NCBI GenBank assembly: GCA_001799615.1
Contig: MGTU01000004.1
Span: forward strand, 124,001-188,000
Direction: 5' to 3'
DNA: 64,000 bases
Origin: Elusimicrobia bacterium GWA2_61_42
GTDB taxonomy: Bacteria; Elusimicrobiota; Elusimicrobia; Elusimicrobiales; UBA9959
The position numbers were made by a program, and so were the translations under genes. How positions within the stretch are numbered: the stretch's first letter is position 1; every line of letters begins with the position of its first letter. The notes under the pieces are model-generated. The model was not told the DNA's origin and made no database searches. It worked only from the letters and a program-made list of their open reading frames with translations. Shown in pieces: positions 1-64,000 of this stretch.

Positions 1-906
1 ACGGACGAGGCCATCGACGTGGGCCTGGCCTGGATAAAAAAACATCCGGGCGACGCCAACGCTTACTTGTGCCTGGGCGGCATGTACGGCCTGCGGGCCC
101 GCCTGGCCGTGCTGCAGCACCGCTGGATCAAAGCCTATTTCGACGGCAAGAAAGCCCTCTCCTACATGCACCGGTCGCTCAAGATAGACCCCGAGCTTTA
201 CGACGCCTACCTGGGCCTGGGCATGTACGAATATTACGCCGGCACGCTTTCCGGCGTGGTGAAAGTGCTGGCGAAGCTGGTCATGCGCGGCGACGCGAAG
301 AAGGGCATAGAACTGCTGACCATCTGCAAGGAAAAGGGCTATTTTAACGCGCTGGCGGCCAAGCTGCTGCTGATAGAGATCTATACCGCCACCGGCAGTC
401 CGTATATGAACACCGACCTGGCGGTCAAATGGTCCAAGGAACTGCGCGCGGCCTATCCCGTTCACCCGCAGATGCATTTCGTGGAGATCGTCTCCCTTTA
501 CGAGAACAAGCAGTACGAGGAATCCCGCAAAGAATCCCTCGCTTACCTCAAGGCGGTCAACGAGGGGCTTCCCTCCTACCGCCGGCGCTACCTGCCGCGC
601 GTGCTTACGGCCATCGGCACCACCTACCTGGTGGAGAAAAAATACGACGAGGCCGCCGACTATTTCGCCCGGGCCGCGGCCACGCTGAAAGAGGACGCCT
701 CCGCGCACCCGGCCCGCTGGGGCGTGTGGGCCATAGTGCGCCTCGGCAACGTCCACGACCTGAAGGGCGCCCGGGACAAGGCCCTGGGCTTCTACAAGGA
801 AGCCAAAGCCTACAAGGACGAGTGGGGCTTTTCCGAGGCCATCGCCGGCTACCTGAAGAAGCCTTTCGCCGAAACCCAGCTGCCGGGGACTTTGCCCCCG
901 CCTTAA
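1..906 (+). CDS. TPR-like repeat protein, 5' end outside window
   Basis: The frame is open from base 1, so the gene begins upstream; the GTG at 19 is simply an internal codon (the visible protein starts T-D-E-A-I-D-V). The roughly 300 residues seen are alpha-helical with spaced Ala/Gly/Tyr typical of tetratricopeptide-like repeats, for example PELYDAYLGLGMYEYYAG and KKYDEAADYFARAAATLK. TPRs are protein-interaction scaffolds; no enzymatic motif is visible. The protein ends at 906, ten bases before an EamA-type gene, so the two may share a transcript. Signal peptide status cannot be judged without the N-terminus. The exact family is not recognised. Confidence 0.75.
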   Translation, partial: TDEAIDVGLAWIKKHPGDANAYLCLGGMYGLRARLAVLQHRWIKAYFDGKKALSYMHRSLKIDPELYDAYLGLGMYEYYAGTLSGVVKVLAKLVMRGDAKKGIELLTICKEKGYFNALAAKLLLIEIYTATGSPYMNTDLAVKWSKELRAAYPVHPQMHFVEIVSLYENKQYEESRKESLAYLKAVNEGLPSYRRRYLPRVLTAIGTTYLVEKKYDEAADYFARAAATLKEDASAHPARWGVWAIVRLGNVHDLKGARDKALGFYKEAKAYKDEWGFSEAIAGYLKKPFAETQLPGTLPPP

Positions 907-916
907 CCCCGCGCCA

Positions 917-1345
917 ATGGAACTTTCCGCCGTCATCTTCCTGCTGCTCGCCATTCTCGGCTGGGGGCTTGGCGCGTTCTTCGACAAGGTCAGCCTCAAG
1001 CACATGGACCCGTCGGGCGCCTTCTACGTGCGCTCGCTGTTCATGATCTTCATCTTCACGCCGCTGGTGCTGTGGAAGTACTCCCACACCAAACAGGCCC
1101 TGCTGGGCTCGGACAAACTCGGGCCCATTTTCGTGCTGTCCAGCGTTATCGTCTCCATGGGCGGGGTGTTCTTTTACCTTAAGGCTCTGTCCGGAGGGGA
1201 CGCCACTAAAATAGTCCCGCTCAGCTCCACCTATCCCTTCGTCACCTTCGCCCTGGCGCTGCTCTTCCTGGGCGAGAGCTTTACGACGAACAAGCTTGTC
1301 GGCACGCTGCTGCTATCTGGCGGCATTTACTTCATTTCCAAATAG
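917..1345 (+). CDS. EamA/DMT-type small membrane transporter (single module)
   Basis: A 142-residue hydrophobic protein with about five predicted membrane segments. It resembles one EamA module of the drug/metabolite transporter superfamily: GWGLGAFFDK near the N-terminus, PLSSTYPFVTFALALLFLGE near the C-terminus and a final Gly-rich helix. Full-size DMT carriers carry two such modules (about 300 residues), so this half-size form probably dimerises. Substrate cannot be told. ATG at 917 follows the preceding stop by ten bases; the next gene begins 11 bases after this stop. Confidence 0.8.
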   Translation: MELSAVIFLLLAILGWGLGAFFDKVSLKHMDPSGAFYVRSLFMIFIFTPLVLWKYSHTKQALLGSDKLGPIFVLSSVIVSMGGVFFYLKALSGGDATKIVPLSSTYPFVTFALALLFLGESFTTNKLVGTLLLSGGIYFISK

Positions 1346-1356
1346 CCGGGGGGGCT

Positions 1357-1713
1357 ATGACCGTTCCTGAATTCGAAGCGCTGGCCGACAAGGCCATCAG
1401 CCGCCTGCCGCGGGCTTTCCGCGCGCGGCTGGACAACGTCATCGTCACGGTAAAGGCCGCGCCCACAAAGGCGCAGGCGGCCCGGTTCGGCCGCGGCCTG
1501 CTGGGGCTGTATGAAGGCGTGCCGCTGCTGGAGCGCGGTACCGCCTACAGCGGCGCCATGCCGGACAAGATCACCCTGTTCAAGAATAATATAGAAAGCT
1601 TGTGTGAAAGCGACGCGGAGGTCGGCGCCAAGATCCGCCACACCCTGATGCACGAGCTCGCGCACCACTTCGGCATGGACGACGAAGAACTGATCGAAAA
1701 AGGGCTTTACTAG
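1357..1713 (+). CDS. zincin-like metallopeptidase family protein
   Basis: 118 residues with a C-terminal zinc-protease motif HELAHHFGMDDEEL. H99, E100 and H103 form HExxH, and an acidic residue about five positions later (D108) is the likely third ligand. This matches the small MPN-unrelated 'metallopeptidase family' (PF06262-like), typically 110-130 residues, cytoplasmic and of unknown substrate. A G-rich ribosome-binding site precedes ATG 1357. The TAG stop (1711-1713) overlaps the stop of convergent rimO through the palindrome CTAG. Confidence 0.85.
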   Translation: MTVPEFEALADKAISRLPRAFRARLDNVIVTVKAAPTKAQAARFGRGLLGLYEGVPLLERGTAYSGAMPDKITLFKNNIESLCESDAEVGAKIRHTLMHELAHHFGMDDEELIEKGLY

Positions 1714-3011
1714 AGAACAACGCCGCGGCGCAGGTAGCCGGCCGCGTGCGTTATTTTGACTTTCACCAGGTCCCCGGCCTTGAGCGGCTGTCCGCCGGGC
1801 TTGGCTTCCACTTCCACCCGGCCGTCTATCTCCGGGGCGTCGCGGTAGGTGCGCCCGAAAACCGGAGAATCCATCAGCACGTCGAAAGTTTTTCCTTTCA
1901 TGTCCGCGTTCACGGCGTCCACCACGGCGCTCTGGGCGCTTATCAGCGCCTGCGCCCGCTCTTCCTTGACGCCCTCGGGCACCTGCCCGGGGAAAGCGGC
2001 GGCCGCGGTGCCGGGCTCCTTCGAATATTTGAAGACCCCGACATTGTCGAAACGGGCCTTTTTAACGAACCCCAGCAGGCGGTTGAAATCCTCGCTGGTT
2101 TCGCCCGGGAAGCCGACTATGAAATTCGTGCGGATGGCCAGGTCGGGCATGGCGCGCTTCAGCTCCGCTATCTTGTCCTTTATGGACTTCTCCGTGGAGG
2201 CGCGGTTCATCCGCTTGAGCACCCGGTCCGACACGTGCTGCAGCGGCATGTCCAGGTAGCGGGTGACGCTCTTGTTCGCCCGCATCACCTCGATCACTTC
2301 CGGGGTAAGGCGCTCGGGGTACACGTACATCAGCCGCCACCACTTCACGCTTTTTATCTGCAGCAGCGTGTTCAAAAGCCATGGTAGGCGCGGGCGGCCG
2401 TAAAGGTCCGCGCCGTAAGAGGTGGTGTCCTGCGCTATCAGGGAGATCTCCACGGCCCCGCTCTCGGCCAGGTTGCGCGCCTCTTCGGCCAGGGCGTCCA
2501 CGGTCTTGGAACGGAAACTCCCGCGGATGGACGGGATCAGGCAGTAGGCGCAGCGGTTGTCGCAGCCGTCGGCGACCTTGAGGTAGGCGCTGTGCCGGGC
2601 GGTAAGCCGGGCCTTGAGCCGCGGCGAAGACAGCGGCCCCTGCGCGGGCAGGATATAGTTTTTGCCTTCTTCCAGGGCCCTGGCCGCCTGCGCCAGGGCG
2701 TGGATGCCCACCACGGCGTCCAGGCCGGGGAATTTGGCCGCCAGCTTCTGCTTTTCGCGCTCTACCAGGCAGCCGGTCACCATTACTTTGGAAAGTTTGC
2801 CCCTGGCCTTCAGGGCCAGCAGGCGGCGGATCTCGCCTTCCGATTCCTCCACCGCCGAGGAGAGGAAAGCGCAGGTGTTCACCAGGGCGGCGTCGGCGCC
2901 TTCTTCGTCGGCGGTCAGCTGCCAGCCGGCGGCGGCCAGTTCCCCGGCCATCACTTCCGCGTCGGAGAGGTTCTTGGGGCAGCCGAGGGAGACGATGAAG
3001 ATTTTAGGCAT
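1710..3011 (-). CDS. rimO: ribosomal protein S12 methylthiotransferase RimO
   Basis: A 433-residue radical SAM methylthiotransferase that adds a methylthio group to an Asp of ribosomal protein S12. The N-terminal MTTase domain has C11 (SLGCPKN), C47 (NTCAF) and C81 (TGCLVER) for the auxiliary cluster. The radical SAM motif is CDNRCAYC with C150, C154 and C157. The stretches LIAQDTTSYGADLYG and a C-terminal TRAM-like end favour RimO over the tRNA enzyme MiaB. Length matches the family. It lies 61 bases downstream of the CorA-like gene on the same strand and converges with the metallopeptidase gene. Confidence 0.95.
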   Translation of the reverse strand: MPKIFIVSLGCPKNLSDAEVMAGELAAAGWQLTADEEGADAALVNTCAFLSSAVEESEGEIRRLLALKARGKLSKVMVTGCLVEREKQKLAAKFPGLDAVVGIHALAQAARALEEGKNYILPAQGPLSSPRLKARLTARHSAYLKVADGCDNRCAYCLIPSIRGSFRSKTVDALAEEARNLAESGAVEISLIAQDTTSYGADLYGRPRLPWLLNTLLQIKSVKWWRLMYVYPERLTPEVIEVMRANKSVTRYLDMPLQHVSDRVLKRMNRASTEKSIKDKIAELKRAMPDLAIRTNFIVGFPGETSEDFNRLLGFVKKARFDNVGVFKYSKEPGTAAAAFPGQVPEGVKEERAQALISAQSAVVDAVNADMKGKTFDVLMDSPVFGRTYRDAPEIDGRVEVEAKPGGQPLKAGDLVKVKITHAAGYLRRGVVL

Positions 3012-3072
3012 AGAGATAAAGAGGCGTTGAACGGCCGCGGGGCGGGAGTGTTGCTGCGCTTTGAAGCCGCTG

Positions 3073-3999
3073 TTAGTGTTTTTCCAGGCGTTTGATCAGG
3101 ATGAAGGTCGAGATGCCGACGAACAGCATCGAAGCCAGGAAAACGGGATAGGCCAGGCGCGGGTTGGTGATGCCGGTGATGGCGTAAAGCTCGGACATGC
3201 CGCCCACGCCGGCGAAGAAGCTGGGAACCGCCACGGCGATGACGATGGCGTTGAGGTTCTTCATCAGGATGTTGAGGTTGTTGGCCACGATGGAGGCGCG
3301 CGCCCCCACCAGCGACGCGAAAATATTGGAATAGATCTCGGCCTGCCGGTAGCACTGGTTGTTCTCGATGATGATGTCGTCGAGGAAGTCCACGCTCTTC
3401 TGCGTCAGCTCCATCTTGTCCGTGTTGTGTTTCAGGCGGTCTATCACGTAGGAGTTGGCGTTGATGGCGTTGAGGTAGTAGACCAGGCTCTTTTCCAGCG
3501 TGAAGAGGTTCAGCAGGTGGCGGTTCTCCATGGAGTGCGTTATCTTGGTCTCGATCTCGTCGGCTATCATGTTGATGACCTTGAGATGCTCCATGAAATG
3601 AAAGATGGAATTGTAGATGAGCTTGAGGAAGATCTCCCTGATGCCGGAGACCTGCTTGAAATATTTGCCGGAGAACATGTTGATGTCCTCGGACAGCGCC
3701 AGGATCAGCTTGTCCTTGAACAAAAACAGGCCCATCGAGGAGACCTTGAACATGAAATGGTCTTTGGAGGAATAGTTCTTGGGCCGCTTGAAGATCAGCG
3801 CCAGGTGGTCGGGCTCGAACTCCATGCGGGCGGGTTCTTCCGGGTCGAAGGCCGAGGCGAAGTTGTGCTCGTCGAGGTTGAAGTTCTCGGTCAGCCACTT
3901 CTTCTCGTCGTCGTTGGGGTTGATGACGACCCAGATGTCGGGCGTTTCCGCTTCGACGGGGGTGATCTGGCGGTCTTTTATCTTGTATCTTTTGATCAT
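3073..3999 (-). CDS. CorA-family divalent metal channel homologue with altered GMN motif
   Basis: 308 residues: an N-terminal soluble domain, a long central helix region, and two C-terminal membrane segments (about residues 250-268 and 280-303) ending in the basic tail IKRLEKH, as in CorA Mg2+/Co2+ channels. The family signature at the end of TM1 is Gly-Met-Asn; here it reads GVGGMSEL, with G267, M268 and S269. The Asn to Ser change is odd because the GMN motif is central to ion selectivity in studied CorA proteins. Topology and length otherwise fit the family. Transport may be altered or the motif functionally replaced. Confidence 0.85.
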   Translation of the reverse strand: MIKRYKIKDRQITPVEAETPDIWVVINPNDDEKKWLTENFNLDEHNFASAFDPEEPARMEFEPDHLALIFKRPKNYSSKDHFMFKVSSMGLFLFKDKLILALSEDINMFSGKYFKQVSGIREIFLKLIYNSIFHFMEHLKVINMIADEIETKITHSMENRHLLNLFTLEKSLVYYLNAINANSYVIDRLKHNTDKMELTQKSVDFLDDIIIENNQCYRQAEIYSNIFASLVGARASIVANNLNILMKNLNAIVIAVAVPSFFAGVGGMSELYAITGITNPRLAYPVFLASMLFVGISTFILIKRLEKH

Positions 4000-4062
4000 G
4001 TTAACCGGCGCCCGGCGCCCGCTGCGTGTGGAGCGGCGCCTTTAGCTGCCGCAGTAATTCTA

Positions 4063-4977
4063 CTATTTACGGGCCGTCCTGGCTTTTGTTTTAGTTTTCA
4101 GCGCGGCGGCCACCGCCGCGCCGATCTCCGAAAGATTGTCCACCACTTTGGCCCCGGCCTTTTTAAGCGCCGCCACCTTGGAAGCGTGGGTGCCGGCGGT
4201 TCCTTCCACGATGGCGCCGGCGTGGCCCATGCGCCGCCCCGGGGGCGCCGTCTTGCCCGCCACAAAGCAGAACACCGGTTTGGTCAGCTCTTTCTTTATG
4301 TAGCGGGCCGCGTCCTCTTCGGCCGAACCGCCTATCTCGCCGATCATGATGACGGCTTCGGTCTGCGCGTCGGCCTGGAACAGCGCCAGCGCGTCCACGA
4401 AATTCATGCCCTGCACCGGGTCGCCGCCTATGCCCACCACGGTGGACTGGCCCAGGCCCTGGCTGGTCACCTGCCAGACGGCTTCGTAGGTAAGGGTGCC
4501 GGAGCGCGAAACCACGCCCACCGAGCCTTTCCTGTGGATGTAGCCGGGCATGATGCCGGCCTTGCATTCGCCGGGGGTGATCACGCCGGGGCAGTTCGGT
4601 CCCACCAGCGTTATGTCGCGGCCGGCGGCCTTCATGGCGCCCAGGCGCTTCTTGACGCGCACCATGTCCAGCACCGGGATGCCTTCGGTGATGCAGATGA
4701 TTACTTTGATCCCTGCGTCGGCCGCCTCCAGGATGGAATCCGCCGCGTACGGCGGGGGGACGAAGATCAGCGAGGCGTTGGCCCCCGTGGCCGCTACGGC
4801 TTCGCGCGCCGTGTTGAATACCGGCCGGCCCAGGTGTTCTCCGCCGCCCTTGCCGGGGGTGACGCCGCCCACGATGTTGGAGCCGTATTCCAGGCACTGC
4901 TGCGCGTGGAAGGTGCCCTGCGCGCCGGTGAAGCCGTGAACGATAAGCTTGGTCTTTTTGTTAAGAAGTATGGACAT
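4063..4977 (-). CDS. sucD: succinate-CoA ligase alpha subunit
   Basis: 304 residues from ATG at 4977 ([18 protein letters not shown]). The alpha subunit binds CoA and carries the phosphohistidine: N-terminal Rossmann region with [18 protein letters not shown] and [16 protein letters not shown], and the active-site stretch [15 protein letters not shown]. With SucC it converts succinyl-CoA, ADP and phosphate to succinate, CoA and ATP. The frame stays open upstream within sucC, but homology begins at 4977, five bases after the sucC stop. Co-transcribed with sucC. The C-terminus is Lys-rich and short. Confidence 0.95.
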
Positions 4978-4982
4978 AGGTG

Positions 4983-6140
4983 TTACCTGGCCGCCGCCAC
5001 CGCTTTCTGCGCGGCTTCCCAGAGGGAACCGGCCTGTTCGATCTTTATGCCGGACCTGGCTAGGATCTCCCTGCCTTCTTTCACGTTCGTGCCTTCCAGG
5101 CGCACTATCAGGGGTACGCGGATATGTACTTTTTTGGAAGCTTCCACCACGCCGGCGGCTATGTTGTCGCATTTCATGATGCCGCCGAAAATATTGACCA
5201 GCACGGCCTTCACCTTGGGGTCCTTGAGGATGATCTGGAACGCGCGGGTGATCTGGTCCACGTTGGCGCCGCCGCCCACGTCCAGGAAGTTGGCGGCGTC
5301 GCCGCCGGCCATCTTCACGGTGTCCAGGGTGGCCATGGCCAGTCCCGCGCCGTTGACCATGCAGCCGATGTCGCCGTCCAGGCCTATGTAATTGATGCCG
5401 ATGGCTTTGGCTTCTTTCTCTATTTCGGAAGCTTCATGGTCTGGCTTCGCGGCCTGGTCCTTGTGGCGGAACAGCGCGTTGTCGTCGGTGACGATCTTGG
5501 AATCTATGGCCAGCAGGCGCCCGTCCTCGGAAATTATCAGCGGGTTCACTTCCACCAGGCTGGCGTCCGTTTCCAGGAAAACCTTTACCAGCTGGCGCGC
5601 GAAAAGGGTGAACTCGCAGAAGTTCTTCTGGGGGATCTTGAGGTCGAAGGCCAGCTGGCGCGCCTGGTAGTCCAGCAGGCCGGCTTCCGGGTCCACCTGC
5701 ACTTTTATGATCTTCTCGGGGTTGCTGAGGGCCAGCTCTTCTATGGACATGCCGCCCTCGGCGGAAGCTATGATGGCGGGGCAGGCCTCTTTGCGGTCCA
5801 GCACCACTGAAATATAGATCTCGCGGGCGATAGCGCAGGCGTCTTCCACCAGCACTTCCTCCACAATGAGGGCCTTGCCCTGCGTCTGGTGGGTGACGAT
5901 CTTCATGCCCAGCATGGCGCCGGTCAGCTCCCGGGCTTCGGCCGGGGTCCTGGCCAGCTTGACGCCGCCGGCCTTGCCCCTGCCCCCGGCCAGCACCTGC
6001 GCCTTTACCACCCAGGGGCCGGGCCCGTCCAGCTTGAGCCGCTCCAGGCTGTCCCCCAGTTTAAGCACGCCGCGGCGCGCGGTCATGGGGATGCCGTAGC
6101 GCTCGAAAATTTCCTTGCCTTCGTATTCCAGTAATTTCAT
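4983..6140 (-). CDS. sucC: succinate-CoA ligase beta subunit (ADP-forming type)
   Basis: 385 residues starting [18 protein letters not shown], with GAGG-type ribosome-binding bases just before ATG 6140. An ATP-grasp domain occupies the N-terminal half ([19 protein letters not shown]) and a CoA-ligase domain the C-terminal half ([20 protein letters not shown]). Family-typical length. First gene of the sucCD pair, divergent from korAB across a 201-base AT-rich spacer. The two operons together carry 2-oxoglutarate to succinate, yielding reduced ferredoxin and one ATP; that linkage is inferred from position and known chemistry. Confidence 0.95.
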
Positions 6141-6341
6141 TAAAATCCTCTTAAAAAGCCGGTCCGGTACGCGGCCCTCGCGGGGCGGCGGGCTTTGAAG
6201 AATTATAATATAATTTGTAGTATAATTCTCGTCATCAAGTCTAGCCTGTGGCGGCGCCGTAGCCGCGGGAAATTCCCGCAAGACGGCCCGGTCTTAAAGA
6301 ACGGTTTTTGCCTTCTAAAGCGGTTTTCAAGAGGTGCCGAA
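6141..6341. promoter_or_regulatory. divergent promoter region between sucCD and korAB
   Basis: This spacer separates two divergent operons of one pathway. Its centre (about 6201-6226) is strikingly AT-rich against GC-rich surroundings and holds three TATAAT hexamers (6204-6209, 6209-6214, 6221-6226) readable as -10 elements. On the minus strand a TTGATG lies about 17-18 bases from AT-rich -10 candidates. Exact start sites cannot be assigned. Confidence 0.5.
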
Positions 6342-8198
6342 ATGAGCGAACCCAGGAGCGACAAGAACGTCAACGTCAGCGAGCTAAGCTCGGTCACCGT
6401 GAGGTTCGCCGGGGATTCGGGCGACGGCATCCAGCTGGTAGGCACCCAGTTCGCCAACGCCACGGCCGTGGCGGGCAACGACCTCAGCACCCTGCCCGAC
6501 TACCCCGCCGAGATCCGCGCCCCGGCCGGTTCGCTCGCCGGCGTCAGCGGCTTCCAGATCAGCTTCGGCGACGATTCCGTCCTGACCCCCGGCAATAAGC
6601 CCAACGTGCTGATGGTGATGAACCCGGCGGCCCTGGCCGTCAATCTCAACAATCTCGACAAAGGCTCCGTCATCCTCGCCAACTCCGACGCCTTCAGCCA
6701 GGCGGCGCTGGCCAAGGCCGGCTATACCTCCAACCCGCTGGAGGACGGCTCCCTCGACAATTACCGGGTGATAGGCGTGCCCGCCAATACCCTGACCGAG
6801 AACGCTCTCAAGGAGTCCGGCCTGTCCCAGGCCCAGGTGCTCAAATGCAAGAATTTTTACCTGCTGGGCATCCTGTTCTGGATGTACGGCCTGCCGCTAG
6901 GTCCCACTAAGGACAGGATAAAGAGCAAGTTCGCCAAGACCCCGGAGCTGGCCGCCGCCAACGCCCGCGTGCTGGAAGCCGGCTACGACTACGCCGAAAC
7001 CACCGAGATCTTAGACGCGCGGTTCCAGCTGAAAAAGAGCCCCGTGGCTCCGGGCAAGTACCGCAACCTCACCGGCAACGAAGCCGCCGCCTACGCGCTG
7101 ATCACCGCGGCCAGGCTGCTCAAGAAAAAGCTTTTCTACGGCTCCTATCCCATCACCCCCGCTTCCGAGATCCTGCACACCCTGTCCAAGCACCGGTCCA
7201 GGGACGTGGTGGTGTTCCAGGCCGAAGACGAGATAGCCGCCATGTGCGCTACCGTGGGCGCGGCTTTCGGCGGCGAGCTGGCCGCCACGGGCACCAGCGG
7301 CCCCGGCCTCTCGCTGAAAACGGAGGCCATCGGCCTGGGCGTGATAGCCGAGCTGCCCATGGTGATCATAGACGTGCAGCGCGGCGGGCCTTCCACCGGC
7401 CTGCCCACCAAAACGGAACAGTCCGACCTGCTGCAGGCCGTCTACGGCCGCCACGGGGAATGCCCGCTGGTGGTCATGGCCGCCGCCAGCCCGGCCGACT
7501 GCTTCAATACCACGCTGGAAGCCGCCCGCATCGCCGTAAAATATATGACGCCGGTCATCGTGCTGTCCAATTCCTACCTGTCCAACGGCTCCGAGCCTTT
7601 CCGCATCCCCAAACTGTCCGAGCTGCCCAGGTTCCAGGTCAGCCCGCTGCCCGCTCCCGAAGACTTCAAGCCCTTCATGCGCGACCCGCAAACCCTGGCG
7701 CGTCCCTGGGCCTGGCCCGGGCTGAAAGGCTACGAGCACCGCATAGGCGGGCTGGAGAAGGCCGACGGCAGCGGCGCCATCAGCTACGAACCGGCGAACC
7801 ACGACCGCATGACCGCGCTGCGCGCGGAGAAAGTGGCCCGCGTGGCCAAAGAGATACCTCCCACCAAAGTGAACGGCGAAGCCGAAGGCGAGCTGCTGGT
7901 GCTGGGCTGGGGCTCCACTTACGGCGCCATCACCTCCGCCGTGGCCAAGGCCAGGAGCGCCGGGCTCAAGGTTTCCTCCGCCCATATCCGCCACATCTTC
8001 CCGCTGCCGCCGGACCTGGAGACCGTCATGCTCCGCTTCGGCAAAGTGCTGGTGCCGGAGGAGAATACGGGCCAGCTGGCCACGCTGCTGCGTTCGGAGT
8101 ACCTGCTGGCGCCGCTGGGCCTCAACAAGGTGCAGGGGCAGCCCCTCAACGCCGACGAAGTGCTGGCCAAGATCAAAGAAGTCCTGGGGGGCAACTAG
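6342..8198 (+). CDS. korA: 2-oxoacid:ferredoxin oxidoreductase, fused gamma-alpha subunit (2-oxoglutarate type)
   Basis: 618 residues from ATG 6342 (MSEPRSDKNVNVSELSSV); an upstream extension in frame lacks homology. The N-terminal 190 residues form the gamma domain (RFAGDSGDGIQLVGTQFA, LPDYPAEIRAPAGSLAGVSG). The rest is the alpha/pyrimidine-binding region (GNEAAAYALITAA, YGSYPITPASEILH, QAEDEIAAM). With KorB it decarboxylates a 2-oxoacid to the acyl-CoA, reducing ferredoxin. The 2-oxoglutarate assignment rests on the fused gamma-alpha architecture and the sucCD neighbour; a different 2-oxoacid is possible. One base separates its stop from korB. Confidence 0.9.
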   Translation: MSEPRSDKNVNVSELSSVTVRFAGDSGDGIQLVGTQFANATAVAGNDLSTLPDYPAEIRAPAGSLAGVSGFQISFGDDSVLTPGNKPNVLMVMNPAALAVNLNNLDKGSVILANSDAFSQAALAKAGYTSNPLEDGSLDNYRVIGVPANTLTENALKESGLSQAQVLKCKNFYLLGILFWMYGLPLGPTKDRIKSKFAKTPELAAANARVLEAGYDYAETTEILDARFQLKKSPVAPGKYRNLTGNEAAAYALITAARLLKKKLFYGSYPITPASEILHTLSKHRSRDVVVFQAEDEIAAMCATVGAAFGGELAATGTSGPGLSLKTEAIGLGVIAELPMVIIDVQRGGPSTGLPTKTEQSDLLQAVYGRHGECPLVVMAAASPADCFNTTLEAARIAVKYMTPVIVLSNSYLSNGSEPFRIPKLSELPRFQVSPLPAPEDFKPFMRDPQTLARPWAWPGLKGYEHRIGGLEKADGSGAISYEPANHDRMTALRAEKVARVAKEIPPTKVNGEAEGELLVLGWGSTYGAITSAVAKARSAGLKVSSAHIRHIFPLPPDLETVMLRFGKVLVPEENTGQLATLLRSEYLLAPLGLNKVQGQPLNADEVLAKIKEVLGGN

Positions 8199-8199
8199 C

Positions 8200-9195
8200 A
8201 TGGAAACCAAGCTTACCGCCAAGGATTTCTCCTCCAACCTGCCGGTGAAATGGTGCCCCGGCTGCGGCGACTTCGCCATTCTCAACATGGTGCAGAAGAC
8301 GCTGGCCGGCATGGGCCTGCCGCACGAGAAGTACGCGGTCATCTCGGGCATCGGCTGCTCTAGCCGGCTGCCGTATTACGTCAACACTTACGGGTTCCAT
8401 TCCATACACGGCCGCGCCGCCGCGGTGGCCTCCGGCGTGAAGCTGGCCAACCCGGACCTGGCGGTCTGGGTTATCACCGGCGACGGGGACGGGCTGTCCA
8501 TCGGCGGCAACCATATGATGCACGCCATCCGCCGCAACATCGGGCTGAAGATCGTGCTGTTCAATAACCGCATCTACGCGCTGACCAAGGGCCAGGCCTC
8601 CCCCACCACGCAGCCCGGCACCAAAACCAAGAGCACCCCGGCCGGCTCCATCGACTACCCGTTCAACCCGGCGCGCTTCGCGGTCGGCCTGGACTGCACC
8701 TTCGTGGCGCGCGGCATCGACAACGATATCCCCGGCACTTCGGCCATCCTGGAACGCGCGGCCAGGCATAACGGCACCACCTTCGTGGAGATCCTGCAGA
8801 AATGCGTGCCGTTCTCCGACAAGGAATTCGACCCGATCAAGGACCCCGCCACCCGCGAGGACGTGCTGCTGCGCGTGGAACACGGCAAGCCCCTGGTGTT
8901 CGGCAAGAACAAAGACAAGGGCATAGTGTTCAGGAATTTCAGGCCGGAGATTCTGGCTTTCTCCGGCGCCGTCCCGCCCGAGGTGGCAGTCTACGACGAG
9001 ACCAACGCCGAAATGGCCTACCTGATCAGCGGTTTTACGCAGCCTGAGTTCCCTGTGCCGCTGGGGGTGCTGCTGTCCACCAGTAAGCCCGCTTTCGAAG
9101 ACCTCTACTACGCGCAGGTGGAAGCCATCGGCAACACCAAAGAGCAGGAGCTGGAAACCCTGCTGGCCGGTCCGGACGCCTGGGAAATAAAGTAA
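8200..9195 (+). CDS. korB: 2-oxoacid:ferredoxin oxidoreductase, beta subunit
   Basis: 331 residues. The TPP-binding subunit shows WCPGCGD at 18-24 and GDGDG at 94-98 followed by a downstream Asn, the usual Mg-TPP motif. Cysteines C19, C22, C53 (GIGCSS) and one near residue 206 (LQKCVPF) are placed as expected for the single 4Fe-4S cluster of this family. Length is slightly above the usual 280-300 because of a C-terminal tail. Partner of korA, separated by one base, and followed by an intrinsic terminator. Confidence 0.92.
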   Translation: METKLTAKDFSSNLPVKWCPGCGDFAILNMVQKTLAGMGLPHEKYAVISGIGCSSRLPYYVNTYGFHSIHGRAAAVASGVKLANPDLAVWVITGDGDGLSIGGNHMMHAIRRNIGLKIVLFNNRIYALTKGQASPTTQPGTKTKSTPAGSIDYPFNPARFAVGLDCTFVARGIDNDIPGTSAILERAARHNGTTFVEILQKCVPFSDKEFDPIKDPATREDVLLRVEHGKPLVFGKNKDKGIVFRNFRPEILAFSGAVPPEVAVYDETNAEMAYLISGFTQPEFPVPLGVLLSTSKPAFEDLYYAQVEAIGNTKEQELETLLAGPDAWEIK

Positions 9196-9210
9196 GCGGC
9201 CCGGGGCGTA

Positions 9211-9240
9211 AAAAAACCCGCGGACAGCCGCGGGTTTTTT
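9211..9240. terminator. bidirectional intrinsic terminator after korB
   Basis: The 7-bp GC stem CCCGCGG (9217-9223) / CCGCGGG (9228-9234) has a 4-base loop, an A-tract before it and a T-tract after it. It can end korAB transcription and, read in reverse, the convergent SpoIID-domain gene. Confidence 0.9.
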
Positions 9241-9256
9241 ATTTATTCCGCAAGTT

Positions 9257-11350
9257 TTATTTCTTCTTCACGTACTTTATATGCCGGACATCGGTGCCGG
9301 GGAAGTAGAATTCCATTATTTCTTTGTAGGATTTGGCGTATTTGCCGGCCAGGCCCGCCGCGCCGCTCTGGCACATGCCTATGGAATGGCCCCAGCCGCC
9401 GCCGTAGATCCAGTAATTGCGCACCTTGCCGTTCTTGTAGCGGTTGATCTCTATCTCGAATAGCGTGCTTTTGAGCGAGCTGAAGCCCATGATGTTGCGG
9501 ATCAGATGTTCTTTGGTCACCGTGACGGATTTCTTTTTGCCTACCAGCCTCAGCGAGTTCACGTTGCCCGAGGGGCCGCGCCGCAGCGGGATGATGTCCA
9601 GCAGCTCACCCACGGCGTAGTCCTTGTTGACGCGGAAGGTCATGTCCTTGTGGCGGATGATCTTCATCCAGCGGAATTCGGAAGAGCGCACGCGGCCGGG
9701 GTAATTGCAGTTGGCCTGGGGATTGCCGGTTATCCATAAATGGAACTCCCACGGGTCCAGCGGCGCCTGCGGTTTGCTGGGCTCTATGTCCGCTTTGGTC
9801 ACCAGGTACGGCGAGTCGCCCCAGCCGGTGACCTCTTTGGAGGCCTGGATGGAGCCGCCGCAGTTGGAATGGTAAAAAGTGTAGGCGGGGCGGCCGTGGT
9901 AGGTGAGGATCTCGCCCTCGGTCTCCACCACCGCGCGGGTGGTGGTGTTGGCCTCTATGGACTTGCCTTTGTAGGCCTGGCAGTGCTGCCCGTCGCACAG
10001 GTGGTAGCCTTCCTTCTTATGCTGGCCGCCGCGCGCGCGGCGTATCAGCACCTGGGTGCGGGCCAGGACGGCCTGGGCCTTGAGGGATTCGTAAGGCCAC
10101 TGGGGGGCCACTTCGCTGGGCACCACGCCCAGCAGGTACAGCTCGTTCTCTATCACGTTCACCACGCCGACGCCGCGGTCGCCGTTGGGATAAAGCTCTA
10201 TGTAGCCGCGGTACTGCCGGTCGGCGCCGCGGAACCAGGGGTTGTTGGTCCTGGGCGAGGCGTCGAAAATGACGGTGCCGCTGCGCTGAGCGGGTTTTAC
10301 CAGGATGGGGCCGGCGAAGCGGCCGTAAACCTTGCCTTCTTTGTCCTTCAGCACCACGCGGCCGCCCTCCCCCGTAACTATCCAGGCCTCGTCGGGCGGG
10401 ATGCTGGCGAACAGCTTGCCGCTGGCCTTGCCGGTCACCGTCAGGCCTTCGAAGGACTTTACGCGCAGGAGGTTGTTCCTCCCCTGTTTGCCCGTATTGC
10501 CGGCGCCCAGGCCCACCCGGATCTTGACGGAGGAAGAGAGGCTTTCCAGCGCGTCCAGTGGTTCCATTACCAGTGGTTTGGTGATCCGGAACGGCGGCCT
10601 TATCTCTTCGGGCTGGCGGGTCAGCTTGCCTTCCAGCACCTTCATCATCTTGGACGCCACCGGGTGGCCCGGCGCGTAGTCCAGCACGCGGTAATACTGG
10701 TTCCAGGCCTCGTTGAACTTGCCCTGGCGGGCGTAGATGCCGGCCAGCGGCAGGCGCGCCTCGGTGAACGAGGGGTCCTTGCGCAGCGCCTCCACCAGCG
10801 CCTCCTCGGCCGCCTTGTGCATCTTGAAATTCATGTAGTTCCACGCCAGGATATAGTCCACCCCGGCGAAGTCGGGGCGCAGCGCCCGGTATTTCTCCAG
10901 GTGGGCCAGGGTCTTATCTTTCTCTTCCAGGTTGGAGTACACGCTGGCCAGGCCCAGCTCGGCCCGCGCGTGCAGCTGCTGAATGCGGATGGCCGTCTCG
11001 AAGGCGGAACTGGCCCCGGTGTAGTCGGCCTGGTGGAAGCGCAGCCAGCCCAGTTCCGAGTAGATGTCGGCGCTGAGGGGGTCGCGTTCCAGGGCCCGCA
11101 CCATGGCGCCGGCGGCTTCGTGGTAGCGGCCGGCCTGTTTAAAGCACATGGCCGCGTTGAGCAGCGGCCTGGGGTTCGCCGGGTCCGCCGCGGCGTCGGT
11201 GAAATAAGAGGAGGCGGCTTTCGAGAGATCGCCCTTCAGGTAGGCTTCATATGCGCCGGCGCCGGCCAGGCAGGGCCGGGATTGAAAGAGGCATAATAAA
11301 AGAATAACATCTATTCGGCGCAAGATAACTATATCGTATGAAATTACCAT
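9257..11350 (-). CDS. secreted TPR + SpoIID/LytB-domain protein
   Basis: About 697 residues from ATG 11350 (MVISYDIVILRRIDVILLL), which gives a signal-peptide-like N-terminus ending near RPCLAGAG. Residues up to about 260 are TPR-like repeats; the C-terminal half is a SpoIID/LytB domain (VIENELYLLGVVPSEVAPQW, LKAQAVLARTQ, FYHSNCGGSIQASKEVTGW, GWGHSIGMCQSGAAGLA). SpoIID proteins cleave peptide-stripped peptidoglycan; LytB-like forms occur widely in non-spore-formers, so sporulation is not implied. No clear ribosome-binding site is seen and a later TTG start is possible. Divergent from the ECF sigma gene with only 34 bases between starts. Confidence 0.85.
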   Translation of the reverse strand: MVISYDIVILRRIDVILLLCLFQSRPCLAGAGAYEAYLKGDLSKAASSYFTDAAADPANPRPLLNAAMCFKQAGRYHEAAGAMVRALERDPLSADIYSELGWLRFHQADYTGASSAFETAIRIQQLHARAELGLASVYSNLEEKDKTLAHLEKYRALRPDFAGVDYILAWNYMNFKMHKAAEEALVEALRKDPSFTEARLPLAGIYARQGKFNEAWNQYYRVLDYAPGHPVASKMMKVLEGKLTRQPEEIRPPFRITKPLVMEPLDALESLSSSVKIRVGLGAGNTGKQGRNNLLRVKSFEGLTVTGKASGKLFASIPPDEAWIVTGEGGRVVLKDKEGKVYGRFAGPILVKPAQRSGTVIFDASPRTNNPWFRGADRQYRGYIELYPNGDRGVGVVNVIENELYLLGVVPSEVAPQWPYESLKAQAVLARTQVLIRRARGGQHKKEGYHLCDGQHCQAYKGKSIEANTTTRAVVETEGEILTYHGRPAYTFYHSNCGGSIQASKEVTGWGDSPYLVTKADIEPSKPQAPLDPWEFHLWITGNPQANCNYPGRVRSSEFRWMKIIRHKDMTFRVNKDYAVGELLDIIPLRRGPSGNVNSLRLVGKKKSVTVTKEHLIRNIMGFSSLKSTLFEIEINRYKNGKVRNYWIYGGGWGHSIGMCQSGAAGLAGKYAKSYKEIMEFYFPGTDVRHIKYVKKK

Positions 11351-11384
11351 TGACCCGCACAAAAAAAGACCTTTGGAGGCCGGC

Positions 11385-11942
11385 GTGGAACTGACCGACG
11401 CCGAACTTATTTCGGCCTTCAAGGCCGGCGACGCGGAAGCTTTGGGCCCGCTGATGGAACGGCACAAGGCCGCGCTGTACGGCTACCTGCTGCGCCTTAC
11501 GGGCCGCCAGGACGCCGCCGAAGATATTTTCCAGGAAGTTTTCCTCAAGCTGGTGCGCAACCCGGCGGCTTACGGGGAAAGGGAAAAGTTCAGGGCCTGG
11601 CTGTTCACGGTGGCGCGCAACGCCGCTATGGACCATTTCAGGCGCGAGGGCGCCAGGGGCGAGGTGCCGCTGGAAGGCGACGGCGAACGGCCGGGGCCGG
11701 CCGATTACGCCGCCTCCCCGGAGCCGGGCCCGGAGGCGGCCGCGGTCAACAAGGAACTAGGGGAAAAGATAGCCGCCGCGCTGGCCCGCCTTTCGCAGGA
11801 TCAGCGCGAGGTGTTCTACCTGCGGCATTATTCCGGGCTGTCCTTCAAAGAAATAGCCGAAATGCTTTCGGTCCCCATAGGCACGGTGCTGGCCCGCATG
11901 AGCCGGGCGGCCGCGCTGCTGAGAAAAGAAATTTCACGTTAA
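11385..11942 (+). CDS. ECF-type RNA polymerase sigma factor
   Basis: About 185 residues from GTG 11385, chosen because GGAGG (11375-11379) sits five bases upstream; TTG 11373 is in frame but lacks spacing. Region 2 (ISAFKAGDAEALGPLMERHK through WLFTVARNAAMDHFRRE) and region 4 (LARLSQDQREVFYLRHYSG, LSFKEIAEMLSVPIGTVLAR) are intact and there is no region 3, as in group IV sigma factors. The next gene encodes a zinc-finger anti-sigma protein, so activity is probably controlled by sequestration at the membrane. Confidence 0.93.
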   Translation: MELTDAELISAFKAGDAEALGPLMERHKAALYGYLLRLTGRQDAAEDIFQEVFLKLVRNPAAYGEREKFRAWLFTVARNAAMDHFRREGARGEVPLEGDGERPGPADYAASPEPGPEAAAVNKELGEKIAAALARLSQDQREVFYLRHYSGLSFKEIAEMLSVPIGTVLARMSRAAALLRKEISR

Positions 11943-11991
11943 CCCTGCAATAAAACGCGGGGGCCGGGCGTTGCATATACAGGAGACGGTT

Positions 11992-12468
11992 ATGAACTGC
12001 GATTACGGGGAAAAACTGATTCTTTACTTCTACGGTGAAGCCGACGGCGCCCTCAAGGCGGACGTGGCGGCCCACCTGCAGGCCTGTGCCGGCTGCCGGG
12101 AGGAATTGGCGGCCCTCGGAAAAACAGGGGCCTGGCTGTCCGTAGAGGGGCCCCGCGCTTTCGTGACCGAGGCGGTTATGCGGGCGGCCCGGGCCGCGGT
12201 CCGCGGCGGCGCGCGGGGGTTCACGTTCAGCTGGCGCGAGCTTGCGCTGTCGGGCGCGCTGGCCTCCGTGCTGGCCGGGGTGTTCGCCGTCTCCGGCCGC
12301 CCCGCCGGGCAGAACCTGGCCTGGAACAGCGGCCTGGATTCCGGCCTGGATTCCGTGGAGTACTCGGTGTATCAGGCGCAGTCTGAGCTGTCCGCCTCCT
12401 CGGGAGACTGGGATTACCGCTACAGCGAACTGGAAGACGAAAGCGCGAAAGCCGAAGAGAACGCTTGA
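11992..12468 (+). CDS. membrane-anchored zinc-finger anti-sigma factor
   Basis: 158 residues from ATG 11992 with AGGAGA ten bases upstream. The N-terminus MNCDYGEKLILYFYGEAD followed by HLQACAGCREEL gives the HxxxCxxC zinc-binding anti-sigma motif. One membrane segment follows (about residues 83-100, LALSGALASVLAGVFAV). The acidic C-terminal tail, with many Tyr and Ser, is extracytoplasmic. It probably binds the ECF sigma factor encoded 49 bases upstream and senses envelope conditions through the neighbouring secreted protein. Confidence 0.85.
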   Translation: MNCDYGEKLILYFYGEADGALKADVAAHLQACAGCREELAALGKTGAWLSVEGPRAFVTEAVMRAARAAVRGGARGFTFSWRELALSGALASVLAGVFAVSGRPAGQNLAWNSGLDSGLDSVEYSVYQAQSELSASSGDWDYRYSELEDESAKAEENA

Positions 12469-12485
12469 AAGATAAGGAGACTTTT

Positions 12486-13196
12486 ATGAACAAGAAACTT
12501 ATATTGTGGCTGGGGGTCCTGGCGCTGACCGCCGCTCCCGCCGTTAACGTTATGGCGCAGGGCGGCCCCGATGAGGACGGCCCCGAAGCCGGCATGATGG
12601 ACGACGGCCCCGGCAGGCCCGAGATGGGAGAAGGGCCCGGCCCCGGTTTCGGTCCTAATCATCCCATGGGGATGAAAGGCGGAGAGAACAGGGAGATGGG
12701 CAAGAAGAAAGGGCTGCGCGGCGGCCCCGGTATGGGCGGCCCCGGCCTGCTGTCGGAGGAGGCCACCCTGGCCCTGATAAAGAAGCACGACGCCGCCTTC
12801 GGCAAGAAAGTCGAAGAGCTTAAGACCATACAGCCGGCAAAATACAAGATAGTGCTCAAAATGTCCGAAAAACTGTTCGCCGTGGCCAAGATGGAGCAGG
12901 ACGAGAGCATTGAAAAGGACGCGGTACGCGGCCTGGCGCTGGAGTTCGAGACCAAGGAACTGTCGCTAAAATACGGCCGCGCGGCCGACGCCGACAAGAA
13001 AGCCATAAAGGAAACCCTGCGCGTAAAACTGGCAGAGCTTTTCGACCTGAAGAGCAGAGCCCAGGAGCTGCGCGTAAAGCATATGGAAGACGAGATCGCC
13101 AAGCTGAAGAAGAACCTGGCGAGCCGCAAGGTCAACAAGGCCAAGATAGTGGAGCAGCGCCTGGAACAGCTGACGGGCGAGGGCCTGGGCTGGTAA
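12486..13196 (+). CDS. secreted Spy/CpxP-like helical protein
   Basis: 236 residues from ATG 12486 preceded by AAGGAG. The signal peptide MNKKLILWLGVLALTAAPA ends near VMAQ. A Gly/Pro/Met/Asp-rich low-complexity segment (about 25-85) is followed by long charged helices (KVEELKTIQPAKYKIVLKM, ELFDLKSRAQELRVKHMEDE) of the kind found in periplasmic heavy-metal-sensor/Spy-like proteins. It directly follows the sigma/anti-sigma pair, so an envelope-stress chaperone or sensor role is inferred. Strict family membership is unproven. Confidence 0.65.
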   Translation: MNKKLILWLGVLALTAAPAVNVMAQGGPDEDGPEAGMMDDGPGRPEMGEGPGPGFGPNHPMGMKGGENREMGKKKGLRGGPGMGGPGLLSEEATLALIKKHDAAFGKKVEELKTIQPAKYKIVLKMSEKLFAVAKMEQDESIEKDAVRGLALEFETKELSLKYGRAADADKKAIKETLRVKLAELFDLKSRAQELRVKHMEDEIAKLKKNLASRKVNKAKIVEQRLEQLTGEGLGW

Positions 13197-13228
13197 ACGG
13201 CGGCGGGCCGTTGGCGTCAGGGGTATAA

Positions 13229-13261
13229 AAAGGCCCCGCGGTTTTAAACCGCGGGGCCTTT
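13229..13261. terminator. bidirectional intrinsic terminator
   Basis: A 13-bp stem (13229-13241 with 13249-13261) built on GGCCCCGCGG, with a short AT loop and A/T flanks, lies between the convergent Spy-like gene and the subtilase gene. Confidence 0.88.
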
Positions 13262-13279
13262 CTGCGTCCGTACGCCGCT

Positions 13280-14539
13280 TTAGTCGCGGCCGGTTATATT
13301 CTTTACAAGGCGGTCGGCCACCGGCACGCCGTAGCCCTGGTGATAAGCCGGCAGGCCCAGGTCGAAGGAGGCTTTGACCAGCGCGGCTTCCAGGGCGGCC
13401 GGCCCTTTCACGCCCAGGCTCACCGCCAGCGCGGCCAGCCCGGAAATATGGGGCGCGGCCTGCGAGGTGCCGTTCATCAGCTTGAACTGCCCTCCCGGCG
13501 CCGCCGAAAAGATCCTGACGCCCGGGGCCGTAAAATCCGTCTCGGGCCCGCTCGAGGAGAAACTGGCGAGCTTGCTGGCGTAGTCCAGCGCGGTGACCGC
13601 CAGGGCCTCCGGGTAGGCAGCCGGGTAGTTCACCGCGCCTCCGTCGTTGCCGGCGGCGCAGACCACCAGCACGCCGGCCTTGCGCGCCGCTTTTACCGCT
13701 TTGCCCTGCGCTTCCGAGAATTTATGGGCGCCCAGGCTCATGTTTATTATGTCCGCCTTGTTCCTGACGGCCCAGTCCATGCCGTCTATTATCTCGGAAA
13801 CTTTGCCGGAGCCGCTGCTGTTCAAAACTTTTACCGGCAGGATCGCCGCTTCGGGGGCCATGCCCACCATGCCCTTCCAGTTAAGCGCCCCGGCTATAAT
13901 GCCGGACACGTGCGTGCCGTGCCCCTTGTCGTCGGCCGGGGGCAGGGCCGGGTTAAAGACGTTGTAGCCGGCGGCGCAGGCCGCCGCCAGGTCCGGGTGG
14001 GAGCAGTCCGTGCCCGTGTCCAGTACGGCCACGCGCGCGCCCCTGCCTTTGGTAAGGGCCCAGGCTTGCGGCGCGCGCATGCGGGCCAGGCTCCAGGGCA
14101 TGCGGTCGGCTTTGCCTTCCGCGTTGACCGTGCTGACGTACACCGGGGCGACCGGCGCGGGCGTGGAAACGCTTACCCCGGCGGCCGGCGGTTCCGCCAG
14201 GCCGGTCCCTCCGGCCAGCAGGTCCCCGGCCAGCGCCGCCGCGGCTTCCAGCGTCGCGGGCGCGTCTTCCGAGCCCAGCCAGTAGATCTCTTCGTCGTCT
14301 TCCGCGGCCGTTACGCCGGGCGCGCGGGTTATGTCGGCCGCTTTTGAAGCGTCGGAAAAATCCGCCAGGACGGCGCCGATAAAGGCGAAATCTTTAACCA
14401 CGCTGCCGCCGCGGCTTTCTACCAGGCGCCGCCTGGCGGCGGCGTCCAGCGCATCGTCGAAAGTGATTATTTTCTGGGCGGCGAAAGCCTGCCCGCACGT
14501 TAAGAACGCGGCTAAGAGAAAGGTCAAAGTCCTGAACAT
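13280..14539 (-). CDS. secreted subtilisin-like serine protease (S8), copy A
   Basis: 419 residues with a signal peptide (MFRTLTFLLAAFLTCGQAFA), a propeptide-like region (about 22-140) and a complete S8 domain. The catalytic triad is visible: D174 in VAVLDTGTD, H207 in GHGTHVSG and S359 in NGTSQAAPH, with oxyanion Asn N298 in AAGND. No C-terminal anchor or sorting domain is seen. It is probably periplasmic or exported. It is a clear paralogue of the gene just upstream on the same strand, sharing signal peptide style, propeptide start (QKIITFD against QKIVTFD) and domain layout. Confidence 0.93.
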   Translation of the reverse strand: MFRTLTFLLAAFLTCGQAFAAQKIITFDDALDAAARRRLVESRGGSVVKDFAFIGAVLADFSDASKAADITRAPGVTAAEDDEEIYWLGSEDAPATLEAAAALAGDLLAGGTGLAEPPAAGVSVSTPAPVAPVYVSTVNAEGKADRMPWSLARMRAPQAWALTKGRGARVAVLDTGTDCSHPDLAAACAAGYNVFNPALPPADDKGHGTHVSGIIAGALNWKGMVGMAPEAAILPVKVLNSSGSGKVSEIIDGMDWAVRNKADIINMSLGAHKFSEAQGKAVKAARKAGVLVVCAAGNDGGAVNYPAAYPEALAVTALDYASKLASFSSSGPETDFTAPGVRIFSAAPGGQFKLMNGTSQAAPHISGLAALAVSLGVKGPAALEAALVKASFDLGLPAYHQGYGVPVADRLVKNITGRD

Positions 14540-14582
14540 CGTTTAAAGGCCCCCTGGTTTAGGATACGGCGTAAATTTTAGC

Positions 14583-14618
14583 AAAAAAAGACCCCGCGGC
14601 TTTTGCCGCGGGGTCTTT
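14583..14618 (-). terminator. intrinsic terminator of subtilase copy B
   Basis: The 14-bp stem 14587-14600 / 14605-14618 with a TTTT (AAAA on minus) loop is followed on the minus strand by seven U residues, 22 bases beyond the stop of copy B. It separates the two subtilase genes into distinct transcripts. Confidence 0.9.
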
Positions 14619-14639
14619 GCTGCGTTGTGCCGGAGGGGC

Positions 14640-15878
14640 TCAGCGCTTGATCTCGTAATACCACTGCACGGCGGCCTTGATCTTGCCGGCGTCTACCATG
14701 CCCGCGCCCTGGTCGGTGGGCTTAAGGTTCGGCAGGGGGGTCGCCGCCGCCCTGAGAGCGGTCCTGACTTCCTCGGCGGTCTTGGCGCCCGCGCCCACGG
14801 CGAGGGCCGCCAGGCCGGCCGCGTGCGGGCAGGCCATGGAGGTGCCGGACATGCTGGTATAGCCGCCGCCCTTCTTGGTGGAGTAGATGCTGACGCCGGG
14901 CGCTATGATGACGATCTCGGCGCCGCGGGAGGAGAAGGAGGCTATTTTATCGGAGGAATCCGAGGCCGAGATGGCGATGGCCTGCGGGTACTTGGCGGGA
15001 TAGTTGACGGGGCCGGAGTCGTTGCCGGCCGCGCAGACTATGGCTATGCCCGCGGCATGGGCCTTTTCCATGATGAGCTTCAAAGCTTCCGTGCCGGAAC
15101 CGCCGCCGAGGCTCATATTGATGACGTTCATGCCGTTATTGACGGCCCACTCTATGCCGGCCACGATCCAGGAATACTGGCCGGAGCCGTTCTTGTCCAG
15201 AACTTTCACGGCGTACAGGTCGGCCTCGGGGGCCACGCCTACCACGCCTTTAAGGTCCTTCACGGCGCCTATGGTGCCGGATACGTGCGTTCCGTGGCCC
15301 TGGTCGTCCATCGGGGAAGCGCCCGGGGTGACCGCGTTCCAGCCGCCCTTATAATGCGGGGCGAGGTCCGGGTGGGTGAAGTCCATGCCGGTGTCGATGA
15401 TGGCTACCTTGACGCCCTGGCCGGCGTTATAATTCCAGGCCGCAGCGGCGTTCACGCGCTTTACGCCCCAGGGGATCTCTTTTTCTGCGGGGTCCACTTC
15501 GGGGCGGATCTCGGAGAAGACCGGGGCGGTCCAGCCGTCTCCGGAGCGGATCATGGAAAGGGCGTGCTCCACGGTGGGAAGCGGCACCGCGTTCATGGAG
15601 GCGGGGGCCGCCTCTATCCAGCGGAGGTACTTGTCCTCGGCCACGTTCTTGACGCCTTTGAGGGAATAGATGCTGGCGTCCTTTATGCTGTCGGGGAAAA
15701 CGGCTACCAGGGAGTCTATCAGGGTGAATTTGCGGGTAACCTTGCCGCCCAGGCTTTCGATGCTTTTGTCGATGGAGCCTTTATAGGAATGGTCGAAGGT
15801 CACTATTTTCTGCGAAGCCTGCGCGCTTACGGCCGCCGCGAGCAGTAAGCCGGCGAACAACGTGGTTAATTTCTTCAT
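14640..15878 (-). CDS. secreted subtilisin-like serine protease (S8), copy B
   Basis: 412 residues from ATG 15878, preceded on the minus strand by TTGGAGGAAAAT (strong ribosome-binding site); the in-frame extension upstream is ignored. Signal peptide MKKLTTLFAGLLLAAAVSAQA, an inhibitor-I9-like propeptide (about 22-90), then S8 with D162 (IIDTGMD), H195 (GHGTHVSG), N286 (AAGNDSG) and S347 (SGTSMACPH). All catalytic residues are present. A near-consensus promoter lies upstream (15922-15951). Tandem paralogue of copy A. Confidence 0.94.
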   Translation of the reverse strand: MKKLTTLFAGLLLAAAVSAQASQKIVTFDHSYKGSIDKSIESLGGKVTRKFTLIDSLVAVFPDSIKDASIYSLKGVKNVAEDKYLRWIEAAPASMNAVPLPTVEHALSMIRSGDGWTAPVFSEIRPEVDPAEKEIPWGVKRVNAAAAWNYNAGQGVKVAIIDTGMDFTHPDLAPHYKGGWNAVTPGASPMDDQGHGTHVSGTIGAVKDLKGVVGVAPEADLYAVKVLDKNGSGQYSWIVAGIEWAVNNGMNVINMSLGGGSGTEALKLIMEKAHAAGIAIVCAAGNDSGPVNYPAKYPQAIAISASDSSDKIASFSSRGAEIVIIAPGVSIYSTKKGGGYTSMSGTSMACPHAAGLAALAVGAGAKTAEEVRTALRAAATPLPNLKPTDQGAGMVDAGKIKAAVQWYYEIKR

Positions 15879-15921
15879 ATTTTCCTCCAAGAATGAACAG
15901 GGGGCTAAAGTACCTATGCCC

Positions 15922-15951
15922 AATATAGGACTTTTGGTTGATTTGTGTCAA
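15922..15951 (-). promoter_or_regulatory. sigma70-type promoter of subtilase copy B
   Basis: On the minus strand TTGACA (15946-15951) and TATATT (15922-15927) are separated by 18 bases, placing the start about 37 bases before the ATG. The -35 box is a perfect consensus match. Confidence 0.75.
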
Positions 15952-16002
15952 TAGTGCGGGCAGGGGGAGGAAAATACAAGGCTATTCGGGCTGGTACCGC
16001 TT

Positions 16003-16878
16003 TTATCTTTTAACCTGCCCGCCGCCGGCCAGGCCCGCGGCCAGGCCGGCCGTCTGCGGGTTGTTCATCAGCGCGTTCAGTACGTTGGGATTGGTAAGGG
16101 CCTGCATCACTTCAGGGTTGGTCGACATCATACTGCTTAAACTGTCCGGGTTCTGCAGCAAGCCCTGCACGGCGGGGGAGGCCAGGATGGCGCTGGCCAT
16201 GCCGCTGCTGGCGAAAGTGTTGACCACCGCCTGGTTGTTCATGGCCGCCTGCACTACCGGGTTGTTGAGGAAATTGCTGACGTTCTTGGGGTTGCTGAGG
16301 TAATTCTGCAGGCCCTGCTGGCTGCCCAGCGCGCCTTTTACCGTGTCCCTGCCCATGAAGCCTTTGACCACCCAGGAATTATTGAACATGGCGCCTACGG
16401 CCTTGGGGTTGTTCATCGCCTTGCCTACGGCGTAGGTCAGGTAGCCTTTCTGGTTGCCGAATCCCATCTGGGCCTTATTGTTGGTGTCGCTGGAATTCAG
16501 GGCGGCCTGGTTGGCCGAAACCGGCCGGCCCTGGCCCTGGGCGGCCTGCCGTTTTTTGGTGTCGGCGGCCGCGGCTCTCGCGTCGGCGTCAGCCTCTTCT
16601 TCATCTTGCTCGATGGCCCCCTCGCCGCCCTTGCCGGAGCGGTAGCGCACGGTATAGCCGATGTCGCTCAGGCCCGGGTCATAGGCCTTGTGCTCTATCT
16701 TTTTCACTTCGCCTTCGGCCGCGTTGAAGGCGCCGTATTCGTCGTTGGAAAGCTGCACGTCCCCGGAGTTGAGCTTCGCGACCCACTTAAAAAGCATCAC
16801 GCCCAGCACGATGTAGACCGGGGTCATGTATAGCCAGATGCTCCAGCCTGATTTTTTGTGTTCCCCGTCCATATTCAT
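16003..16878 (-). CDS. membrane-anchored protein with C-terminal Asn-Pro repeats (STI1-like)
   Basis: About 291 residues. ATG at 16878 (MNMDGEHKK) and 16872 (MDGEHKK) are both possible; the promoter position favours 16872. A membrane segment (about 13-32, SIWLYMTPVYIVLGVMLFKW) is followed by an acidic and Ala-rich linker. The C-terminal part repeats short helices divided by Asn-Pro: SNPKNVSNFLNNP, TNPEVMQALTNPNVLNALMNNP. This spacing resembles STI1/heat-shock-chaperonin-binding repeats of co-chaperones, a resemblance only. Function unknown. It stands alone with its own promoter and is divergent from the glycosyltransferase gene. Confidence 0.7.
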   Translation of the reverse strand: MNMDGEHKKSGWSIWLYMTPVYIVLGVMLFKWVAKLNSGDVQLSNDEYGAFNAAEGEVKKIEHKAYDPGLSDIGYTVRYRSGKGGEGAIEQDEEEADADARAAAADTKKRQAAQGQGRPVSANQAALNSSDTNNKAQMGFGNQKGYLTYAVGKAMNNPKAVGAMFNNSWVVKGFMGRDTVKGALGSQQGLQNYLSNPKNVSNFLNNPVVQAAMNNQAVVNTFASSGMASAILASPAVQGLLQNPDSLSSMMSTNPEVMQALTNPNVLNALMNNPQTAGLAAGLAGGGQVKR

Positions 16879-16907
16879 AATATAACACCGAAAGGCGGCC
16901 AAGTCAA
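16879..16907 (-). promoter_or_regulatory. sigma70-type promoter, possibly giving a leaderless transcript
   Basis: Minus strand: TTGACT (16902-16907), a 17-base spacer, and TATATT (16879-16884). Normal spacing puts transcription start near 16872, at the ATG of MDGEHKK and beyond the ATG at 16878. No Shine-Dalgarno sequence is visible before either start. Confidence 0.65.
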
Positions 16908-16981
16908 CAGGAGTTATTTTTTGTGTATAATCTAACGATATCCATAGCGGCGCTTTTTTTGAGGCGCCCCGCGGGTATTTT

Positions 16982-18214
16982 ATGGGGAAAATAACAGCGG
17001 CGGTTCTCTCCAACCTGGCGCAGGTCTTCCTTTTCCTGACCGGGCTGTTCTACCTGCTCCTGAGCTTCAGGGGCTTCTGGGCCTGCGCCCGGCCGCCCCG
17101 GGCGCTCAAGCGCCGCCGTTTCGCCCTGCTGCTGCCCGCCCATAACGAGGAAGGGGTGGTGGGGCTGGCCGTAGAGAGCCTGGCGCGCCTGGCTTACCCG
17201 GCCGGGTTCTTTGATATTTTCGTCGTCGCGGACCATTGCACGGACGGCACCGCGGCGGCCGCGGCCGCCGCCGGGGCCAGGGTGCTGGACCATTCCGGGC
17301 CGGGCCTTAAACCCGGCAAAGGGCGGGCGCTCAAGTGGGCCACCGCCGGGATAATCGCCCAGGGCTACGACGCCTTCTGCTATTTCGACGCCGATTCCCT
17401 GGCCCACCCGGATTTCCTCTCGGTCATGAACGCCCACCTGGAAGCCGGGGCGCAGGCCGTGCAGGGCAGGCAGCTGGCCAAGAACACCGGCCCCTGGCTG
17501 GCCAAGATCCTGGCGGCCGGGCACCTGGTTTCCAACAGGTTCTTCCAGCTGCCCAAGCAGGCCTTGGGGCTTTCCGCCACGCTGCACGGCAAGGGCATGT
17601 GCTTCTCCGCGGAAATAGCCGCCAAATTCCACTGGGACGAAACCTGCCTGACCGAGGACTTGGAGATGCAGATGCGCCTGATAAGGCACGGGGTGCGCAT
17701 CGCCTGGGCGCAGGACGCCGTGGTTTACGACGAGGAGCCTGAGACGCTGCGCCAGTACCTCTGCCGCACCATCCGCTGGACCCGCGGCTCCCTGGATACG
17801 GCGCGGCGGCACCTGCCGGGGCTTTGCGCCAGGGCGCTGCTGCGCGGCGACGCGCGCGCCCTGGAAGGCGCGCTGTACAGCGCGCAGACGTACCGCTTTG
17901 TGGTGGTGGCGGCCGGGGCCGGCCTGCTGTGGGTAAGCCGGGATTCCTTTAACCTGCTGGTCTGGCTGTACGCCGGCCTGCCCGGGGCCGAGCACGCCTT
18001 AAAAGCGCTTTCCCTGCTGCCGCTGGTGCTCTACCCGGCCGTCGCGCTGCTGCTGGAAGGCGCGCCCGCCGAACTGCTGCTGGCGTATTTTCTTCAGCCC
18101 GCGCTGGGCGTGCTGCGCCTGCCGGTTTTTGTGGCCGGCGTGCTGCGGGGCACCGAAGATTGGGGCCGCACCGAGCATACCAGCCGCGTGGCCATAGCCG
18201 ACCTGGTGGATTGA
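16982..18214 (+). CDS. membrane glycosyltransferase, family 2
   Basis: 410 residues. One N-terminal membrane segment (about 10-32), a cytoplasmic GT-A domain, and three to four C-terminal membrane segments. GT2 motifs: LLPAHNEEG (nucleotide-sugar binding), FDADS (DxD-like metal site), CLTEDLEMQMRL (TED general base) and an RTIRW motif matching the Q/RxxRW of processive synthases. It probably makes or extends a surface polysaccharide; donor and acceptor are unknown. A TATAAT (16926-16931) lies 50 bases upstream. Followed 39 bases later by a secreted-protein gene. Confidence 0.85.
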   Translation: MGKITAAVLSNLAQVFLFLTGLFYLLLSFRGFWACARPPRALKRRRFALLLPAHNEEGVVGLAVESLARLAYPAGFFDIFVVADHCTDGTAAAAAAAGARVLDHSGPGLKPGKGRALKWATAGIIAQGYDAFCYFDADSLAHPDFLSVMNAHLEAGAQAVQGRQLAKNTGPWLAKILAAGHLVSNRFFQLPKQALGLSATLHGKGMCFSAEIAAKFHWDETCLTEDLEMQMRLIRHGVRIAWAQDAVVYDEEPETLRQYLCRTIRWTRGSLDTARRHLPGLCARALLRGDARALEGALYSAQTYRFVVVAAGAGLLWVSRDSFNLLVWLYAGLPGAEHALKALSLLPLVLYPAVALLLEGAPAELLLAYFLQPALGVLRLPVFVAGVLRGTEDWGRTEHTSRVAIADLVD

Positions 18215-18253
18215 CGGGAAAGAAAGAAGCTTTGGATCTAACTGGAGGAAACG

Positions 18254-18976
18254 ATGAAAAAACTTATTATTCTGGCGCTGCTGGCCGTCCCCGCTTCGGT
18301 TTTCGCGCAGGAGCTGGCCAGCACCGACCTGGAGAACCTGCCCGGCGCCGCCGAAACCGCGGCCGCGGCCCCGGACGGCGACGAGGCTGTCCAGCGCCCC
18401 GACCCGGCCAGGCTGATGTCGGAGATCTCTTCCGCCCTGCGCCTGAGCTCCAAGCAGGAGGACAGGATCTCCGCCGCCGTGAACAAGAAAGCGGCCGACT
18501 TCGACAAGCTGCTGAAAGATCATGAGAAAAGCTCGGCCGAAGAGAAAAAGTGGCGCTATAAGATGAACGAGGCGCGCCACGCCATGCAGAAGATCAACCG
18601 CAACATGCCGGATACGGTGCGCGAATTCCTCGACGACGAGCAGCGCCAGGCCTTCGACGGCCTGATCGCGGCGAAGAGCAGGCCCGCCCGCGGCGAGGCC
18701 CTGGACGAGCGGTCCGCGGCCGGCGAGGGCGCGGTAAAACCTCTTAAGAAAAAGCGCGTGCTGCGGCGCAAGAAGCTGCCTGCCGCCGACGAGGACGCGG
18801 GCCAGGTAATGGTGGACAAGGACTCCGGCGCGGCCCAGCCGGCGCTCCGCAAGAAGCGCGTGCTGCGCAAGAAAGCCCCCGCGCAGGGAACTGACGCCCC
18901 GGCTGACGAGCCGGCCGGCTCCAAACCTACCGGCAAGGAAGCGGCGGCCGAAGAAGACGCGGGGTCCTATCCCTAG
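18254..18976 (+). CDS. secreted helical protein with basic KKRVLR repeats
   Basis: 240 residues with a good ribosome-binding site (GGAGG) before ATG 18254 and the signal peptide MKKLIILALLAVPASVFAQE. Residues about 50-145 form charged helices with an LTXXQ/Spy-like flavour (ALRLSSKQEDRISAAV, REFLDDEQRQAFDGLI). The C-terminal third is low-complexity with two copies of a basic block, KKKRVLRRKKLPA and RKKRVLRKKAPA, separated by acidic Ala-rich linkers. The basic blocks could bind polyanions such as polysaccharide or nucleic acid; this is speculative. It follows the GT2 gene and may share its transcript. Confidence 0.6.
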   Translation: MKKLIILALLAVPASVFAQELASTDLENLPGAAETAAAAPDGDEAVQRPDPARLMSEISSALRLSSKQEDRISAAVNKKAADFDKLLKDHEKSSAEEKKWRYKMNEARHAMQKINRNMPDTVREFLDDEQRQAFDGLIAAKSRPARGEALDERSAAGEGAVKPLKKKRVLRRKKLPAADEDAGQVMVDKDSGAAQPALRKKRVLRKKAPAQGTDAPADEPAGSKPTGKEAAAEEDAGSYP

Positions 18977-18984
18977 CTGAGGGA

Positions 18985-19042
18985 AAATCTTTTGCCCGCG
19001 CCTTGCGCGGGCGGCGGTTTGCGCAAGATTTGATTTTTTTTT
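18985..19042 (+). terminator. probable intrinsic terminator
   Basis: An inner stem GCCCGCGC (18994-19001) / GCGCGGGC (19005-19012) is nested in an outer AAATCTT/AAGATTT pairing (18985-18991 with 19025-19031) and followed by a run of nine T. It separates the GT2 transcript from the prepilin genes. Confidence 0.7.
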
Positions 19043-19107
19043 GTTCTTTCCCTTGGCCCCGGGAACGTAGACTATGAGGGCGGGAAGAACGGCGGCCGGA
19101 TAAAACA

Positions 19108-21546
19108 ATGCAGAACAGAAAAGGCGTGACTCTGATAGAGCTGATGGTGGCCACGGTAGTTATTTCCGTGGGCGTCCTCGGCATGGTCGGGTCGTTTAAT
19201 TATATAAACCGCGCCATCCAGGGACCTAAAGGCAAATCCCTGGCTAATAACCTGGCCCAGGAAAAGATAGAGGTCCTGAAGAATAAATCCTATTTCCGGG
19301 TGCTGGTCAGCACGGGCATAGCCGAAGACGAGAACTTCACCCCCAAGTACGAGTACGACACCTGGCCGAACGGCTCGGAGACGCTCAACGTCGGCGGCAT
19401 CAATTTCACGCGCCGGGTCATGATCCAGAAGGTCAGCGAGGACAGCGCCGGCAAGCTGAAATATTTCAACTGGAACACCCCCGACACGGGTCTTAAAGAG
19501 ATCGCGGTGTTCGTGACCTGGCAGGAAGGCAGTTCCTGGCGGAAAGTGGAGCTGCGCAACCTGGTGGGGAATCCGAACCGCACTAATCTCACCGCCAGCT
19601 TCTACGGCACCGTGCTGGAGGCCGGCACCGGCACTCCCATAGAGGGCGCCATCATCCGGGCGCAGGAGAACCCCGCCAGGTACGATACCACCGACGCGGC
19701 CGGCAGCTACGATTTCGCCGCCGAGCCCGGGCAGTATACGCTGCAGGCGACCAGGCCCGGGTATTTTCCCTCCGTTTCCCAGCTCTACACCCTGGTGACC
19801 ACGCAGGAGCATGATTTTACGCTGACCAGGATGTCCAGCGGCACCGTGAACGGCAGCGCCTGGGTGCGCGACCACCTGGTAATAAGCCGCATCGTGGGAA
19901 GTTCGGTCAACGATTCCGGGTATTACCAGGAATACGTGGAACTCTACAATCCCACCACCTGGACCTGGACGGTCAACGGGGATATCGGCTTGAAGTTCCA
20001 GAAAGCCGGGGGGAGCAAGGCCGCTATCGGCGTAGATCTTTACGTGCGCGACGCTATTCCCAGCCAGGGCTATTACCTCTTTGCCAATACCGGTACCGTG
20101 CGCGCGGTGGGAGCGAACGTGGACGCGGACGCGACCTGGGACGAAGACGTTATACTCGTCGTAGAGGACGGGGGCGGGGAAGGGGCCGGCGCCCTGGAGC
20201 TTTACCGCATCTCCGACGGGCGCATCCTGGACCAGGTAGGCTGGGACAGGAATAATGAAGGAAAAACGGCCCCTTTCTACGAGACGAACGGCTACGACCA
20301 GGATATAGGCCTTCAGCTGGGTGAAACTTATCTCCGGCATCCCAGCGCGCTCGGGGCCAACTCCGCCTATGGCCCCGCCTATGACACCAATAACAACAAC
20401 ACGGATATAGAAGGCGTTACTTCGGCCGGCATCTGGAATCCCCCGCACAATTCCCTTTCTGCCGCCAAGCCCGTGCTCACCGGCACGCCGGCGGCAGGGG
20501 CCGTGGTCTTCGCCAATGACAGTCTTTCCGCTTCCACGCGCGCCGCGGCTTCCGGGAGTTTCTCTCTGCCGGGCGTCGCTACGGGGTACTGGTCCCTTTA
20601 CGTCTCAAGCGGCATCTCTTTAAGCACCGGCGGGTTTTACGGCGGCGGCGCCGCAGGCTTTTCCGCCTCCGCCGGGGATATCACCCTGAGCAGTGCCAAC
20701 GTCTTCGGCTATATCTCCGGCGTGGTCACCGGCGTGGACGGCGCCGGCCTGCCCAGCATAAAAGTGGCGGCGGGCGGCCGCCAGACCGCCACCCTGGCCA
20801 GCGGGGCTTACTTGCTGCCGGCGGACCCGGGCGAACAGACCGTCATGGCCAACTATCAGAACGACGATTCCAACTATATAGAAACTTCCTCCAACGGGGT
20901 TAACGCCGTTATCGGCGACATTACGCCCGGGGTGGACTTCGTGCTGCTCGCCGGCGGCAAGCTCCGCGGCTGGGTAACTACCAACGGCACCGACCCGCTG
21001 CCCAATATCCCGGTCTCGGCGTTCAGGAGCGGCATCGAGCAGGGCAACGGGATCAGCGGCAGCGACGGACGTTTCCTTATCTGGGGAGCGGGTATCTCCG
21101 TCGGTAATTACGAGGTGGTGCCCCAGCTCGAATCGGGGGAAAACTCCTCTCCTTCCACCCACACCGTTACGCTGGCCGCGGGCGGGGATATGTTCGTAGG
21201 GACCTTTACCATCGTAGGCGCCATGGGCAGCATTACCGGCGCCGTCACCGCGGGCACCGCCGGCATTACCACCGGGGTGCTGGTCTACGCCAGCACGGGC
21301 ACCTTGTCGGGTTCCCCGCTGCTGCCGCCCGTCATGAATTCCGTCACCAGGGCTTCCAGCGTGATCTACTACGCCGTTTCCAGCAACGCGCAGGGGCGTT
21401 ACGAACTGCCCGTGCGGGGCGGCTACACCTACAACGTTTATTCCTGGTATACCGTCTGGAACGACGGGACGCCTGTCACCACGTCGAGACAAACGACCGC
21501 GGCCGTGACCGCGGGCGAATCGGTCACGAGGGACTTCTCATGGTAG
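19108..21546 (+). CDS. oversized PilV-like prepilin with carboxypeptidase-regulatory and lamin-tail domains
   Basis: 812 residues. The N-terminus MQNRKGVTLIELMVATVVIS is a class III/type IV prepilin signal: cleavage after Gly, Glu at +5 and a hydrophobic helix. After a pilin-like region (to about 165) comes a beta-sandwich of the carboxypeptidase-regulatory type (GTVLEAGTGTPIEGAIIRAQ), then an LTD-like segment (about 249-430; LVISRIVGSS, QEYVELYNPT, ILDQVGWDRN) and further regulatory-like sandwiches. Ordinary PilV proteins are about 150-200 residues, so this is unusually large. It overlaps the next gene by seven bases. Probably a surface-exposed pilus-tip or adhesin-like minor pilin. Confidence 0.8.
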   Translation: MQNRKGVTLIELMVATVVISVGVLGMVGSFNYINRAIQGPKGKSLANNLAQEKIEVLKNKSYFRVLVSTGIAEDENFTPKYEYDTWPNGSETLNVGGINFTRRVMIQKVSEDSAGKLKYFNWNTPDTGLKEIAVFVTWQEGSSWRKVELRNLVGNPNRTNLTASFYGTVLEAGTGTPIEGAIIRAQENPARYDTTDAAGSYDFAAEPGQYTLQATRPGYFPSVSQLYTLVTTQEHDFTLTRMSSGTVNGSAWVRDHLVISRIVGSSVNDSGYYQEYVELYNPTTWTWTVNGDIGLKFQKAGGSKAAIGVDLYVRDAIPSQGYYLFANTGTVRAVGANVDADATWDEDVILVVEDGGGEGAGALELYRISDGRILDQVGWDRNNEGKTAPFYETNGYDQDIGLQLGETYLRHPSALGANSAYGPAYDTNNNNTDIEGVTSAGIWNPPHNSLSAAKPVLTGTPAAGAVVFANDSLSASTRAAASGSFSLPGVATGYWSLYVSSGISLSTGGFYGGGAAGFSASAGDITLSSANVFGYISGVVTGVDGAGLPSIKVAAGGRQTATLASGAYLLPADPGEQTVMANYQNDDSNYIETSSNGVNAVIGDITPGVDFVLLAGGKLRGWVTTNGTDPLPNIPVSAFRSGIEQGNGISGSDGRFLIWGAGISVGNYEVVPQLESGENSSPSTHTVTLAAGGDMFVGTFTIVGAMGSITGAVTAGTAGITTGVLVYASTGTLSGSPLLPPVMNSVTRASSVIYYAVSSNAQGRYELPVRGGYTYNVYSWYTVWNDGTPVTTSRQTTAAVTAGESVTRDFSW

Positions 21547-22052
21547 CCGCGCGCCGCAAACTGGGTTATACCCTGGTAGAACTTATGATCGTGGTGGCCA
21601 TCCTGGGCATCATCGTCACCGCCGCCCCGCGCCTGCTCAACGGCATCTACCGTTTTACCCGCATGGCCACCGCCAGGCTGGAGATACAGAAGAACGCCAG
21701 GGCGGCCCTGTCCAATATAAACAGGGGCCTGCGGCAGGCCCAGGCTTCCACGGTGGTCATCGACCAGCTGAGCGGCATGCCGCCGCATTCGCGCATCACT
21801 TACGACCGCTATACGCCCGACGGTACCATAGACAGGATCTCCTACTACCAGTCCGGCAAAGCGCTGTACCTGTCCGCGGACGGCGCCCCGGGCAAGAAAA
21901 TAGCCGACGACCTGCGCTATATAGCTTTTACCTATCCGCAGAGCGACAACAGCTATATTCTTTCTATTTCCATAACGTTCGAAAGGGCCACCTATGAAGG
22001 CGGCGCCAAGGCCCTGCAGATGGCCGTGGAAAAAGTCAGGATAATGAACTGA
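21540..22052 (+). CDS. PilW-like minor prepilin
   Basis: 170 residues starting MVAARRKLGYTLVELMIVVA: a prepilin cleavage site (KLG/YTLVE) with Glu at +5, then a long hydrophobic helix. The remainder is short and beta-rich (ISYYQSGKALYLSADG, SYILSISITFERAT), consistent with a PilW/GspJ-type pseudopilin. ATG 21540 lies inside the last codons of the upstream prepilin gene, so translation is coupled. Processing needs a PilD-type peptidase, which is not encoded in this window. Confidence 0.85.
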   Translation: MVAARRKLGYTLVELMIVVAILGIIVTAAPRLLNGIYRFTRMATARLEIQKNARAALSNINRGLRQAQASTVVIDQLSGMPPHSRITYDRYTPDGTIDRISYYQSGKALYLSADGAPGKKIADDLRYIAFTYPQSDNSYILSISITFERATYEGGAKALQMAVEKVRIMN

Positions 22053-22079
22053 GCGGCAGAGGCTTTTAAGGTCAAGCAT

Positions 22080-23573
22080 ATGAAAACGATACGGGCTCAC
22101 GGCGGCAAAACAGCGTTCTTCCCCCGCGCTGCCGGCTGCCCCGCTTTCTTTGGCCGCGCCCGCCGCGGCCAGATGGCCATCACCATGGTCATAGCCACGC
22201 TGCTGCTGCTCATGATCATTATTCCCATGCTGGACCATTACGTGAAGAACGAGGCCAAGTGGTCGGTGAAAGAAAGAAAGAGCACCCTGGCTTTCCACCT
22301 GGCCGAGGCCGGCCTGGACAGGGCCTACTGGAAGCTTAAGGAAAATTCCACCAACTGGACCACCATAGCGACCGGGGGCGTGGTGGACGGCTACCACGAC
22401 GACGTGGTCTACTCCGATATCGAAGGCGGCAGCTATAAGGTCAAGATGGAGCAGGGAGATACCGGGCTGGAAATAAAGATAACGGCCACGGGCAAGGACT
22501 TCAGCAACAACGAGTACCGGGCTATAAAGGCGGTCTATACCAAGGAAGGCGTGACGGCCGCCCTGCAGGCCGGTTCGGTGGGAGCCGGCGGCAACGCCAA
22601 CGTGCATTGGGGTCCCATGATGTCCGTAAGCTCCATGGAACTTAAAGGCGGCTCCAACGAGCTTTATCCCAGGAAATACGCGCGGGGCTCCATAATCAAG
22701 GGCGGTGGCGGCGGCGCCGGGAATTACGGCACCAGGGACAACGACCCCAACCAGCCAAACAAGGGGCCGCATACTTCCGGCGACCATATAGAGTGGTGGA
22801 GCTATAACGAGCCTCCCGGCGTGCCGGACGTGCTCACCCCGGACACTTCCTACTATATGGAACTGGCCAAAGCGCAGACTTGCACCCCCGCCGGGACCAT
22901 AGGCTGTTATTACGAGGGCAACCGCACCGGCGGCGCGGCCATCGGAGGGCTGGTCGACACCACCTGCACCGTGGGCGCGGACCCCAAGGTCAGGTTTTTT
23001 ACCAATAACGCGGAGTTCGGCAGCACTAAATATTTCTGCGGCGTGCTTATAGTACTGGGCAACCTTACTTTTAAAGCCGGCGGCAAATCCCCCGAGGGCG
23101 ACCTTACCGTAGATCCTCCGGCCACGGCCTGGAAGGAATACCAGTGCAATGTGCCCACCCATAACGGGGATACCGACGCCGGGGATATGACGACCTGGAC
23201 CTATACTCCCGACGGTACGCATCCCGGTACCTGCGACGGCCCCCACGGGGACACCGCCGAGCCTGATGAATATCCGGGCGACGCCGGCTACCGTATCGTG
23301 AGCCCGTACAATTTCAAGACCGGCCGGGTAGCTACAGGCGAACTGGGCTACGGCGGCACAGGTAAAGAGCTCAGCTATAAAGGTTATATCTACACCGGCG
23401 GCACTTTCGACAACGCGGGCGGCGGCCGCATCTTCGGTTCCGTGCAGGTGGCCGGGGCCGGCGGCATGAGCGGCGGCGGCGATATTTTCTACGACAGCGG
23501 CCTGAACATCCGTTTCCTTAACAACAACATCACGCGCTCGTCCTGGCACGAGGTGGCGGCCGTCCCGTTCTGA
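22080..23573 (+). CDS. PilX-like secreted protein with N-terminal membrane helix
   Basis: 497 residues. A basic N-terminus and RRGQMAITMVIATLLLLMII form a membrane helix, followed by HYVKNEAKWSVKERKSTLAFHLAEAGLDRAYW split across a conserved PilX-like region: the AEAGLDRA motif is typical of PilX/GspK-like minor pilins. The Glu-5 prepilin site is not clear. The long C-terminal domain is Gly/Asn/Thr-rich with paired cysteines and DGYHDD-type acidic loops, suggesting an extracellular, possibly metal-stabilised beta structure. Third gene of the prepilin run; the kinase gene of the peptide locus begins two bases after its stop. Confidence 0.7.
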   Translation: MKTIRAHGGKTAFFPRAAGCPAFFGRARRGQMAITMVIATLLLLMIIIPMLDHYVKNEAKWSVKERKSTLAFHLAEAGLDRAYWKLKENSTNWTTIATGGVVDGYHDDVVYSDIEGGSYKVKMEQGDTGLEIKITATGKDFSNNEYRAIKAVYTKEGVTAALQAGSVGAGGNANVHWGPMMSVSSMELKGGSNELYPRKYARGSIIKGGGGGAGNYGTRDNDPNQPNKGPHTSGDHIEWWSYNEPPGVPDVLTPDTSYYMELAKAQTCTPAGTIGCYYEGNRTGGAAIGGLVDTTCTVGADPKVRFFTNNAEFGSTKYFCGVLIVLGNLTFKAGGKSPEGDLTVDPPATAWKEYQCNVPTHNGDTDAGDMTTWTYTPDGTHPGTCDGPHGDTAEPDEYPGDAGYRIVSPYNFKTGRVATGELGYGGTGKELSYKGYIYTGGTFDNAGGGRIFGSVQVAGAGGMSGGGDIFYDSGLNIRFLNNNITRSSWHEVAAVPF

Positions 23574-23575
23574 CC

Positions 23576-24412
23576 ATGAGCCTGGTAAAAGTAAAACCGG
23601 CAAAAAAAAATCCGGCCGCCGCTGCCAGCGGCTTTGGCCTGGAACTCGCCGGTTTCGGCCTGAATTTCAGCCCGGCCGCCGCCGGTTTCCTCCCGGTTTT
23701 AAAGCGCAGGTACGGCCGGTTTGCCGCAAAGCGGGCTGGCGGCCTGCGCCTCTCCGTCTCCGGCCTGGCCGGCAGCCAGAACCCCTTTAAACCCGCGGTT
23801 CTTCTCAGCGGTTCCCGGCTGGAGATCAAAAGAGGGGATTTTAAGGCGGCCATGGACCTGGCCTCGGGAAAAGGGACGCTGGCCGCCGCCTGCAGCGAGC
23901 AGTGCCTCGACGCTTTTTTGCGGGCTTTGCTCGGCGCTTTGCTGATCCGTTCGGGCGGGTTGATGCTGCACTCCGCCGGCCTGGTAAAGGGCGGCAAAGC
24001 GTATCTTTTTCTCGGCAAGTCCGGGGCCGGGAAGTCCACTCTGGCTAAACTTGTTGCCGCTTCGCGGCAGGCGGAGGTCATCAGCGACGAGATAAACCTG
24101 GTCCGGTTCGAGAAGGGCCGTTTTTGCGCCTACGGCTCGCCGTTCTGGGGCGAGATGCGCTCGGACGGGCGGCAGGGCTCCTGGCCGCTGGGCGGCCTGT
24201 TCCTGCTGAAAAAAGCGCGCGGGCACAAGATCTCCGCCTGCCCGAAGGCCGAAGCGTTCAAGGCGCTGCTGCGCTGCACGCTGAATTTTTCGCGCGAAGC
24301 CGGAACCGCCGCCGGGGTAATGCTTAACGCGGCCAGGCTGCTGGCTGCCGCCCCCGCCCGCCGGCTGGAGTTCTCAAAACTGGACGCGGAGTTCCTGGAA
24401 CTTATAAGGTAA
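23576..24412 (+). CDS. HprK-related P-loop kinase of a peptide-modification locus
   Basis: 278 residues. The C-terminal half is HPr-kinase-like: MLHSAGLVKGGKAYLFLGKS leads to the Walker A GKSGAGKST (147-155), then VISDEINLV and GSPFWGEMR. The N-terminal HprK domain is missing and the first 60 residues are Ala/Lys-rich. Such HprK-related proteins accompany PqqD-like and radical SAM proteins in RiPP-like loci, and one relative phosphorylates the C-terminal Ser of a lasso precursor. Here PqqD follows after four bases. Distinct from the true hprK at 49978. Substrate inferred, not shown. Confidence 0.8.
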   Translation: MSLVKVKPAKKNPAAAASGFGLELAGFGLNFSPAAAGFLPVLKRRYGRFAAKRAGGLRLSVSGLAGSQNPFKPAVLLSGSRLEIKRGDFKAAMDLASGKGTLAAACSEQCLDAFLRALLGALLIRSGGLMLHSAGLVKGGKAYLFLGKSGAGKSTLAKLVAASRQAEVISDEINLVRFEKGRFCAYGSPFWGEMRSDGRQGSWPLGGLFLLKKARGHKISACPKAEAFKALLRCTLNFSREAGTAAGVMLNAARLLAAAPARRLEFSKLDAEFLELIR

Positions 24413-24416
24413 AAAT

Positions 24417-24677
24417 ATGCCCGTGAAAATTAAAAAAGAGCTGGCCTTCAGGCGCGTGGGCGAAGAGTTGTTCGTGGTGGACGCGGCCAAAGCCCGCCTG
24501 CACGAGCTGAACGGCTCCGCCGCCCTGGTCTGGGACGGCCTGGCCGGGGGAAAAAGCGAAAGCGCCATCGCTGCCGCCCTCGCCGAAGAATTCGAAGTGG
24601 ACCGCCCGACCGCGCTGGCCGACGCGAAGGAATTTATCTCCGAACTGCGGGCCGCGGGTCTGGTGGAGGAAAAATGA
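24417..24677 (+). CDS. PqqD-like RiPP recognition protein
   Basis: 86 residues with the PqqD fold signature: N-terminal beta hairpin (FRRVGEELFVVDAAKARLHE), LNGSAALVWDGLAGGKS, and the helical end VDRPTALADAKEFISELRAAGLVEE. PqqD domains bind leader peptides and present them to radical SAM enzymes. It overlaps the small peptide gene by ATGA (start 24674, stop 24675-24677), which couples translation of chaperone and precursor. Family assignment is firm; partner identity is inferred from position. Confidence 0.9.
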   Translation: MPVKIKKELAFRRVGEELFVVDAAKARLHELNGSAALVWDGLAGGKSESAIAAALAEEFEVDRPTALADAKEFISELRAAGLVEEK

Positions 24678-24811
24678 AAAAGAAAAAAGTCTATGAAAAG
24701 CCGAAAATGAAGAGCGAAAAGGTCTTTGAGACGGCCGCGCTGGCCTGCGGCAAGTGCAATACCGGGCCGATCAGCCAGCTGGCCTGCAAAACGCTTAAAA
24801 AGGCCTCGTAA
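24674..24811 (+). CDS. candidate RiPP precursor peptide (45 residues)
   Basis: The ATG overlaps the PqqD stop. The peptide starts MKKKKVYEKPKMKSEKVFE, a Lys-rich, leader-like half, and continues TAALACGKCNTGPISQLACK and TLKKAS. Its features fit a precursor: small size, a charged N-terminus, a conserved-looking E-K-V-F-E-T-A-A-L-A segment suitable for PqqD docking, and a Cys-rich core (C25, C28, C38). It ends in Ser45, the residue type phosphorylated by a RiPP-associated HprK homologue. The core start is probably near residue 22-25. A peptidase starts four bases later and a radical SAM enzyme follows. The product structure is unknown. Confidence 0.75.
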   Translation: MKKKKVYEKPKMKSEKVFETAALACGKCNTGPISQLACKTLKKAS

Positions 24812-24815
24812 GAAC

Positions 24816-25136
24816 ATGGTTTCCGCTTTCCGCCTGGAGGGCTCGAGCATGCTGCCGGTCTTCAAGCCCGGAGAGATCGCTCTTGTATCCGGGGACGGGC
24901 TTAAAGCGGGGGACTGCGCCGTTTATTCCTACAAAGGCAGGGTTCTCCTCCACCGCGTTCTTAAAACGGCCCCGGCCGGAGCCTGGTTTTCGGACGACGC
25001 CGGCCGCCTTGAGCCGCATTTTGTTCCCTGGGGCGACATAAAAGGCCGCGCCCTGGGCCGTCACCCCCTGTCCGGCGGCTTCCTCGGTCTGGCCTATTCC
25101 AGGCTCCGCCGTGTTTGGAGGTTCAACCTCCGTTAA
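24816..25136 (+). CDS. S26/SipW-like serine peptidase domain protein
   Basis: 106 residues from ATG 24816; a longer frame upstream overlaps the precursor and is rejected. RLEGSSMLPVFKPGE carries the signal-peptidase-type Ser (S10 or S11 before Met), then GDCAVYSYKGRVLLHRVLK with H46 where SipW/eukaryotic-type signal peptidases have a catalytic His instead of Lys, and SDDAGR as in the last conserved box. There is no membrane anchor, so it is soluble or peripheral. Position between precursor and radical SAM genes suggests leader removal. An inactive or S24-like role is not excluded. Confidence 0.75.
   Translation: MVSAFRLEGSSMLPVFKPGEIALVSGDGLKAGDCAVYSYKGRVLLHRVLKTAPAGAWFSDDAGRLEPHFVPWGDIKGRALGRHPLSGGFLGLAYSRLRRVWRFNLR
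25117..25131 (+). promoter_or_regulatory. hairpin covering a GGAGG just before the radical SAM start
   Basis: GGAGG (25117-25121) can pair with CCTCC (25127-25131) over a TTCAA loop, five bases before ATG 25136. This could mask the only Shine-Dalgarno-like sequence until ribosomes finishing the peptidase gene open it. It lies within coding DNA, so the pairing may be chance. Confidence 0.4.
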
Positions 25137-26167
25137 TGTCTTTATCCTCTCCTTCCGCCAGGCTCAATACCCTTACGCTTGAGCGCAATATCCCGGTTTC
25201 CGTCACTATCGAACTGACCCGCCGCTGCCCGCTTGGCTGCCTGCATTGCTACCTGCCCGAAACGCGGGGACGCGCGCCGGCCGGCCGCGAACTGACTACC
25301 GCCCAATGGAAGAATATCCTCGCCCAAATGGCCGAAGCGGGGGCGCTTTACCTTGTTTTCACCGGGGGAGAGCCGCTGCTGCGTCCCGACCTGCCCGAAC
25401 TCTGCGCCCGGGCCAAAGAATTGAATTTCGACGTGCGGGTATTTTCTACCGGGCTGGGTTTGGACAGGGCGCTGGCGCTTGAACTGAAAAAGGCCGGGGT
25501 TTCGGGGTTCGAGCTCAGCTTTTACGGGCGCCCGGCAACGCACGACGCCGTTACCGGGGTTAACGGTTCTTTCAAAGGCAGCCTTGAGGCCGCCCGCCTG
25601 CTGAAAAAAACGGGCATAAAAGTAAAGATGAAAACCCCGCTGATGAAAAAAAACCTGGCCCAGGCCGGCTGGCTTAAGGCTTTGGCCGCGCGGGAAGGCT
25701 TTGGCCTCTCCTTCGACCCGGTGCTGACTGCAGCTAACGACGGAGAGACCGCGGCGCTGGCCCTGCGCCTTTCCGGCCGGCAGTTGGCTGAAGCCGTAAA
25801 ACTTTACGGCGCGGCGCGGTCTGCTTCGTCCCCCGCTGTTCCCTCCCAGCTTGATTTCCTGTGCGGCGCGGGCCGCAATGTCTGCGCCGTGGGGCCGGAC
25901 GGGGAACTTTATCCCTGCCTGCAGCTGCCGGTAAAACTGGGGAACCTGGCCACGCGCCAGTTCGCCGCCGTGTGGAAAAACTCTGCCTGGCTTAAAAACT
26001 GGCGCAAGACAGGTATGGATGACCTGAAAGCCTGCGTCTCTTGTTCCGATGCGGATTTTTGCAGCCGCTGTCCCGGGGTCAGTCTTGTGGAGGAGGGTAG
26101 TCCGCTGGCTCCCAATAAAACGGCCTGCGCCATAGCCAAAGCAATGCACCGGCTTGCTGTATCTTAA
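25136..26167 (+). CDS. radical SAM/SPASM peptide-modifying enzyme
   Basis: 343 residues from ATG 25136, whose A is the last base of the upstream stop (TAATG). The radical SAM core has C31, C35 and C38 (RRCPLGCLHC), then VFTGGEPLLRPD (GGEP SAM-binding motif). The C-terminal SPASM domain supplies C243, C250, C261, C300, C303, C309, C312 and C331, enough for two auxiliary 4Fe-4S clusters. Such enzymes make thioether or C-C crosslinks in peptides. The obvious substrate is the 45-residue Cys peptide encoded 325 bases upstream. Last gene of the locus. Confidence 0.92.
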   Translation: MSLSSPSARLNTLTLERNIPVSVTIELTRRCPLGCLHCYLPETRGRAPAGRELTTAQWKNILAQMAEAGALYLVFTGGEPLLRPDLPELCARAKELNFDVRVFSTGLGLDRALALELKKAGVSGFELSFYGRPATHDAVTGVNGSFKGSLEAARLLKKTGIKVKMKTPLMKKNLAQAGWLKALAAREGFGLSFDPVLTAANDGETAALALRLSGRQLAEAVKLYGAARSASSPAVPSQLDFLCGAGRNVCAVGPDGELYPCLQLPVKLGNLATRQFAAVWKNSAWLKNWRKTGMDDLKACVSCSDADFCSRCPGVSLVEEGSPLAPNKTACAIAKAMHRLAVS

Positions 26168-26183
26168 GTCAAAAAAACAGCCC

Positions 26184-26211
26184 TTGACTGCTTTAATATG
26201 CCTGCTATACT
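26184..26211 (+). promoter_or_regulatory. sigma70-type promoter upstream of Rrf2-like gene
   Basis: TTGACT (26184-26189), a 16-base spacer and TATACT (26206-26211) predict transcription from about 26218. It lies between the radical SAM stop and the leader hairpins and would drive the Rrf2/giant-protein operon. Confidence 0.7.
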
Positions 26212-26222
26212 ATAAGGGTGGG

Positions 26223-26289
26223 AAACGGCTGCGTACAGTGCCGTTTATTTTTTGGGGAGCCATTGGATAAAACTTATCCAATGGCTTTT
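26223..26289 (+). terminator. tandem hairpins with U-runs in the leader of the Rrf2 operon
   Basis: Hairpin 1: AAACGGC (26223-26229) / GCCGTTT (26240-26246) followed by A and six T. Hairpin 2: a perfect 13-bp stem, AGCCATTGGATAA (26258-26270) with 26274-26286, three-base loop, then TTTT. Both look like intrinsic terminators, and both lie downstream of the promoter at 26184, before the Rrf2 start at 26335. They may end readthrough from the radical SAM operon, attenuate the Rrf2 operon, or both. The loop of hairpin 1 (ACAGTG, 26235-26240) is complementary to CACTGT at 26293-26298, allowing an alternative fold. Confidence 0.7.
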
Positions 26290-26334
26290 GGTCACTGTGA
26301 TTTTTTGTTCTTTTCGCCTTTAACAGGTAACTTT

Positions 26335-26781
26335 ATGAAAATGAACCGCACCTTAGCTTACGGCCTGGCCTGCCTGCATTATTTGGGGCAGAATAACGGC
26401 GGCAGCTGGAACCAGGTGGCCGATATTTCCCGCTTCCAGGGTCTGCCCGCTCCTTACTGCAACAAGGTGCTGCAGGCGCTGGTGCACGCCGGTTTCGTGG
26501 AATCGCAGAAGGGCAAAGGCTACCGTCTCAGCAAGGAGCTGGATGATATTAGCGTCTGGGCCCTGATGGAGGCCTTCACTTTCAACGGCGCGCCGGAGGC
26601 CGAACGGGAAGAGATCCCCGGCAAGCTCTACAAAAGGCTGCGGGAAGAAGTGAACCACTGGCTGGTGGGCCTGACCGTGCAGGATATCGTGGAGATGATG
26701 AAGGAAGAGGAGCGCTACAAGGACGAGAAGGCGCGCGGCGGCGCGAAGGCGCAAAGCGAAGGCGGCGCGGCCGAAGAATAA
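26335..26781 (+). CDS. Rrf2-family transcriptional regulator
   Basis: 148 residues from ATG 26335; upstream in-frame codons run through the leader hairpins and are rejected. The N-terminal winged helix MKMNRTLAYGLACLHYLGQ, then RFQGLPAPYCNKVLQALVHA and GFVESQKGKGYRLS, matches Rrf2 layout including the glycine-rich wing. The three clustered linker cysteines of Fe-S Rrf2 proteins (IscR, NsrR) are absent, so iron-sulfur sensing is unlikely. The C-terminal tail is charged helix plus an Ala/Gly-rich end. Its stop is three bases before the giant surface-protein gene, implying co-transcription and perhaps autoregulation. Confidence 0.85.
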   Translation: MKMNRTLAYGLACLHYLGQNNGGSWNQVADISRFQGLPAPYCNKVLQALVHAGFVESQKGKGYRLSKELDDISVWALMEAFTFNGAPEAEREEIPGKLYKRLREEVNHWLVGLTVQDIVEMMKEEERYKDEKARGGAKAQSEGGAAEE

Positions 26782-26784
26782 GTT

Positions 26785-29700
26785 ATGAAATTAAAGGCGC
26801 GGAAAAACAAAGAGTCTGGCGGCTTTAGGCCGCTGGTCCTCCTTTTTGCCGCCCTGCTGCTGCAGGCGGCGCCCGCTGTTTTCGCGGCTACTACGGTTTA
26901 TCTGGGCGACACGACTTCTTCCATCAATCCCGGTGACGAAGACGAACGCCGGCTGAACAGGGTACGCGGAACCGCCGCGGTAAGTTACCTGAAGAGCACC
27001 ATGGCCGGCCCCGTGACTCCGCCTGTTACCGCCACTCAGTTCACTCGCGCCGCGGGCGGCACAGTAATGATCTGGTATTCCGACCCGCTCGACGCGGTCA
27101 CCATCAGCGGCAATGTCAGTTTTAATATCTGGGCCATGGAGAGCGCCAACCAGGCCAACACCGGCCTTACCGGCGAGCTGCTGCGCGCCAGCGCTTCCGG
27201 GGCCATCCTGTCCGTTATCGCCGCCGTTCACGTGCCCACGGCCGAGCTGGGCACTTCCCTGGCCGCCCGCACCTGGACAAAAACGCCCACCCCTACCGCC
27301 CTCTCGAACGGAGACCGCCTGGCCCTGAGGCTTCACATCGACGATTTCGGCACTATGGGCACCGGCAGGACCATTACCATGACCATAGACGGCCCTACTA
27401 CCGGCGCCAGCGGCGACAGCCGGTTCAGCACGGTAGAGAACCTCGCCCCGGCCCGACCGGGCATAGGTTCTATCACCGGCCTGACGCAGACGGAGTTCTC
27501 CGGTTCCTGGACGCTGGTGGAAGGAGCCACCGGCTATACCCTGGCGTCTTCGGTGAACTCCGGCGCCGCCCCGACCCCTATTTACTCCTCGGTGAATACT
27601 TCGGAAAATTTCGCCACGCTTAACAGCCCGGCCCTTGCCTCCAACACCACCTACTACCCTTTCGTGCGCACCAACGGGCCCGGGGCTTCCAGTTCCTGGG
27701 CGGCCTTCCCCGTGCAGGTGACGCCGGCCTATGCCCCGTCTTTCTCCAATTTCACCAATATCTCCTCCTACACGGCCCTGTTTAACTGGGCGGCTAACGG
27801 CAATCACGCGGCCACGCTCTACCACGTGGTCATGTCCACCGCGGCGGACCCGCTGTCGCCTTTCGGCGCGCCGGTAACTTCCTCTTTTACCTATAACAAC
27901 TACCTCTCTTCCTCAGGACTGATGGCTAATACGCCATACAGTTTTCGCGTGGCTGCCATAAATCACGCCGGGCTTTACACGTCTTATACTCCGGTGGTTT
28001 CCACGTATACTCTGGCGGCGCTGCCTGTGTCCGGCCTTTTCACGGATGTTTCCGAGTCCGGCATAACCGCCTCCTGGACCGGCGGCGGCAACCCGTCCGG
28101 CACGCTGTACCGGCTGCTGGTCTCCACCGCGACGGACCCGGCGGCGCCCGTGGGGGCGGCGGTCAGTCAGCATGAGACCTATAATCTGTTTTTCAGCACC
28201 GCGGGGCTCTTGCCCGATACTACGTATTACTTTACGGCCGCCGGGATAAACGGCGACGGTGTGGCCGGCACTTACTTTAACGCCGTGGCCACGGCCACGC
28301 TGGCCGCCGAGCCGGTTTTCTCCGCTTTCAGCGAAGAGGCTTACGCCTCCCTGCGCTTCGCCTGGACCTCCGGCAACCCTGCCGGCACGCGCTACCGCGT
28401 CCTCTCCTCCACCGCCTCCGACCCGCTCGTTCCCGCAGGGGCAAGGGTAGCGTCTTCCGACACCTACAACCTTTCTCTTTCTTCGGCCGGCCTGGTGCCG
28501 GATACCCGCTATTATTTCCGCGCCGCGGCGGTTAACCGTAACGGCGTGGTCACCGCGTATTCGGCTCCGGAGAACCGCGCCACCCTGCTGCGCTATGAGC
28601 TTGCCTCGCCGGCCTTCACCGGAGTATCCGAGACCGGTATGACTTTGGGTTTTTCGGCCAACAGCAACGCCTATCCGGGCACGCTGTTCCGCGTGCAGGC
28701 TTCCACCGCGGCGACCCCGCTGACCCCCGGCGGGGCGGCCGTGGTTTCCTCGGATACCTATAACGCTTTCCTGGTCCTGGCGGATCTTTCGCCAAACACG
28801 ACCTATTATTTCCAGGCGGTCGGAGTGAACAAGGACGGGGCTTTGATGACCTATACCGCGGCCGTCGGCACCTCAACCCTGGCCAGCGTTCCCTCCGGGC
28901 TGCAGTTCACCGAGACCACCGACAGCAAGGTCCGCCTGGAATGGGCGGCCGTGAGCGGCCCCGGAACGCTGTACAGGGTGCTGGTCTCCACGGCGGTGAA
29001 CCCGCTGGTTCCGGTAGGGGCCGCGGTGACCAGTTCGGATACCTATAATCTTCACCTCTCCACCGAGGGCCTCACTTTCAGTAAAAAATATTATTTCCTG
29101 GCGCGCGCCGTGAACAATAACGGCAATGTTACGAACTGGAGCTCCTCGGTTTCCACTACCACGCTGGCCCCGGGCACGCTTGCCGCCCCGCTGGCCGGAA
29201 CCCTGTTGCCCCATGTGTCTTCCGCGACCGCCGCCTGGTCGCTGGTGGCTGGCGCCACGGGATACACCCTGGCCGCCTCGCTCTATGCCGACGATGCCCC
29301 GGTCAGCGTCTTCGCCTCCAGCACCACGCTGGGCGACCTGAGCGCCGCGGTGCCGGGGCTGGCCCCCGACACGGTCTATTACCTGTTCATCAGGGCCAAC
29401 GGGGCTGGCATAGTCAGCGCCTGGAATAAGTACTCTCCGGCGGCCACGCTGCTGCAGTACGCGCCGGTTTTCGGCTCCTTCGGCGCGCCCGCGGCTGACT
29501 CCGCTGTTCTGTCCTGGACCGGGGGGGGGAACCCGGGCGGGACCCTTTACCGCGTCCTCTCTTCTACCGCCGCCGACCCTTTGGCCGCCGCCGGCGCGAT
29601 CGTGGTCGCTTCGGACACTTATAATCTTTCACTGTCCTCTTCCGCCCTGGCGGCCAATACCGCGCATTATTTCAGGATAGCCGGTTTGAATAAGGACGGG

Positions 29701-32700
29701 GTGGCCACGGCTTACACCGCCCCCAGAGGCACCTCTACCCTGGCAAACCAGCCGGCGTTCTCGGGCTTCTCCGGCACCGGCACCTCCGCCATGACCTTTG
29801 CCTGGACCGCCGCCGGCAATCCGGCCGGCACGCTGTACCGGGTGCTGTCCTCTCCGGCGCCGGACCCTTTGAGCCCGAACGGTGCGCCGGTGGCGTCTTC
29901 CGATACCTATAATCTTTCGCTTTCCACTTCGGGCCTGACCCCGGATACTTCCTATTATTTCCGTGTGGCCGCCAGGAACAATGACGGCGTCATTACCGCC
30001 TATTCATCTCCGGAAGCCAACCCTACCCTGCCGGAGGCGCCCGCCTTTCCCGGCGTCGGCACCGTCACGGATTCTTCGGCCGATTTTATGTGGTCCGGAG
30101 GCAATAACCCCGCCGATACGTTGTACCGGGTGCTGGTTTCCCCCGCGCTCGACCCGCTGAATCCGGGCGCCGAGCTCGTTACCTCCTCGGACACCTATAA
30201 CCTCTACCTCAGTTCCTCCGGCCTGGCCGTGGACAAGGCTTACTATTTCGCGGTAACGGCGCTGGGCCACGACGGCCAGCCCACCGCTTATACCGCCCCG
30301 GAGCGGGCGCGCACCCTGGCGCGGCAGCCGGTGTTCTCTCACTTCGACGATGTGGGGGCGGCGTCCATTGACGCCAACTGGACCGCCAACAGCAACCCTC
30401 CCGGCACCCTTTACCGGGCGGCGGTATCGGCGGCGGCGGACCCGCTTAATCCCGGGGGCGTCGAGGCTACGCTGCTGGATTCCTACGGCCTTTTTGTCAG
30501 CAGCGCCGGCCTGGCCTCCGACACCACCTATTATGTCAGGGTGGCCGCCGTTAACGGCGACGGCGTGGCTACGGCCTATACAGACGCCCGCGGCACCGCC
30601 ACTCTCGCCGCTTACCCGCCGCTGTTCTCCGGCTTCAGCGACATCCAGACCGACGCCATCCGCGTGCTCTGGGCGCCCAACGGCAACGCCGACGGCACGC
30701 TGTACCGGGTGGCGGTCTCCTCCGTGGCGGACCCGCTGAACCCGGGCGGGGCGAAGGTCACTTACGAGGACACTTACGATCTTTCGCTGGCTTCATCGGG
30801 GCTGACCACCAACAAGCTTTATTATTTCCGTCTGGCCGCGGTGAACAAGAACGGGATCACCACCGCCTATACCGCGGCCCAGTCGGAGCGCACCCTGCAG
30901 GTGGTTACCAAACTCTACCTGCGCGACGACGTTTCCACCGCCGCCGCGCCCGACACCGGGGAGGAGCGCCGGCTTTCCCTGCTGCGCGGCGCCGCTTCAG
31001 TGAGCTATATTAAGAACACCGTGGCGGGCGCCGTGGCGCCGCCTTCCAGCGCTCTTCAGATCACTAAAGCCGCCGGCGGCGCGGTGCAGACCTGGTATAC
31101 CACGCCGCTGGACGCCTTTACCCTTATAAGCAGCGTTACTTTCAATATCCGGGCCCTGGAGAGCGCTACGGGCGCGAACGCCGCCGTGACGGCCGTGCTT
31201 TACCGTACGGACAGCGCAGGCGTCATCATTTCCACGGTAGCCGCCGCCCTGTCGGGCCGCGGAGAGCTGACCACGGCGGATTCGGCGCAGACCTGGTCCA
31301 TCCAACCCACGCCGACGGCTTTCAGCAACGGCGACAGGCTGGCCTTGCGGCTCTATATAGACGACTATAGTAACCTGGGGACGCTGACCTCGGGCCGGAC
31401 GGTAACCGTGACCGTGGGCGGCCCGACGGCCAACGCGGCCGGCGACAGCTGGCTGCAGGTGCTGGAGGAACTGCGCCCCGCCCGGCCGGCCTCTATTTCA
31501 GTTACAGGAGTGACCGCGGCGCAGCTCTCGGCCTCCTGGCCGCTGGTGAGCGAAACCACCAGCTACACGCTGGCCGCTTCCGTGAATCCCGGCGCCGAGC
31601 CGCAGCCGGTCTATTCTTCCAGCGATACCCTCGGCAATCTCTCGGCCACACTGGCCGTTCCGACCCTTTCCCCGAACACTACCTACTACCTGTTCGCCAA
31701 GAGCAATTTCGAAGGGGTTTCCAGCGGCTGGCAGATCCGCGCGGGCACGGCCACGCTGCTGGCCTTCGCTCCTGCTTCTTCCGGCTTCGGCGCGGTGGTT
31801 TCGGGTTCCATCCTGTTCGACTGGACGGCCAACGGCAACGCCGACCCGGGCACGCTGTACCGGGTGGTTTCCTCCACGGCGGTGAACCCGCTGAACCCGC
31901 TTGGGGCTGTGGCCGTAAGCTCGCTGACCTATAATACTTATCTCAGCACGGCCGGCCTTGTTGCCGATACTACCTACTACTTCAGCGTGGCGGGCCTGAA
32001 CCACAACGGCGTGGCCACCTTATACACCGCGGCCGTCGGCACGGCTACCCTGCTGGCTTTCCCTCCGGCCTCGCCGTCTTTCAGCGGCGTCGGCCAGACC
32101 GGCGTGCAGTTCAACTGGACGGCTAACGGCAACAGGGACCCGGGCACGCGGTACCGGGTGATCTCGTCCACGGCGGCGGACCCGCTTAGCCCGCAGGGAG
32201 CGTTGACGGTCTCTTCCGATACCTACAACCTGTACCTGGCTTCTGCCGGGCTTGCCGCCAATACCACTTATTACTTCAGCGTGGCGGGCGTGAACAAGAA
32301 CGGCGTGGAGACGGCTTATACTCTCGCGGCCGGTACGGCTACGCTGGCTTATGCCCCGGCTTTCGGCGCCTTCTCCGCGGTCTCGGCGGGGGAGATAGGC
32401 CTGAACTGGACCGACGGCGGCAATCCCGCGGGGACGCTGTACCGGGTGCTCTCCTCCACCGCCTCCGACATGGGCAGCCCCTCCGGCGCCGTCCTGGCTT
32501 CTTCGGAAACCTATAATCTGTCCCTGAGCTCCGCCGGCCTGGCCGCCGACACGACCTATTATTTCCGCGTGGCCGCGCTGAACCATAACCGCGCCGCCAC
32601 GGTTTATACCGCCTTGCGCGGTACGGCCACCCTGCTGGGCTTCGACCCTGTTTTTGCCGGCTTCCAGAACGTAGACGCGGGTTCGCTGCGCTTTAACTTC

Positions 32701-35700
32701 TCGGAGAACGGCAACGCGGCAGGCACCTTGTACCGCGTGGTCTCTTCTACCGCGCAGGATCCGCTGGCTCCGGCCGGGGCCGTGGCGGTGAGTTCCCTGA
32801 CCTATAACACTTTTCTCAGCACCTCCGGCCTGGCCGCGGATACCACCTATTATTTTTCCGTGGCGGGCGTGAACAAGAACTGGGTCTCCACCGCCTATTC
32901 CGCGCCCGCGGCTACGGCGACCCTGCTGGCCTTCCCGCCTGTTTTCACCAGCTTCACCGGCGTGGCGGAAGCCGCCCTGCAGTTCAATTTCTCGGCCAAT
33001 AACAACAGGTACCCCGGCACGCTGTACCGGGTGGCCGCCTCCACGGCGGCGGACCCGCTGGCTCCGGCCGGGGCGGCCGTGGTTTCTTCGGATACTTACA
33101 GCCTCGCGCTGGCCCTGGACGCACTGTCGGCCGACACCACTTACTATTTCACGGCCGCGGGCGTGAACAAGAACGGGGTGCTTACCAGCTGGAGCCCGGC
33201 GGCTTCCACCTCCACCCTGGCCAATGTTCCCGCCGGCTTCTTCGCCACCGGCGTGACCGAAGACTCCATGCTGCTTAACTGGGCAGCCAGCGGCAACCGC
33301 GACCCCGGCACGCGCTACCGGGTGCTGGCTTCCACCGCGGCGGACCCGGACGCGCCCTTAGGGGCCGCGGTCTCCTCTTCCGATACTTACAACCTCTATC
33401 TGAGCACCTTGCCCCTGAATCCCAGCACCGTCTACCGCTTCAGGGCTGCGGCCATCAACAATAACGGCGTGCGCACGGCCTGGAGCGACCCCGCTTTCAG
33501 CGCGCTCACGCTGTCCCCGGGGTCCATTGGCAGCCCCGCCGCCGGCGAGATCACCGGCGTGCACGTGAGTTCCCTGGCAGCGACCTGGGCCCTGGTGCCC
33601 GCCGCTACCGGGTACACTCTCGCCGCCTCGCTGTCCCCGGACAACCCGCCAACCGCCATCGTGGCGTCCAGCGATACCCTGACCGGAGATAACCAGGCCT
33701 ACGTCCCGGGCCTGGCTCCGGACACGGTCTATTACCTTTTCGCCAGGGCCAATAAGCAATGGGTTTCAGGTGACTGGTTCGCCTTCCCGGCCAGGGCCAC
33801 GCTGCTGCAATACCCGCCTGTCTTCACCTCGTTCTCCGGCGTGGCCGCAGATTCCATAGGTTTTAATTTCTCGGCCAACAACAATGTTTTTCCCGGTACC
33901 AGTTTCCGGGTGCTGGTTTCCACCGCGCCCGAACCGCTCGCCCCCGGCGCCGCGGCTTACAGTTCTTCCGACACCTATAATGTCGCGCTGACCACGGCCG
34001 GTCTGGCCGCCGATACTACTTACTATTTCCGCGCTGCGGGCGTTAACAAGGACAACGTGCTTACGGCCTATACGGCCGTGCAGGCCACCGCCACCGCCGC
34101 TAATATCCCGGTCTTTGCCGGCTTTGCCGGGGTAGGCGCCGGGGCTGTGACTTTTAACTGGAGCGGCAACGGCAACAGGGCCCCCGGCACCTTGTACCGC
34201 GTGCTGGTCTCCACCGCGGCGAACCCGGCCGCCCCCGGCGGGGCCCCGGTCACCAGTTCGGATACCTACAACCTCTACCTCAGCACCTCCGGCCTTGAGG
34301 CTGATACCACCTATTATTTCAGGGCCGCGGCCCTGGGCGCCGGCGGCACGGCCACCGCCTACAGCGCGCCGGTCGGTACGGCCACCCTCGTGGCCTACCC
34401 GCCTGTCTTCTCCGGATTCACCGGCGTGGGGACAGGGAGCGTACAATTCAACTGGTCGGCCAATAGCAACAGATATCCGGGCACGCGCTACCGCGTGCTC
34501 TCTTCCACCGCGCCCGACCCGCTTAATTCCGGCGGGGCCGTGGCGGTCTCCTCCGAGACTTATAACCTGCAGCTCAGCAGCGCCGGGCTGCCGGCCAATA
34601 CTACGCACTATCTCCTGGTCGCGGCCGTGAACCAGAACGGCGTGCTGACCGACTACACCGCCGTCGCCGGTACGGCCACTCTAGCCAATATCCCGGCGAC
34701 AGCCCTTTCCACTTTCAGCGCGGTCGCTTCGGGCGGCTTTACCGCCGCCTGGAACGCTAACGCCAACCCCGCCGGCACGCTGTACCAGGCGCAGGTCTCC
34801 ACGGCCCCGGACTTTAACTCCGGCGCGGCCGGGCAGATCGCTTCCACGGCGCCGGTCAGCGGCGAGGCCTACGCCTTTTTCGGCCTCCTGTCCAACAAGG
34901 ACTATCACTTCCGCGTCCGCGCCCAAAACCTCAACGGCGTTTATACCGGCTACGCCTCGCTCGGCTCCACGCGCACCCTGGGGCTGGCCGCGCCGGCCCC
35001 GCTGCCGGTGACGCAGGTTTCCACTTATTCCATCACGGCCTCCTGGTCCCTGGTGGCCGGCGCCACCGGCTACACGCTGGCGGCCTCGGTGAACTCCGGG
35101 GTTTCGCCTTCGCCCGTTTACGCTTCCAGCGTCACTGCCGGGACTTCGGCCGCTCTGTTAAATCCGGCCCTGGGGCTGAACACGACCTACTACCTTTTTG
35201 TAAAGGCCGGCGGGCCCGGCGACGAGAGCCCCTGGGCGGCTTACCCGGCCACCTCCACGCTGGTCAATATTCCCGTCGCCCCCGGCAGCCCGTTCAGCGC
35301 GGTCGGCGACAGCGGCTTTGTCCTGTCCTGGCTGGCCAACTCCAACCCGCTGGGCGTCACCCGGTATACCGTGCAGGCTTCCACCGCCCTGGATTTCAAC
35401 GCCGGCGTCACCAATAAAATCGCCCTTTCCACGGTCCCGGAAGCCGGGCCCGGCGTTACCTTCAGCGGCCTGAGCAGCGACACCTATTACTACGCCAGGG
35501 TGCGGGCGGAACATAATAACGGCAACTCCACCGACTGGGTAAGCCTGGGCGTGATCAAGACGCTGCTGCTGGCCCAGCTGCACGCCGCGGGCGACGGCGT
35601 GCTGATCTACGGGCAGTCGGGCAACAGCCTGCCGCAGTTCAGGGACTACGTGAGCGCCGCCAACTCTTTCAGCGCCGTGCGCAATACCGTCTCCGGCGCG

Positions 35701-38700
35701 GCCGGCATGCTCTTCACGGTGAAGACCAACCCCCTGACCACCAAGCAGGAAGCCGTCGCGGCTTACGTTAAGAGCGGCACGCTGCGCGTGCTCTGCACTG
35801 ACGGCGCCAACTGGTACGAGGAATGGACCCAGACGGTAGGCGGCGCGGACGCCACCCGCCGTTTCGACATAGCTTACGAGACGAACAGCGGCGATGTGAT
35901 GGTGCTCTATTCGCGCGGCGTAGCCGCGACCAATGAACTTGGCTACCGCACCAAACCCGGCTCCCTGGGCTGCGGCTCGGGCAACTGGTCGGGCGCCGCC
36001 ACGCTGGACCCGCTGCGGACTTCGGGCGCGGCGCACTGGGTAAAGATGGCGCCGGACCGCAGGGCTGATTACGACAATATCGCGGCGATCTGGGCCGACG
36101 CCAATTCCGACCTGTCGGCCATGGTCTGGAACGGCAGCGCCTGGGAGAACGAACCGGCCGCGGCCCTGGAGACCTCGCTGGAGATCGTGTCGGCCGCGCA
36201 GGACGTGGAGAGTTTCGCCGTGGAGACGGAATCCCTCACGGGCGACATCATGGTGCTCTGGGGGCACAGCGGCGGCGGCGACGGCGTCAACGGCGTGCGC
36301 TACGCCACGGCCACCTGGACCGGCCTCAGCCCGGAACACGCCTGGGGCGGGGTGGTTAACGCCCCCAACGCCTATGACGACGCCACCAACCTGGACCTGG
36401 CCGCCAACCCGGCCTCGGACGAAATGGTCTACGCTTCCATAGGCAACGCCGGCTCGGACCTCCAGGCCGGCTACTGGAACGGATCGATCTGGGCGAATTC
36501 CTCCAACCTCGATACCTCCGCGCAGACGCCGCTGGCCGGCACCAAGCTGGTGTCCGCCGCCTGGATAAGCTCCACCACGGCTACGCGCAGCATTGTAACC
36601 TACAACGACTCCGCAGTCACCAACCTGGGCTGGTACGTCGGCAACGGCTCCACTTTCACGGTCCAGACCGACTTCACGCCTTCCCCTGTTTTTGCCAACC
36701 CGCAGCGCTATCACGACCTGAAACAGGACCCCGTGAAGAGGAATACCCTGGTCCTCACGCTGGCGGATTCCAACGCCGACCTTTTCGCCAAGCGGCTGGT
36801 GATGACCTCCGCCGCCGCTTTCACCTGGACCAACGCCGAAGGCGGGGCGGCGCTGGAAGCCAACCTGGGCTCGGCCCTCTCCGGCGGCTACTCTTTCGTC
36901 TTCTGGCCCGCCCCTCCTACCACTACCTTCGAACAGAGCGCTTACCGCTTCTTCGCCAATACCGCCACCACCGACGTCGGTGCTCCGCTGGCGGCCCAGG
37001 ACGCCCTGGCTGTCCTGCCCGCAGCCGGAGACCCGTTCCGGCTCAGGACCCTGGTGAATATAGGCCAGGTGGACCTGCCGGTCTCCAGCCAGAGTTTTAA
37101 GCTGCAGTTCGCGGGCCAGGGCGACGGCACCTGCGAGGCGCTCTCCAACGGCGTCCCCGCCGACTGGACCGACGTGACAAGCCTCACGGCCGTGGCTTTC
37201 AATAACAACGCGCCGGCGGACCGCGCCGCGCTGACACCCAACGCCGAAGACCCGCAGCACGGCGTGCAGGCGAATATCAACCAGGTTTACGCCGAATCCG
37301 GCGGCTTCTCCAACTCGGCCGCCGGGATAGCCCGCAACCGCGACGGCCTGTGGGACCTGGCGCTGAAAGATAACGGCATGGCTCCCGGCGCGGTGTACTG
37401 CCTCAGGCTTGTCAGGGACAGCGGGGTGCCCCTGGAATTCTACGGCGCTTATCCGCGCGTGGTCTCCCCGGCCGTCCTGGCCCTTAACGAGGTCTACCCT
37501 TCCGCGGCCGCGGCCGCCGACGACTGGGTGGAGTTCTATAATAATTCCCAGAGCACGGTGCCGCTCACCGGCTGGCGGCTGGACTACGTGGAGAACACCA
37601 TCGACCTGGGCGGTTCGGCCAATACGGTCTGGACCGGGCAGACGGGGCAGTATGTGAACGCCATGTCCACCTTCCTCGTCACCGGGCTCTCCCTGGACCT
37701 GAACGGGGCCCAGAGCTATCACGTCAAACTGCTCGACGCCGCCGGCGGGCTGGTGAGCCAGGCGCAGTGGCCGGCCGGCCTGCAGCCCGGCCAGTCGTTC
37801 GCGCGCATCAGCGACGGGCACCCTGATTATTTCGAGATAGACCCTACGCCTACCAAAGGCTACGCCAATTACGTCTCTACCGACGCCCTGACCATAAACG
37901 AGGTCTCCTATGGGGCGCTCGAATCGGAGTTCATCGAACTCTACAGCTCCGACCCGGCTTCCACCCGCCCGCTCGCGGGCTACGCGCTGCGCAACGCGGC
38001 GGCCTCCGCCGCCGGGCAGGTTTTCAGGTTCACGCGCAAGATCTACCCGCTGGATTTCACGGCGCTGGACGGCTCTTCGGCCGACAATGGCGGCCGTTCT
38101 TACGCCTCCGTCTTCGGGGCGCAGGGCCTGTCGGCCGCCGGGGATTTCCTGGCCCTGGAAAATTCCAGCGGTTCCACCGTCAGCCACCTCACCTGGCAGT
38201 CCGGCGCCGGCTACACCAGGTATAATTACGCCGCGCAGCTGGTCTCTTACGTAAACCCGGCGCCGGCCCTGGCTGTCCATTCCATAACCCGCGGGCCCGC
38301 CGACGGCGCGCATACCGGGGTGGACTCCGCGGATTTCTCCGCCTCCACCGGCACCACGCTGGCCTCGCGCAATAACGGCGCCGCTACGGCCGCGGCCAAT
38401 ACGCTGCATTACCCGGACCCCGCTGCCGGCGCCAGGTACCTGTCGCGCAGGTTCCCGCTGCGCCTGACCCTCGGGGCCGACGTCTCCGCGGGGCGCGGCA
38501 ATAACATCGTGCTGACGCGGCGGTCCGGTGCGGCCGACCCGGCCTCCCCGCACGTCTACAGGCTGGAGAATATCGGCTTCGATCTTTCTTCGCTGGCGGA
38601 GCAGGCCACTGTCCAGTTCGGTCTGCAGTTCGGGGACCAGGACTCCGGGGTTCTCGTGAGCGGAACTCTTTACCGGCTTATCCTTAACTCCGGTACCGGC

Positions 38701-40452
38701 GCCGCCACGGCCCCGCAGGTGGTCCTCGCTTCCGTTACCTACGACGCTTCGGTGCATTCCGCCACGGCTTATGCCGCCTCGGCGCCTTCCTGGATGAACA
38801 ACGATTCCCGCGGCAGCCCCCTGCGGCTGGCGGTCTCCAACAACAGCCCGGCCGGCGCCAACGAGGTGCGCGTGACCACGGTGGCTTTCTCGCTGTTCAA
38901 CCACGACCTCAGCGCGCCGCTGACGCAGCAGCAGGCCAAGGATCTTTTCGACGCGGTAATGCTGGTGGCTGATTCCACTTCCACCGGCCTGGCCGGGGTC
39001 TATGAGCCCGCCATAGACGTCGCGACCGCCGCCTACGTGCCGATGGCCGCTATTTCGGTGGACTCCGCCGGGCTCTCCACTTTTACCGTGGCCGGCCCGG
39101 GTCTGGCCGAGGCCGGAGTGGTGGCGGGCTCCACGCGCTCTTTCTTCGTGGTCTTCGCCTCCACCGCGGACGCCTCCGCCAGGGTGCCGGCCACTTTCAG
39201 GGTGCGTCTCGACCCGGCGTCCGGGTTCTCGGTGGAGGACTCCTCCGGTTTCCTGCAGCAGGCTTTTTCGCCCGGGCCGCAGGTGACCGCCTCTTCCTTT
39301 ACCCTTATCGCTCCCGCCCTGCCCCCGGTCAACAGCAGCTGGCCTTATGTGTCGGAATCTTCGGCGCCTATAACAGCGGCCATAACGGCTTATTCCGGAG
39401 ACCTGCTTGCGGAAGACAGGACCTACCTGCCTTCCACGGACGGGACCGTGGTGGCCCTCAGCACTGCGGGCGTGCCGCTGTGGACCTTCAGCACCGACCC
39501 GCCGACGCCTATCAGCGTGCCGCCCTCCCTGCCGCAGGAGGAGGGAGGCCAGGTCTACCTCTATTTCGCCGGCGAGAACGGGGACGTCTACAAGCTGCGC
39601 GACAACGGCGGCACCGTGACGGAGGCCTGGCCCAGCAAGGTCTCCCTCGAGGCCGCGGTCAAGTCCATCTCGGACACCGACAGCAGGCTCTACGTCGCTA
39701 CCGCCGACAATAAGCTTCATTGCCGCAACAAGGCGGACGGTTCCGCCTGCCTTACCTGGAGCTTCGCTTCCGCCATTACCGCGCCTCCGGCCGGCGCGCC
39801 TTCCATAGACGAACGCGCCACGGTGATCACGCTCTGGGCCGGGCTGGAGGACGGCAAGATCGTCAGCCTTAAGACGGGCGACGGCACCTCGAACAACACC
39901 TTTACCACCGGCGGCCCGGTAAAGTCCTCGCCTTATTTCGACGCCTACGCCGCCAGCCCGGACAACGCGCTGTATATCACCTCCACCGACGGCAAGATCT
40001 ACGCCATCAATTCCGGCAATATGACCGCGATGTCGGGCTGGAACCATTATGACGCCGGGTCGGCCATCTATACCTCTCCTTTCGTCTCGTCGCTGGACGC
40101 GGGCAAATACGTCTTCTTCGGCGCGGACAACGGCAAGCTTTACAAACTCGACGCGGCCACCGGCGGCCTGGCCTGGGCTTTCCAGGCGGGCGGGCCCATA
40201 AGGTCCTCGCCGGTAGTGGTGCCGCATGACCTGGGCAGCATCGGCCTGCCGGCGGGAGAGGACTATGTCTATTTCGGCTGCGACGACGGCAAGATCTACG
40301 GCGTCAACGCCAATACCGGGCAGATAAGGACCGGCTGGCCGGTAGCCACGGGCGGCCCGGTGCGCGCCGATCCCGTGGCGGACGTCAGCGCCAAAACTTT
40401 GTCGGTGGGTTCTAACGACGGCAGGCTCTACACGCTCACCATAGCGCCGTAA
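26785..40452 (+). CDS. giant secreted multidomain protein (FN3 repeats, LTD domains, C-terminal beta-propeller), 4555 residues
   Basis: A signal peptide (hydrophobic 16-34, ending FAAT) is followed by a domain of about 190 residues beginning TTVYLGDTTSS. About 26 FN3-like modules follow, interrupted at about residue 1374 by a second copy of that first domain (TKLYLRDDVSTA). From about 2930 comes a region of beta-rich, propeller-like repeats (SGDVMVLYSRG, SGDIMVLWGHS after correction for phase), then two lamin-tail-like domains (LALNEVYPS near 3566; LTINEVSYG near 3701), then from about 4183 PQQ-type propeller repeats (DGKIYAINSG, NGKLYKLDAATGG). No sorting domain or membrane anchor is seen at the C-terminus. 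Probably an extracellular adhesin or stalk. One uninterrupted frame of 13.7 kb. Confidence 0.9.
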   Translation: MKLKARKNKESGGFRPLVLLFAALLLQAAPAVFAATTVYLGDTTSSINPGDEDERRLNRVRGTAAVSYLKSTMAGPVTPPVTATQFTRAAGGTVMIWYSDPLDAVTISGNVSFNIWAMESANQANTGLTGELLRASASGAILSVIAAVHVPTAELGTSLAARTWTKTPTPTALSNGDRLALRLHIDDFGTMGTGRTITMTIDGPTTGASGDSRFSTVENLAPARPGIGSITGLTQTEFSGSWTLVEGATGYTLASSVNSGAAPTPIYSSVNTSENFATLNSPALASNTTYYPFVRTNGPGASSSWAAFPVQVTPAYAPSFSNFTNISSYTALFNWAANGNHAATLYHVVMSTAADPLSPFGAPVTSSFTYNNYLSSSGLMANTPYSFRVAAINHAGLYTSYTPVVSTYTLAALPVSGLFTDVSESGITASWTGGGNPSGTLYRLLVSTATDPAAPVGAAVSQHETYNLFFSTAGLLPDTTYYFTAAGINGDGVAGTYFNAVATATLAAEPVFSAFSEEAYASLRFAWTSGNPAGTRYRVLSSTASDPLVPAGARVASSDTYNLSLSSAGLVPDTRYYFRAAAVNRNGVVTAYSAPENRATLLRYELASPAFTGVSETGMTLGFSANSNAYPGTLFRVQASTAATPLTPGGAAVVSSDTYNAFLVLADLSPNTTYYFQAVGVNKDGALMTYTAAVGTSTLASVPSGLQFTETTDSKVRLEWAAVSGPGTLYRVLVSTAVNPLVPVGAAVTSSDTYNLHLSTEGLTFSKKYYFLARAVNNNGNVTNWSSSVSTTTLAPGTLAAPLAGTLLPHVSSATAAWSLVAGATGYTLAASLYADDAPVSVFASSTTLGDLSAAVPGLAPDTVYYLFIRANGAGIVSAWNKYSPAATLLQYAPVFGSFGAPAADSAVLSWTGGGNPGGTLYRVLSSTAADPLAAAGAIVVASDTYNLSLSSSALAANTAHYFRIAGLNKDGVATAYTAPRGTSTLANQPAFSGFSGTGTSAMTFAWTAAGNPAGTLYRVLSSPAPDPLSPNGAPVASSDTYNLSLSTSGLTPDTSYYFRVAARNNDGVITAYSSPEANPTLPEAPAFPGVGTVTDSSADFMWSGGNNPADTLYRVLVSPALDPLNPGAELVTSSDTYNLYLSSSGLAVDKAYYFAVTALGHDGQPTAYTAPERARTLARQPVFSHFDDVGAASIDANWTANSNPPGTLYRAAVSAAADPLNPGGVEATLLDSYGLFVSSAGLASDTTYYVRVAAVNGDGVATAYTDARGTATLAAYPPLFSGFSDIQTDAIRVLWAPNGNADGTLYRVAVSSVADPLNPGGAKVTYEDTYDLSLASSGLTTNKLYYFRLAAVNKNGITTAYTAAQSERTLQVVTKLYLRDDVSTAAAPDTGEERRLSLLRGAASVSYIKNTVAGAVAPPSSALQITKAAGGAVQTWYTTPLDAFTLISSVTFNIRALESATGANAAVTAVLYRTDSAGVIISTVAAALSGRGELTTADSAQTWSIQPTPTAFSNGDRLALRLYIDDYSNLGTLTSGRTVTVTVGGPTANAAGDSWLQVLEELRPARPASISVTGVTAAQLSASWPLVSETTSYTLAASVNPGAEPQPVYSSSDTLGNLSATLAVPTLSPNTTYYLFAKSNFEGVSSGWQIRAGTATLLAFAPASSGFGAVVSGSILFDWTANGNADPGTLYRVVSSTAVNPLNPLGAVAVSSLTYNTYLSTAGLVADTTYYFSVAGLNHNGVATLYTAAVGTATLLAFPPASPSFSGVGQTGVQFNWTANGNRDPGTRYRVISSTAADPLSPQGALTVSSDTYNLYLASAGLAANTTYYFSVAGVNKNGVETAYTLAAGTATLAYAPAFGAFSAVSAGEIGLNWTDGGNPAGTLYRVLSSTASDMGSPSGAVLASSETYNLSLSSAGLAADTTYYFRVAALNHNRAATVYTALRGTATLLGFDPVFAGFQNVDAGSLRFNFSENGNAAGTLYRVVSSTAQDPLAPAGAVAVSSLTYNTFLSTSGLAADTTYYFSVAGVNKNWVSTAYSAPAATATLLAFPPVFTSFTGVAEAALQFNFSANNNRYPGTLYRVAASTAADPLAPAGAAVVSSDTYSLALALDALSADTTYYFTAAGVNKNGVLTSWSPAASTSTLANVPAGFFATGVTEDSMLLNWAASGNRDPGTRYRVLASTAADPDAPLGAAVSSSDTYNLYLSTLPLNPSTVYRFRAAAINNNGVRTAWSDPAFSALTLSPGSIGSPAAGEITGVHVSSLAATWALVPAATGYTLAASLSPDNPPTAIVASSDTLTGDNQAYVPGLAPDTVYYLFARANKQWVSGDWFAFPARATLLQYPPVFTSFSGVAADSIGFNFSANNNVFPGTSFRVLVSTAPEPLAPGAAAYSSSDTYNVALTTAGLAADTTYYFRAAGVNKDNVLTAYTAVQATATAANIPVFAGFAGVGAGAVTFNWSGNGNRAPGTLYRVLVSTAANPAAPGGAPVTSSDTYNLYLSTSGLEADTTYYFRAAALGAGGTATAYSAPVGTATLVAYPPVFSGFTGVGTGSVQFNWSANSNRYPGTRYRVLSSTAPDPLNSGGAVAVSSETYNLQLSSAGLPANTTHYLLVAAVNQNGVLTDYTAVAGTATLANIPATALSTFSAVASGGFTAAWNANANPAGTLYQAQVSTAPDFNSGAAGQIASTAPVSGEAYAFFGLLSNKDYHFRVRAQNLNGVYTGYASLGSTRTLGLAAPAPLPVTQVSTYSITASWSLVAGATGYTLAASVNSGVSPSPVYASSVTAGTSAALLNPALGLNTTYYLFVKAGGPGDESPWAAYPATSTLVNIPVAPGSPFSAVGDSGFVLSWLANSNPLGVTRYTVQASTALDFNAGVTNKIALSTVPEAGPGVTFSGLSSDTYYYARVRAEHNNGNSTDWVSLGVIKTLLLAQLHAAGDGVLIYGQSGNSLPQFRDYVSAANSFSAVRNTVSGAAGMLFTVKTNPLTTKQEAVAAYVKSGTLRVLCTDGANWYEEWTQTVGGADATRRFDIAYETNSGDVMVLYSRGVAATNELGYRTKPGSLGCGSGNWSGAATLDPLRTSGAAHWVKMAPDRRADYDNIAAIWADANSDLSAMVWNGSAWENEPAAALETSLEIVSAAQDVESFAVETESLTGDIMVLWGHSGGGDGVNGVRYATATWTGLSPEHAWGGVVNAPNAYDDATNLDLAANPASDEMVYASIGNAGSDLQAGYWNGSIWANSSNLDTSAQTPLAGTKLVSAAWISSTTATRSIVTYNDSAVTNLGWYVGNGSTFTVQTDFTPSPVFANPQRYHDLKQDPVKRNTLVLTLADSNADLFAKRLVMTSAAAFTWTNAEGGAALEANLGSALSGGYSFVFWPAPPTTTFEQSAYRFFANTATTDVGAPLAAQDALAVLPAAGDPFRLRTLVNIGQVDLPVSSQSFKLQFAGQGDGTCEALSNGVPADWTDVTSLTAVAFNNNAPADRAALTPNAEDPQHGVQANINQVYAESGGFSNSAAGIARNRDGLWDLALKDNGMAPGAVYCLRLVRDSGVPLEFYGAYPRVVSPAVLALNEVYPSAAAAADDWVEFYNNSQSTVPLTGWRLDYVENTIDLGGSANTVWTGQTGQYVNAMSTFLVTGLSLDLNGAQSYHVKLLDAAGGLVSQAQWPAGLQPGQSFARISDGHPDYFEIDPTPTKGYANYVSTDALTINEVSYGALESEFIELYSSDPASTRPLAGYALRNAAASAAGQVFRFTRKIYPLDFTALDGSSADNGGRSYASVFGAQGLSAAGDFLALENSSGSTVSHLTWQSGAGYTRYNYAAQLVSYVNPAPALAVHSITRGPADGAHTGVDSADFSASTGTTLASRNNGAATAAANTLHYPDPAAGARYLSRRFPLRLTLGADVSAGRGNNIVLTRRSGAADPASPHVYRLENIGFDLSSLAEQATVQFGLQFGDQDSGVLVSGTLYRLILNSGTGAATAPQVVLASVTYDASVHSATAYAASAPSWMNNDSRGSPLRLAVSNNSPAGANEVRVTTVAFSLFNHDLSAPLTQQQAKDLFDAVMLVADSTSTGLAGVYEPAIDVATAAYVPMAAISVDSAGLSTFTVAGPGLAEAGVVAGSTRSFFVVFASTADASARVPATFRVRLDPASGFSVEDSSGFLQQAFSPGPQVTASSFTLIAPALPPVNSSWPYVSESSAPITAAITAYSGDLLAEDRTYLPSTDGTVVALSTAGVPLWTFSTDPPTPISVPPSLPQEEGGQVYLYFAGENGDVYKLRDNGGTVTEAWPSKVSLEAAVKSISDTDSRLYVATADNKLHCRNKADGSACLTWSFASAITAPPAGAPSIDERATVITLWAGLEDGKIVSLKTGDGTSNNTFTTGGPVKSSPYFDAYAASPDNALYITSTDGKIYAINSGNMTAMSGWNHYDAGSAIYTSPFVSSLDAGKYVFFGADNGKLYKLDAATGGLAWAFQAGGPIRSSPVVVPHDLGSIGLPAGEDYVYFGCDDGKIYGVNANTGQIRTGWPVATGGPVRADPVADVSAKTLSVGSNDGRLYTLTIAP
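26893..31488 (+). repeat. duplicated N-terminal domain within the giant protein
   Basis: Two copies of an about 190-residue domain lie at 26893-27453 and 30904-31488. Shared landmarks: ERRLNRVRGTAAVSYLK against ERRLSLLRGAASVSYIK, and SNGDRLALRLHIDD against SNGDRLALRLYIDD. Each copy is followed at once by a divergent FN3 type (YTLASSVNS/YTLAASVNP). This marks a large internal duplication or assembly from two half-proteins. Confidence 0.8.
27454..35571 (+). repeat. tandem FN3-module repeats in the giant gene
   Basis: About 26 modules of roughly 85-95 codons. The common type carries GTLYRVLSSTAADPL, SSDTYNLSLSSAGL, TTYYFRVAA and a closing TATL/STL. A second type (YTLAASVNSG..., YYLFVKANGPG-like) recurs at the head of each block, giving blocks of about 1+5, 1+5, then 1+6, 1+4, 1+1 modules. 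DNA-level repetition is strong, so recombination and copy-number change are likely here. The count is by eye. Confidence 0.8.
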
Positions 40453-40477
40453 GCGCCGAGTGGCCGGAGATGATCTT

Positions 40478-43400
40478 ATGGGAGAAGAACGAACCATTCC
40501 TTTTTTAAGCCGGACGGCCATCCGGGCCGCCACGCTGCTGCCTTTTTTCCTGGGGCAGGCGCTCGCGGCCGACTGGCCCATGTTCCGGGGCGGCCCGGAA
40601 CGCACCGGGTACACGGCCGAGCAGGCGGCCCCGCCGCTGGTCAAAAGCTGGGAGTTCCAGGCGCCGGGCGGCATAGTCTCCAGCCCCGCGGTCTACGACG
40701 GGCGCGTTTACTTCGGCACGCGCGCCAATAAGTTCTACGCCCTCGACGCGGCCACCGGCGCCAAACTCTGGGAGCGGCTGACGGCCGGGTGGGTGGATTC
40801 CTCTCCCGCGGTTTCCGGCAACGCGGTGTACGCGGCCTGCCAGGGCGGGCGGCTTTACGCCATGGACAGGATTACCGGCGACATGCTCTGGGTCGCCGAC
40901 CTCGGCGCGGCTTCCGCCTCTTCCCCGCTGGTGCTGGGCGGCCGTGTTTACGTCGGTACCGGGTCGCCGGAGAACAAACTGAAGGTTTATGACGCGGCCA
41001 CCGGCGCTCTCCTGGGTTCCTACCAGGCCGCCCAGCCCGTGGACTCCGCTCCTTCCACCGACGGTTCTTATGTCTATTTCGGCGCCAATGACGGCCAGGT
41101 TTACGCCCTTGGTGCCCTCACGCTCGTTCCGCGCTGGGCGGCCTACCCCACGCTCGGGGCCTTCGTGCATAACGCCGTGGCCGTCTCCAGCGGCGCCCTC
41201 TATTTCCTGCCCGGCCGCGACGAAAAGAAGGCCTCAGCGCTGGACGCCGCTACGCGGTCTCCGCTGGCCGTTTCCCCGGACCTCGCCAGGACCGACCCGC
41301 TGCCGGGCGCGCAGTCCGTGCCCTGGATGCAGGCCGGCTCTCCGGCGGTGGATCCCGGCGGCTTCGTGTACTTTACTGCCGGCTCGGCCCACGCGGCCGA
41401 GGCTTCGGCGCAATTAGCGGCGCTGTCCTCGGGCACGCTGTCGATGGTCTGGCCTTCGTCAGCTTCGCTGGAGGGCGTGTCGGAAGTGGGGATGCTCGCG
41501 TCCCCGGCCGTGGCCAATGAGGTTGTGTACGCGGCTACCCCGGGCGGCCGGCTCATAGCTGTGAGCGCCTCCGGCGACCCCCTGGCGGACCTGGACCTGG
41601 AGGGGCCCGCCTACGCCTCTCCCGCCGTTTCCAACGGCATGGTGATAGCGGCGAACTACGCCGGCAAGGTGTTCGGTTTCAGGGCCGGGCGCCGCTCGGC
41701 TATCTCGGAACCGGTTTCGGGCGCGGTGCTGAGCGGGACCGTAACGGTTAAAGGCTGGTTCGGCAATCCGGCCCTGGCCGGCTACGAACTGGAGCGCAGC
41801 ACGGGCGGCGCTCTGCCGCAATGGACGCGTATAAGTTCCTCAGCGGTGGCCACGCCCCTGGACGGCGGCGTTCTTACCGATTGGGACGTCTCGGACCTGG
41901 AGAACGGGGAATACCTGCTCAGGCTGCGCGTACTGGAAAGCGCCGCCTCCGGCTACGATTCTTCTGCCGTCGCACGGGTGCGCGTCAACGCGGCGCCGCT
42001 GCCGCCCACCGGTCTGCTGGCCGCCGACGTGCCGGGGGACTCCGGCAACGCGGTGACCCTTTCCTGGACCGCCTCTCCCACGGCCGGCGTAAATGGCTAC
42101 CGGATCTACCGCAACGACGGTTTCGGTTACGCGCTGCTGGTCTCCACCCCCGGCCTTTCCTATACCGACGGTTACGCGGTGACGGGCGTCACTTACGCCT
42201 ACGCGGTCTCGGCTCATGACGGCTGGGCCGAGTCGCCGGTATGCGCCGAGGTAGAGGTCTTCTCGGTCAACGACTCCGGGGACGGCGTGCCTCCTTCGGC
42301 GGTGCAGGACCTGCTCGTGGAAGCCGGCTCCGTCGGCGGTTCGGTGCTGCTGTCCTGGACCGGCTCCGGCGACGACGCCGATTCGGGCGCGGCCTCATAT
42401 TACCTTATCAGGTTCTCCACCGACCCGGCGCAGGACTGGGGCGCCTTCTCCTCCCTCGCCGGCAGCAGCATGCCCGCCGGCGGGCTTGCCGGCATTACAG
42501 AGAGCGAAGAGGTCGGCGGCCTGTTGGGCGGGGTTACTTACTACTTCTCGCTCAAGGCCGTGGACGACGCTGGCAACACCGCCGCGCTTTCCAACGTGGC
42601 CTCCACCTCTGCCGCCAGGGATCTTTACCCTCCGCTGCCGCCTTCGGGGCTTTCCATTGCGGACGCCCCCGGCGACGAGGGCGGCGCCCTGGACCTGGCC
42701 TGGGCCCTTTCCCCTGATGACGGCGCCGGCGCCGCCGACGTTTACGGCTACCATGTTTTCAGGCGACTGCTCGGCGGGGACTACGTTTCCACGGCTCCTT
42801 ACGCCTCCGTCGGCCGCGGGGTCTCCGCCTACAGGGACCCGGCTACGGTCATGAACGTGCGCTACTACTACTCCGTGGCCGCCTTCGACAGCACCAACGA
42901 CTCGGCCCTGGCCGGCGAGGCCTCCGGGGTCTCGGCGGACAATTGGCGCTTCTTCGACTCCTCGGGCGGCGGCGTGGTCCGGCTCGTGGACGGCATGGAA
43001 GTGCTGGTCCCGGCGGCTTCCGCTACGCAGAACGATAAGATCATGGTGACGCGGCTGGACCCCGCCACCTACGAGCCGCTCGCCCGCGTCAGCGCGGCGG
43101 GCTCGGCCAATCCTACGTCCATCGTTTACGAGGTCAAGTTCCAGAACCCGGCTACCAGGCTGCTGGCGCCGGCGGTAATAAACCTCCCTTATACCGAAGC
43201 GGAGGTGGCCGGTATGGAGGCCGCGAACCTGCGGATCTACACGCTGAAGGCCGGGGCCTGGGTCATGCTGAACACTTCCCGCGTAGACACGGCGGCCGGG
43301 AAAGTCAGCGCGGAGGTTTCCAGCTTTTCCATCTTCCGCGTGATGGAATACCTGCCCTCCGGCGCCTTGCTGGCGGACGGAGAGGTCTATACCTATCCCA

Positions 43401-43651
43401 ATCCCGCGGCCGGCGATACCGTGACTTTTAAGTTCAGGCCGGCTTACAAGGCCTACGTGAAGGTGGCGGTGTACAACGTGGCCGGCGAGCAGGTGGCCTC
43501 GCTGGAAAAGGCGGATTGCCCGGCCGGGCAGACCTCGGAGATAGTCTGGAACGTGAAGCGCATCGCCAGCGGGGTTTATATCTTCCGGCTGGAAGCTTCC
43601 AGCTCCGCCGGCAACAAGACGGTGACCAAGAAGTTCGCGATAGCGCATTGA
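40478..43651 (+). CDS. secreted PQQ-propeller/FN3 protein with type IX-like C-terminal sorting domain
   Basis: 1057 residues from ATG 40478 (GGAGA eight bases upstream); a GTG at 40460 is less likely. Signal peptide to about ALAADW. Residues 20-405 are PQQ-like propeller blades (GRVYFGTRANKFYALDAATG, DGQVYALG, GGRLIAVSASG). Next is an Ig-like segment, then three FN3 modules (about 500-800), a region ending in MEYLPSG, and a C-terminal domain of about 80 residues: TYPNPAAGDTVTFKF, VAVYNVAGEQVASLEK, ASGVYIFRLEA, KTVTKKFAIAH. That pattern is the type A sorting domain of type IX secretion cargo. Twenty-five bases follow the giant gene. Confidence 0.85.
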   Translation: MGEERTIPFLSRTAIRAATLLPFFLGQALAADWPMFRGGPERTGYTAEQAAPPLVKSWEFQAPGGIVSSPAVYDGRVYFGTRANKFYALDAATGAKLWERLTAGWVDSSPAVSGNAVYAACQGGRLYAMDRITGDMLWVADLGAASASSPLVLGGRVYVGTGSPENKLKVYDAATGALLGSYQAAQPVDSAPSTDGSYVYFGANDGQVYALGALTLVPRWAAYPTLGAFVHNAVAVSSGALYFLPGRDEKKASALDAATRSPLAVSPDLARTDPLPGAQSVPWMQAGSPAVDPGGFVYFTAGSAHAAEASAQLAALSSGTLSMVWPSSASLEGVSEVGMLASPAVANEVVYAATPGGRLIAVSASGDPLADLDLEGPAYASPAVSNGMVIAANYAGKVFGFRAGRRSAISEPVSGAVLSGTVTVKGWFGNPALAGYELERSTGGALPQWTRISSSAVATPLDGGVLTDWDVSDLENGEYLLRLRVLESAASGYDSSAVARVRVNAAPLPPTGLLAADVPGDSGNAVTLSWTASPTAGVNGYRIYRNDGFGYALLVSTPGLSYTDGYAVTGVTYAYAVSAHDGWAESPVCAEVEVFSVNDSGDGVPPSAVQDLLVEAGSVGGSVLLSWTGSGDDADSGAASYYLIRFSTDPAQDWGAFSSLAGSSMPAGGLAGITESEEVGGLLGGVTYYFSLKAVDDAGNTAALSNVASTSAARDLYPPLPPSGLSIADAPGDEGGALDLAWALSPDDGAGAADVYGYHVFRRLLGGDYVSTAPYASVGRGVSAYRDPATVMNVRYYYSVAAFDSTNDSALAGEASGVSADNWRFFDSSGGGVVRLVDGMEVLVPAASATQNDKIMVTRLDPATYEPLARVSAAGSANPTSIVYEVKFQNPATRLLAPAVINLPYTEAEVAGMEAANLRIYTLKAGAWVMLNTSRVDTAAGKVSAEVSSFSIFRVMEYLPSGALLADGEVYTYPNPAAGDTVTFKFRPAYKAYVKVAVYNVAGEQVASLEKADCPAGQTSEIVWNVKRIASGVYIFRLEASSSAGNKTVTKKFAIAH

Positions 43652-43671
43652 GGCGTGAAAGAGGAAGCTTT

Positions 43672-45222
43672 ATGAGAGAAGAGCTGGCGGTAAAGAACTC
43701 AGGAGCCGGGCGGCCCGCCATGCGGGCCTGCGCCCTGGCCCTCGCCGTGCTCTGCGCCGCGGCAGGCGCGGCAGGCGCGGCCAAGATCCACCCTTCCGCC
43801 GGCAGTACCTCGGCGGCTTTTTTGAAACTGGGCGTGGGCGCCCGCGCCGTGGCTATGGGCGGCGCCTTCGCGGCGGTGCCGGGCGATCCTTATGCGGTTT
43901 ACTGGAACCCCGCCGGTCTCGCCGATCTGGACGGGGAGCGCAATGCCGGGCTCTTTCACAACGAATATTTTCAGGGCCTGGGCCAGGAATTCCTTTTTTA
44001 CACCGCGCCCGCTTCCGCCTTCGACCTGCCGCTGGCGGGCCGTCCCAAAAACGGGGCTTTCGGCCTGGGGCTGAATTACTTCTATACGCCCAAGGAGATG
44101 GAGCGCCGCAGCGGCCTCTACGAGGCGGACCCGGTGAACCCTATCTCTCCCGTGGAGGGCAAGTTCGGGGCCTACGACGTGGCTTTTTCCGCCGGCTACG
44201 GCTGGCGCCGCCGCGCGGACCTGGCGCTGGGCGCCGCCTTCAAGGTGATACGCCAGAGCATCGACGGAGAGTCCGGCAGCTCGGTGGCGCTGGACCTGGG
44301 CCTGCTCCGGGAATTCAGGCGCGGCGGCGTGCCCTACACCGCGGGCTTCACCGTGCAGAACCTGGGCCCGGGCCTCAAGCTGGCCTCGCGCCGCTACGAT
44401 CTGCCGCTGGTCTTCAAGGCCGGCCTGAGCCGGCCGCTGCCCGGCCCCGGCGGGCTGCTGACCCTGGAGATCGCCAAGCCGGTGGATAACTATCCTTCCG
44501 CCGCTATCGGGGTGGAGTACCCGCTGACCGGGCGGCTGGCGCTCAGGAGCGGCTACCGCTACCGCCAGTACGGCAACGAGCTGGGCGCCTGGTCCGGCTT
44601 CTCGGCCGGGGCGGGTGTGGCCTTCGACCGGCTCTCTTTCGATTACGCCTTCACGCCTTTCGGGGTGCTGGGGAATTCCCACAGATTTTCCATTAACCTG
44701 CGTTTCGGCGCGGCCGCGGCGGTAAGCGGCGCCGCAGTTACCCGGCGCGAGAGCGCGGCGGCCGCGGCGCCGGAGGGTTACAGGAATTTTGAATTCAAGG
44801 TCTCGCCCAGGCCCGTCAGCTTGTCCACCCGCGGCGCCAAGTACGAGATCAGGGCGGTATCCGACGAGTGCGGGCTGTTCTCGCTGATGTTCGTCACGCT
44901 GCTGCGCGGGGAGGTCCCCGCCGGGTTCAGCGTGGCTCAGGCCCCGCCTTCCGGCGCGGCGCCCGCGGGCTTTCCCGTCGGGACCGTCTTGCTTGACGCC
45001 TGGCGCCCGGCCGCTTTGCCCGGCAGCGTGCAGGGGGATCTTAAGGTGGAATTCAGGGTAGCTAAAGAGGCGGCGCCCGCAGAGAAGGTGGCGCTGCTTT
45101 ATAAGGCCGGCCGCTCCTGGAAGGACGCCGGCGCGGTATTGTCCGGCGGCGACGAAAAATATAATTTCTTCACGGCCCTGGTCCAGCAGGCCGCGGAGTA
45201 TGCGGCGGTAAAGAAGGACTAG
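43672..45222 (+). CDS. PorV/PorQ-family outer-membrane beta-barrel protein
   Basis: 516 residues from ATG 43672 with GAGGAA upstream; signal peptide to about AGAAKIHP. SAAFLKLGVGARAVAMGGAF followed by GDPYAVYWNPAGLADLDG is the hallmark N-terminus of the PorV/PorQ (UPF0164) barrel family. Alternating beta strands fill residues 70-350, ending in FSINLRFG. A C-terminal soluble extension of about 150 residues (FEFKVSPRPVSLSTRGAKYE...) is additional. PorV shuttles and helps anchor type IX cargo, so its place directly after a sorting-domain protein is telling. Its TAG overlaps the stop of the convergent ABC permease (CTAG). Confidence 0.85.
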   Translation: MREELAVKNSGAGRPAMRACALALAVLCAAAGAAGAAKIHPSAGSTSAAFLKLGVGARAVAMGGAFAAVPGDPYAVYWNPAGLADLDGERNAGLFHNEYFQGLGQEFLFYTAPASAFDLPLAGRPKNGAFGLGLNYFYTPKEMERRSGLYEADPVNPISPVEGKFGAYDVAFSAGYGWRRRADLALGAAFKVIRQSIDGESGSSVALDLGLLREFRRGGVPYTAGFTVQNLGPGLKLASRRYDLPLVFKAGLSRPLPGPGGLLTLEIAKPVDNYPSAAIGVEYPLTGRLALRSGYRYRQYGNELGAWSGFSAGAGVAFDRLSFDYAFTPFGVLGNSHRFSINLRFGAAAAVSGAAVTRRESAAAAAPEGYRNFEFKVSPRPVSLSTRGAKYEIRAVSDECGLFSLMFVTLLRGEVPAGFSVAQAPPSGAAPAGFPVGTVLLDAWRPAALPGSVQGDLKVEFRVAKEAAPAEKVALLYKAGRSWKDAGAVLSGGDEKYNFFTALVQQAAEYAAVKKD

Positions 45223-46031
45223 TATTCCCCCAGCGTGCCTGTTTTCCTGGCGCGCCCGACGGCCAGGCCGAACAGCCAGGCGCTGGCCGGGATCAGGACG
45301 ATATCGAAAGCCGCCAGTATCAGCAGGTCGCTTTTCAGGGCGGCCAGTCCCGCGCCCTTGTGTACGGCCAGCTGGAAGGCCCGCACCGCGTAGGTGACGG
45401 GCAGCAAATTCGAAATGACCGCCAGCCAGGCCGGCAGCACCGCCGCCGGGAAGTAAACCCCGCCCAGCAGCCCCTCGAAATTATTCAGGACCCAGGCCAG
45501 CGGGTTGCCCCGCTTGAAAAGCATCACAAAACAGGCCGACAGCACGCCCAGCGCCGCGAAGCAGGCCGCCGATAGCAGGAAGACCAGCCCCGCGGCCGGC
45601 CAGTTGGCGGCGGAAAAATCCAGCTTGAAGATAAAGACCCCGGCCAGCGCGTAGACCAGGAGTTCGAAAGTGGCGAATAAAAAATTCCAGGCCGACATGG
45701 CGGCCAGCAGCGGCAGCACGCCCAGGGGGGTGGAAAGCGCGGCTTCCAGCGTGCCCTGGGTCTGCTCCAGGCGCAGCCGCCCGGCGTAAGAACCGGCCCC
45801 GGTGCCGATATAGCCGAAGAAAGCCATGGCCGTGAAGACGTAGGCGAAGTAGGTGGTCCCGAAAGGCTCCAGCTGCGGCGCCGCCGCGCTGCCGAAAAGC
45901 CTGCCGATGAAATAAAAAACCGCCAGGTTGGCCAGGGTGGCCAGCGCGCCCAGCGCGAAGGAAAGCCTGTAGCTCTTCTCGGCCAGGTAATCCCGGCGGA
46001 TGAAGGCCGCGATCACGCGCAAGGCGCTCAT
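45219..46031 (-). CDS. ABC-2 type exporter permease
   Basis: 270 residues with about six membrane segments (for example LSFALGALATLANLAVFYFI, LPLLAAMSAWNFLFATFELL, LVFLLSAACFAALGVLSACF). It resembles ABC-2 permeases that pair with a separate ATPase. GGVYFPAAVLPAWL matches the conserved region before the last helices. Overlaps the ATPase gene upstream by four bases (ATGA-type). Substrate unknown; typical substrates are lipids, polysaccharides or drugs. Confidence 0.85.
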   Translation of the reverse strand: MSALRVIAAFIRRDYLAEKSYRLSFALGALATLANLAVFYFIGRLFGSAAAPQLEPFGTTYFAYVFTAMAFFGYIGTGAGSYAGRLRLEQTQGTLEAALSTPLGVLPLLAAMSAWNFLFATFELLVYALAGVFIFKLDFSAANWPAAGLVFLLSAACFAALGVLSACFVMLFKRGNPLAWVLNNFEGLLGGVYFPAAVLPAWLAVISNLLPVTYAVRAFQLAVHKGAGLAALKSDLLILAAFDIVLIPASAWLFGLAVGRARKTGTLGEY

Positions 46032-46699
46032 GCCGGGCCCCCGGGCTGCAGCCTGCCGTTCTCTATCCGCAGCGTTCTGCCGGCGGCCGCCGCGAGCAGC
46101 TCCCGGCTGTGGCTGGTGACCAGCACTGTGGAAATTTTGCCGGCTTCGGCTATCAGCTCCAGCAGTCCCCGGCAGGCCACCCCGTCCAGGCCCCTGAAGG
46201 GTTCGTCCAGCAGCAGGAACTGCGCCCTGCGGGACAGGGCGCGGATCAGCGAAACTTTCTGCATATTGCCTTCGGAGAGGCGGTCGAAGCGGCGCTTCAG
46301 GTCGGAAGGCGACAGGCCCAGCCTGCCGGCCAGCTGCTCCGCCCGGGCGGCGGCCTCGGCCGAAGTCAGGCCGGCCAGGGCGCCGAAGAAACGCAGGTTC
46401 TCCGCGGCGCTCAGGCGGAAATAAAAGCTTCTGGGGTTGGAGGGGCAGTAGGCGGCGAGTTCTCTCAGCCTTTTGGCGTCGGCCGGCAGCCCGCCCGCCA
46501 GGATCACGCCGCCGTCCGCTTCCAGCACGCCCGCCAGGGTCCTGAACAGCGTGGTTTTGCCGGAGCCGTTGGAGCCGCCCAGCCCGGTAACGCCGGTTTC
46601 GGCCGCCAAATCCGCGCCCGCCAGCGCCCGCAGCGGCGCCAGCCCGCTGAAAACCGGGGCCGGGAATATCTTCACCAGACCTTTTGCCTCAAGCCGCAT
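46028..46699 (-). CDS. ABC transporter ATP-binding protein
   Basis: 223 residues from ATG 46699 (MRLEAKGLVKIFP). A GTG start six codons upstream (46717) is an alternative. Walker A is GGSNGSGKTT, the signature loop is LSEGNMQKVSL (a non-canonical LSxGx form seen in ABC-2 exporters), Walker B is FLLLDEP and the switch His is in VTSHS. First gene of a two-gene exporter operon with the permease. Confidence 0.92.
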   Translation of the reverse strand: MRLEAKGLVKIFPAPVFSGLAPLRALAGADLAAETGVTGLGGSNGSGKTTLFRTLAGVLEADGGVILAGGLPADAKRLRELAAYCPSNPRSFYFRLSAAENLRFFGALAGLTSAEAAARAEQLAGRLGLSPSDLKRRFDRLSEGNMQKVSLIRALSRRAQFLLLDEPFRGLDGVACRGLLELIAEAGKISTVLVTSHSRELLAAAAGRTLRIENGRLQPGGPA

Positions 46700-46800
46700 T
46701 CCACAATAATAGCACACGCCCCCCCGCCCGCGGTAGCTTAAAAGGGCGGCTCCTTCCCACTTAATAAATACTCAATTTGTTCGGGTGGTAATAGTAAGTC

Positions 46801-46829
46801 TTGAATATCACGGTTTCATCTGTTATAAA
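46801..46829 (+). promoter_or_regulatory. sigma70-type promoter of the HEAT-like gene
   Basis: TTGAAT (46801-46806), a 17-base spacer and TATAAA (46824-46829) lie about 60 bases before the ATG at 46894, in an AT-richer spacer. Confidence 0.65.
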
Positions 46830-46893
46830 CTAACCGGGGAGTAACTTGGGTTACACTACGCTGTAAGTCAACTTAAACACTTAGGGAGCCTAT

Positions 46894-48150
46894 ATGAACA
46901 GGATAATCGCTGTTTTCATTTTTATGCTTTGCGCCGCTACAGCGGACGCGCAGACGCGCAGGTCCTTTAAAGACATAGACCAGGACCTTAAACAGGCCAA
47001 AAGCACGGCAACGGCTATGGCCCTGATAAATTCCATAGGCGAAACCGAGCCCCAGACGGATGAGGATATAAGAATACTGGGGCAGTTGATGGATAGTTAT
47101 CCCAGGGAGGGACAGAGGGCCTTATCAAGGGCTAAGAATCCAAAGCTTGCCAATGCCGTAATGAAAGAATGTGACAGGGAAGTGGCCAAATTTAAAGCCG
47201 ACAAGGATAAAGACTGGAAAAACCTGCCCGAAGCCCAGCGGCAGGAGAAGTTTAACGCCCTATTGAATACCCAGGCCATAATGGCAACCCTCGGGAACCT
47301 TAAGAGTCGGGAAGCCCTGCCCTACCTGAAGCAGTATATAACCCCAGAATACGATGGCACCTTAAGCTACACGGCTTCACAGGCTATCGGTAGAATAGCA
47401 CCAGATGATCCTGCCGTGTTCAAAGAGCTTTGGGATAAGCAGGGCGTAAAGAGTATAAGCTACAGCGCCTATGGCAAAAGCGTGTTAAGGGAAGTGGCCG
47501 AGAAGATGCAGGACCCGAATGTGCCCAAGGAGGAAAAAAATCAGATTCTTGCAAAAGCTAAACCCTCACTGTTAAGTGGAATGGACCCGGCCGAGAAAAA
47601 ACTAATTAAAGATATTCTTTTATATCATCCCAATCGCGATTTAAAAGGAGAAGTCGGTGGAGCAATGGTTCACGCCGTAATTAATAACCCCGAGGAAAGT
47701 GATAAGGATTTTGTTGTTGAATGGGTGAAAAAGGAAAAATCCCTCGCGGTTTGGAATGCCCCATACGTTATGGATAGGGTCTGGGATGTACGGTTTATTC
47801 CCATCCTGCTGGAGATGCTGAAAAATCCGGCCGATTGGATGCCTAAGGGAAATGTGGCGCAACTTTTAGCGCGACGCCAGGTAAAAGAAGCGCTCCCTTC
47901 CCTGGCAGAATGCATCGAAAAAGATAAAGAGGAAAATGTTAGAGCTGAATGTCGGGATAGTTACTACAAAATAACAGGAAAGATGCCTGTTATCTTTCAC
48001 CCCAATGACGTTGCATACTTCGAGAAACAATTTAAAGACCCCTATACTATTGATTTTTATTCCAAGCTTAAAAGTACCGACCCCGAAAAAAAGAGACAGT
48101 TAGCTTTAAAAGCCTCTCTCGAGGAATTCAAAAGGGGGGTGGGCAAGTGA
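46894..48150 (+). CDS. secreted HEAT-repeat-like protein, AT-richer than its neighbours
   Basis: 418 residues with signal peptide MNRIIAVFIFMLCAATADAQ. Helical pairs with spacing typical of HEAT repeats follow (NLKSREALPYLKQYI, VAQLLARRQVKEALPSLAEC), but no enzymatic motif. GGGAG precedes the ATG. Base composition differs from surrounding genes: 47581-47640 holds only 22 G or C in 60, against a clearly GC-rich background, suggesting recent acquisition. Its stop overlaps the start of a broken small secreted-protein gene (GTGA), so the two were probably one operon. Function unknown. Confidence 0.7.
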   Translation: MNRIIAVFIFMLCAATADAQTRRSFKDIDQDLKQAKSTATAMALINSIGETEPQTDEDIRILGQLMDSYPREGQRALSRAKNPKLANAVMKECDREVAKFKADKDKDWKNLPEAQRQEKFNALLNTQAIMATLGNLKSREALPYLKQYITPEYDGTLSYTASQAIGRIAPDDPAVFKELWDKQGVKSISYSAYGKSVLREVAEKMQDPNVPKEEKNQILAKAKPSLLSGMDPAEKKLIKDILLYHPNRDLKGEVGGAMVHAVINNPEESDKDFVVEWVKKEKSLAVWNAPYVMDRVWDVRFIPILLEMLKNPADWMPKGNVAQLLARRQVKEALPSLAECIEKDKEENVRAECRDSYYKITGKMPVIFHPNDVAYFEKQFKDPYTIDFYSKLKSTDPEKKRQLALKASLEEFKRGVGK

Positions 48151-48287
48151 AGAAAGTTTGCCTATTTGCCGGCTTGGCCATCTTGCTTGCACCTTCCGCA
48201 CAGGCGTGGTGGTCTATTGAGCTGCTTTCAACCCATAAAACCATTAGTGAGCAGGCCGTGTCTCTTGTTAATCCACGCCCCGGGTTA
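48147..48287 (+). pseudogene. 5' remnant of a secreted protein gene cut by the transposase element
   Basis: GTG 48147 overlaps the upstream stop. The product is signal peptide MKKVCLFAGLAILLAPSAQA, then WWSIELLSTHKTISEQAVSL, after which the frame runs into the left inverted repeat and stops at TAG 48309-48311. A Trp directly after the cleavage site followed by THxxI resembles the zinc-binding N-terminus of phospholipase C/S1-P1 nuclease-type enzymes (mature N-terminal Trp as a ligand). That is a weak inference from about 25 residues. A possible 3' remnant lies beyond the element (49239-49300). Confidence 0.6.
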
Positions 48288-48313
48288 AAGGGGTCAGGTC
48301 TTGAAATTTAGCA
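48288..48313 (+). repeat. left inverted repeat of the element
   Basis: 26 bp, exact reverse complement of 49213-49238. It supplies the TAG (48309-48311) that ends the interrupted upstream frame. Confidence 0.9.
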
Positions 48314-48383
48314 ACTCTGCGTTTATTTAACCCGACAACACGTTGTCGCGGTGGCCTGTTAGACTCTAAGCGGGGGTGTTGTT

Positions 48384-49232
48384 ATGTCCAGACCGCTTAG
48401 GATAGAATATCCCGGTGCCGTTTATCATATAACCACGCGCGGCAACCGGCGGGCTCAAGTGTTTCTTGACGAAGAAGACCGGAGAATTTTTTTCACCATT
48501 CTGGAAGAGACAGTGCGCAGATTTAATATCCTCTGCCATGCGTACTGCCTGATGACCAACCACTACCATTTGATATTTGAAACCCTGGAGGGAAACCTTT
48601 CCAGGGCGATGCGCTATTTTAACGGGGTTTATACGCAGGCGTTCAACAGGAAGCACGGTAAAGTGGGGCATTTGTTCCAGGGGCGTTATAAAGCCATCCT
48701 GATAGAAAAGTCTTCGCATCTGCTTGAGGCCTGCCGTTATATTGTGTTGAACCCTGTAAGGGCTGGAATCTGCGGCAGGCCGGGCGACTGGCCGTGGAGC
48801 AGTTACCTGGTAACGGCGGGTCTTTCAAAGGCCGAGCCATTTTTAAGCATAGGCTGGGTGCTGGAGCAGTTCGAAACGGACCGCGCTATTGCAGCCGGGC
48901 GATACGTTGAATTTGTCGCGGATGGGCATGATGTTGATATCTGGGATGATTTGGTCGCCGGCATGGTTCTCGGCAGCCCGGAATTCACCTCCAGGCATTT
49001 TTTAGATGCGCATGGCGCTGGGGATATGGGAGAGGTGCCGAAGGTGCAGCGCTATGCTGACCGGCCCGACCTCAAAGAAGTAATGTGCGTGCCAGGGGGT
49101 AAATGGGCTAACGCCTTAAGAGCGGTAGATCACTTTGGATATACCCAGCAGGAAATCTCCAGATACCTCGGCGTCCACTATACTACAGTGAGCAGGCACT
49201 TGCGTCCCAAGATGCTAAATTTCAAGACCTGA
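48384..49232 (+). CDS. REP-associated tyrosine (Y1, IS200-like/HUH) transposase
   Basis: 282 residues. MSRPLRIEYPGAVYHITTRG starts the Y1_Tnp fold. The HUH metal motif is H60-Y61-H62 (MTNHYHLIFET), GHLFQGRYKA is conserved, and the probable nucleophile is Y119 in CRYIVLNPVRAG. A C-terminal segment (HFGYTQQEISRYLGVHYTTV) looks like a helix-turn-helix, as in longer RAYT relatives. All key residues are present, so it may be active. The last codons and TGA stop (49230-49232) lie inside the right inverted repeat. Confidence 0.93.
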   Translation: MSRPLRIEYPGAVYHITTRGNRRAQVFLDEEDRRIFFTILEETVRRFNILCHAYCLMTNHYHLIFETLEGNLSRAMRYFNGVYTQAFNRKHGKVGHLFQGRYKAILIEKSSHLLEACRYIVLNPVRAGICGRPGDWPWSSYLVTAGLSKAEPFLSIGWVLEQFETDRAIAAGRYVEFVADGHDVDIWDDLVAGMVLGSPEFTSRHFLDAHGAGDMGEVPKVQRYADRPDLKEVMCVPGGKWANALRAVDHFGYTQQEISRYLGVHYTTVSRHLRPKMLNFKT

Positions 49233-49238
49233 CCCCTT
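49213..49238 (-). repeat. right inverted repeat of the element
   Basis: 26 bp, exact reverse complement of 48288-48313. It encodes the C-terminal MLNFKT-stop of the transposase. Confidence 0.9.
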
Positions 49239-49300
49239 CCCTTGCACCGGAAGGTAAGCTGGGCAGCACCCAGCGCATAACGCTGAAGAAGAAGTTTTAG
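49239..49300 (+). other. possible 3' remnant of the interrupted gene
   Basis: Just after the element one frame reads APEGKLGSTQRITLKKKF then TAG (49298-49300), plausible as a protein C-terminus. It is not in frame with the 5' remnant under simple removal of 48288-49238, which instead gives a short tail and stop. Either bases were lost or this is chance. Confidence 0.3.
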
Positions 49301-49336
49301 GGTTTAATCGCCGGCTGTCCGAACACGCGGGCCTCA

Positions 49337-49365
49337 TTGTAAAGGGGGCCCAAATTAATTAAAAT
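49337..49365 (+). promoter_or_regulatory. candidate promoter of hpf-hprK-PTS operon
   Basis: TTGTAA (49337-49342), a 17-base spacer and TAAAAT (49360-49365) lie in an AT-rich patch, predicting a leader of about 70 bases before hpf. The rest of the 49301-49439 spacer shows nothing else I can name. Confidence 0.5.
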
Positions 49366-49439
49366 ATAAATAATAGCACCGCCTGCGCCTAAAGCGCCGG
49401 AAAGGTCCTGTTTTAGCCCAACGCAGCCTGGAGGAACAA

Positions 49440-49961
49440 ATGAGAATACATATAGTGGCCCGCAAGATAAAGATGACCAAGCCGATAAAGGACTTTATCG
49501 AAGCCAAACTTTCGAAACTTCACGAGTACCTGGACAACATAGTCTGGGCCCAGGTCATCGTGTCCGTGGAAAAGAAGATCCACGCCGCCGAAGTGATCGT
49601 GCACGCCGGCCACCAGACCATGAAGGCCGCCGCCAACACCGACGAAATGTATTCCGCCATAGACAAGGCGATGGACAAGATGGAAGTGCAGGTAAAGAAG
49701 TACAAAGAGCGCTTTACCGACCACCACGCCACCGAGACCGTCGACCTGGGCGAGTTCACCACCCTGGTGGGCCCCGAGATCCGCTTCTCCGTGGTCAAAG
49801 ACGTGCCCCTGAAGCCCATGAACAAGGAAGAGGCCGTGATGGAGATGGAAAAGATCGGCTATAACTTCTGGGTGTTCCAGGACCGCGGCTCCAAACAGCT
49901 GCAGGTCGTCTTCAAGCGCATCGACAGCACCTACGGGCTGCTGCAGCCGGTAAAGAAGTAG
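49440..49961 (+). CDS. hpf: ribosome hibernation promoting factor, long form
   Basis: 173 residues with GGAGG just upstream of ATG 49440. The N-terminal domain of about 100 residues (MRIHIVARKIKMTKPIKDFI, AEVIVHAGHQTMKAAANTDE, MYSAIDKAMDKMEVQVKKYK) is the HPF/RaiA fold that occupies the tRNA and mRNA channel of 30S subunits. The C-terminal domain (EAVMEMEKIGYNFWVFQD) is the dimerisation domain that pairs 70S ribosomes to 100S. Sitting ahead of hprK and rapZ mirrors the common link of hpf with PTS regulatory genes. Confidence 0.92.
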   Translation: MRIHIVARKIKMTKPIKDFIEAKLSKLHEYLDNIVWAQVIVSVEKKIHAAEVIVHAGHQTMKAAANTDEMYSAIDKAMDKMEVQVKKYKERFTDHHATETVDLGEFTTLVGPEIRFSVVKDVPLKPMNKEEAVMEMEKIGYNFWVFQDRGSKQLQVVFKRIDSTYGLLQPVKK

Positions 49962-49977
49962 CTTTAAGCGCCGCCCC

Positions 49978-50946
49978 ATGTCCGAACAGGCCAAGAAGGA
50001 AGGAAAGTCCCTGACCGTCAGGGAGCTGCTTAAGTCCCGGGGAAAGATCCTCGGGCTTAAGGCGGTTTCCGGCTCCAAGAACCTGGGCCGGCGCATCACC
50101 GTCAGCGAGATCAACCGCCCCGGCCTGGCCATCGCCGGCCACATGGAGCAGTTCCGCTCCGAGCGCATCCAGATAATAGGGCAGGGAGAATACGCCTATT
50201 GCCGCAAGGAAGACTCCCGCCGGGTGATGGCGAACCTGCAGAAAATGTTCGCCGCGCCCGACATTCCCTGCGTTATCGTGACCGGCGGGGTAAAGCCCCT
50301 GCCGGTCATAAAACAGGCCTGCGCCAGGGCGAACATCCCGCTGATGATCACCACCGAGGACACCTCGGCCTTCATCCGCGAGATCACCACCTACCTGGAC
50401 GACCAGCTGGCCGCGACCACCTACGTGCACGGCGTGCTGGTCAACGTTTACGGCCTGGGCGTGCTCATCCAGGGCGACTCGGGCGTGGGTAAGTCGGAGT
50501 GCGCGCTGGAGCTGCTGAAGCGCGGCCATATCCTGATCGCCGACGACGTGGTGGAAGTCAAGCGCCGCATCGGCTACATGCTGGTGGGCAACTCCCCCAA
50601 GAACATCAAACATTACATGGAAGTGCGCGGGCTGGGCATCATCGACGTGGAACTGCTGTTCGGCATCGGCTCCATCATGGACCAGTCCCTGATAGAGATG
50701 CACGTGAAGCTGGAAAGCGTGGTGGCCGGGACGCTGGGCACGTACGACCGCACCGGCCTGTCCTCGGCCGAAGTGCACATCCTGGACGTGCCCGTCTCTT
50801 CGCTGCGCCTGCCGGTGACCCCCGGCCGCAACCTGGCCGTCCTCATAGAGGTGGCCGCGCTCAACCAGCGCCTCAAGAACCAGGGCTACTTCGTCGCCAA
50901 AAAATTCAACGAGAGCCTCATCAGGGAGATGAGCAAGAAACAATGA
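49978..50946 (+). CDS. hprK: HPr kinase/phosphorylase
   Basis: 322 residues of usual length. The N-terminal domain (LTVRELLKSRGKILGLKAVS, RRITVSEINRPGLAIAGH) is followed by catalytic H151 (YVHGVLVNVYG), Walker A GDSGVGKS (166-173), DDVVEVKRR, and the HprK signature EVRGLGIIDVELLFG. It phosphorylates or dephosphorylates HPr on Ser46; the HPr encoded at 56156 retains that Ser. Overlaps rapZ by ATGA. Confidence 0.95.
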   Translation: MSEQAKKEGKSLTVRELLKSRGKILGLKAVSGSKNLGRRITVSEINRPGLAIAGHMEQFRSERIQIIGQGEYAYCRKEDSRRVMANLQKMFAAPDIPCVIVTGGVKPLPVIKQACARANIPLMITTEDTSAFIREITTYLDDQLAATTYVHGVLVNVYGLGVLIQGDSGVGKSECALELLKRGHILIADDVVEVKRRIGYMLVGNSPKNIKHYMEVRGLGIIDVELLFGIGSIMDQSLIEMHVKLESVVAGTLGTYDRTGLSSAEVHILDVPVSSLRLPVTPGRNLAVLIEVAALNQRLKNQGYFVAKKFNESLIREMSKKQ

Positions 50947-51797
50947 CAAAGAACGGCAGGATCTTCATTATTACCGGCATGTCCGGCGCCGGCAAAAGCC
51001 AGGCGCTGAAATCCTTCGAGGACATGGGCTTCTACTGTGTGGACAACCTGCCCATCGCCCTGATCCCGTCCTTCGCCGCGCTGATCCAGAGCCGCCGCTA
51101 CCTCAAGAGCGTGGCGCTGGGCATCGACATCCGCGAGGGGCGGTTCTTCAAGGATTTCGTGCGCACGCTGGACAGCCTGGGCAAACTGGGCCTGGACTGC
51201 CGCGTGGTGTTCCTGGACGCTTCCGACGCGGTGCTGATGCAGCGCTTCTCCGAGACGCGCCACCGCCACCCGCTGGGCAAGAACATCGCCGCCGCCGTCA
51301 AGGAAGAGCGCAACATCCTCTGCGAACTGCGGGCCCGCGCCAACAAGGTCATAGACACCTCCAAGCTGACCCTGGGCGAGCTCAAAGAGATCCTGTCCGG
51401 CATGCTGGAGCTGAAGCGCACCGCGGAAATGAAGCTGTCCGTCATCTCTTTCGGCTATAAATACGGCATCCCGCTGGACGCCGACATCGTGATGGACGTG
51501 CGGTTCCTGCCCAACCCGTATTACGTCACGGCGCTGCGCGCCAAGACCGGCCTGGACGCCCCCGTCGGGCGCTACCTGAAGAACAAGCCCGGCTTCCGCA
51601 GCTTCGTCAAGAACTACACCGACCAGATAAAGGCTCTGCTGCCGCTTTACGTCAAGGAAGGCAAGTCTTACCTCACCATCGCCATCGGCTGCACGGGCGG
51701 CCGCCACCGCAGCGTTTACATCGCCGGGGAAATAGCCGGAAGGCTGGCCGCCGGCGGTTTTTCGGTTTCCGCGTACCACCGGGATATCAGGAAGTAA
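50943..51797 (+). CDS. rapZ: RapZ/YvcJ-family nucleotide-binding protein
   Basis: 284 residues. Walker A GMSGAGKS (12-19), then SFEDMGFYCVDNLPIALIPS; C-terminal RapZ box FGYKYGIPLDADIVMDVRFL, PNPYY and AIGCTGGRHRSVYIA. Known relatives bind nucleotides and regulate amino-sugar metabolism through small RNAs (E. coli) or affect competence (Bacillus). The start overlaps the hprK stop, so the pair is translationally coupled. The target in this organism is unknown. Confidence 0.93.
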   Translation: MTKNGRIFIITGMSGAGKSQALKSFEDMGFYCVDNLPIALIPSFAALIQSRRYLKSVALGIDIREGRFFKDFVRTLDSLGKLGLDCRVVFLDASDAVLMQRFSETRHRHPLGKNIAAAVKEERNILCELRARANKVIDTSKLTLGELKEILSGMLELKRTAEMKLSVISFGYKYGIPLDADIVMDVRFLPNPYYVTALRAKTGLDAPVGRYLKNKPGFRSFVKNYTDQIKALLPLYVKEGKSYLTIAIGCTGGRHRSVYIAGEIAGRLAAGGFSVSAYHRDIRK

Positions 51798-51828
51798 AAG
51801 GCCCGCCTGGCGCTGGGGGTTCAAGAGT

Positions 51829-52236
51829 ATGATCAATATCATCGTTATCACCCACGGGGAATTCGGCGCGTACCTCATAGAGGCCGCCGAGGGCATAGTG
51901 GGCGTACAGGCCGCCGGCCTCAAGAACGTCTCCATCTCCCCGCGCATGACGCTGGAGCGCGTGAAGGAATGCGTCGCCGGGGCCATAGAAGAGATGCGCT
52001 CCGAAGACGGGCTGGTCTTCCTGATAGACATGCCGGGCGGCACCCCTATGAACGTGGTGCTGCCGCTGGCCAAGGACATCGACAAGAGCGCCGTGATCTG
52101 CGGCGTGAACATCAACATGATGACCTCCGCTTTCGCGTACCGGGCGACGCTGGATTTCGACCGCCTCTCGGCCAAGATCATCGAGGACGGCCGCAAGGCC
52201 ATCTGCGAGGTCAAGAGCCTGCTGATCAAAAAGTAA
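51829..52236 (+). CDS. PTS mannose-family EIIA protein
   Basis: 135 residues: MINIIVITHGEFGAYLIEAA places the phospho-accepting His at H9. GLVFLIDMPGGTPMNVVLPL is the conserved EIIA-Man loop. Free-standing domain as in many mannose/fructose/sorbose-class systems. It receives phosphate from HPr and passes it to the EIIB encoded four bases downstream. Confidence 0.92.
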   Translation: MINIIVITHGEFGAYLIEAAEGIVGVQAAGLKNVSISPRMTLERVKECVAGAIEEMRSEDGLVFLIDMPGGTPMNVVLPLAKDIDKSAVICGVNINMMTSAFAYRATLDFDRLSAKIIEDGRKAICEVKSLLIKK

Positions 52237-52240
52237 GACT

Positions 52241-52717
52241 ATGATAATTCTTTACAGGGTTGACGACAGGCTGGTGCACGGCCAGGTGGTGGAAGGCTGG
52301 GTGCCGCACCTGCGCGCCGAAGAACTGGCCGTGGTTTCCGACGAGATCTCCGGCGACGAGATGCGGCGCGCCATCATGCGCTTCGCCACGCCGGAAGAGG
52401 TGGACCTTAAGATCATGACGGTGGCCGAGGCGTCGGCTTACCTGCCGGAGGCCGCCACGTCCGCCAAAAAGGTGCTGCTGCTGCTGCCGGGCCTCTCCGA
52501 GGCCGTGGCCCTCATGGACAAGGGCATAAAATTCCCTTCGCTCAATATCGGGGGCATGCACTATTCCGCCGGCAAGAACCTTTCCATAGGCAAGGCCATC
52601 TTCCTCAACGACCAGGACTGCGCCTCCCTCAGGACGCTTTCTTCCGCGGGCATCAAGATAGAGGGGCGGGGCGTGCCGTCCGACAGCCCCGTGGACCTGA
52701 TGGAAGCCATAGCGTAA
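52241..52717 (+). CDS. PTS mannose/fructose/sorbose-family EIIB protein
   Basis: 158 residues. MIILYRVDDRLVHGQVVEGW gives the phosphorylation site H14 in the invariant RxDxRLxHGQV motif; LNIGGMHYSAGK is also conserved. Length matches stand-alone EIIB-Man domains. It follows EIIA by four bases and precedes the GH57 gene by 13. Sugar specificity cannot be read from the sequence. Confidence 0.93.
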   Translation: MIILYRVDDRLVHGQVVEGWVPHLRAEELAVVSDEISGDEMRRAIMRFATPEEVDLKIMTVAEASAYLPEAATSAKKVLLLLPGLSEAVALMDKGIKFPSLNIGGMHYSAGKNLSIGKAIFLNDQDCASLRTLSSAGIKIEGRGVPSDSPVDLMEAIA

Positions 52718-52730
52718 CCGGTTTTTTTCA

Positions 52731-54716
52731 ATGGTAAAACTGATAATAGCCCTGCATAACCACCAGCCGGTGGGCAACTTCGACAGCGTGCTCGAAGAGG
52801 CGTATAACCTTAGTTATAAGCCCTTCTTCGACGTGCTGGACCGGCATCCCGGCGTGAAGGTGGCGGCGCATTTCTCGGGCATCCTTTACGACTGGCTGGA
52901 GGTCAACCACCCCGATTACCTGGACCGGCTGGCCGCGCTGGTCAAGGCGGGCCGCCTGGAGATCCTTTCCGGCGGTTACTACGAGCCCATCCTGGCGCTG
53001 CTGCCCGAAGAGGACCGCCGCGGCCAGGTGAACATGATGCGCGACTACGTGCGCGGTCGTTTCTCGTCCGACCCGGCCGGGCTGTGGCTGGCCGAGCGGG
53101 TCTGGGAACCGGAGCTGGCGGGGTCGCTGGCGGCCATGGGCGTGGGCTATACCGCGCTGGACGACGTGCATTTTTTCTCCGCGGGGTTCGAGGAAAAAGC
53201 CCTGACCGGCCGTTTCACCACCGAATACGCCGGCCGGCACCTGGACGTGTTCCCCATCAACCACCGCCTGCGCTACCTGATGCCTTTCGCCGAACCGCAG
53301 AAGACCATAGATTACCTGCGGGGCTTCGAGGGCCAGGACGCCGTGCTGGTGATGGCCGACGACGGCGAGAAGTTCGGGCTCTGGCCCGGCACGCACGAGC
53401 TGGTCTATAAAAAAGGCTGGCTGGACGGCCTCTTCACGCTGCTGGAGGCCAACGCCTCCTGGCTTTCCACCGCCCGCTTTTCAGACTGCCTGTCCGGCCC
53501 CTCCAAAGGGCTGGCCTACCTGCCCACCACTTCCTACCACGAGCTTTCCCAGTGGTCCCTGCCGCCCGAACGCTCGCGGCGGCTGGCCGGCCTCTGGGAA
53601 GACTCCACCGAGGACTTCCGCCAGTTCCTGCGCGGCGGCTACTTCCGCAATTTCTTTTCCAAATACCCGGAAGCCAACCGGCTTTACCGCCGCATGCTCC
53701 GGGCCAGCGCCAAGGTGCGCGCCTCCGGCTCGGGCCTGGGCCTGAAGAGCCTTTACAAGGCGCAGTGCAACTGCGGCTACTGGCACGGCGTTTTCGGCGG
53801 GGTTTACCTGCCGCATATCCGCATGGCGGTGTACCGCAATATCATCGAGGCGGAAGCGGCCCTGGGCCGCCCCGACGGCCGCTTCGTCCTGGCCCGCGAG
53901 GACTGGGACGCCGACGGCGTCCCCGAACTGCTGGCCGAAGGCGAAAAGGCCAATTTCTATTTTTCCCCGGCCAAGGGCGGCGGGATGTGGGAGTGGGATT
54001 ATAAGCCGCGCGGCGTGAATTTCGGCTCGCTGGTGTGGCGCCACCCGGAGGCTTACCACGAAGGCGGCGCCAAGAACATCGCCGTCAGCGAAAAGCGCCG
54101 CGCCGCCGAGGAAGAGCTTAAGAAGGACCTGGCCTACGACTGGCACCCGCGCATGTGCCTGCTGGACCATTTTCTGCACCCCGACACCAACCCGGCGGCT
54201 TTCGCCCGGGCCTCCTACGGGGAGCAGGGGGATTTTGTGACGGGCGAATACGCCTGCGAGCACGCGGAAGCCCCCGAAGGCCTGCTGCTGAAGTTCAGCC
54301 GCGAGGGCTCCGTCTGGTCCGCGGGCGCCGCTACGGCCGCGCGCGTGGAGAAAAACGTGCTGCTGCGCCGGGACGGTTCCTGGCGCGCGGAGTACAAGGT
54401 GTCGAACCTCGGCCGCCACAAGGCCGAGTTCTGGTTCGGCCCGGAGCTGGCGCTGGCCTTCTCCGGCGCCGCCTGCTGCCCGCCCGGAGAGAAGGCCGGG
54501 GTGAAAAAACTTTCCCTGCCCGACCCGGTTTACGGCGGCGTGGAGCTGGAATTCTCGGAGCCGCTGGACCTCTGGGCCTTTTCCCTGGAGACCATCTCCC
54601 GCTCGGAAGAAGGCGCCGAGAAAACCTACCAGGGCGCGGTGCTGCTGGCGCATGCCAGGCGCCAGCTGGAAGCCGGCGCTTCGTTCTCTTTCACGCTGGA
54701 GGTCAGGCCGCTGTGA
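52731..54716 (+). CDS. GH57 4-alpha-glucanotransferase/alpha-amylase-like enzyme
   Basis: 661 residues, close to the 659 of the Thermococcus 4-alpha-glucanotransferase. GH57 motifs in order: LHNHQPVGN (8-16), GGYYEP (81-86), LAERVWEPE with nucleophile E122, ALDDVHF, and MADDGEKFGLWPG with acid D210/D211. The C-terminal half (about 380-660) is the DUF1925/1926-like beta region. No signal peptide, so cytoplasmic; it would act on storage glucans or maltodextrins. Unusual in lying inside a PTS operon; its stop overlaps the EIIC start (GTGA). Confidence 0.9.
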   Translation: MVKLIIALHNHQPVGNFDSVLEEAYNLSYKPFFDVLDRHPGVKVAAHFSGILYDWLEVNHPDYLDRLAALVKAGRLEILSGGYYEPILALLPEEDRRGQVNMMRDYVRGRFSSDPAGLWLAERVWEPELAGSLAAMGVGYTALDDVHFFSAGFEEKALTGRFTTEYAGRHLDVFPINHRLRYLMPFAEPQKTIDYLRGFEGQDAVLVMADDGEKFGLWPGTHELVYKKGWLDGLFTLLEANASWLSTARFSDCLSGPSKGLAYLPTTSYHELSQWSLPPERSRRLAGLWEDSTEDFRQFLRGGYFRNFFSKYPEANRLYRRMLRASAKVRASGSGLGLKSLYKAQCNCGYWHGVFGGVYLPHIRMAVYRNIIEAEAALGRPDGRFVLAREDWDADGVPELLAEGEKANFYFSPAKGGGMWEWDYKPRGVNFGSLVWRHPEAYHEGGAKNIAVSEKRRAAEEELKKDLAYDWHPRMCLLDHFLHPDTNPAAFARASYGEQGDFVTGEYACEHAEAPEGLLLKFSREGSVWSAGAATAARVEKNVLLRRDGSWRAEYKVSNLGRHKAEFWFGPELALAFSGAACCPPGEKAGVKKLSLPDPVYGGVELEFSEPLDLWAFSLETISRSEEGAEKTYQGAVLLAHARRQLEAGASFSFTLEVRPL

Positions 54717-55324
54717 TCACCCTCCTGAAAACTTTTATTTCCGCCGGGCTGGCGGGCCTGCTGGGGCTGGACGCCGTGCAGGCCGGGCAGTTTTTATTCT
54801 CCAGGCCGGCCTTCGTGGGGCCGGTGCTGGGCTGGCTGAACGGCTGCCCCCTAGAAGGGGCGCGCCTGGGCATCCTGCTGGAGCTGCTCTATATCGATTT
54901 CATCCCCGTGGGCGGCGTCGTGCCGCCCAACGGCACCGCGGCGGCCGCCGTGGGCGTGCTGGCCTATTCCGCCGGCGGGCTGGCCCCGTCGCTCTCTTTC
55001 TTTATCGGGATGGCGGCCGGCGTGGCCTACGCCCCGCTGGAGTCCAGGCTGCGGGCTTCCCGCTCGCCGCTGAATAATCTGGTGGAAGCGCAGGTTTCCG
55101 CGGGCAACTTCGAGCTGCGCCGCTGGCTGGCCAGGGCGATGCTGCTGGAGAACGCGGCCATGGGCGCTTACGTGCTCTGCGCGGCGGGCCTGGCCGCGCT
55201 GCTGGGGCTGGCCCCGGGGCTGCCCCGGCTTTACCCGGGCACCGATTTCGCTTATTCCCTGATGCCGTGGCTGGGGCTCAGTGGGCTGTATTTCAGGTTC
55301 AGGACGCAGGTGTACAAGAAATAA
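54713..55324 (+). CDS. PTS mannose-family EIIC membrane protein (short)
   Basis: 203 residues from GTG 54713, which overlaps the preceding stop and has GGAGG about ten bases upstream. Hydrophobic throughout. Conserved EIIC features: GRPxxxGPxLGWLNG-like start ([20 protein letters not shown]) and [20 protein letters not shown]. Typical EIIC-Man proteins have about 250-270 residues, so one or two C-terminal helices seem missing. Next gene encodes EIID, completing the membrane pair. Either a compact transporter or a regulatory variant. Confidence 0.85.
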
Positions 55325-55328
55325 ATTT

Positions 55329-56159
55329 ATGTTATTTTCGATGTTTTTAAGGTCGTTCTTCATACAGGCGGGCTGGAACTATGAAAGGTTCCAGAACCTG
55401 GGCTTCGCCTTTTCGCTGCAGCCCGCCCTGGAGAAGATCTACCCCGACCGGGAAAAACTGAAGGCGGCCCTGCTGCGGCATTTGCAGATCTTCAACACGC
55501 AGCCGTACATGGCGTCGTTCGTGCTGGGCAATATCGCCCGCATGGAAGAGCGCGCCGCGGCGGCGGGCGAGGGCGAGCTTAAAAGCCTGCCCGGGGTAAA
55601 GCAGGCGCTGGCGTCCAGCTTCGCCTCCATCGGCGACCGGATCTTCTGGGGGCGCCTCAAGCCCATGACCGTCCAGGTCTGCCTGCTGGTCTGGTCCGCC
55701 TGCGGTTTTTACGGCTGGCTGTTCACCGGCATGAACGAGGAGGCGGCTTTCGGCGTGCTGCTGGCCGGGCCACTGTCGGGCATAGCGGTGTATTCGATCT
55801 TTTCCATCTATATCAGGTGGACGGGCCTGGCCGCCGGCTACGCCTGCGGGGGCTCGGCCAACTGCGCGCTGGACGCCGCCAACTGGCCCAGGCTTATCCG
55901 GCTGCTCAGCGCCGCCGGCTTCGCCATGTCGCTGGCCATAGCGCTGCTGTCTTTCGGCCTGCTGGCCGGTTTCAACTGCGGGGCCTGCCGCGCCCCGGAC
56001 CTGCTGCTCAAGATAGGCCTGCCGGTGGCCGTGCTGGCGCTGCACCGCGTGCTGCGCGCGCTGGGGCGCTCCGTCTTCTTCACCGCCGGCCTGCTGCTGG
56101 CCGTTTCCGTGCTCGCTTTCAGCCTGCTTAAACTGGAGCCTTTTAAACTATACCTATGA
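55329..56159 (+). CDS. PTS mannose-family EIID membrane protein
   Basis: 276 residues from ATG 55329. The N-terminus FFIQAGWNYERFQNLGFAFS and LQPALEKIYPDREKLKAALL is characteristic of EIID, with LRHLQIFNTQPYMASFVLG next. The C-terminal third holds several membrane helices. It pairs with EIIC to form the sugar channel. The stop overlaps the HPr start by ATGA. Length matches the family. Confidence 0.92.
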   Translation: MLFSMFLRSFFIQAGWNYERFQNLGFAFSLQPALEKIYPDREKLKAALLRHLQIFNTQPYMASFVLGNIARMEERAAAAGEGELKSLPGVKQALASSFASIGDRIFWGRLKPMTVQVCLLVWSACGFYGWLFTGMNEEAAFGVLLAGPLSGIAVYSIFSIYIRWTGLAAGYACGGSANCALDAANWPRLIRLLSAAGFAMSLAIALLSFGLLAGFNCGACRAPDLLLKIGLPVAVLALHRVLRALGRSVFFTAGLLLAVSVLAFSLLKLEPFKLYL

Positions 56160-56422
56160 TAAAACGAGAGATCACCATCATCAACGAACTTGGCATCCAC
56201 GCCCGGCCCGCCGGCATGGTGGCCAACACCGCGTCCAGGTTCGTCTGCGACATCAAGCTGGTCAAGGACGGGATGGAAGTGAACGCCAAGAGCATCATGG
56301 GCATCATGACGCTGGCGGCCGGCAAGAACAGCGTTATCGAGGTGACGGCCAAGGGCAAGGACGAGGCCGACGCCGTCAAGGCGATCGAGGACCTCTTCGC
56401 CAGGAAGTTCGACGAGGACTGA
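56156..56422 (+). CDS. phosphocarrier protein HPr
   Basis: 88 residues. H15 in INELGIHARPAGM is the EI-dependent phosphorylation site; S46 in VNAKSIMGIM is the HprK site, so both regulatory and transfer functions are kept. Belongs to the PTS operon, overlapping EIID. With hprK encoded in the same run, Ser46 control is likely. Confidence 0.95.
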   Translation: MIKREITIINELGIHARPAGMVANTASRFVCDIKLVKDGMEVNAKSIMGIMTLAAGKNSVIEVTAKGKDEADAVKAIEDLFARKFDED

Positions 56423-56470
56423 CGGTTTTTTGGGCCAGGATACCAATATGAACACGACCCGGAGCGGATC

Positions 56471-58198
56471 ATGCTTATAAAAAAAGGCGTAGCTGCCAGC
56501 CTCGGCATTGCCATAGGCAAGGCGCATATCGTTAAGGAAGAGAACATCCTTATCGAGCAGAAAGAAATAGCGCCCGACAAGATAAAGGCCGAGGTCAAAC
56601 GCTTCAAGGAAGCGCTGGACAAGACCAAGCTGGACCTGGACGCCATCCGCGCCAAGATCCTGACCGTGCTGGGCAAGAACCACGCCAAGCTGATAGACGC
56701 GCACCATTTGATCCTGCAGGACCCGATGATCACCAAGGACGTGCCCAAGCTGATCATCGCCAAGGGCATGAACGCCGAGTTCGCCCTGTCGGAGATCCTG
56801 GACAAGGCCGAGGAGCAGTTCGAGAAGATTGACGACGAGTTCTTCCACGAGCGCAAGCACGACGTTTTCGACGTGGGTAAAAAGATCATCTCCAACCTGG
56901 TGAACTCCGAGAAGGTGTCGCTGAAGGACCTCAAGGAACCGGTCATCATCGTGGCCCACAACCTGTACCCGTCGGACACGCTGCACATCCGCGAATCCAA
57001 CAAGGTGCTGGGTTTCTGCATGGACCTGGGCTCCAAGTCCAGCCATACCGCCATTTTCGCCCAGAGCATGGGCATCCCGGCCGTGGTCGGCCTGTCCGAC
57101 ATCAGCCGCCAGATCCAGAGCGGCGACACGCTGGTGGTGGACGGCGAGCAGGGCATGGTGATCATTTCGCCCTCGCCCGAGATCATAGAGAAATACAAGG
57201 CCCGCAAGGAAGAGCTGCAGAAGCAGGAGCATTTCTTCCACCGCCTGCGGGGGCTGCCGGCCACCACGCGCGACGGCCACAAGATCAGCCTGATGTGCAA
57301 CCTGGACTCCGCCGAGGACGCGCCGGAGCTGGCCGTGGTGAAGACCGAGGGCGTGGGCCTGTACCGCACGGAATTTCTGTACATGAACCGCAATTCCGTT
57401 CCCAGCGAGGAGGAGCAGCTGAAGGCTTACTCCTCCGTGGTCAAGGGCGCCCCGCATATGCCGCTGACCATCCGCACGGCCGACATCGGCGGCGACCGCG
57501 CCACCGAACTGGGCATCAAGGGCCTCAAGGACGAGCGCAACCCGTTCATGGGTTTCCGCGGCATCCGCCTGTTCATCAAGTACCCGGAGCTGCTCAAGAC
57601 GCAGTTGCGCGCCATCTACAAGGCCAATACCGAGGGGACCATCAAGATCATGATCCCCATGCTTTCCTCCGTCGACGAGCTGCTGACGGTCAAGAAGATC
57701 GCGGCGGACGTGAAGACCGAGCTGGCGGAAGAGGGCTTCGCGGTGAAGAAAGACCCGGAGTTCGGCGTGATGATAGAGATTCCCGCGGCCGCCATCATCC
57801 TGGACTCGCTGCTGGGCGAGATAGACTTCGTGTCCATCGGCACCAACGACCTGGTGCAGTACACCCTGGCCGTGGACCGCATCAACCAGTACGTGTCCGA
57901 GCTTTACGAGCCGTTCCACCCGGCGGTGCTGCGCCTGATCAACCTGGTGGTGCAGACCGCCCACAAGAAGGGCAAGCCGGTCTCCGTCTGCGGCGAGATG
58001 GCCTCCGACCCGTTCGCCATCCCGCTGCTGGTCGGCATGGGCGTGGATATCCTGTCCGTCCCGGCCAAGATGTACCTGCGGTCCAAGCACTCGGTGCGCT
58101 CCATGAATTTCGAGAAGTTCTCGGTCATCGCCCAGCGGGCGCTGGGCCTGCCGACCTCCGACGAGATCCGGCGCCTGATAGAAGAGGAAGTTAAATAG
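56471..58198 (+). CDS. ptsI: PTS enzyme I (phosphoenolpyruvate-protein phosphotransferase)
   Basis: 575 residues, standard length. The N-terminal HPr-binding helical domain is followed by the phospho-His loop GSKSSHTAIFAQS with H192, then the PEP-binding barrel (RTADIGGDRATE, NPFMGFRGIR, GTNDLVQYTLAVDR) and the catalytic Cys region SVCGEMASD. It transfers phosphate from PEP to HPr. Last PTS gene; lepA starts 19 bases later. Confidence 0.96.
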   Translation: MLIKKGVAASLGIAIGKAHIVKEENILIEQKEIAPDKIKAEVKRFKEALDKTKLDLDAIRAKILTVLGKNHAKLIDAHHLILQDPMITKDVPKLIIAKGMNAEFALSEILDKAEEQFEKIDDEFFHERKHDVFDVGKKIISNLVNSEKVSLKDLKEPVIIVAHNLYPSDTLHIRESNKVLGFCMDLGSKSSHTAIFAQSMGIPAVVGLSDISRQIQSGDTLVVDGEQGMVIISPSPEIIEKYKARKEELQKQEHFFHRLRGLPATTRDGHKISLMCNLDSAEDAPELAVVKTEGVGLYRTEFLYMNRNSVPSEEEQLKAYSSVVKGAPHMPLTIRTADIGGDRATELGIKGLKDERNPFMGFRGIRLFIKYPELLKTQLRAIYKANTEGTIKIMIPMLSSVDELLTVKKIAADVKTELAEEGFAVKKDPEFGVMIEIPAAAIILDSLLGEIDFVSIGTNDLVQYTLAVDRINQYVSELYEPFHPAVLRLINLVVQTAHKKGKPVSVCGEMASDPFAIPLLVGMGVDILSVPAKMYLRSKHSVRSMNFEKFSVIAQRALGLPTSDEIRRLIEEEVK

Positions 58199-58217
58199 GA
58201 ACAGCGCTTTTTACACC

Positions 58218-60029
58218 ATGAACATACGCAATTTCTCCATTATCGCGCATATCGACCACGGCAAATCCACGCTGGCGGACCGCTTCATCAACATCACCAA
58301 CACCGTGCCGGACCGCCAGATGCACGAGCAGTTCCTCGACGGTATGGAGCTGGAGCGCGAGCGCGGCATCACCATCAAAGCCAAGGCCGTGCGCATGCTC
58401 TATAAATCCGAGGACGGCCAGGACTATATCCTGAACCTCATCGACACCCCCGGCCACGTGGACTTCTCCTACGAGGTGAGCCGCGCCATGGCCGCCTGCG
58501 AGGGCGCCATCCTGCTGGTGGACGCCTCCCAGGGCGTGGAAGCGCAGACGCTGGCGCACGCCCACCTGGCGCAGAGCCTGGGCCTCACCATCATCCCGGT
58601 GATCAACAAGATCGACCTCGAGCACGCCAATCCCGACGCTACCGAAGAACAGATCTGGGAAGTGCTCAAGAACCCGGTGGACTCCTCGCGCATCAGCGCC
58701 AAGGACGGCCGCGGCGCCCGCGAAGTGCTGGAGCGCGTGATCAAGGAGATCCCCGCGCCCAGGGGCTCGGCCGAAAAGCCGCTGAAGGCGCTGGTCTTCG
58801 ACTCTTTTTACGACGTGTATAAAGGCGTGGTCATCTACACCCGCGTCGTGGACGGCGCCGTTTCCGCCGGCAAATACATCACTTTCCACTCCAAGGGCAC
58901 CAGCTACAAGGTGGAGGAAGTCGGCTACCTGACGCCGAAACTGATCAAGGCCGACTCCATAAAGACCGGCGAGGTGGGCTACATCATAGCCGGCATCCGC
59001 GACATCCACGAGATCAAGATGGGCGATACTATCTTCGAGAAGAACGCGCCCATTGACGCGCCCCTGCCGGGCTACAAGGACGTGAACCCGGTGGTGTTCG
59101 CGGGCTTCTACCCCGTGAATACCACGGACTATACCGGGCTGAAGACGGCCATAGAAAAGCTCAACCTCACGGACTCCTCCTTCAATTTCCAGGGCGAGAC
59201 CTCCAAGGCGCTGGGCTTCGGGTTCCGCCTGGGCTTCATGGGCCTGCTGCACCTGGACATCATCCGCGAGCGCATCGAGCGCGAATTCGATATCCCGCTC
59301 ATCGCCACAAATCCCAACGTCATCTACAAGGTGCTGGCCCGCAACCGCCACGGCGTCAAGGAAGAGAAATACGTGGAGTTCACCAACCCGGCCGACTTCC
59401 CGCATTACGGCGACGTGGTGGACATCATGGAGCCCTACGTGCTGGCCAATATCATAGCGCCGCTGACCTACATGGAGGGCATCATGAACCTCCTGAAGGA
59501 AAAGCGCGGCGAGCATATAAAGATAGAGTATATCTCCACTACCCGCGTGATCGTGGAGTACTACCTGCCCCTGAGCGAGATCATCCTGGACTTCTACGAC
59601 AAACTCAAGTCGGTCTCGCGCGGCTACGCTTCTTTCGACTATGAGCCGTACGAGTACAGGTCCTCGGACATGGTCAAGATAGAGATCCTGCTGCACGCCG
59701 AATCGGTGGACGCGCTGTCCTTCATCACCCACCGCACCAAGGCGCTGAGCAATTCCCGCCAGATCTGCGAAAAGCTCAAGGGGCTGATCCCCAAGCACAT
59801 GTTCGAGATAGCGGTGCAGGCGCAGGTGGGCGGCAAGATCATAGCCCGGGAGACGATCGGGGCCATGCGCAAGGACGTGCTGGCCAAGTGCTACGGCGGC
59901 GACATCACCCGCAAAAAGAAGCTGCTGGAAGCGCAGAAAGAAGGCAAGCGCAAGATGAAGCTGATGGGCTCGGTGGAGATCCCGCAGGAAGCCTTCATGT
60001 CGCTCCTGAAGATCAGCCAGGACAAATAA
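58218..60029 (+). CDS. lepA: elongation factor 4 (LepA)
   Basis: 603 residues, family length. The GTPase motifs are AHIDHGKST (G1, 10-18), DTPGHVDF (G3) and NKIDL (G4). The EF-G-like domains and the LepA-specific C-terminal domain (GGDITRKKKLLEAQKEGK, RKMKLMGSVEIPQEAF) are present. A translational GTPase acting on stalled or badly translocated ribosomes. Followed 28 bases later by lepB, the classical lepA-lepB order. Confidence 0.97.
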   Translation: MNIRNFSIIAHIDHGKSTLADRFINITNTVPDRQMHEQFLDGMELERERGITIKAKAVRMLYKSEDGQDYILNLIDTPGHVDFSYEVSRAMAACEGAILLVDASQGVEAQTLAHAHLAQSLGLTIIPVINKIDLEHANPDATEEQIWEVLKNPVDSSRISAKDGRGAREVLERVIKEIPAPRGSAEKPLKALVFDSFYDVYKGVVIYTRVVDGAVSAGKYITFHSKGTSYKVEEVGYLTPKLIKADSIKTGEVGYIIAGIRDIHEIKMGDTIFEKNAPIDAPLPGYKDVNPVVFAGFYPVNTTDYTGLKTAIEKLNLTDSSFNFQGETSKALGFGFRLGFMGLLHLDIIRERIEREFDIPLIATNPNVIYKVLARNRHGVKEEKYVEFTNPADFPHYGDVVDIMEPYVLANIIAPLTYMEGIMNLLKEKRGEHIKIEYISTTRVIVEYYLPLSEIILDFYDKLKSVSRGYASFDYEPYEYRSSDMVKIEILLHAESVDALSFITHRTKALSNSRQICEKLKGLIPKHMFEIAVQAQVGGKIIARETIGAMRKDVLAKCYGGDITRKKKLLEAQKEGKRKMKLMGSVEIPQEAFMSLLKISQDK

Positions 60030-60057
60030 TTTCGATTTCAACAACGGAGAACGACTA

Positions 60058-61056
60058 ATGGAAGAAAAACTTTTCTGGATAGGCATACTGATGGGCGCCC
60101 ATCTTTTCCTGTCGCATAATTTCAAGGAGAAAGGCCGGTTCGCCGGGGATTCGCGCTTCTCGCGCGCGTGGCACGCGGTGTTCGCCGCGCTGATCTCCTT
60201 CGTCGGCATGGTGCTGCTGACCGTCAGCCTGGACAACCGCCGCGGCGACGTGGTGACCACCGCGCTGTTCAGCGGGCGCCAGCTCGTGTACGGCCTGCTG
60301 GCCGCCGCCGCCGGCGTAGCCTACGCCTACTGGAAGGCGGGCTCCAAAAAACCGGCGGTCAAGGACGGCCTGAACCAGGCGATCAAGAGCGACATGGAAT
60401 GGTCCGAGACCGTGTTCTCCGCCGTCCTGCTGGCCTCCGTGGTGATGTACCTGTTCGTCCAGGCCTTCAAGATCCCTTCGGGCTCCATGGAGCGGACTTT
60501 CCTGGTGGGCGACCACCTGTTCGTCAACAAGTTCATCTACGGCTTCCGCATTCCTTATACCCACAAGAAAATACTCCCGTTCAGGGACGTCAAGCGCGGC
60601 GACATCGTGGTCTTCCAGTTCCCTTCGGAGGACCCCGCAGAGTTCCAGTGCGGCGGCAGCCAGTACCGCAAGGATTTCATCAAGCGCGTGGTCGGCATGC
60701 CGGGCGACAAGTTCGAAGTGCGCAACGGGGCGGTGCTGATCAACGGCGTGCCGGTCAAGGACGAGCCTTACGCCCAGTACCTGGACCAGGCCCGCTATCC
60801 CGCCGGCACGGAGAAAGTGGCCCCGGCCGACTACCAGGCCTTCTGGGAAAAGCGCATGCTGGGCAAGATGTTCTCGGAATACATCAGGGACAACTTCGGC
60901 CCGGTGTCGGTGCCCCACGGCAATTACGTGGTGATGGGCGACAACCGCGACCGCTCCTGCGATTCCCGCTACTGGGGCCCGGTGCCCGAGAGCCTTATAA
61001 AGGGCAGCGCCTGGTTCACCTACTGGCCGCCGTCCAGGATAGGGTTCCCCGAATGA
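60058..61056 (+). CDS. lepB: signal peptidase I with N-terminal membrane extension
   Basis: 332 residues. The N-terminal 135 residues hold about four hydrophobic segments before the catalytic domain. Ser143 (KIPSGSMERT) and Lys209 (DFIKRVVGMPGD) form the dyad; GDNRDRSCDSRYWG is the final box. The active site faces the periplasm. More membrane segments than the two of E. coli LepB. Overlaps metF by ATGA. Confidence 0.95.
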   Translation: MEEKLFWIGILMGAHLFLSHNFKEKGRFAGDSRFSRAWHAVFAALISFVGMVLLTVSLDNRRGDVVTTALFSGRQLVYGLLAAAAGVAYAYWKAGSKKPAVKDGLNQAIKSDMEWSETVFSAVLLASVVMYLFVQAFKIPSGSMERTFLVGDHLFVNKFIYGFRIPYTHKKILPFRDVKRGDIVVFQFPSEDPAEFQCGGSQYRKDFIKRVVGMPGDKFEVRNGAVLINGVPVKDEPYAQYLDQARYPAGTEKVAPADYQAFWEKRMLGKMFSEYIRDNFGPVSVPHGNYVVMGDNRDRSCDSRYWGPVPESLIKGSAWFTYWPPSRIGFPE

Positions 61057-61916
61057 AGTTCACGGAACGCCTGAAGGCCGGCACCAAGGTCTATTCCTTC
61101 GAATTCTATCCGCCCAAGACGGCGGAGGATACGGCCAGGCTGTTCAACACGGCGCTGGAGCTCAAGGCGCTGTCGCCGGATTTCGTCTCGGTGACCAATT
61201 CCTCCAGCGGCGTCACGCCGTACCGCACCGTCGCGCTCTGCGGCGTGCTGAAGGCCCAGTTCGGGCTGGACGTGGTGGCGCATTTGACCTGCCTGGCCCA
61301 TACCAGGGCCGAAATAGCCGAGATCTGCGACGGCCTGAAAAAGATGGACATCACCAATATCCTGGCTTTGCGCGGGGACGCGCATAACGTGGCGTCCGGC
61401 GCGCTGCGCAGGGATTACGACCACGCCTCGCAGCTCATCGCCGACCTCAAGCAAACCGGCGGCTTCTCCATAGGCGGGGCCTGCTACCCGGAAAAACACC
61501 CGGAGGCCGCCAGCCTGGAAGCCGACATCTCCCGCGTGAAGGAAAAAGTGGACGCCGGGGCGGAGTACCTGATCACCCAGCTGTTCTTCGACAACGCTTT
61601 TTATTTCCGGTTCCTGGAAAAAGCCGCCGCGGCCGGTGTCAGCGTGCCGGTGCTGCCCGGCCTTATGCCGATAACCGGCTACAAGCAGATGCAGAATTTC
61701 ACCAAGCTCATGCAGGTGTCGGTCCCCGCGGCGCTCAGGGCCGGCATAGAGCGCTGGGACGGCGACAAGGACGGGATGTTCAAGTTCAGCGTGGAGTACG
61801 CCTCCGCGCAGGCGCAGGAACTGCTCAAGGGCGGCGCGCCCGGCCTGCACCTGTACACACTCAACCGCAGCCGCGCCGCGATAGCCATACTGAAGAACGT
61901 AAAAGCGGCGCTTTGA
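61053..61916 (+). CDS. metF: methylenetetrahydrofolate reductase
   Basis: 287 residues. YSFEFYPPKT (start of barrel, catalytic Glu), SVTNSSSGVTPYRT, HLTCLAHTRAEI, ITNILALRGD and GGACYPEKHPEA are standard MetF motifs; QLFFDNAFYFRF and VLPGLMPITGYKQ complete the FAD barrel. It reduces 5,10-methylene-THF to 5-methyl-THF for methionine synthesis or one-carbon pathways. ATG overlaps the lepB stop. Confidence 0.95.
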   Translation: MKFTERLKAGTKVYSFEFYPPKTAEDTARLFNTALELKALSPDFVSVTNSSSGVTPYRTVALCGVLKAQFGLDVVAHLTCLAHTRAEIAEICDGLKKMDITNILALRGDAHNVASGALRRDYDHASQLIADLKQTGGFSIGGACYPEKHPEAASLEADISRVKEKVDAGAEYLITQLFFDNAFYFRFLEKAAAAGVSVPVLPGLMPITGYKQMQNFTKLMQVSVPAALRAGIERWDGDKDGMFKFSVEYASAQAQELLKGGAPGLHLYTLNRSRAAIAILKNVKAAL

Positions 61917-61939
61917 TCTAGACGGGGGTAAGAGGGAAA

Positions 61940-62686
61940 ATGGAAACAATTCACACCGTGGAGGCGAAGGCGCTTGTGGAACTTCAGAAGCGCGACACCG
62001 CCATAGACGCGCTGGCCGCGCGCGTGGCCGACGTCCCGGTAAAAATAGCCGCCCTGGCCGAAGCCTTCGAGGAAAAAAAGAGGTCCATGAGCGCCGCCCG
62101 CGACGCCCTGGTCGCCCTGCAGGTGAAAAAGAAGGGCGTGGAGCTCAAGCTCGCCGAGGCGGATGAGGGCATCCGCAAGCACCAGCGCGAGCTGAACCTC
62201 GTAAAGGACAATAACGCTTTCAAGGCCCTGCTCACGGAGATAGAGCACGACAAGCAGAGCAAGGACGACCTGGAGACCGAGGAGCTGGTGCTGCTGGAGG
62301 AGATAGACAAGGCGGCCGTCCAGGACAAGGTGATGCAGGTAGAAGTGAAGAAGACCGAGGATTTCAAGAATTCGGAGGTCGCCGTGCTGGAGGCCGCCGG
62401 CCGCGAGGCGGCCGAAAAGCTGACTGCGGCCAAAGGCGAGCGGGCGGCCGCCGCCGCCGCCCTCAGCCCGGACCTGCTGGAGCGGTACGAGACCATCCGC
62501 GCCAACCGCCGCGGCCTGGCCGTAGCCGCGGCGCACGAGGAGCCGGGGACGGGCAAGCTTTCCTGCGGCGGCTGCCATATGTCCTTGACGCCCCAGAAGA
62601 CGCTGGACGTTAAAAAGCAGGATACCCTGACCTTCTGCCAGGACTGCCGCTGCCTGCTGTACCTTGAGAAGACCATATTCGGGTGA
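61940..62686 (+). CDS. coiled-coil protein with C-terminal C4 zinc ribbon
   Basis: 248 residues: two long charged helices form a coiled-coil hairpin (about 1-190; EVKKTEDFKNSEVAVLEAAG), then a zinc ribbon with CGGC (LSCGGCHMSLTP) and CQDC (TFCQDCRCLLY). Family DUF164/zf-RING_7-like. Relatives such as chlamydial CdsZ and Helicobacter HP0958 act as chaperones or nucleic-acid-binding factors in secretion or flagellar assembly; the role here is unknown. Stop is four bases before the RNase H-like ATG. Confidence 0.85.
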   Translation: METIHTVEAKALVELQKRDTAIDALAARVADVPVKIAALAEAFEEKKRSMSAARDALVALQVKKKGVELKLAEADEGIRKHQRELNLVKDNNAFKALLTEIEHDKQSKDDLETEELVLLEEIDKAAVQDKVMQVEVKKTEDFKNSEVAVLEAAGREAAEKLTAAKGERAAAAAALSPDLLERYETIRANRRGLAVAAAHEEPGTGKLSCGGCHMSLTPQKTLDVKKQDTLTFCQDCRCLLYLEKTIFG

Positions 62687-62690
62687 GGCC

Positions 62691-63176
62691 ATGAAGAAAG
62701 AAAAAAAACTCAGGATCTTTATCGACGGCGGCTCGCGCGGCAACCCCGGCCACGGCGCCTGCGGGGCGGTCTTTTACGGCGCTTCCGGCGCGGTGCTGAG
62801 CGAGGAAGGGAAATACCTCGGGCGCTGCACCAATAATTTCGCCGAATACAGCGGGCTCAGGCTGGCGCTGGCCTCCGCGGCCCGCATCGGGGCCGAAGAG
62901 CTGGAGATCTTCTCCGACTCGGAGCTGCTGGTAAAGCAGTACAACGGGGAGTATCGCGTAAAGGACGCGGCCCTGGCCTCCATGATGGAGGTCATCCGTA
63001 CGGCCGCCGCGGGTTTCAAGGCGGTTTCACTGGCCCACGTGCCGCGCGCCAAAAACAAGGAAGCCGACAGGCTGGTGAACCGGATCCTGGACAACGCCCG
63101 CCACGCGGCGCCGGCGCTGGATAAAACTCTGGCCGAGGAGAACGCTCCCGCCTCCAAACAGGCGGAGCTATTTTAA
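62691..63176 (+). CDS. RNase H-like (RNase HI family) protein
   Basis: 161 residues from ATG 62691. RIFIDGGSRGNPGHGACG has the first catalytic Asp (D12), NNFAEYSGLRLAL the Glu, IFSDSELLVKQYNG the second Asp, and NKEADRLVNR the final Asp. This is the short 'reverse transcriptase-like/RNase H' type lacking the basic handle of E. coli RnhA. It probably cleaves RNA in RNA-DNA hybrids. It ends three bases before the RNase P RNA. Confidence 0.9.
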   Translation: MKKEKKLRIFIDGGSRGNPGHGACGAVFYGASGAVLSEEGKYLGRCTNNFAEYSGLRLALASAARIGAEELEIFSDSELLVKQYNGEYRVKDAALASMMEVIRTAAAGFKAVSLAHVPRAKNKEADRLVNRILDNARHAAPALDKTLAEENAPASKQAELF

Positions 63177-63179
63177 TTT

Positions 63180-63550
63180 AGACCGCGGATGGAGGGCCGC
63201 TCTTCCCGCAAGGGAGGGGAGGAACTTCCGAACTTCACAGGGCAGGGTGCCGGTTCAAAGCCGTTAAGCGGCCATAGGCCGGGAGGCGGGGGCGACATCC
63301 CCCGTCGACGGATAGCGCCACAGAGAACATACCGCCCGCAAGGGTAAGGGTGAAAAGGTGCGGTAAGAGCGCACCGCGCGCCGGGAGACCGGCGCGGCAG
63401 GGCAAGCCCCTCCTGAAGCAAGGCTAAAATTGCGCCTGGACTGCCCGTCCATCCCCCTCCGGGGGGAGGCGCAGAGTAAGCCGCAAAAGATAAATGGTCC
63501 TCCAAGCGCCGCAAGGCGCCGGACAGAATTCGGGGTATAGTCCGCGGTCT
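63180..63550 (+). ncRNA. rnpB: RNase P RNA, bacterial type A-like
   Basis: The ends pair as P1: AGACCGCGGA (63180-63189) with TCCGCGGTCT (63541-63550). Conserved core elements in order: GAGGAACTTCCGAAC near 63218, CACAGGGCAGGGTGCC, a ...GCCACAGAGAACATACCGCC stretch near 63315, GGGTAAGGGTGAAAAGGTGC and GGTAAGAGCGCACCGC, AGCAAGGCTAAAAT, then GATAAATGGTC and GACAGAATTCGGGGTATAG near the 3' end. It is the catalytic RNA for tRNA 5' maturation. TATTTT (63169-63174) ends six bases before the 5' end and is a likely -10. About 371 nt. Confidence 0.93.
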
Positions 63551-63560
63551 AAAAAGTTTC

Positions 63561-63692
63561 GGACTTGCCACGGGGACCAGAACGCAAAACGCGTTCGGCC
63601 ACACCGTGGCCTCACTCGGTATTCGCCCGCCGCGCTTATGCAAGCGGCGGGCTCACCGACGGTTTTGCTAACCTGGTCCCCGCGGCAAGTCC
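63561..63692 (+). ncRNA. strongly folded element of unknown identity
   Basis: A 20-bp closing stem (63561-63580 with 63673-63692; one A-C mismatch) encloses three hairpins: AACGC/GCGTT (63581-63595), GGCCAC-ACC-GTGGCC (63597-63611), and a longer arm TCGGT/ACCGA (63616-63620 / 63655-63659) leading to GCCCGCCGC/GCGGCGGGC (63625-63633 / 63644-63652). It lies ten bases after rnpB and ends 28 bases before the next start. It could be a small RNA, a cis-regulatory leader or a palindromic mobile sequence. It does not match tmRNA, SRP RNA or 6S as I know them. Confidence 0.5.
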
Positions 63693-63720
63693 TCCACAGG
63701 GCTAATATAAGGAGCAGCTT

Positions 63721-63993
63721 ATGGATTCGTTTGGGCAGAAGGTGCCTGAGATAAAATATTCTTCGGACGCCAATGAGATACCGTGGGAAGACGCGGTGGT
63801 CTGGACCAGCATGCCGCGCGTGGGGCCCAGGGTTTACGAGTGGCTGGAGTCTTCTCATATCCGCTACGTTTCCTGGACCAACGGCATCGTCAATATCATG
63901 CCCGAGAACGACTCCATCCTCAGCGATAAGTGCCAGTGCATGGTGCTGCCGTCGGCTTTTGTATGGGTGGGGAAGAACGTAAAAGTGGCCTGA
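63721..63993 (+). CDS. small protein of unknown function
   Basis: 90 residues from ATG 63721 with AAGGAG six bases upstream, a strong ribosome-binding site supporting that it is real. No signal peptide or membrane segment. Trp-rich for its size (IPWEDAVVWTSMPR, YVSWTNGIVNIMP), with one C-x-C (KCQCMVLPS). It ends at TGA 63993, just before the window edge. No family recognised. Confidence 0.6.
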   Translation: MDSFGQKVPEIKYSSDANEIPWEDAVVWTSMPRVGPRVYEWLESSHIRYVSWTNGIVNIMPENDSILSDKCQCMVLPSAFVWVGKNVKVA

Positions 63994-64000
63994 CCGGCCC

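Follow-up and report, generated by a model that had tools for sequence, protein, structure and literature searches.

Five abutting genes on the forward strand of a 64,000-nucleotide stretch of the genome of the uncultured Elusimicrobia bacterium GWA2_61_42 (contig MGTU01000004.1, positions 124,001 to 188,000; hereafter the window) very probably yield a small, heavily modified peptide. We also consider it probable that the cassette as a whole is a RiPP pathway, with leader binding by an RRE, modification by a radical SAM enzyme, phosphorylation of a terminal Ser, a cut after F-E-T, and a role for the product at the envelope or surface. The features expected of a RiPP system are present in one locus: a precursor with a conserved leader and core, together with leader-binding and modifying enzymes.

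As we picture the order of steps, the PqqD protein, an RRE, would grip the Y-x-x-P leader and offer the precursor to the enzymes. The radical SAM/SPASM enzyme would then act on the Cys-rich core, with thioether crosslinks from Cys as the likeliest change, and the HprK-like kinase would add a phosphate to the invariant C-terminal Ser. Finally, the S26-like peptidase, with its Ser (or Cys)/His/Asp residues, would cleave after F-E-T and leave a core of about 25 residues.

The cassette and its gene order

The genes lie at 23576-26167, with the positions and joins that the initial annotation gave them. An HprK-related P-loop kinase gene (23576..24412, 278 aa) starts 2 bases 3′ of a PilX-like ORF (22080-23573), and is followed after 4 bases by the gene for a discrete PqqD-type RRE (24417..24677, 86 aa). 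The precursor peptide gene (24674..24811, 45 aa) overlaps the PqqD gene in ATGA; after 4 more bases comes the S26-like peptidase gene, of the ER/archaeal type (24816..25136, 106 aa), which shares a TAATG overlap with the radical SAM/SPASM maturase gene (25136..26167, 343 aa).

The order is HprK-PqqD-peptide-S26-rSAM at the loci of the window's family, as far as their genes were matched; loci L074 and L075 and the deep lineages have HprK-PqqD-rSAM-peptide-S26. Among the 16 deep loci, HprK is matched in 14, and PqqD, rSAM and S26 in 15 each. There are incomplete cases. L054 and L112 are without an HprK match, L064 and L067 have no rSAM match near the peptide, L123 consists of peptide, S26 and giant protein only, and genome G026 has kinase and PqqD and no peptide. 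Four loci (L057, L062, L063 and L073) are interrupted by contig ends.

The precursor is the most conserved part of the cassette

The initial annotation tied its reading to a conserved small peptide in related genomes, and such a peptide is found: the precursor profile matches in 54 of 340 genomes of the phylum, and the homologues, which we aligned, usually lie with PqqD and SPASM genes. Strong matches (E ≤ 4.4e-8) occur in 38 of the 199 genomes searched, counting the window's own, and weak ones (E 0.02-0.08) in 8 further genomes of the 199, none of which is recovered by the precursor profile search at 1e-3. The two weak-match loci that were inspected were left out of every count: L076 has no cassette match, and L077 has a weak peptide-like match and nothing else of the cassette. 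The window peptide has no NCBIfam match.

In 489 of 496 locus pairs the precursor is the most conserved of the five cassette proteins. Eleven chosen comparisons with the window gene have 49-77% of synonymous sites differing and 6-10% of non-synonymous sites, so that synonymous change greatly exceeds non-synonymous change. The peptide gene is real and under strong purifying selection. This selection bears on leader and core alike (mean identity 0.738 and 0.744). Peptide and radical SAM enzyme also go missing together: all 11 same-genus genomes without the peptide are also without the rSAM at E 1e-60, and both positive controls have it.

Outside these genomes, the precursor is not matched in plasmid records; 354 such records have an rSAM match, every one below 60% identity, and 7 of the 10 plasmid matches listed are annotated as PqqE or MftC. 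Viral contigs give 66 pattern matches, 0 of them confirmed. A scan of genome contigs with the rSAM finds 7 loci, 5 labelled Elusimicrobia and 2 labelled only 'bacterium'.

The motifs on which the proposed steps would act are conserved. The predicted RRE-binding motif Y-E-K-P (24692..24703, forward strand, as are all features given here) has its Tyr and its Pro in 39/39 sequences, and the Tyr stands 14 residues ahead of the predicted cut in all 55 precursors. That cut is placed after T20, at the end of F-E-T (24725..24733): FET is found in 41 of the 55 precursors, xET in 46 and the Glu in every one, with the P-1 Thr exchanged for Q, K or S in 9. The predicted 25-residue core, AALACGKCNTGPISQLACKTLKKAS (24734..24808), has three Cys, each kept in 39/39, and Leu at position 3, also in 39/39. 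Every one of the 55 precursors has the CxxC pair, a further Cys and Ser as its last residue (the total of Cys is three in 54 of them and four in one). The codon of this Ser, the predicted phosphorylation site, is at 24806..24808, and the three residues ahead of it vary. No aromatic or acidic residue is common to every core.

Four predicted activities

The kinase has weak family matches, below cut-off (TIGR04249 at 1.3e-8, TIGR04352 at 2.9e-7), and its AlphaFold model (pLDDT 90.6) has the PEPCK/HprK fold, with 1kkl matched at E 3.2e-5. Residues H132, Walker A, D171 and E172 are kept in 34/34 sequences, and we predict that the enzyme acts on the C-terminal Ser of the precursor. The PqqD protein, which we predict to be the leader-binding adaptor, matches Pfam PF05402 with E 1.5e-17 and, under cut-off, lasso_PqqD_Strm with 1.5e-12.

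For the S26-like protein, our predicted leader peptidase, family matches are weak and below cut-off (TIGR02228, archaeal signal peptidase, 2.6e-5; Peptidase_S24, 0.0065), and its match to the LexA/signal-peptidase fold is also weak (best E 3e-3). Its family profile matches SEC11A at 2.2e-7. The catalytic residues are S11 (37/38), H46 (39/39) and D61 (37/39), with the nucleophile exchanged from Ser to Cys in some of the cassette's peptidases.

The radical SAM protein matches Radical_SAM (2.9e-23) and SPASM (2.7e-8), and its CxxxCxxC motif and seven SPASM Cys are kept throughout 35-36 sequences or with a single exception. Its nearest solved relatives are SkfB (6efn, 3.9e-35) and PqqE (4e-35); another solved relative, 5wgg, we take to be CteB. 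Because of the three conserved Cys, the lack of an aromatic residue common to every core, and the kinship to SkfB and PqqE, the enzyme probably crosslinks the Cys-rich core through thioethers.

Comparison with known systems

The closest analogues are the linear polyphosphorylated peptides (LPP) of Bacillota, in which, according to the available text of Popov et al. (2026, PMC13381572), LppS cleaves the leader after T-1 of F-3 E-2 T-1 with LppB assisting, and LppK phosphorylates a Ser. An HprK-like kinase, a discrete RRE and an archaeal-type signal peptidase with a Ser/His/Asp triad are all in the cassette too, and a YxxP leader that ends in F-E-T is common to both. The LPP consensus leader, YxxPxVLxHQxIxFETxxS, is nevertheless not reproduced: YxxP and FET are kept, but the middle differs and the spacing is two residues shorter, with the Tyr at -14 instead of -16. 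The LPP cores are described as variable and phosphorylated at Ser3, whereas here the core is conserved, with three Cys, a terminal Ser and Leu at position 3. LPP clusters also come with an NTP-transferase and an MsbA-like exporter, and family searches find neither among the five window proteins; possible nucleotidyltransferases are near only three loci, L113 (PF09970), L124 (by eye) and the second PqqD locus L125 (by eye). The spread of LPP is patchy and ascribed by its authors to horizontal transfer, and the main text of their paper does not contain the words radical SAM (PMC13381572). In the literature surveyed we found no report of an LPP or paeninodin-type system with a radical SAM/SPASM enzyme.

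The initial annotation had already proposed a crosslinked and possibly phosphorylated RiPP that the S26-like enzyme frees from its leader. Specific conserved residues and the published LPP analogue (PMC13381572) now argue for the RiPP reading, for leader removal by the S26-like enzyme and for phosphorylation by the HprK-like one, as steps that these enzymes may carry out. The annotation had mentioned neither the LPP resemblance, nor the invariant C-terminal Ser, nor the link to giant surface-type proteins.

Lasso peptides of the paeninodin type share with the cassette an HprK-like kinase, a discrete RRE and a conserved C-terminal Ser (here 55/55). In those systems the kinase modifies this Ser, a site called 'extremely conserved' in kinase-bearing clusters in the available text of PMC9266682, and the leader motif, Y/WxxP, resembles YxxP (PMC13381572). 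The cassette differs in having an S26-like peptidase and a radical SAM enzyme instead, and no macrolactam cyclase (protein C) is found among its five genes. The lasso peptidase B2 domain, PF13471, is not found in the window's own genome (95% complete) at E ≤ 0.01, and with no cyclase found in the cassette, we reject a lasso peptide proper.

The best NCBIfam match of the kinase is the HprK-like ScmC of the SynChlorMet cassette (TIGR04249-04251), which, as we understand it, likewise combines PqqD with rSAM/SPASM genes. These matches are far under cut-off (ScmC 34.6 of 125 bits; ScmE 84.3 and ScmF 53.6 of 400), and SynChlorMet has two rSAM genes where there is one here; our literature search found no paper on it. 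SkfB and CteB mature peptides of the sactipeptide and ranthipeptide types. They share with our system a SPASM rSAM and a Cys-containing core, but the cassette enzyme is shorter (343 aa) with a discrete PqqD, and phosphorylation and an S26-like peptidase are predicted in addition.

Neighbours and possible roles

What would such a peptide be for? Next to the cassette are an Rrf2-family regulator (26335..26781, forward strand; Pfam Rrf2, 8.8e-18) and a giant secreted-type protein of 4555 aa (26785..40452, forward strand) with FN3, lamin-tail and PQQ-type propeller domains. At 32 of 41 loci an ORF of at least 900 aa lies within 5 kb 3′ of the peptide, versus 1 of 27 upstream controls; the other 9 loci lack it. 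The giant ORFs mostly carry a signal peptide. In four deep lineages (L109, L111, L119, L122) an S26 domain, with weak Pfam matches under cut-off, and a giant protein are in one ORF. Both the giant ORF downstream of the cassette and this fusion are new here.

Three pilin-type genes are directly upstream (19108..23573, forward strand), two with an N-methylation motif and the third PilX-like by eye, for which no Pfam match was found. Homologues occur at 22-25 of the 37 loci of the window's family and at 0 of 18 others, and five genomes of the same genus have pilW/pilX-type genes but no cassette, which weakens pilins as a functional link.

The conservation of the peptide and its link to giant secreted-type proteins point to a product that most likely works at the cell envelope or surface, not in inter-bacterial killing. 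A more specific version of this role, which we hold as doubtful, is that a crosslinked, C-terminally phosphorylated RiPP is attached to the giant secreted surface protein or needed to build it, and is handed over by the S26 domain that a hydrophobic segment joins to that protein.

We consider it unlikely that the cassette instead makes a sactipeptide- or ranthipeptide-like bacteriocin or signalling peptide, with a decorative kinase. Such a product would fit the three Cys, the SkfB maturase as the closest rSAM of solved structure, and a core that marginally resembles SCIFF (in 2 of 15 members, with E 0.004-0.007 at best). Against it, leader and core alike are under strong purifying selection, and family searches find neither an immunity nor an exporter gene among the five cassette proteins. 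The peptide might also be the scaffold of a small cofactor, redox or metal, in the manner of PQQ or mycofactocin, processed by the rSAM and mostly thrown away. A peptide more conserved than its enzymes, an rSAM near PqqE by sequence and a discrete PqqD would all suit this. We judge it quite improbable, given that no aromatic or acidic residue is in every core, that the proteins repeatedly encoded nearby are giant secreted-type ones, and pilin-type or HD-domain ones, and not dehydrogenases, and that the kinase is left without explanation. Least credible, and in our view very unlikely, is a redox-sensing regulator in which the peptide, left unmodified by the rSAM, binds a metal or cluster through its Cys and works with the adjoining Rrf2 protein: the CxxC...C pattern, marginal Mss4 matches (in 5 of 15 members, with E 0.013 at best) and an Rrf2 homologue at 28 of 55 loci (26 of 37 in the window's family, plus L074 and L075) speak for it, but Rrf2 is at 0 of 16 deep loci where peptide and enzymes are still there, and the 11 genomes without the peptide all lack the rSAM too.

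Significance

The RiPP pathway that we favor would join three chemistries: phosphorylation of a C-terminal Ser, RRE-guided leader cleavage by a signal peptidase, and SPASM radical SAM modification. We found no description of the three together, or of the gene set itself, in a literature search covering mainly titles and abstract openings, with few subscription papers. The LPP-like leader peptidase, from a family described in 2026 as restricted to Bacillota, is now extended to another phylum. The conserved precursor, the Ser-to-Cys exchanges and the S26-giant fusion are testable starting points for asking how conserved RiPPs serve the cells that make them. If the structural or assembly role were true, this would be a RiPP retained across many lineages of the phylum as a surface component, and not a released metabolite.

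Organization and spread of the cassette

The initial annotation described five adjacent genes and the joins between them, and both match exactly on checking: an HprK-like kinase (23576-24412), PqqD (24417-24677), a 45-residue peptide (24674-24811), an S26-like peptidase (24816-25136) and a radical SAM/SPASM enzyme (25136-26167), all on the forward strand of the window (G000:C4:124001-188000), which belongs to a 2.95 Mb genome. In family searches of the five proteins, the PqqD and radical SAM/SPASM families are clear, the kinase and S26-like signals are weak, and the peptide gave nothing usable.

Of 199 genomes searched for the peptide, 46 have a match at E ≤ 0.1; 38 of these matches are strong (E ≤ 4.4e-8, own genome counted), and the remaining 8 are probably due to chance. 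With a 15-member profile, hits were obtained in 54 of 340 phylum genomes and 25 of 100 genera, and these 54 genomes provide a set of 55 precursors.

Wherever the genes could be matched, the 37 loci of the window's family have the order HprK-PqqD-peptide-S26-rSAM. Two other loci (L074 and L075) and the 16 deep loci, which come from more distant lineages, have the order HprK-PqqD-rSAM-peptide-S26; among the deep loci we matched HprK in 14, and PqqD, rSAM and S26 in 15 each. At locus L120, Pfam recognizes an S26 domain that the cassette search had missed. We found no rSAM match near the peptide at L064 and L067, no HprK match at L054 and L112, and none of HprK, PqqD or rSAM at L123; four loci are truncated by contig ends. 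None of the 11 same-genus genomes that lack the peptide has a close rSAM (E ≤ 1e-60), and two positive controls have one. Genome G026 has the kinase and PqqD, and the peptide was not found in it. In its partial cassette (L132, G026:C4:1-4500, reverse strand, 1837-2927 from its start), the HprK-like and PqqD genes follow pilin-type genes, and within the stretch fetched no peptide, S26 or rSAM was matched after them.

A conserved precursor

The loci share descent, so the following counts are not independent observations: all 55 precursors end in Ser, preceded by three variable residues, and all have YxxP, with the Tyr always 14 residues ahead of the presumed cut. The residues ahead of that cut are FET in 41 precursors, IET in 4, FEQ in 4, FEK in 2, and IEQ, LEK, IES and LET in one each. 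Three Cys are present in 54 of the 55, and four in the other one. No aromatic or acidic residue is common to all 55 cores, and the last Ser is the only hydroxyl residue at a fixed place in every core.

All five genes are present in 32 of the 39 first-set loci. Compared pairwise across these, the peptide has a mean identity of 0.74, against 0.45-0.51 for the enzymes, and in 489 of 496 locus pairs it ranks first in conservation among the five proteins. The leader (0.738) is as conserved as the core (0.744), and per-site synonymous differences exceed non-synonymous ones by about five- to twelvefold in 11 hand-picked comparisons. A diversifying bacteriocin would not be expected to show such a pattern.

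The enzymes

The predicted kinase model (pLDDT 90.6, 17 sequences) has the PEPCK/HprK fold: at E ≤ 0.001 it has 66 matches in the PDB, led by PEPCK, with the L. casei HprK (1kkl) at 3.2e-5. H132, the P-loop residues and D171-E172 are kept in 34/34 first-set kinases.

For the radical SAM enzyme, each of the three cluster Cys is kept in 35/35 or 36/36 first-set sequences, as are six of the seven SPASM Cys in 36/36 and the other in 35/36. The closest solved structures are SkfB and PqqE, followed by 5wgg and 5v1q, which we take to be CteB and SuiB. Given three Cys that are conserved in the core and no aromatic residue common to all cores, thioether formation would be the likeliest chemistry.

The profile of the S26-like protein matches SEC11A at 2.2e-7, which places it with the ER/archaeal type; its model (pLDDT 91.0) weakly resembles LexA and signal peptidases (best E 3e-3). 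In the first set, Ser11 is kept in 37/38, His46 in 39/39 and Asp61 in 37/39. A nucleophile Cys (GGCMRP) replaces Ser in 9 of 55 loci, namely L074 and 8 of the 16 deep loci (L110, L112, L113, L115, L116, L118, L123, L124), and the other 46 have Ser, which suggests a cysteine variant of the peptidase rather than a dead enzyme. Just downstream of S26 there are AAA ATPase genes in L113 (5574-6908, by Pfam), L116 (7858-8694) and L118 (both by eye), and in L113 also a DUF2204 nucleotidyltransferase-like gene (Pfam). Separately, in L125 (G000:C28:87500-97500, region of about 3247-8985), the window's genome has a second PqqD, flanked by a nucleotidyltransferase-like gene (by eye) and an ORF in which an S26-like N-terminus (GRSM...HRV...KGDGN) is fused to a long repeat region.

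Comparison with known phosphorylated peptides

In the linear polyphosphorylated peptides (LPP) of Bacillota, as described in the main text of Popov et al. 2026 (PMC13381572), a discrete leader-recognition domain (RRE) binds a YxxP leader, the HprK-like kinase LppK phosphorylates core Ser3, and the SipW-like signal peptidase LppS (S29, H68, D93) cleaves after F-3 E-2 T-1 with help from the RRE. The cassette has in common with that account the kinase, the RRE, the peptidase type, YxxP and FET, but it differs in leader length, core and expected phosphosite, it is without the exporter and NTP-transferase of LPP, and it has an additional radical SAM/SPASM enzyme; that main text does not use the term radical SAM (PMC13381572). 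Paeninodin-type kinases act on a C-terminal Ser, the same site as the cassette's invariant last Ser (PMC9266682).

The cassette would work like LPP and paeninodin. PqqD would bind the leader, as the conserved YxxP and the protein family suggest, and the radical SAM enzyme would modify the core. The Ser invariance and the kinase fold point to phosphorylation of Ser45, and the LPP site together with the S26 triad to cleavage after residue 20. Since the cassette lacks defining features of both LPP and paeninodin, we file it as a RiPP variant of its own, a member of neither.

Neighbors and possible role

In the window, the cassette follows pilin-type genes (19108-23573) and precedes an Rrf2 regulator (26335-26781) and a giant secreted-type protein of 4555 residues (26785-40452, forward strand). 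We searched the 5 kb downstream of the peptide for the start of a forward-strand ORF of at least 900 residues, using as control the 5-kb stretch ending 2.5 kb upstream. Such an ORF is present in 32 of 41 loci with enough sequence versus 1 of 27 upstream controls, with the threshold chosen after the loci were seen and the window's upstream pilin-type ORF (812 residues) just below it. One homology cluster contains 31 of the 32, although FN3/Ig repeats can inflate such clustering; the ORF at L058 may be a shadow frame. Most giant ORFs start with a signal-peptide-like segment (by eye), which in many is followed by RIKTVEWNFGG or TTVYLGDT.

Five same-genus genomes with pilW/pilX-type genes and no cassette gave no match to the giant protein in the 12 kb fetched from each (4.2 kb for L131); among these cassette-free loci, L127 contains another ORF, 1900 residues or more in length. 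Pilin homologs are found in 22-25 of the 37 window-family loci and 0 of 18 others. Homologs of an HD-domain protein (PF13487 in L110) occur in 14 of 16 deep loci, L074 and L075, and in 0 of 37 window-family loci. The giant protein is thus a more widespread companion of the cassette than either of the two upstream partners. Rrf2 homologs are found in 26 of the 37 window-family loci, L074 and L075.

After the giant gene, the window encodes a 1063-residue protein (40460-43651) with a PQQ-type propeller, FN3 and a Por_Secre_tail (secretion system C-terminal sorting) domain. An ABC-2 type permease and ATPase (45219-46717, minus strand) are the only exporter-like pair among ten flanking proteins scanned.

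In L109, L111, L119 and L122, the S26 domain shares a single ORF with a secreted-type region and a hydrophobic segment (by eye); in the three scanned (L109, L111, L122), Peptidase_S24 is found at the N-terminus, below its Pfam cut-off. Together, the synteny and this fusion of S26 with a giant protein point to a surface role for the product. That it would specifically be a structural RiPP for the giant surface protein is a reading we put forward as an unlikely one.
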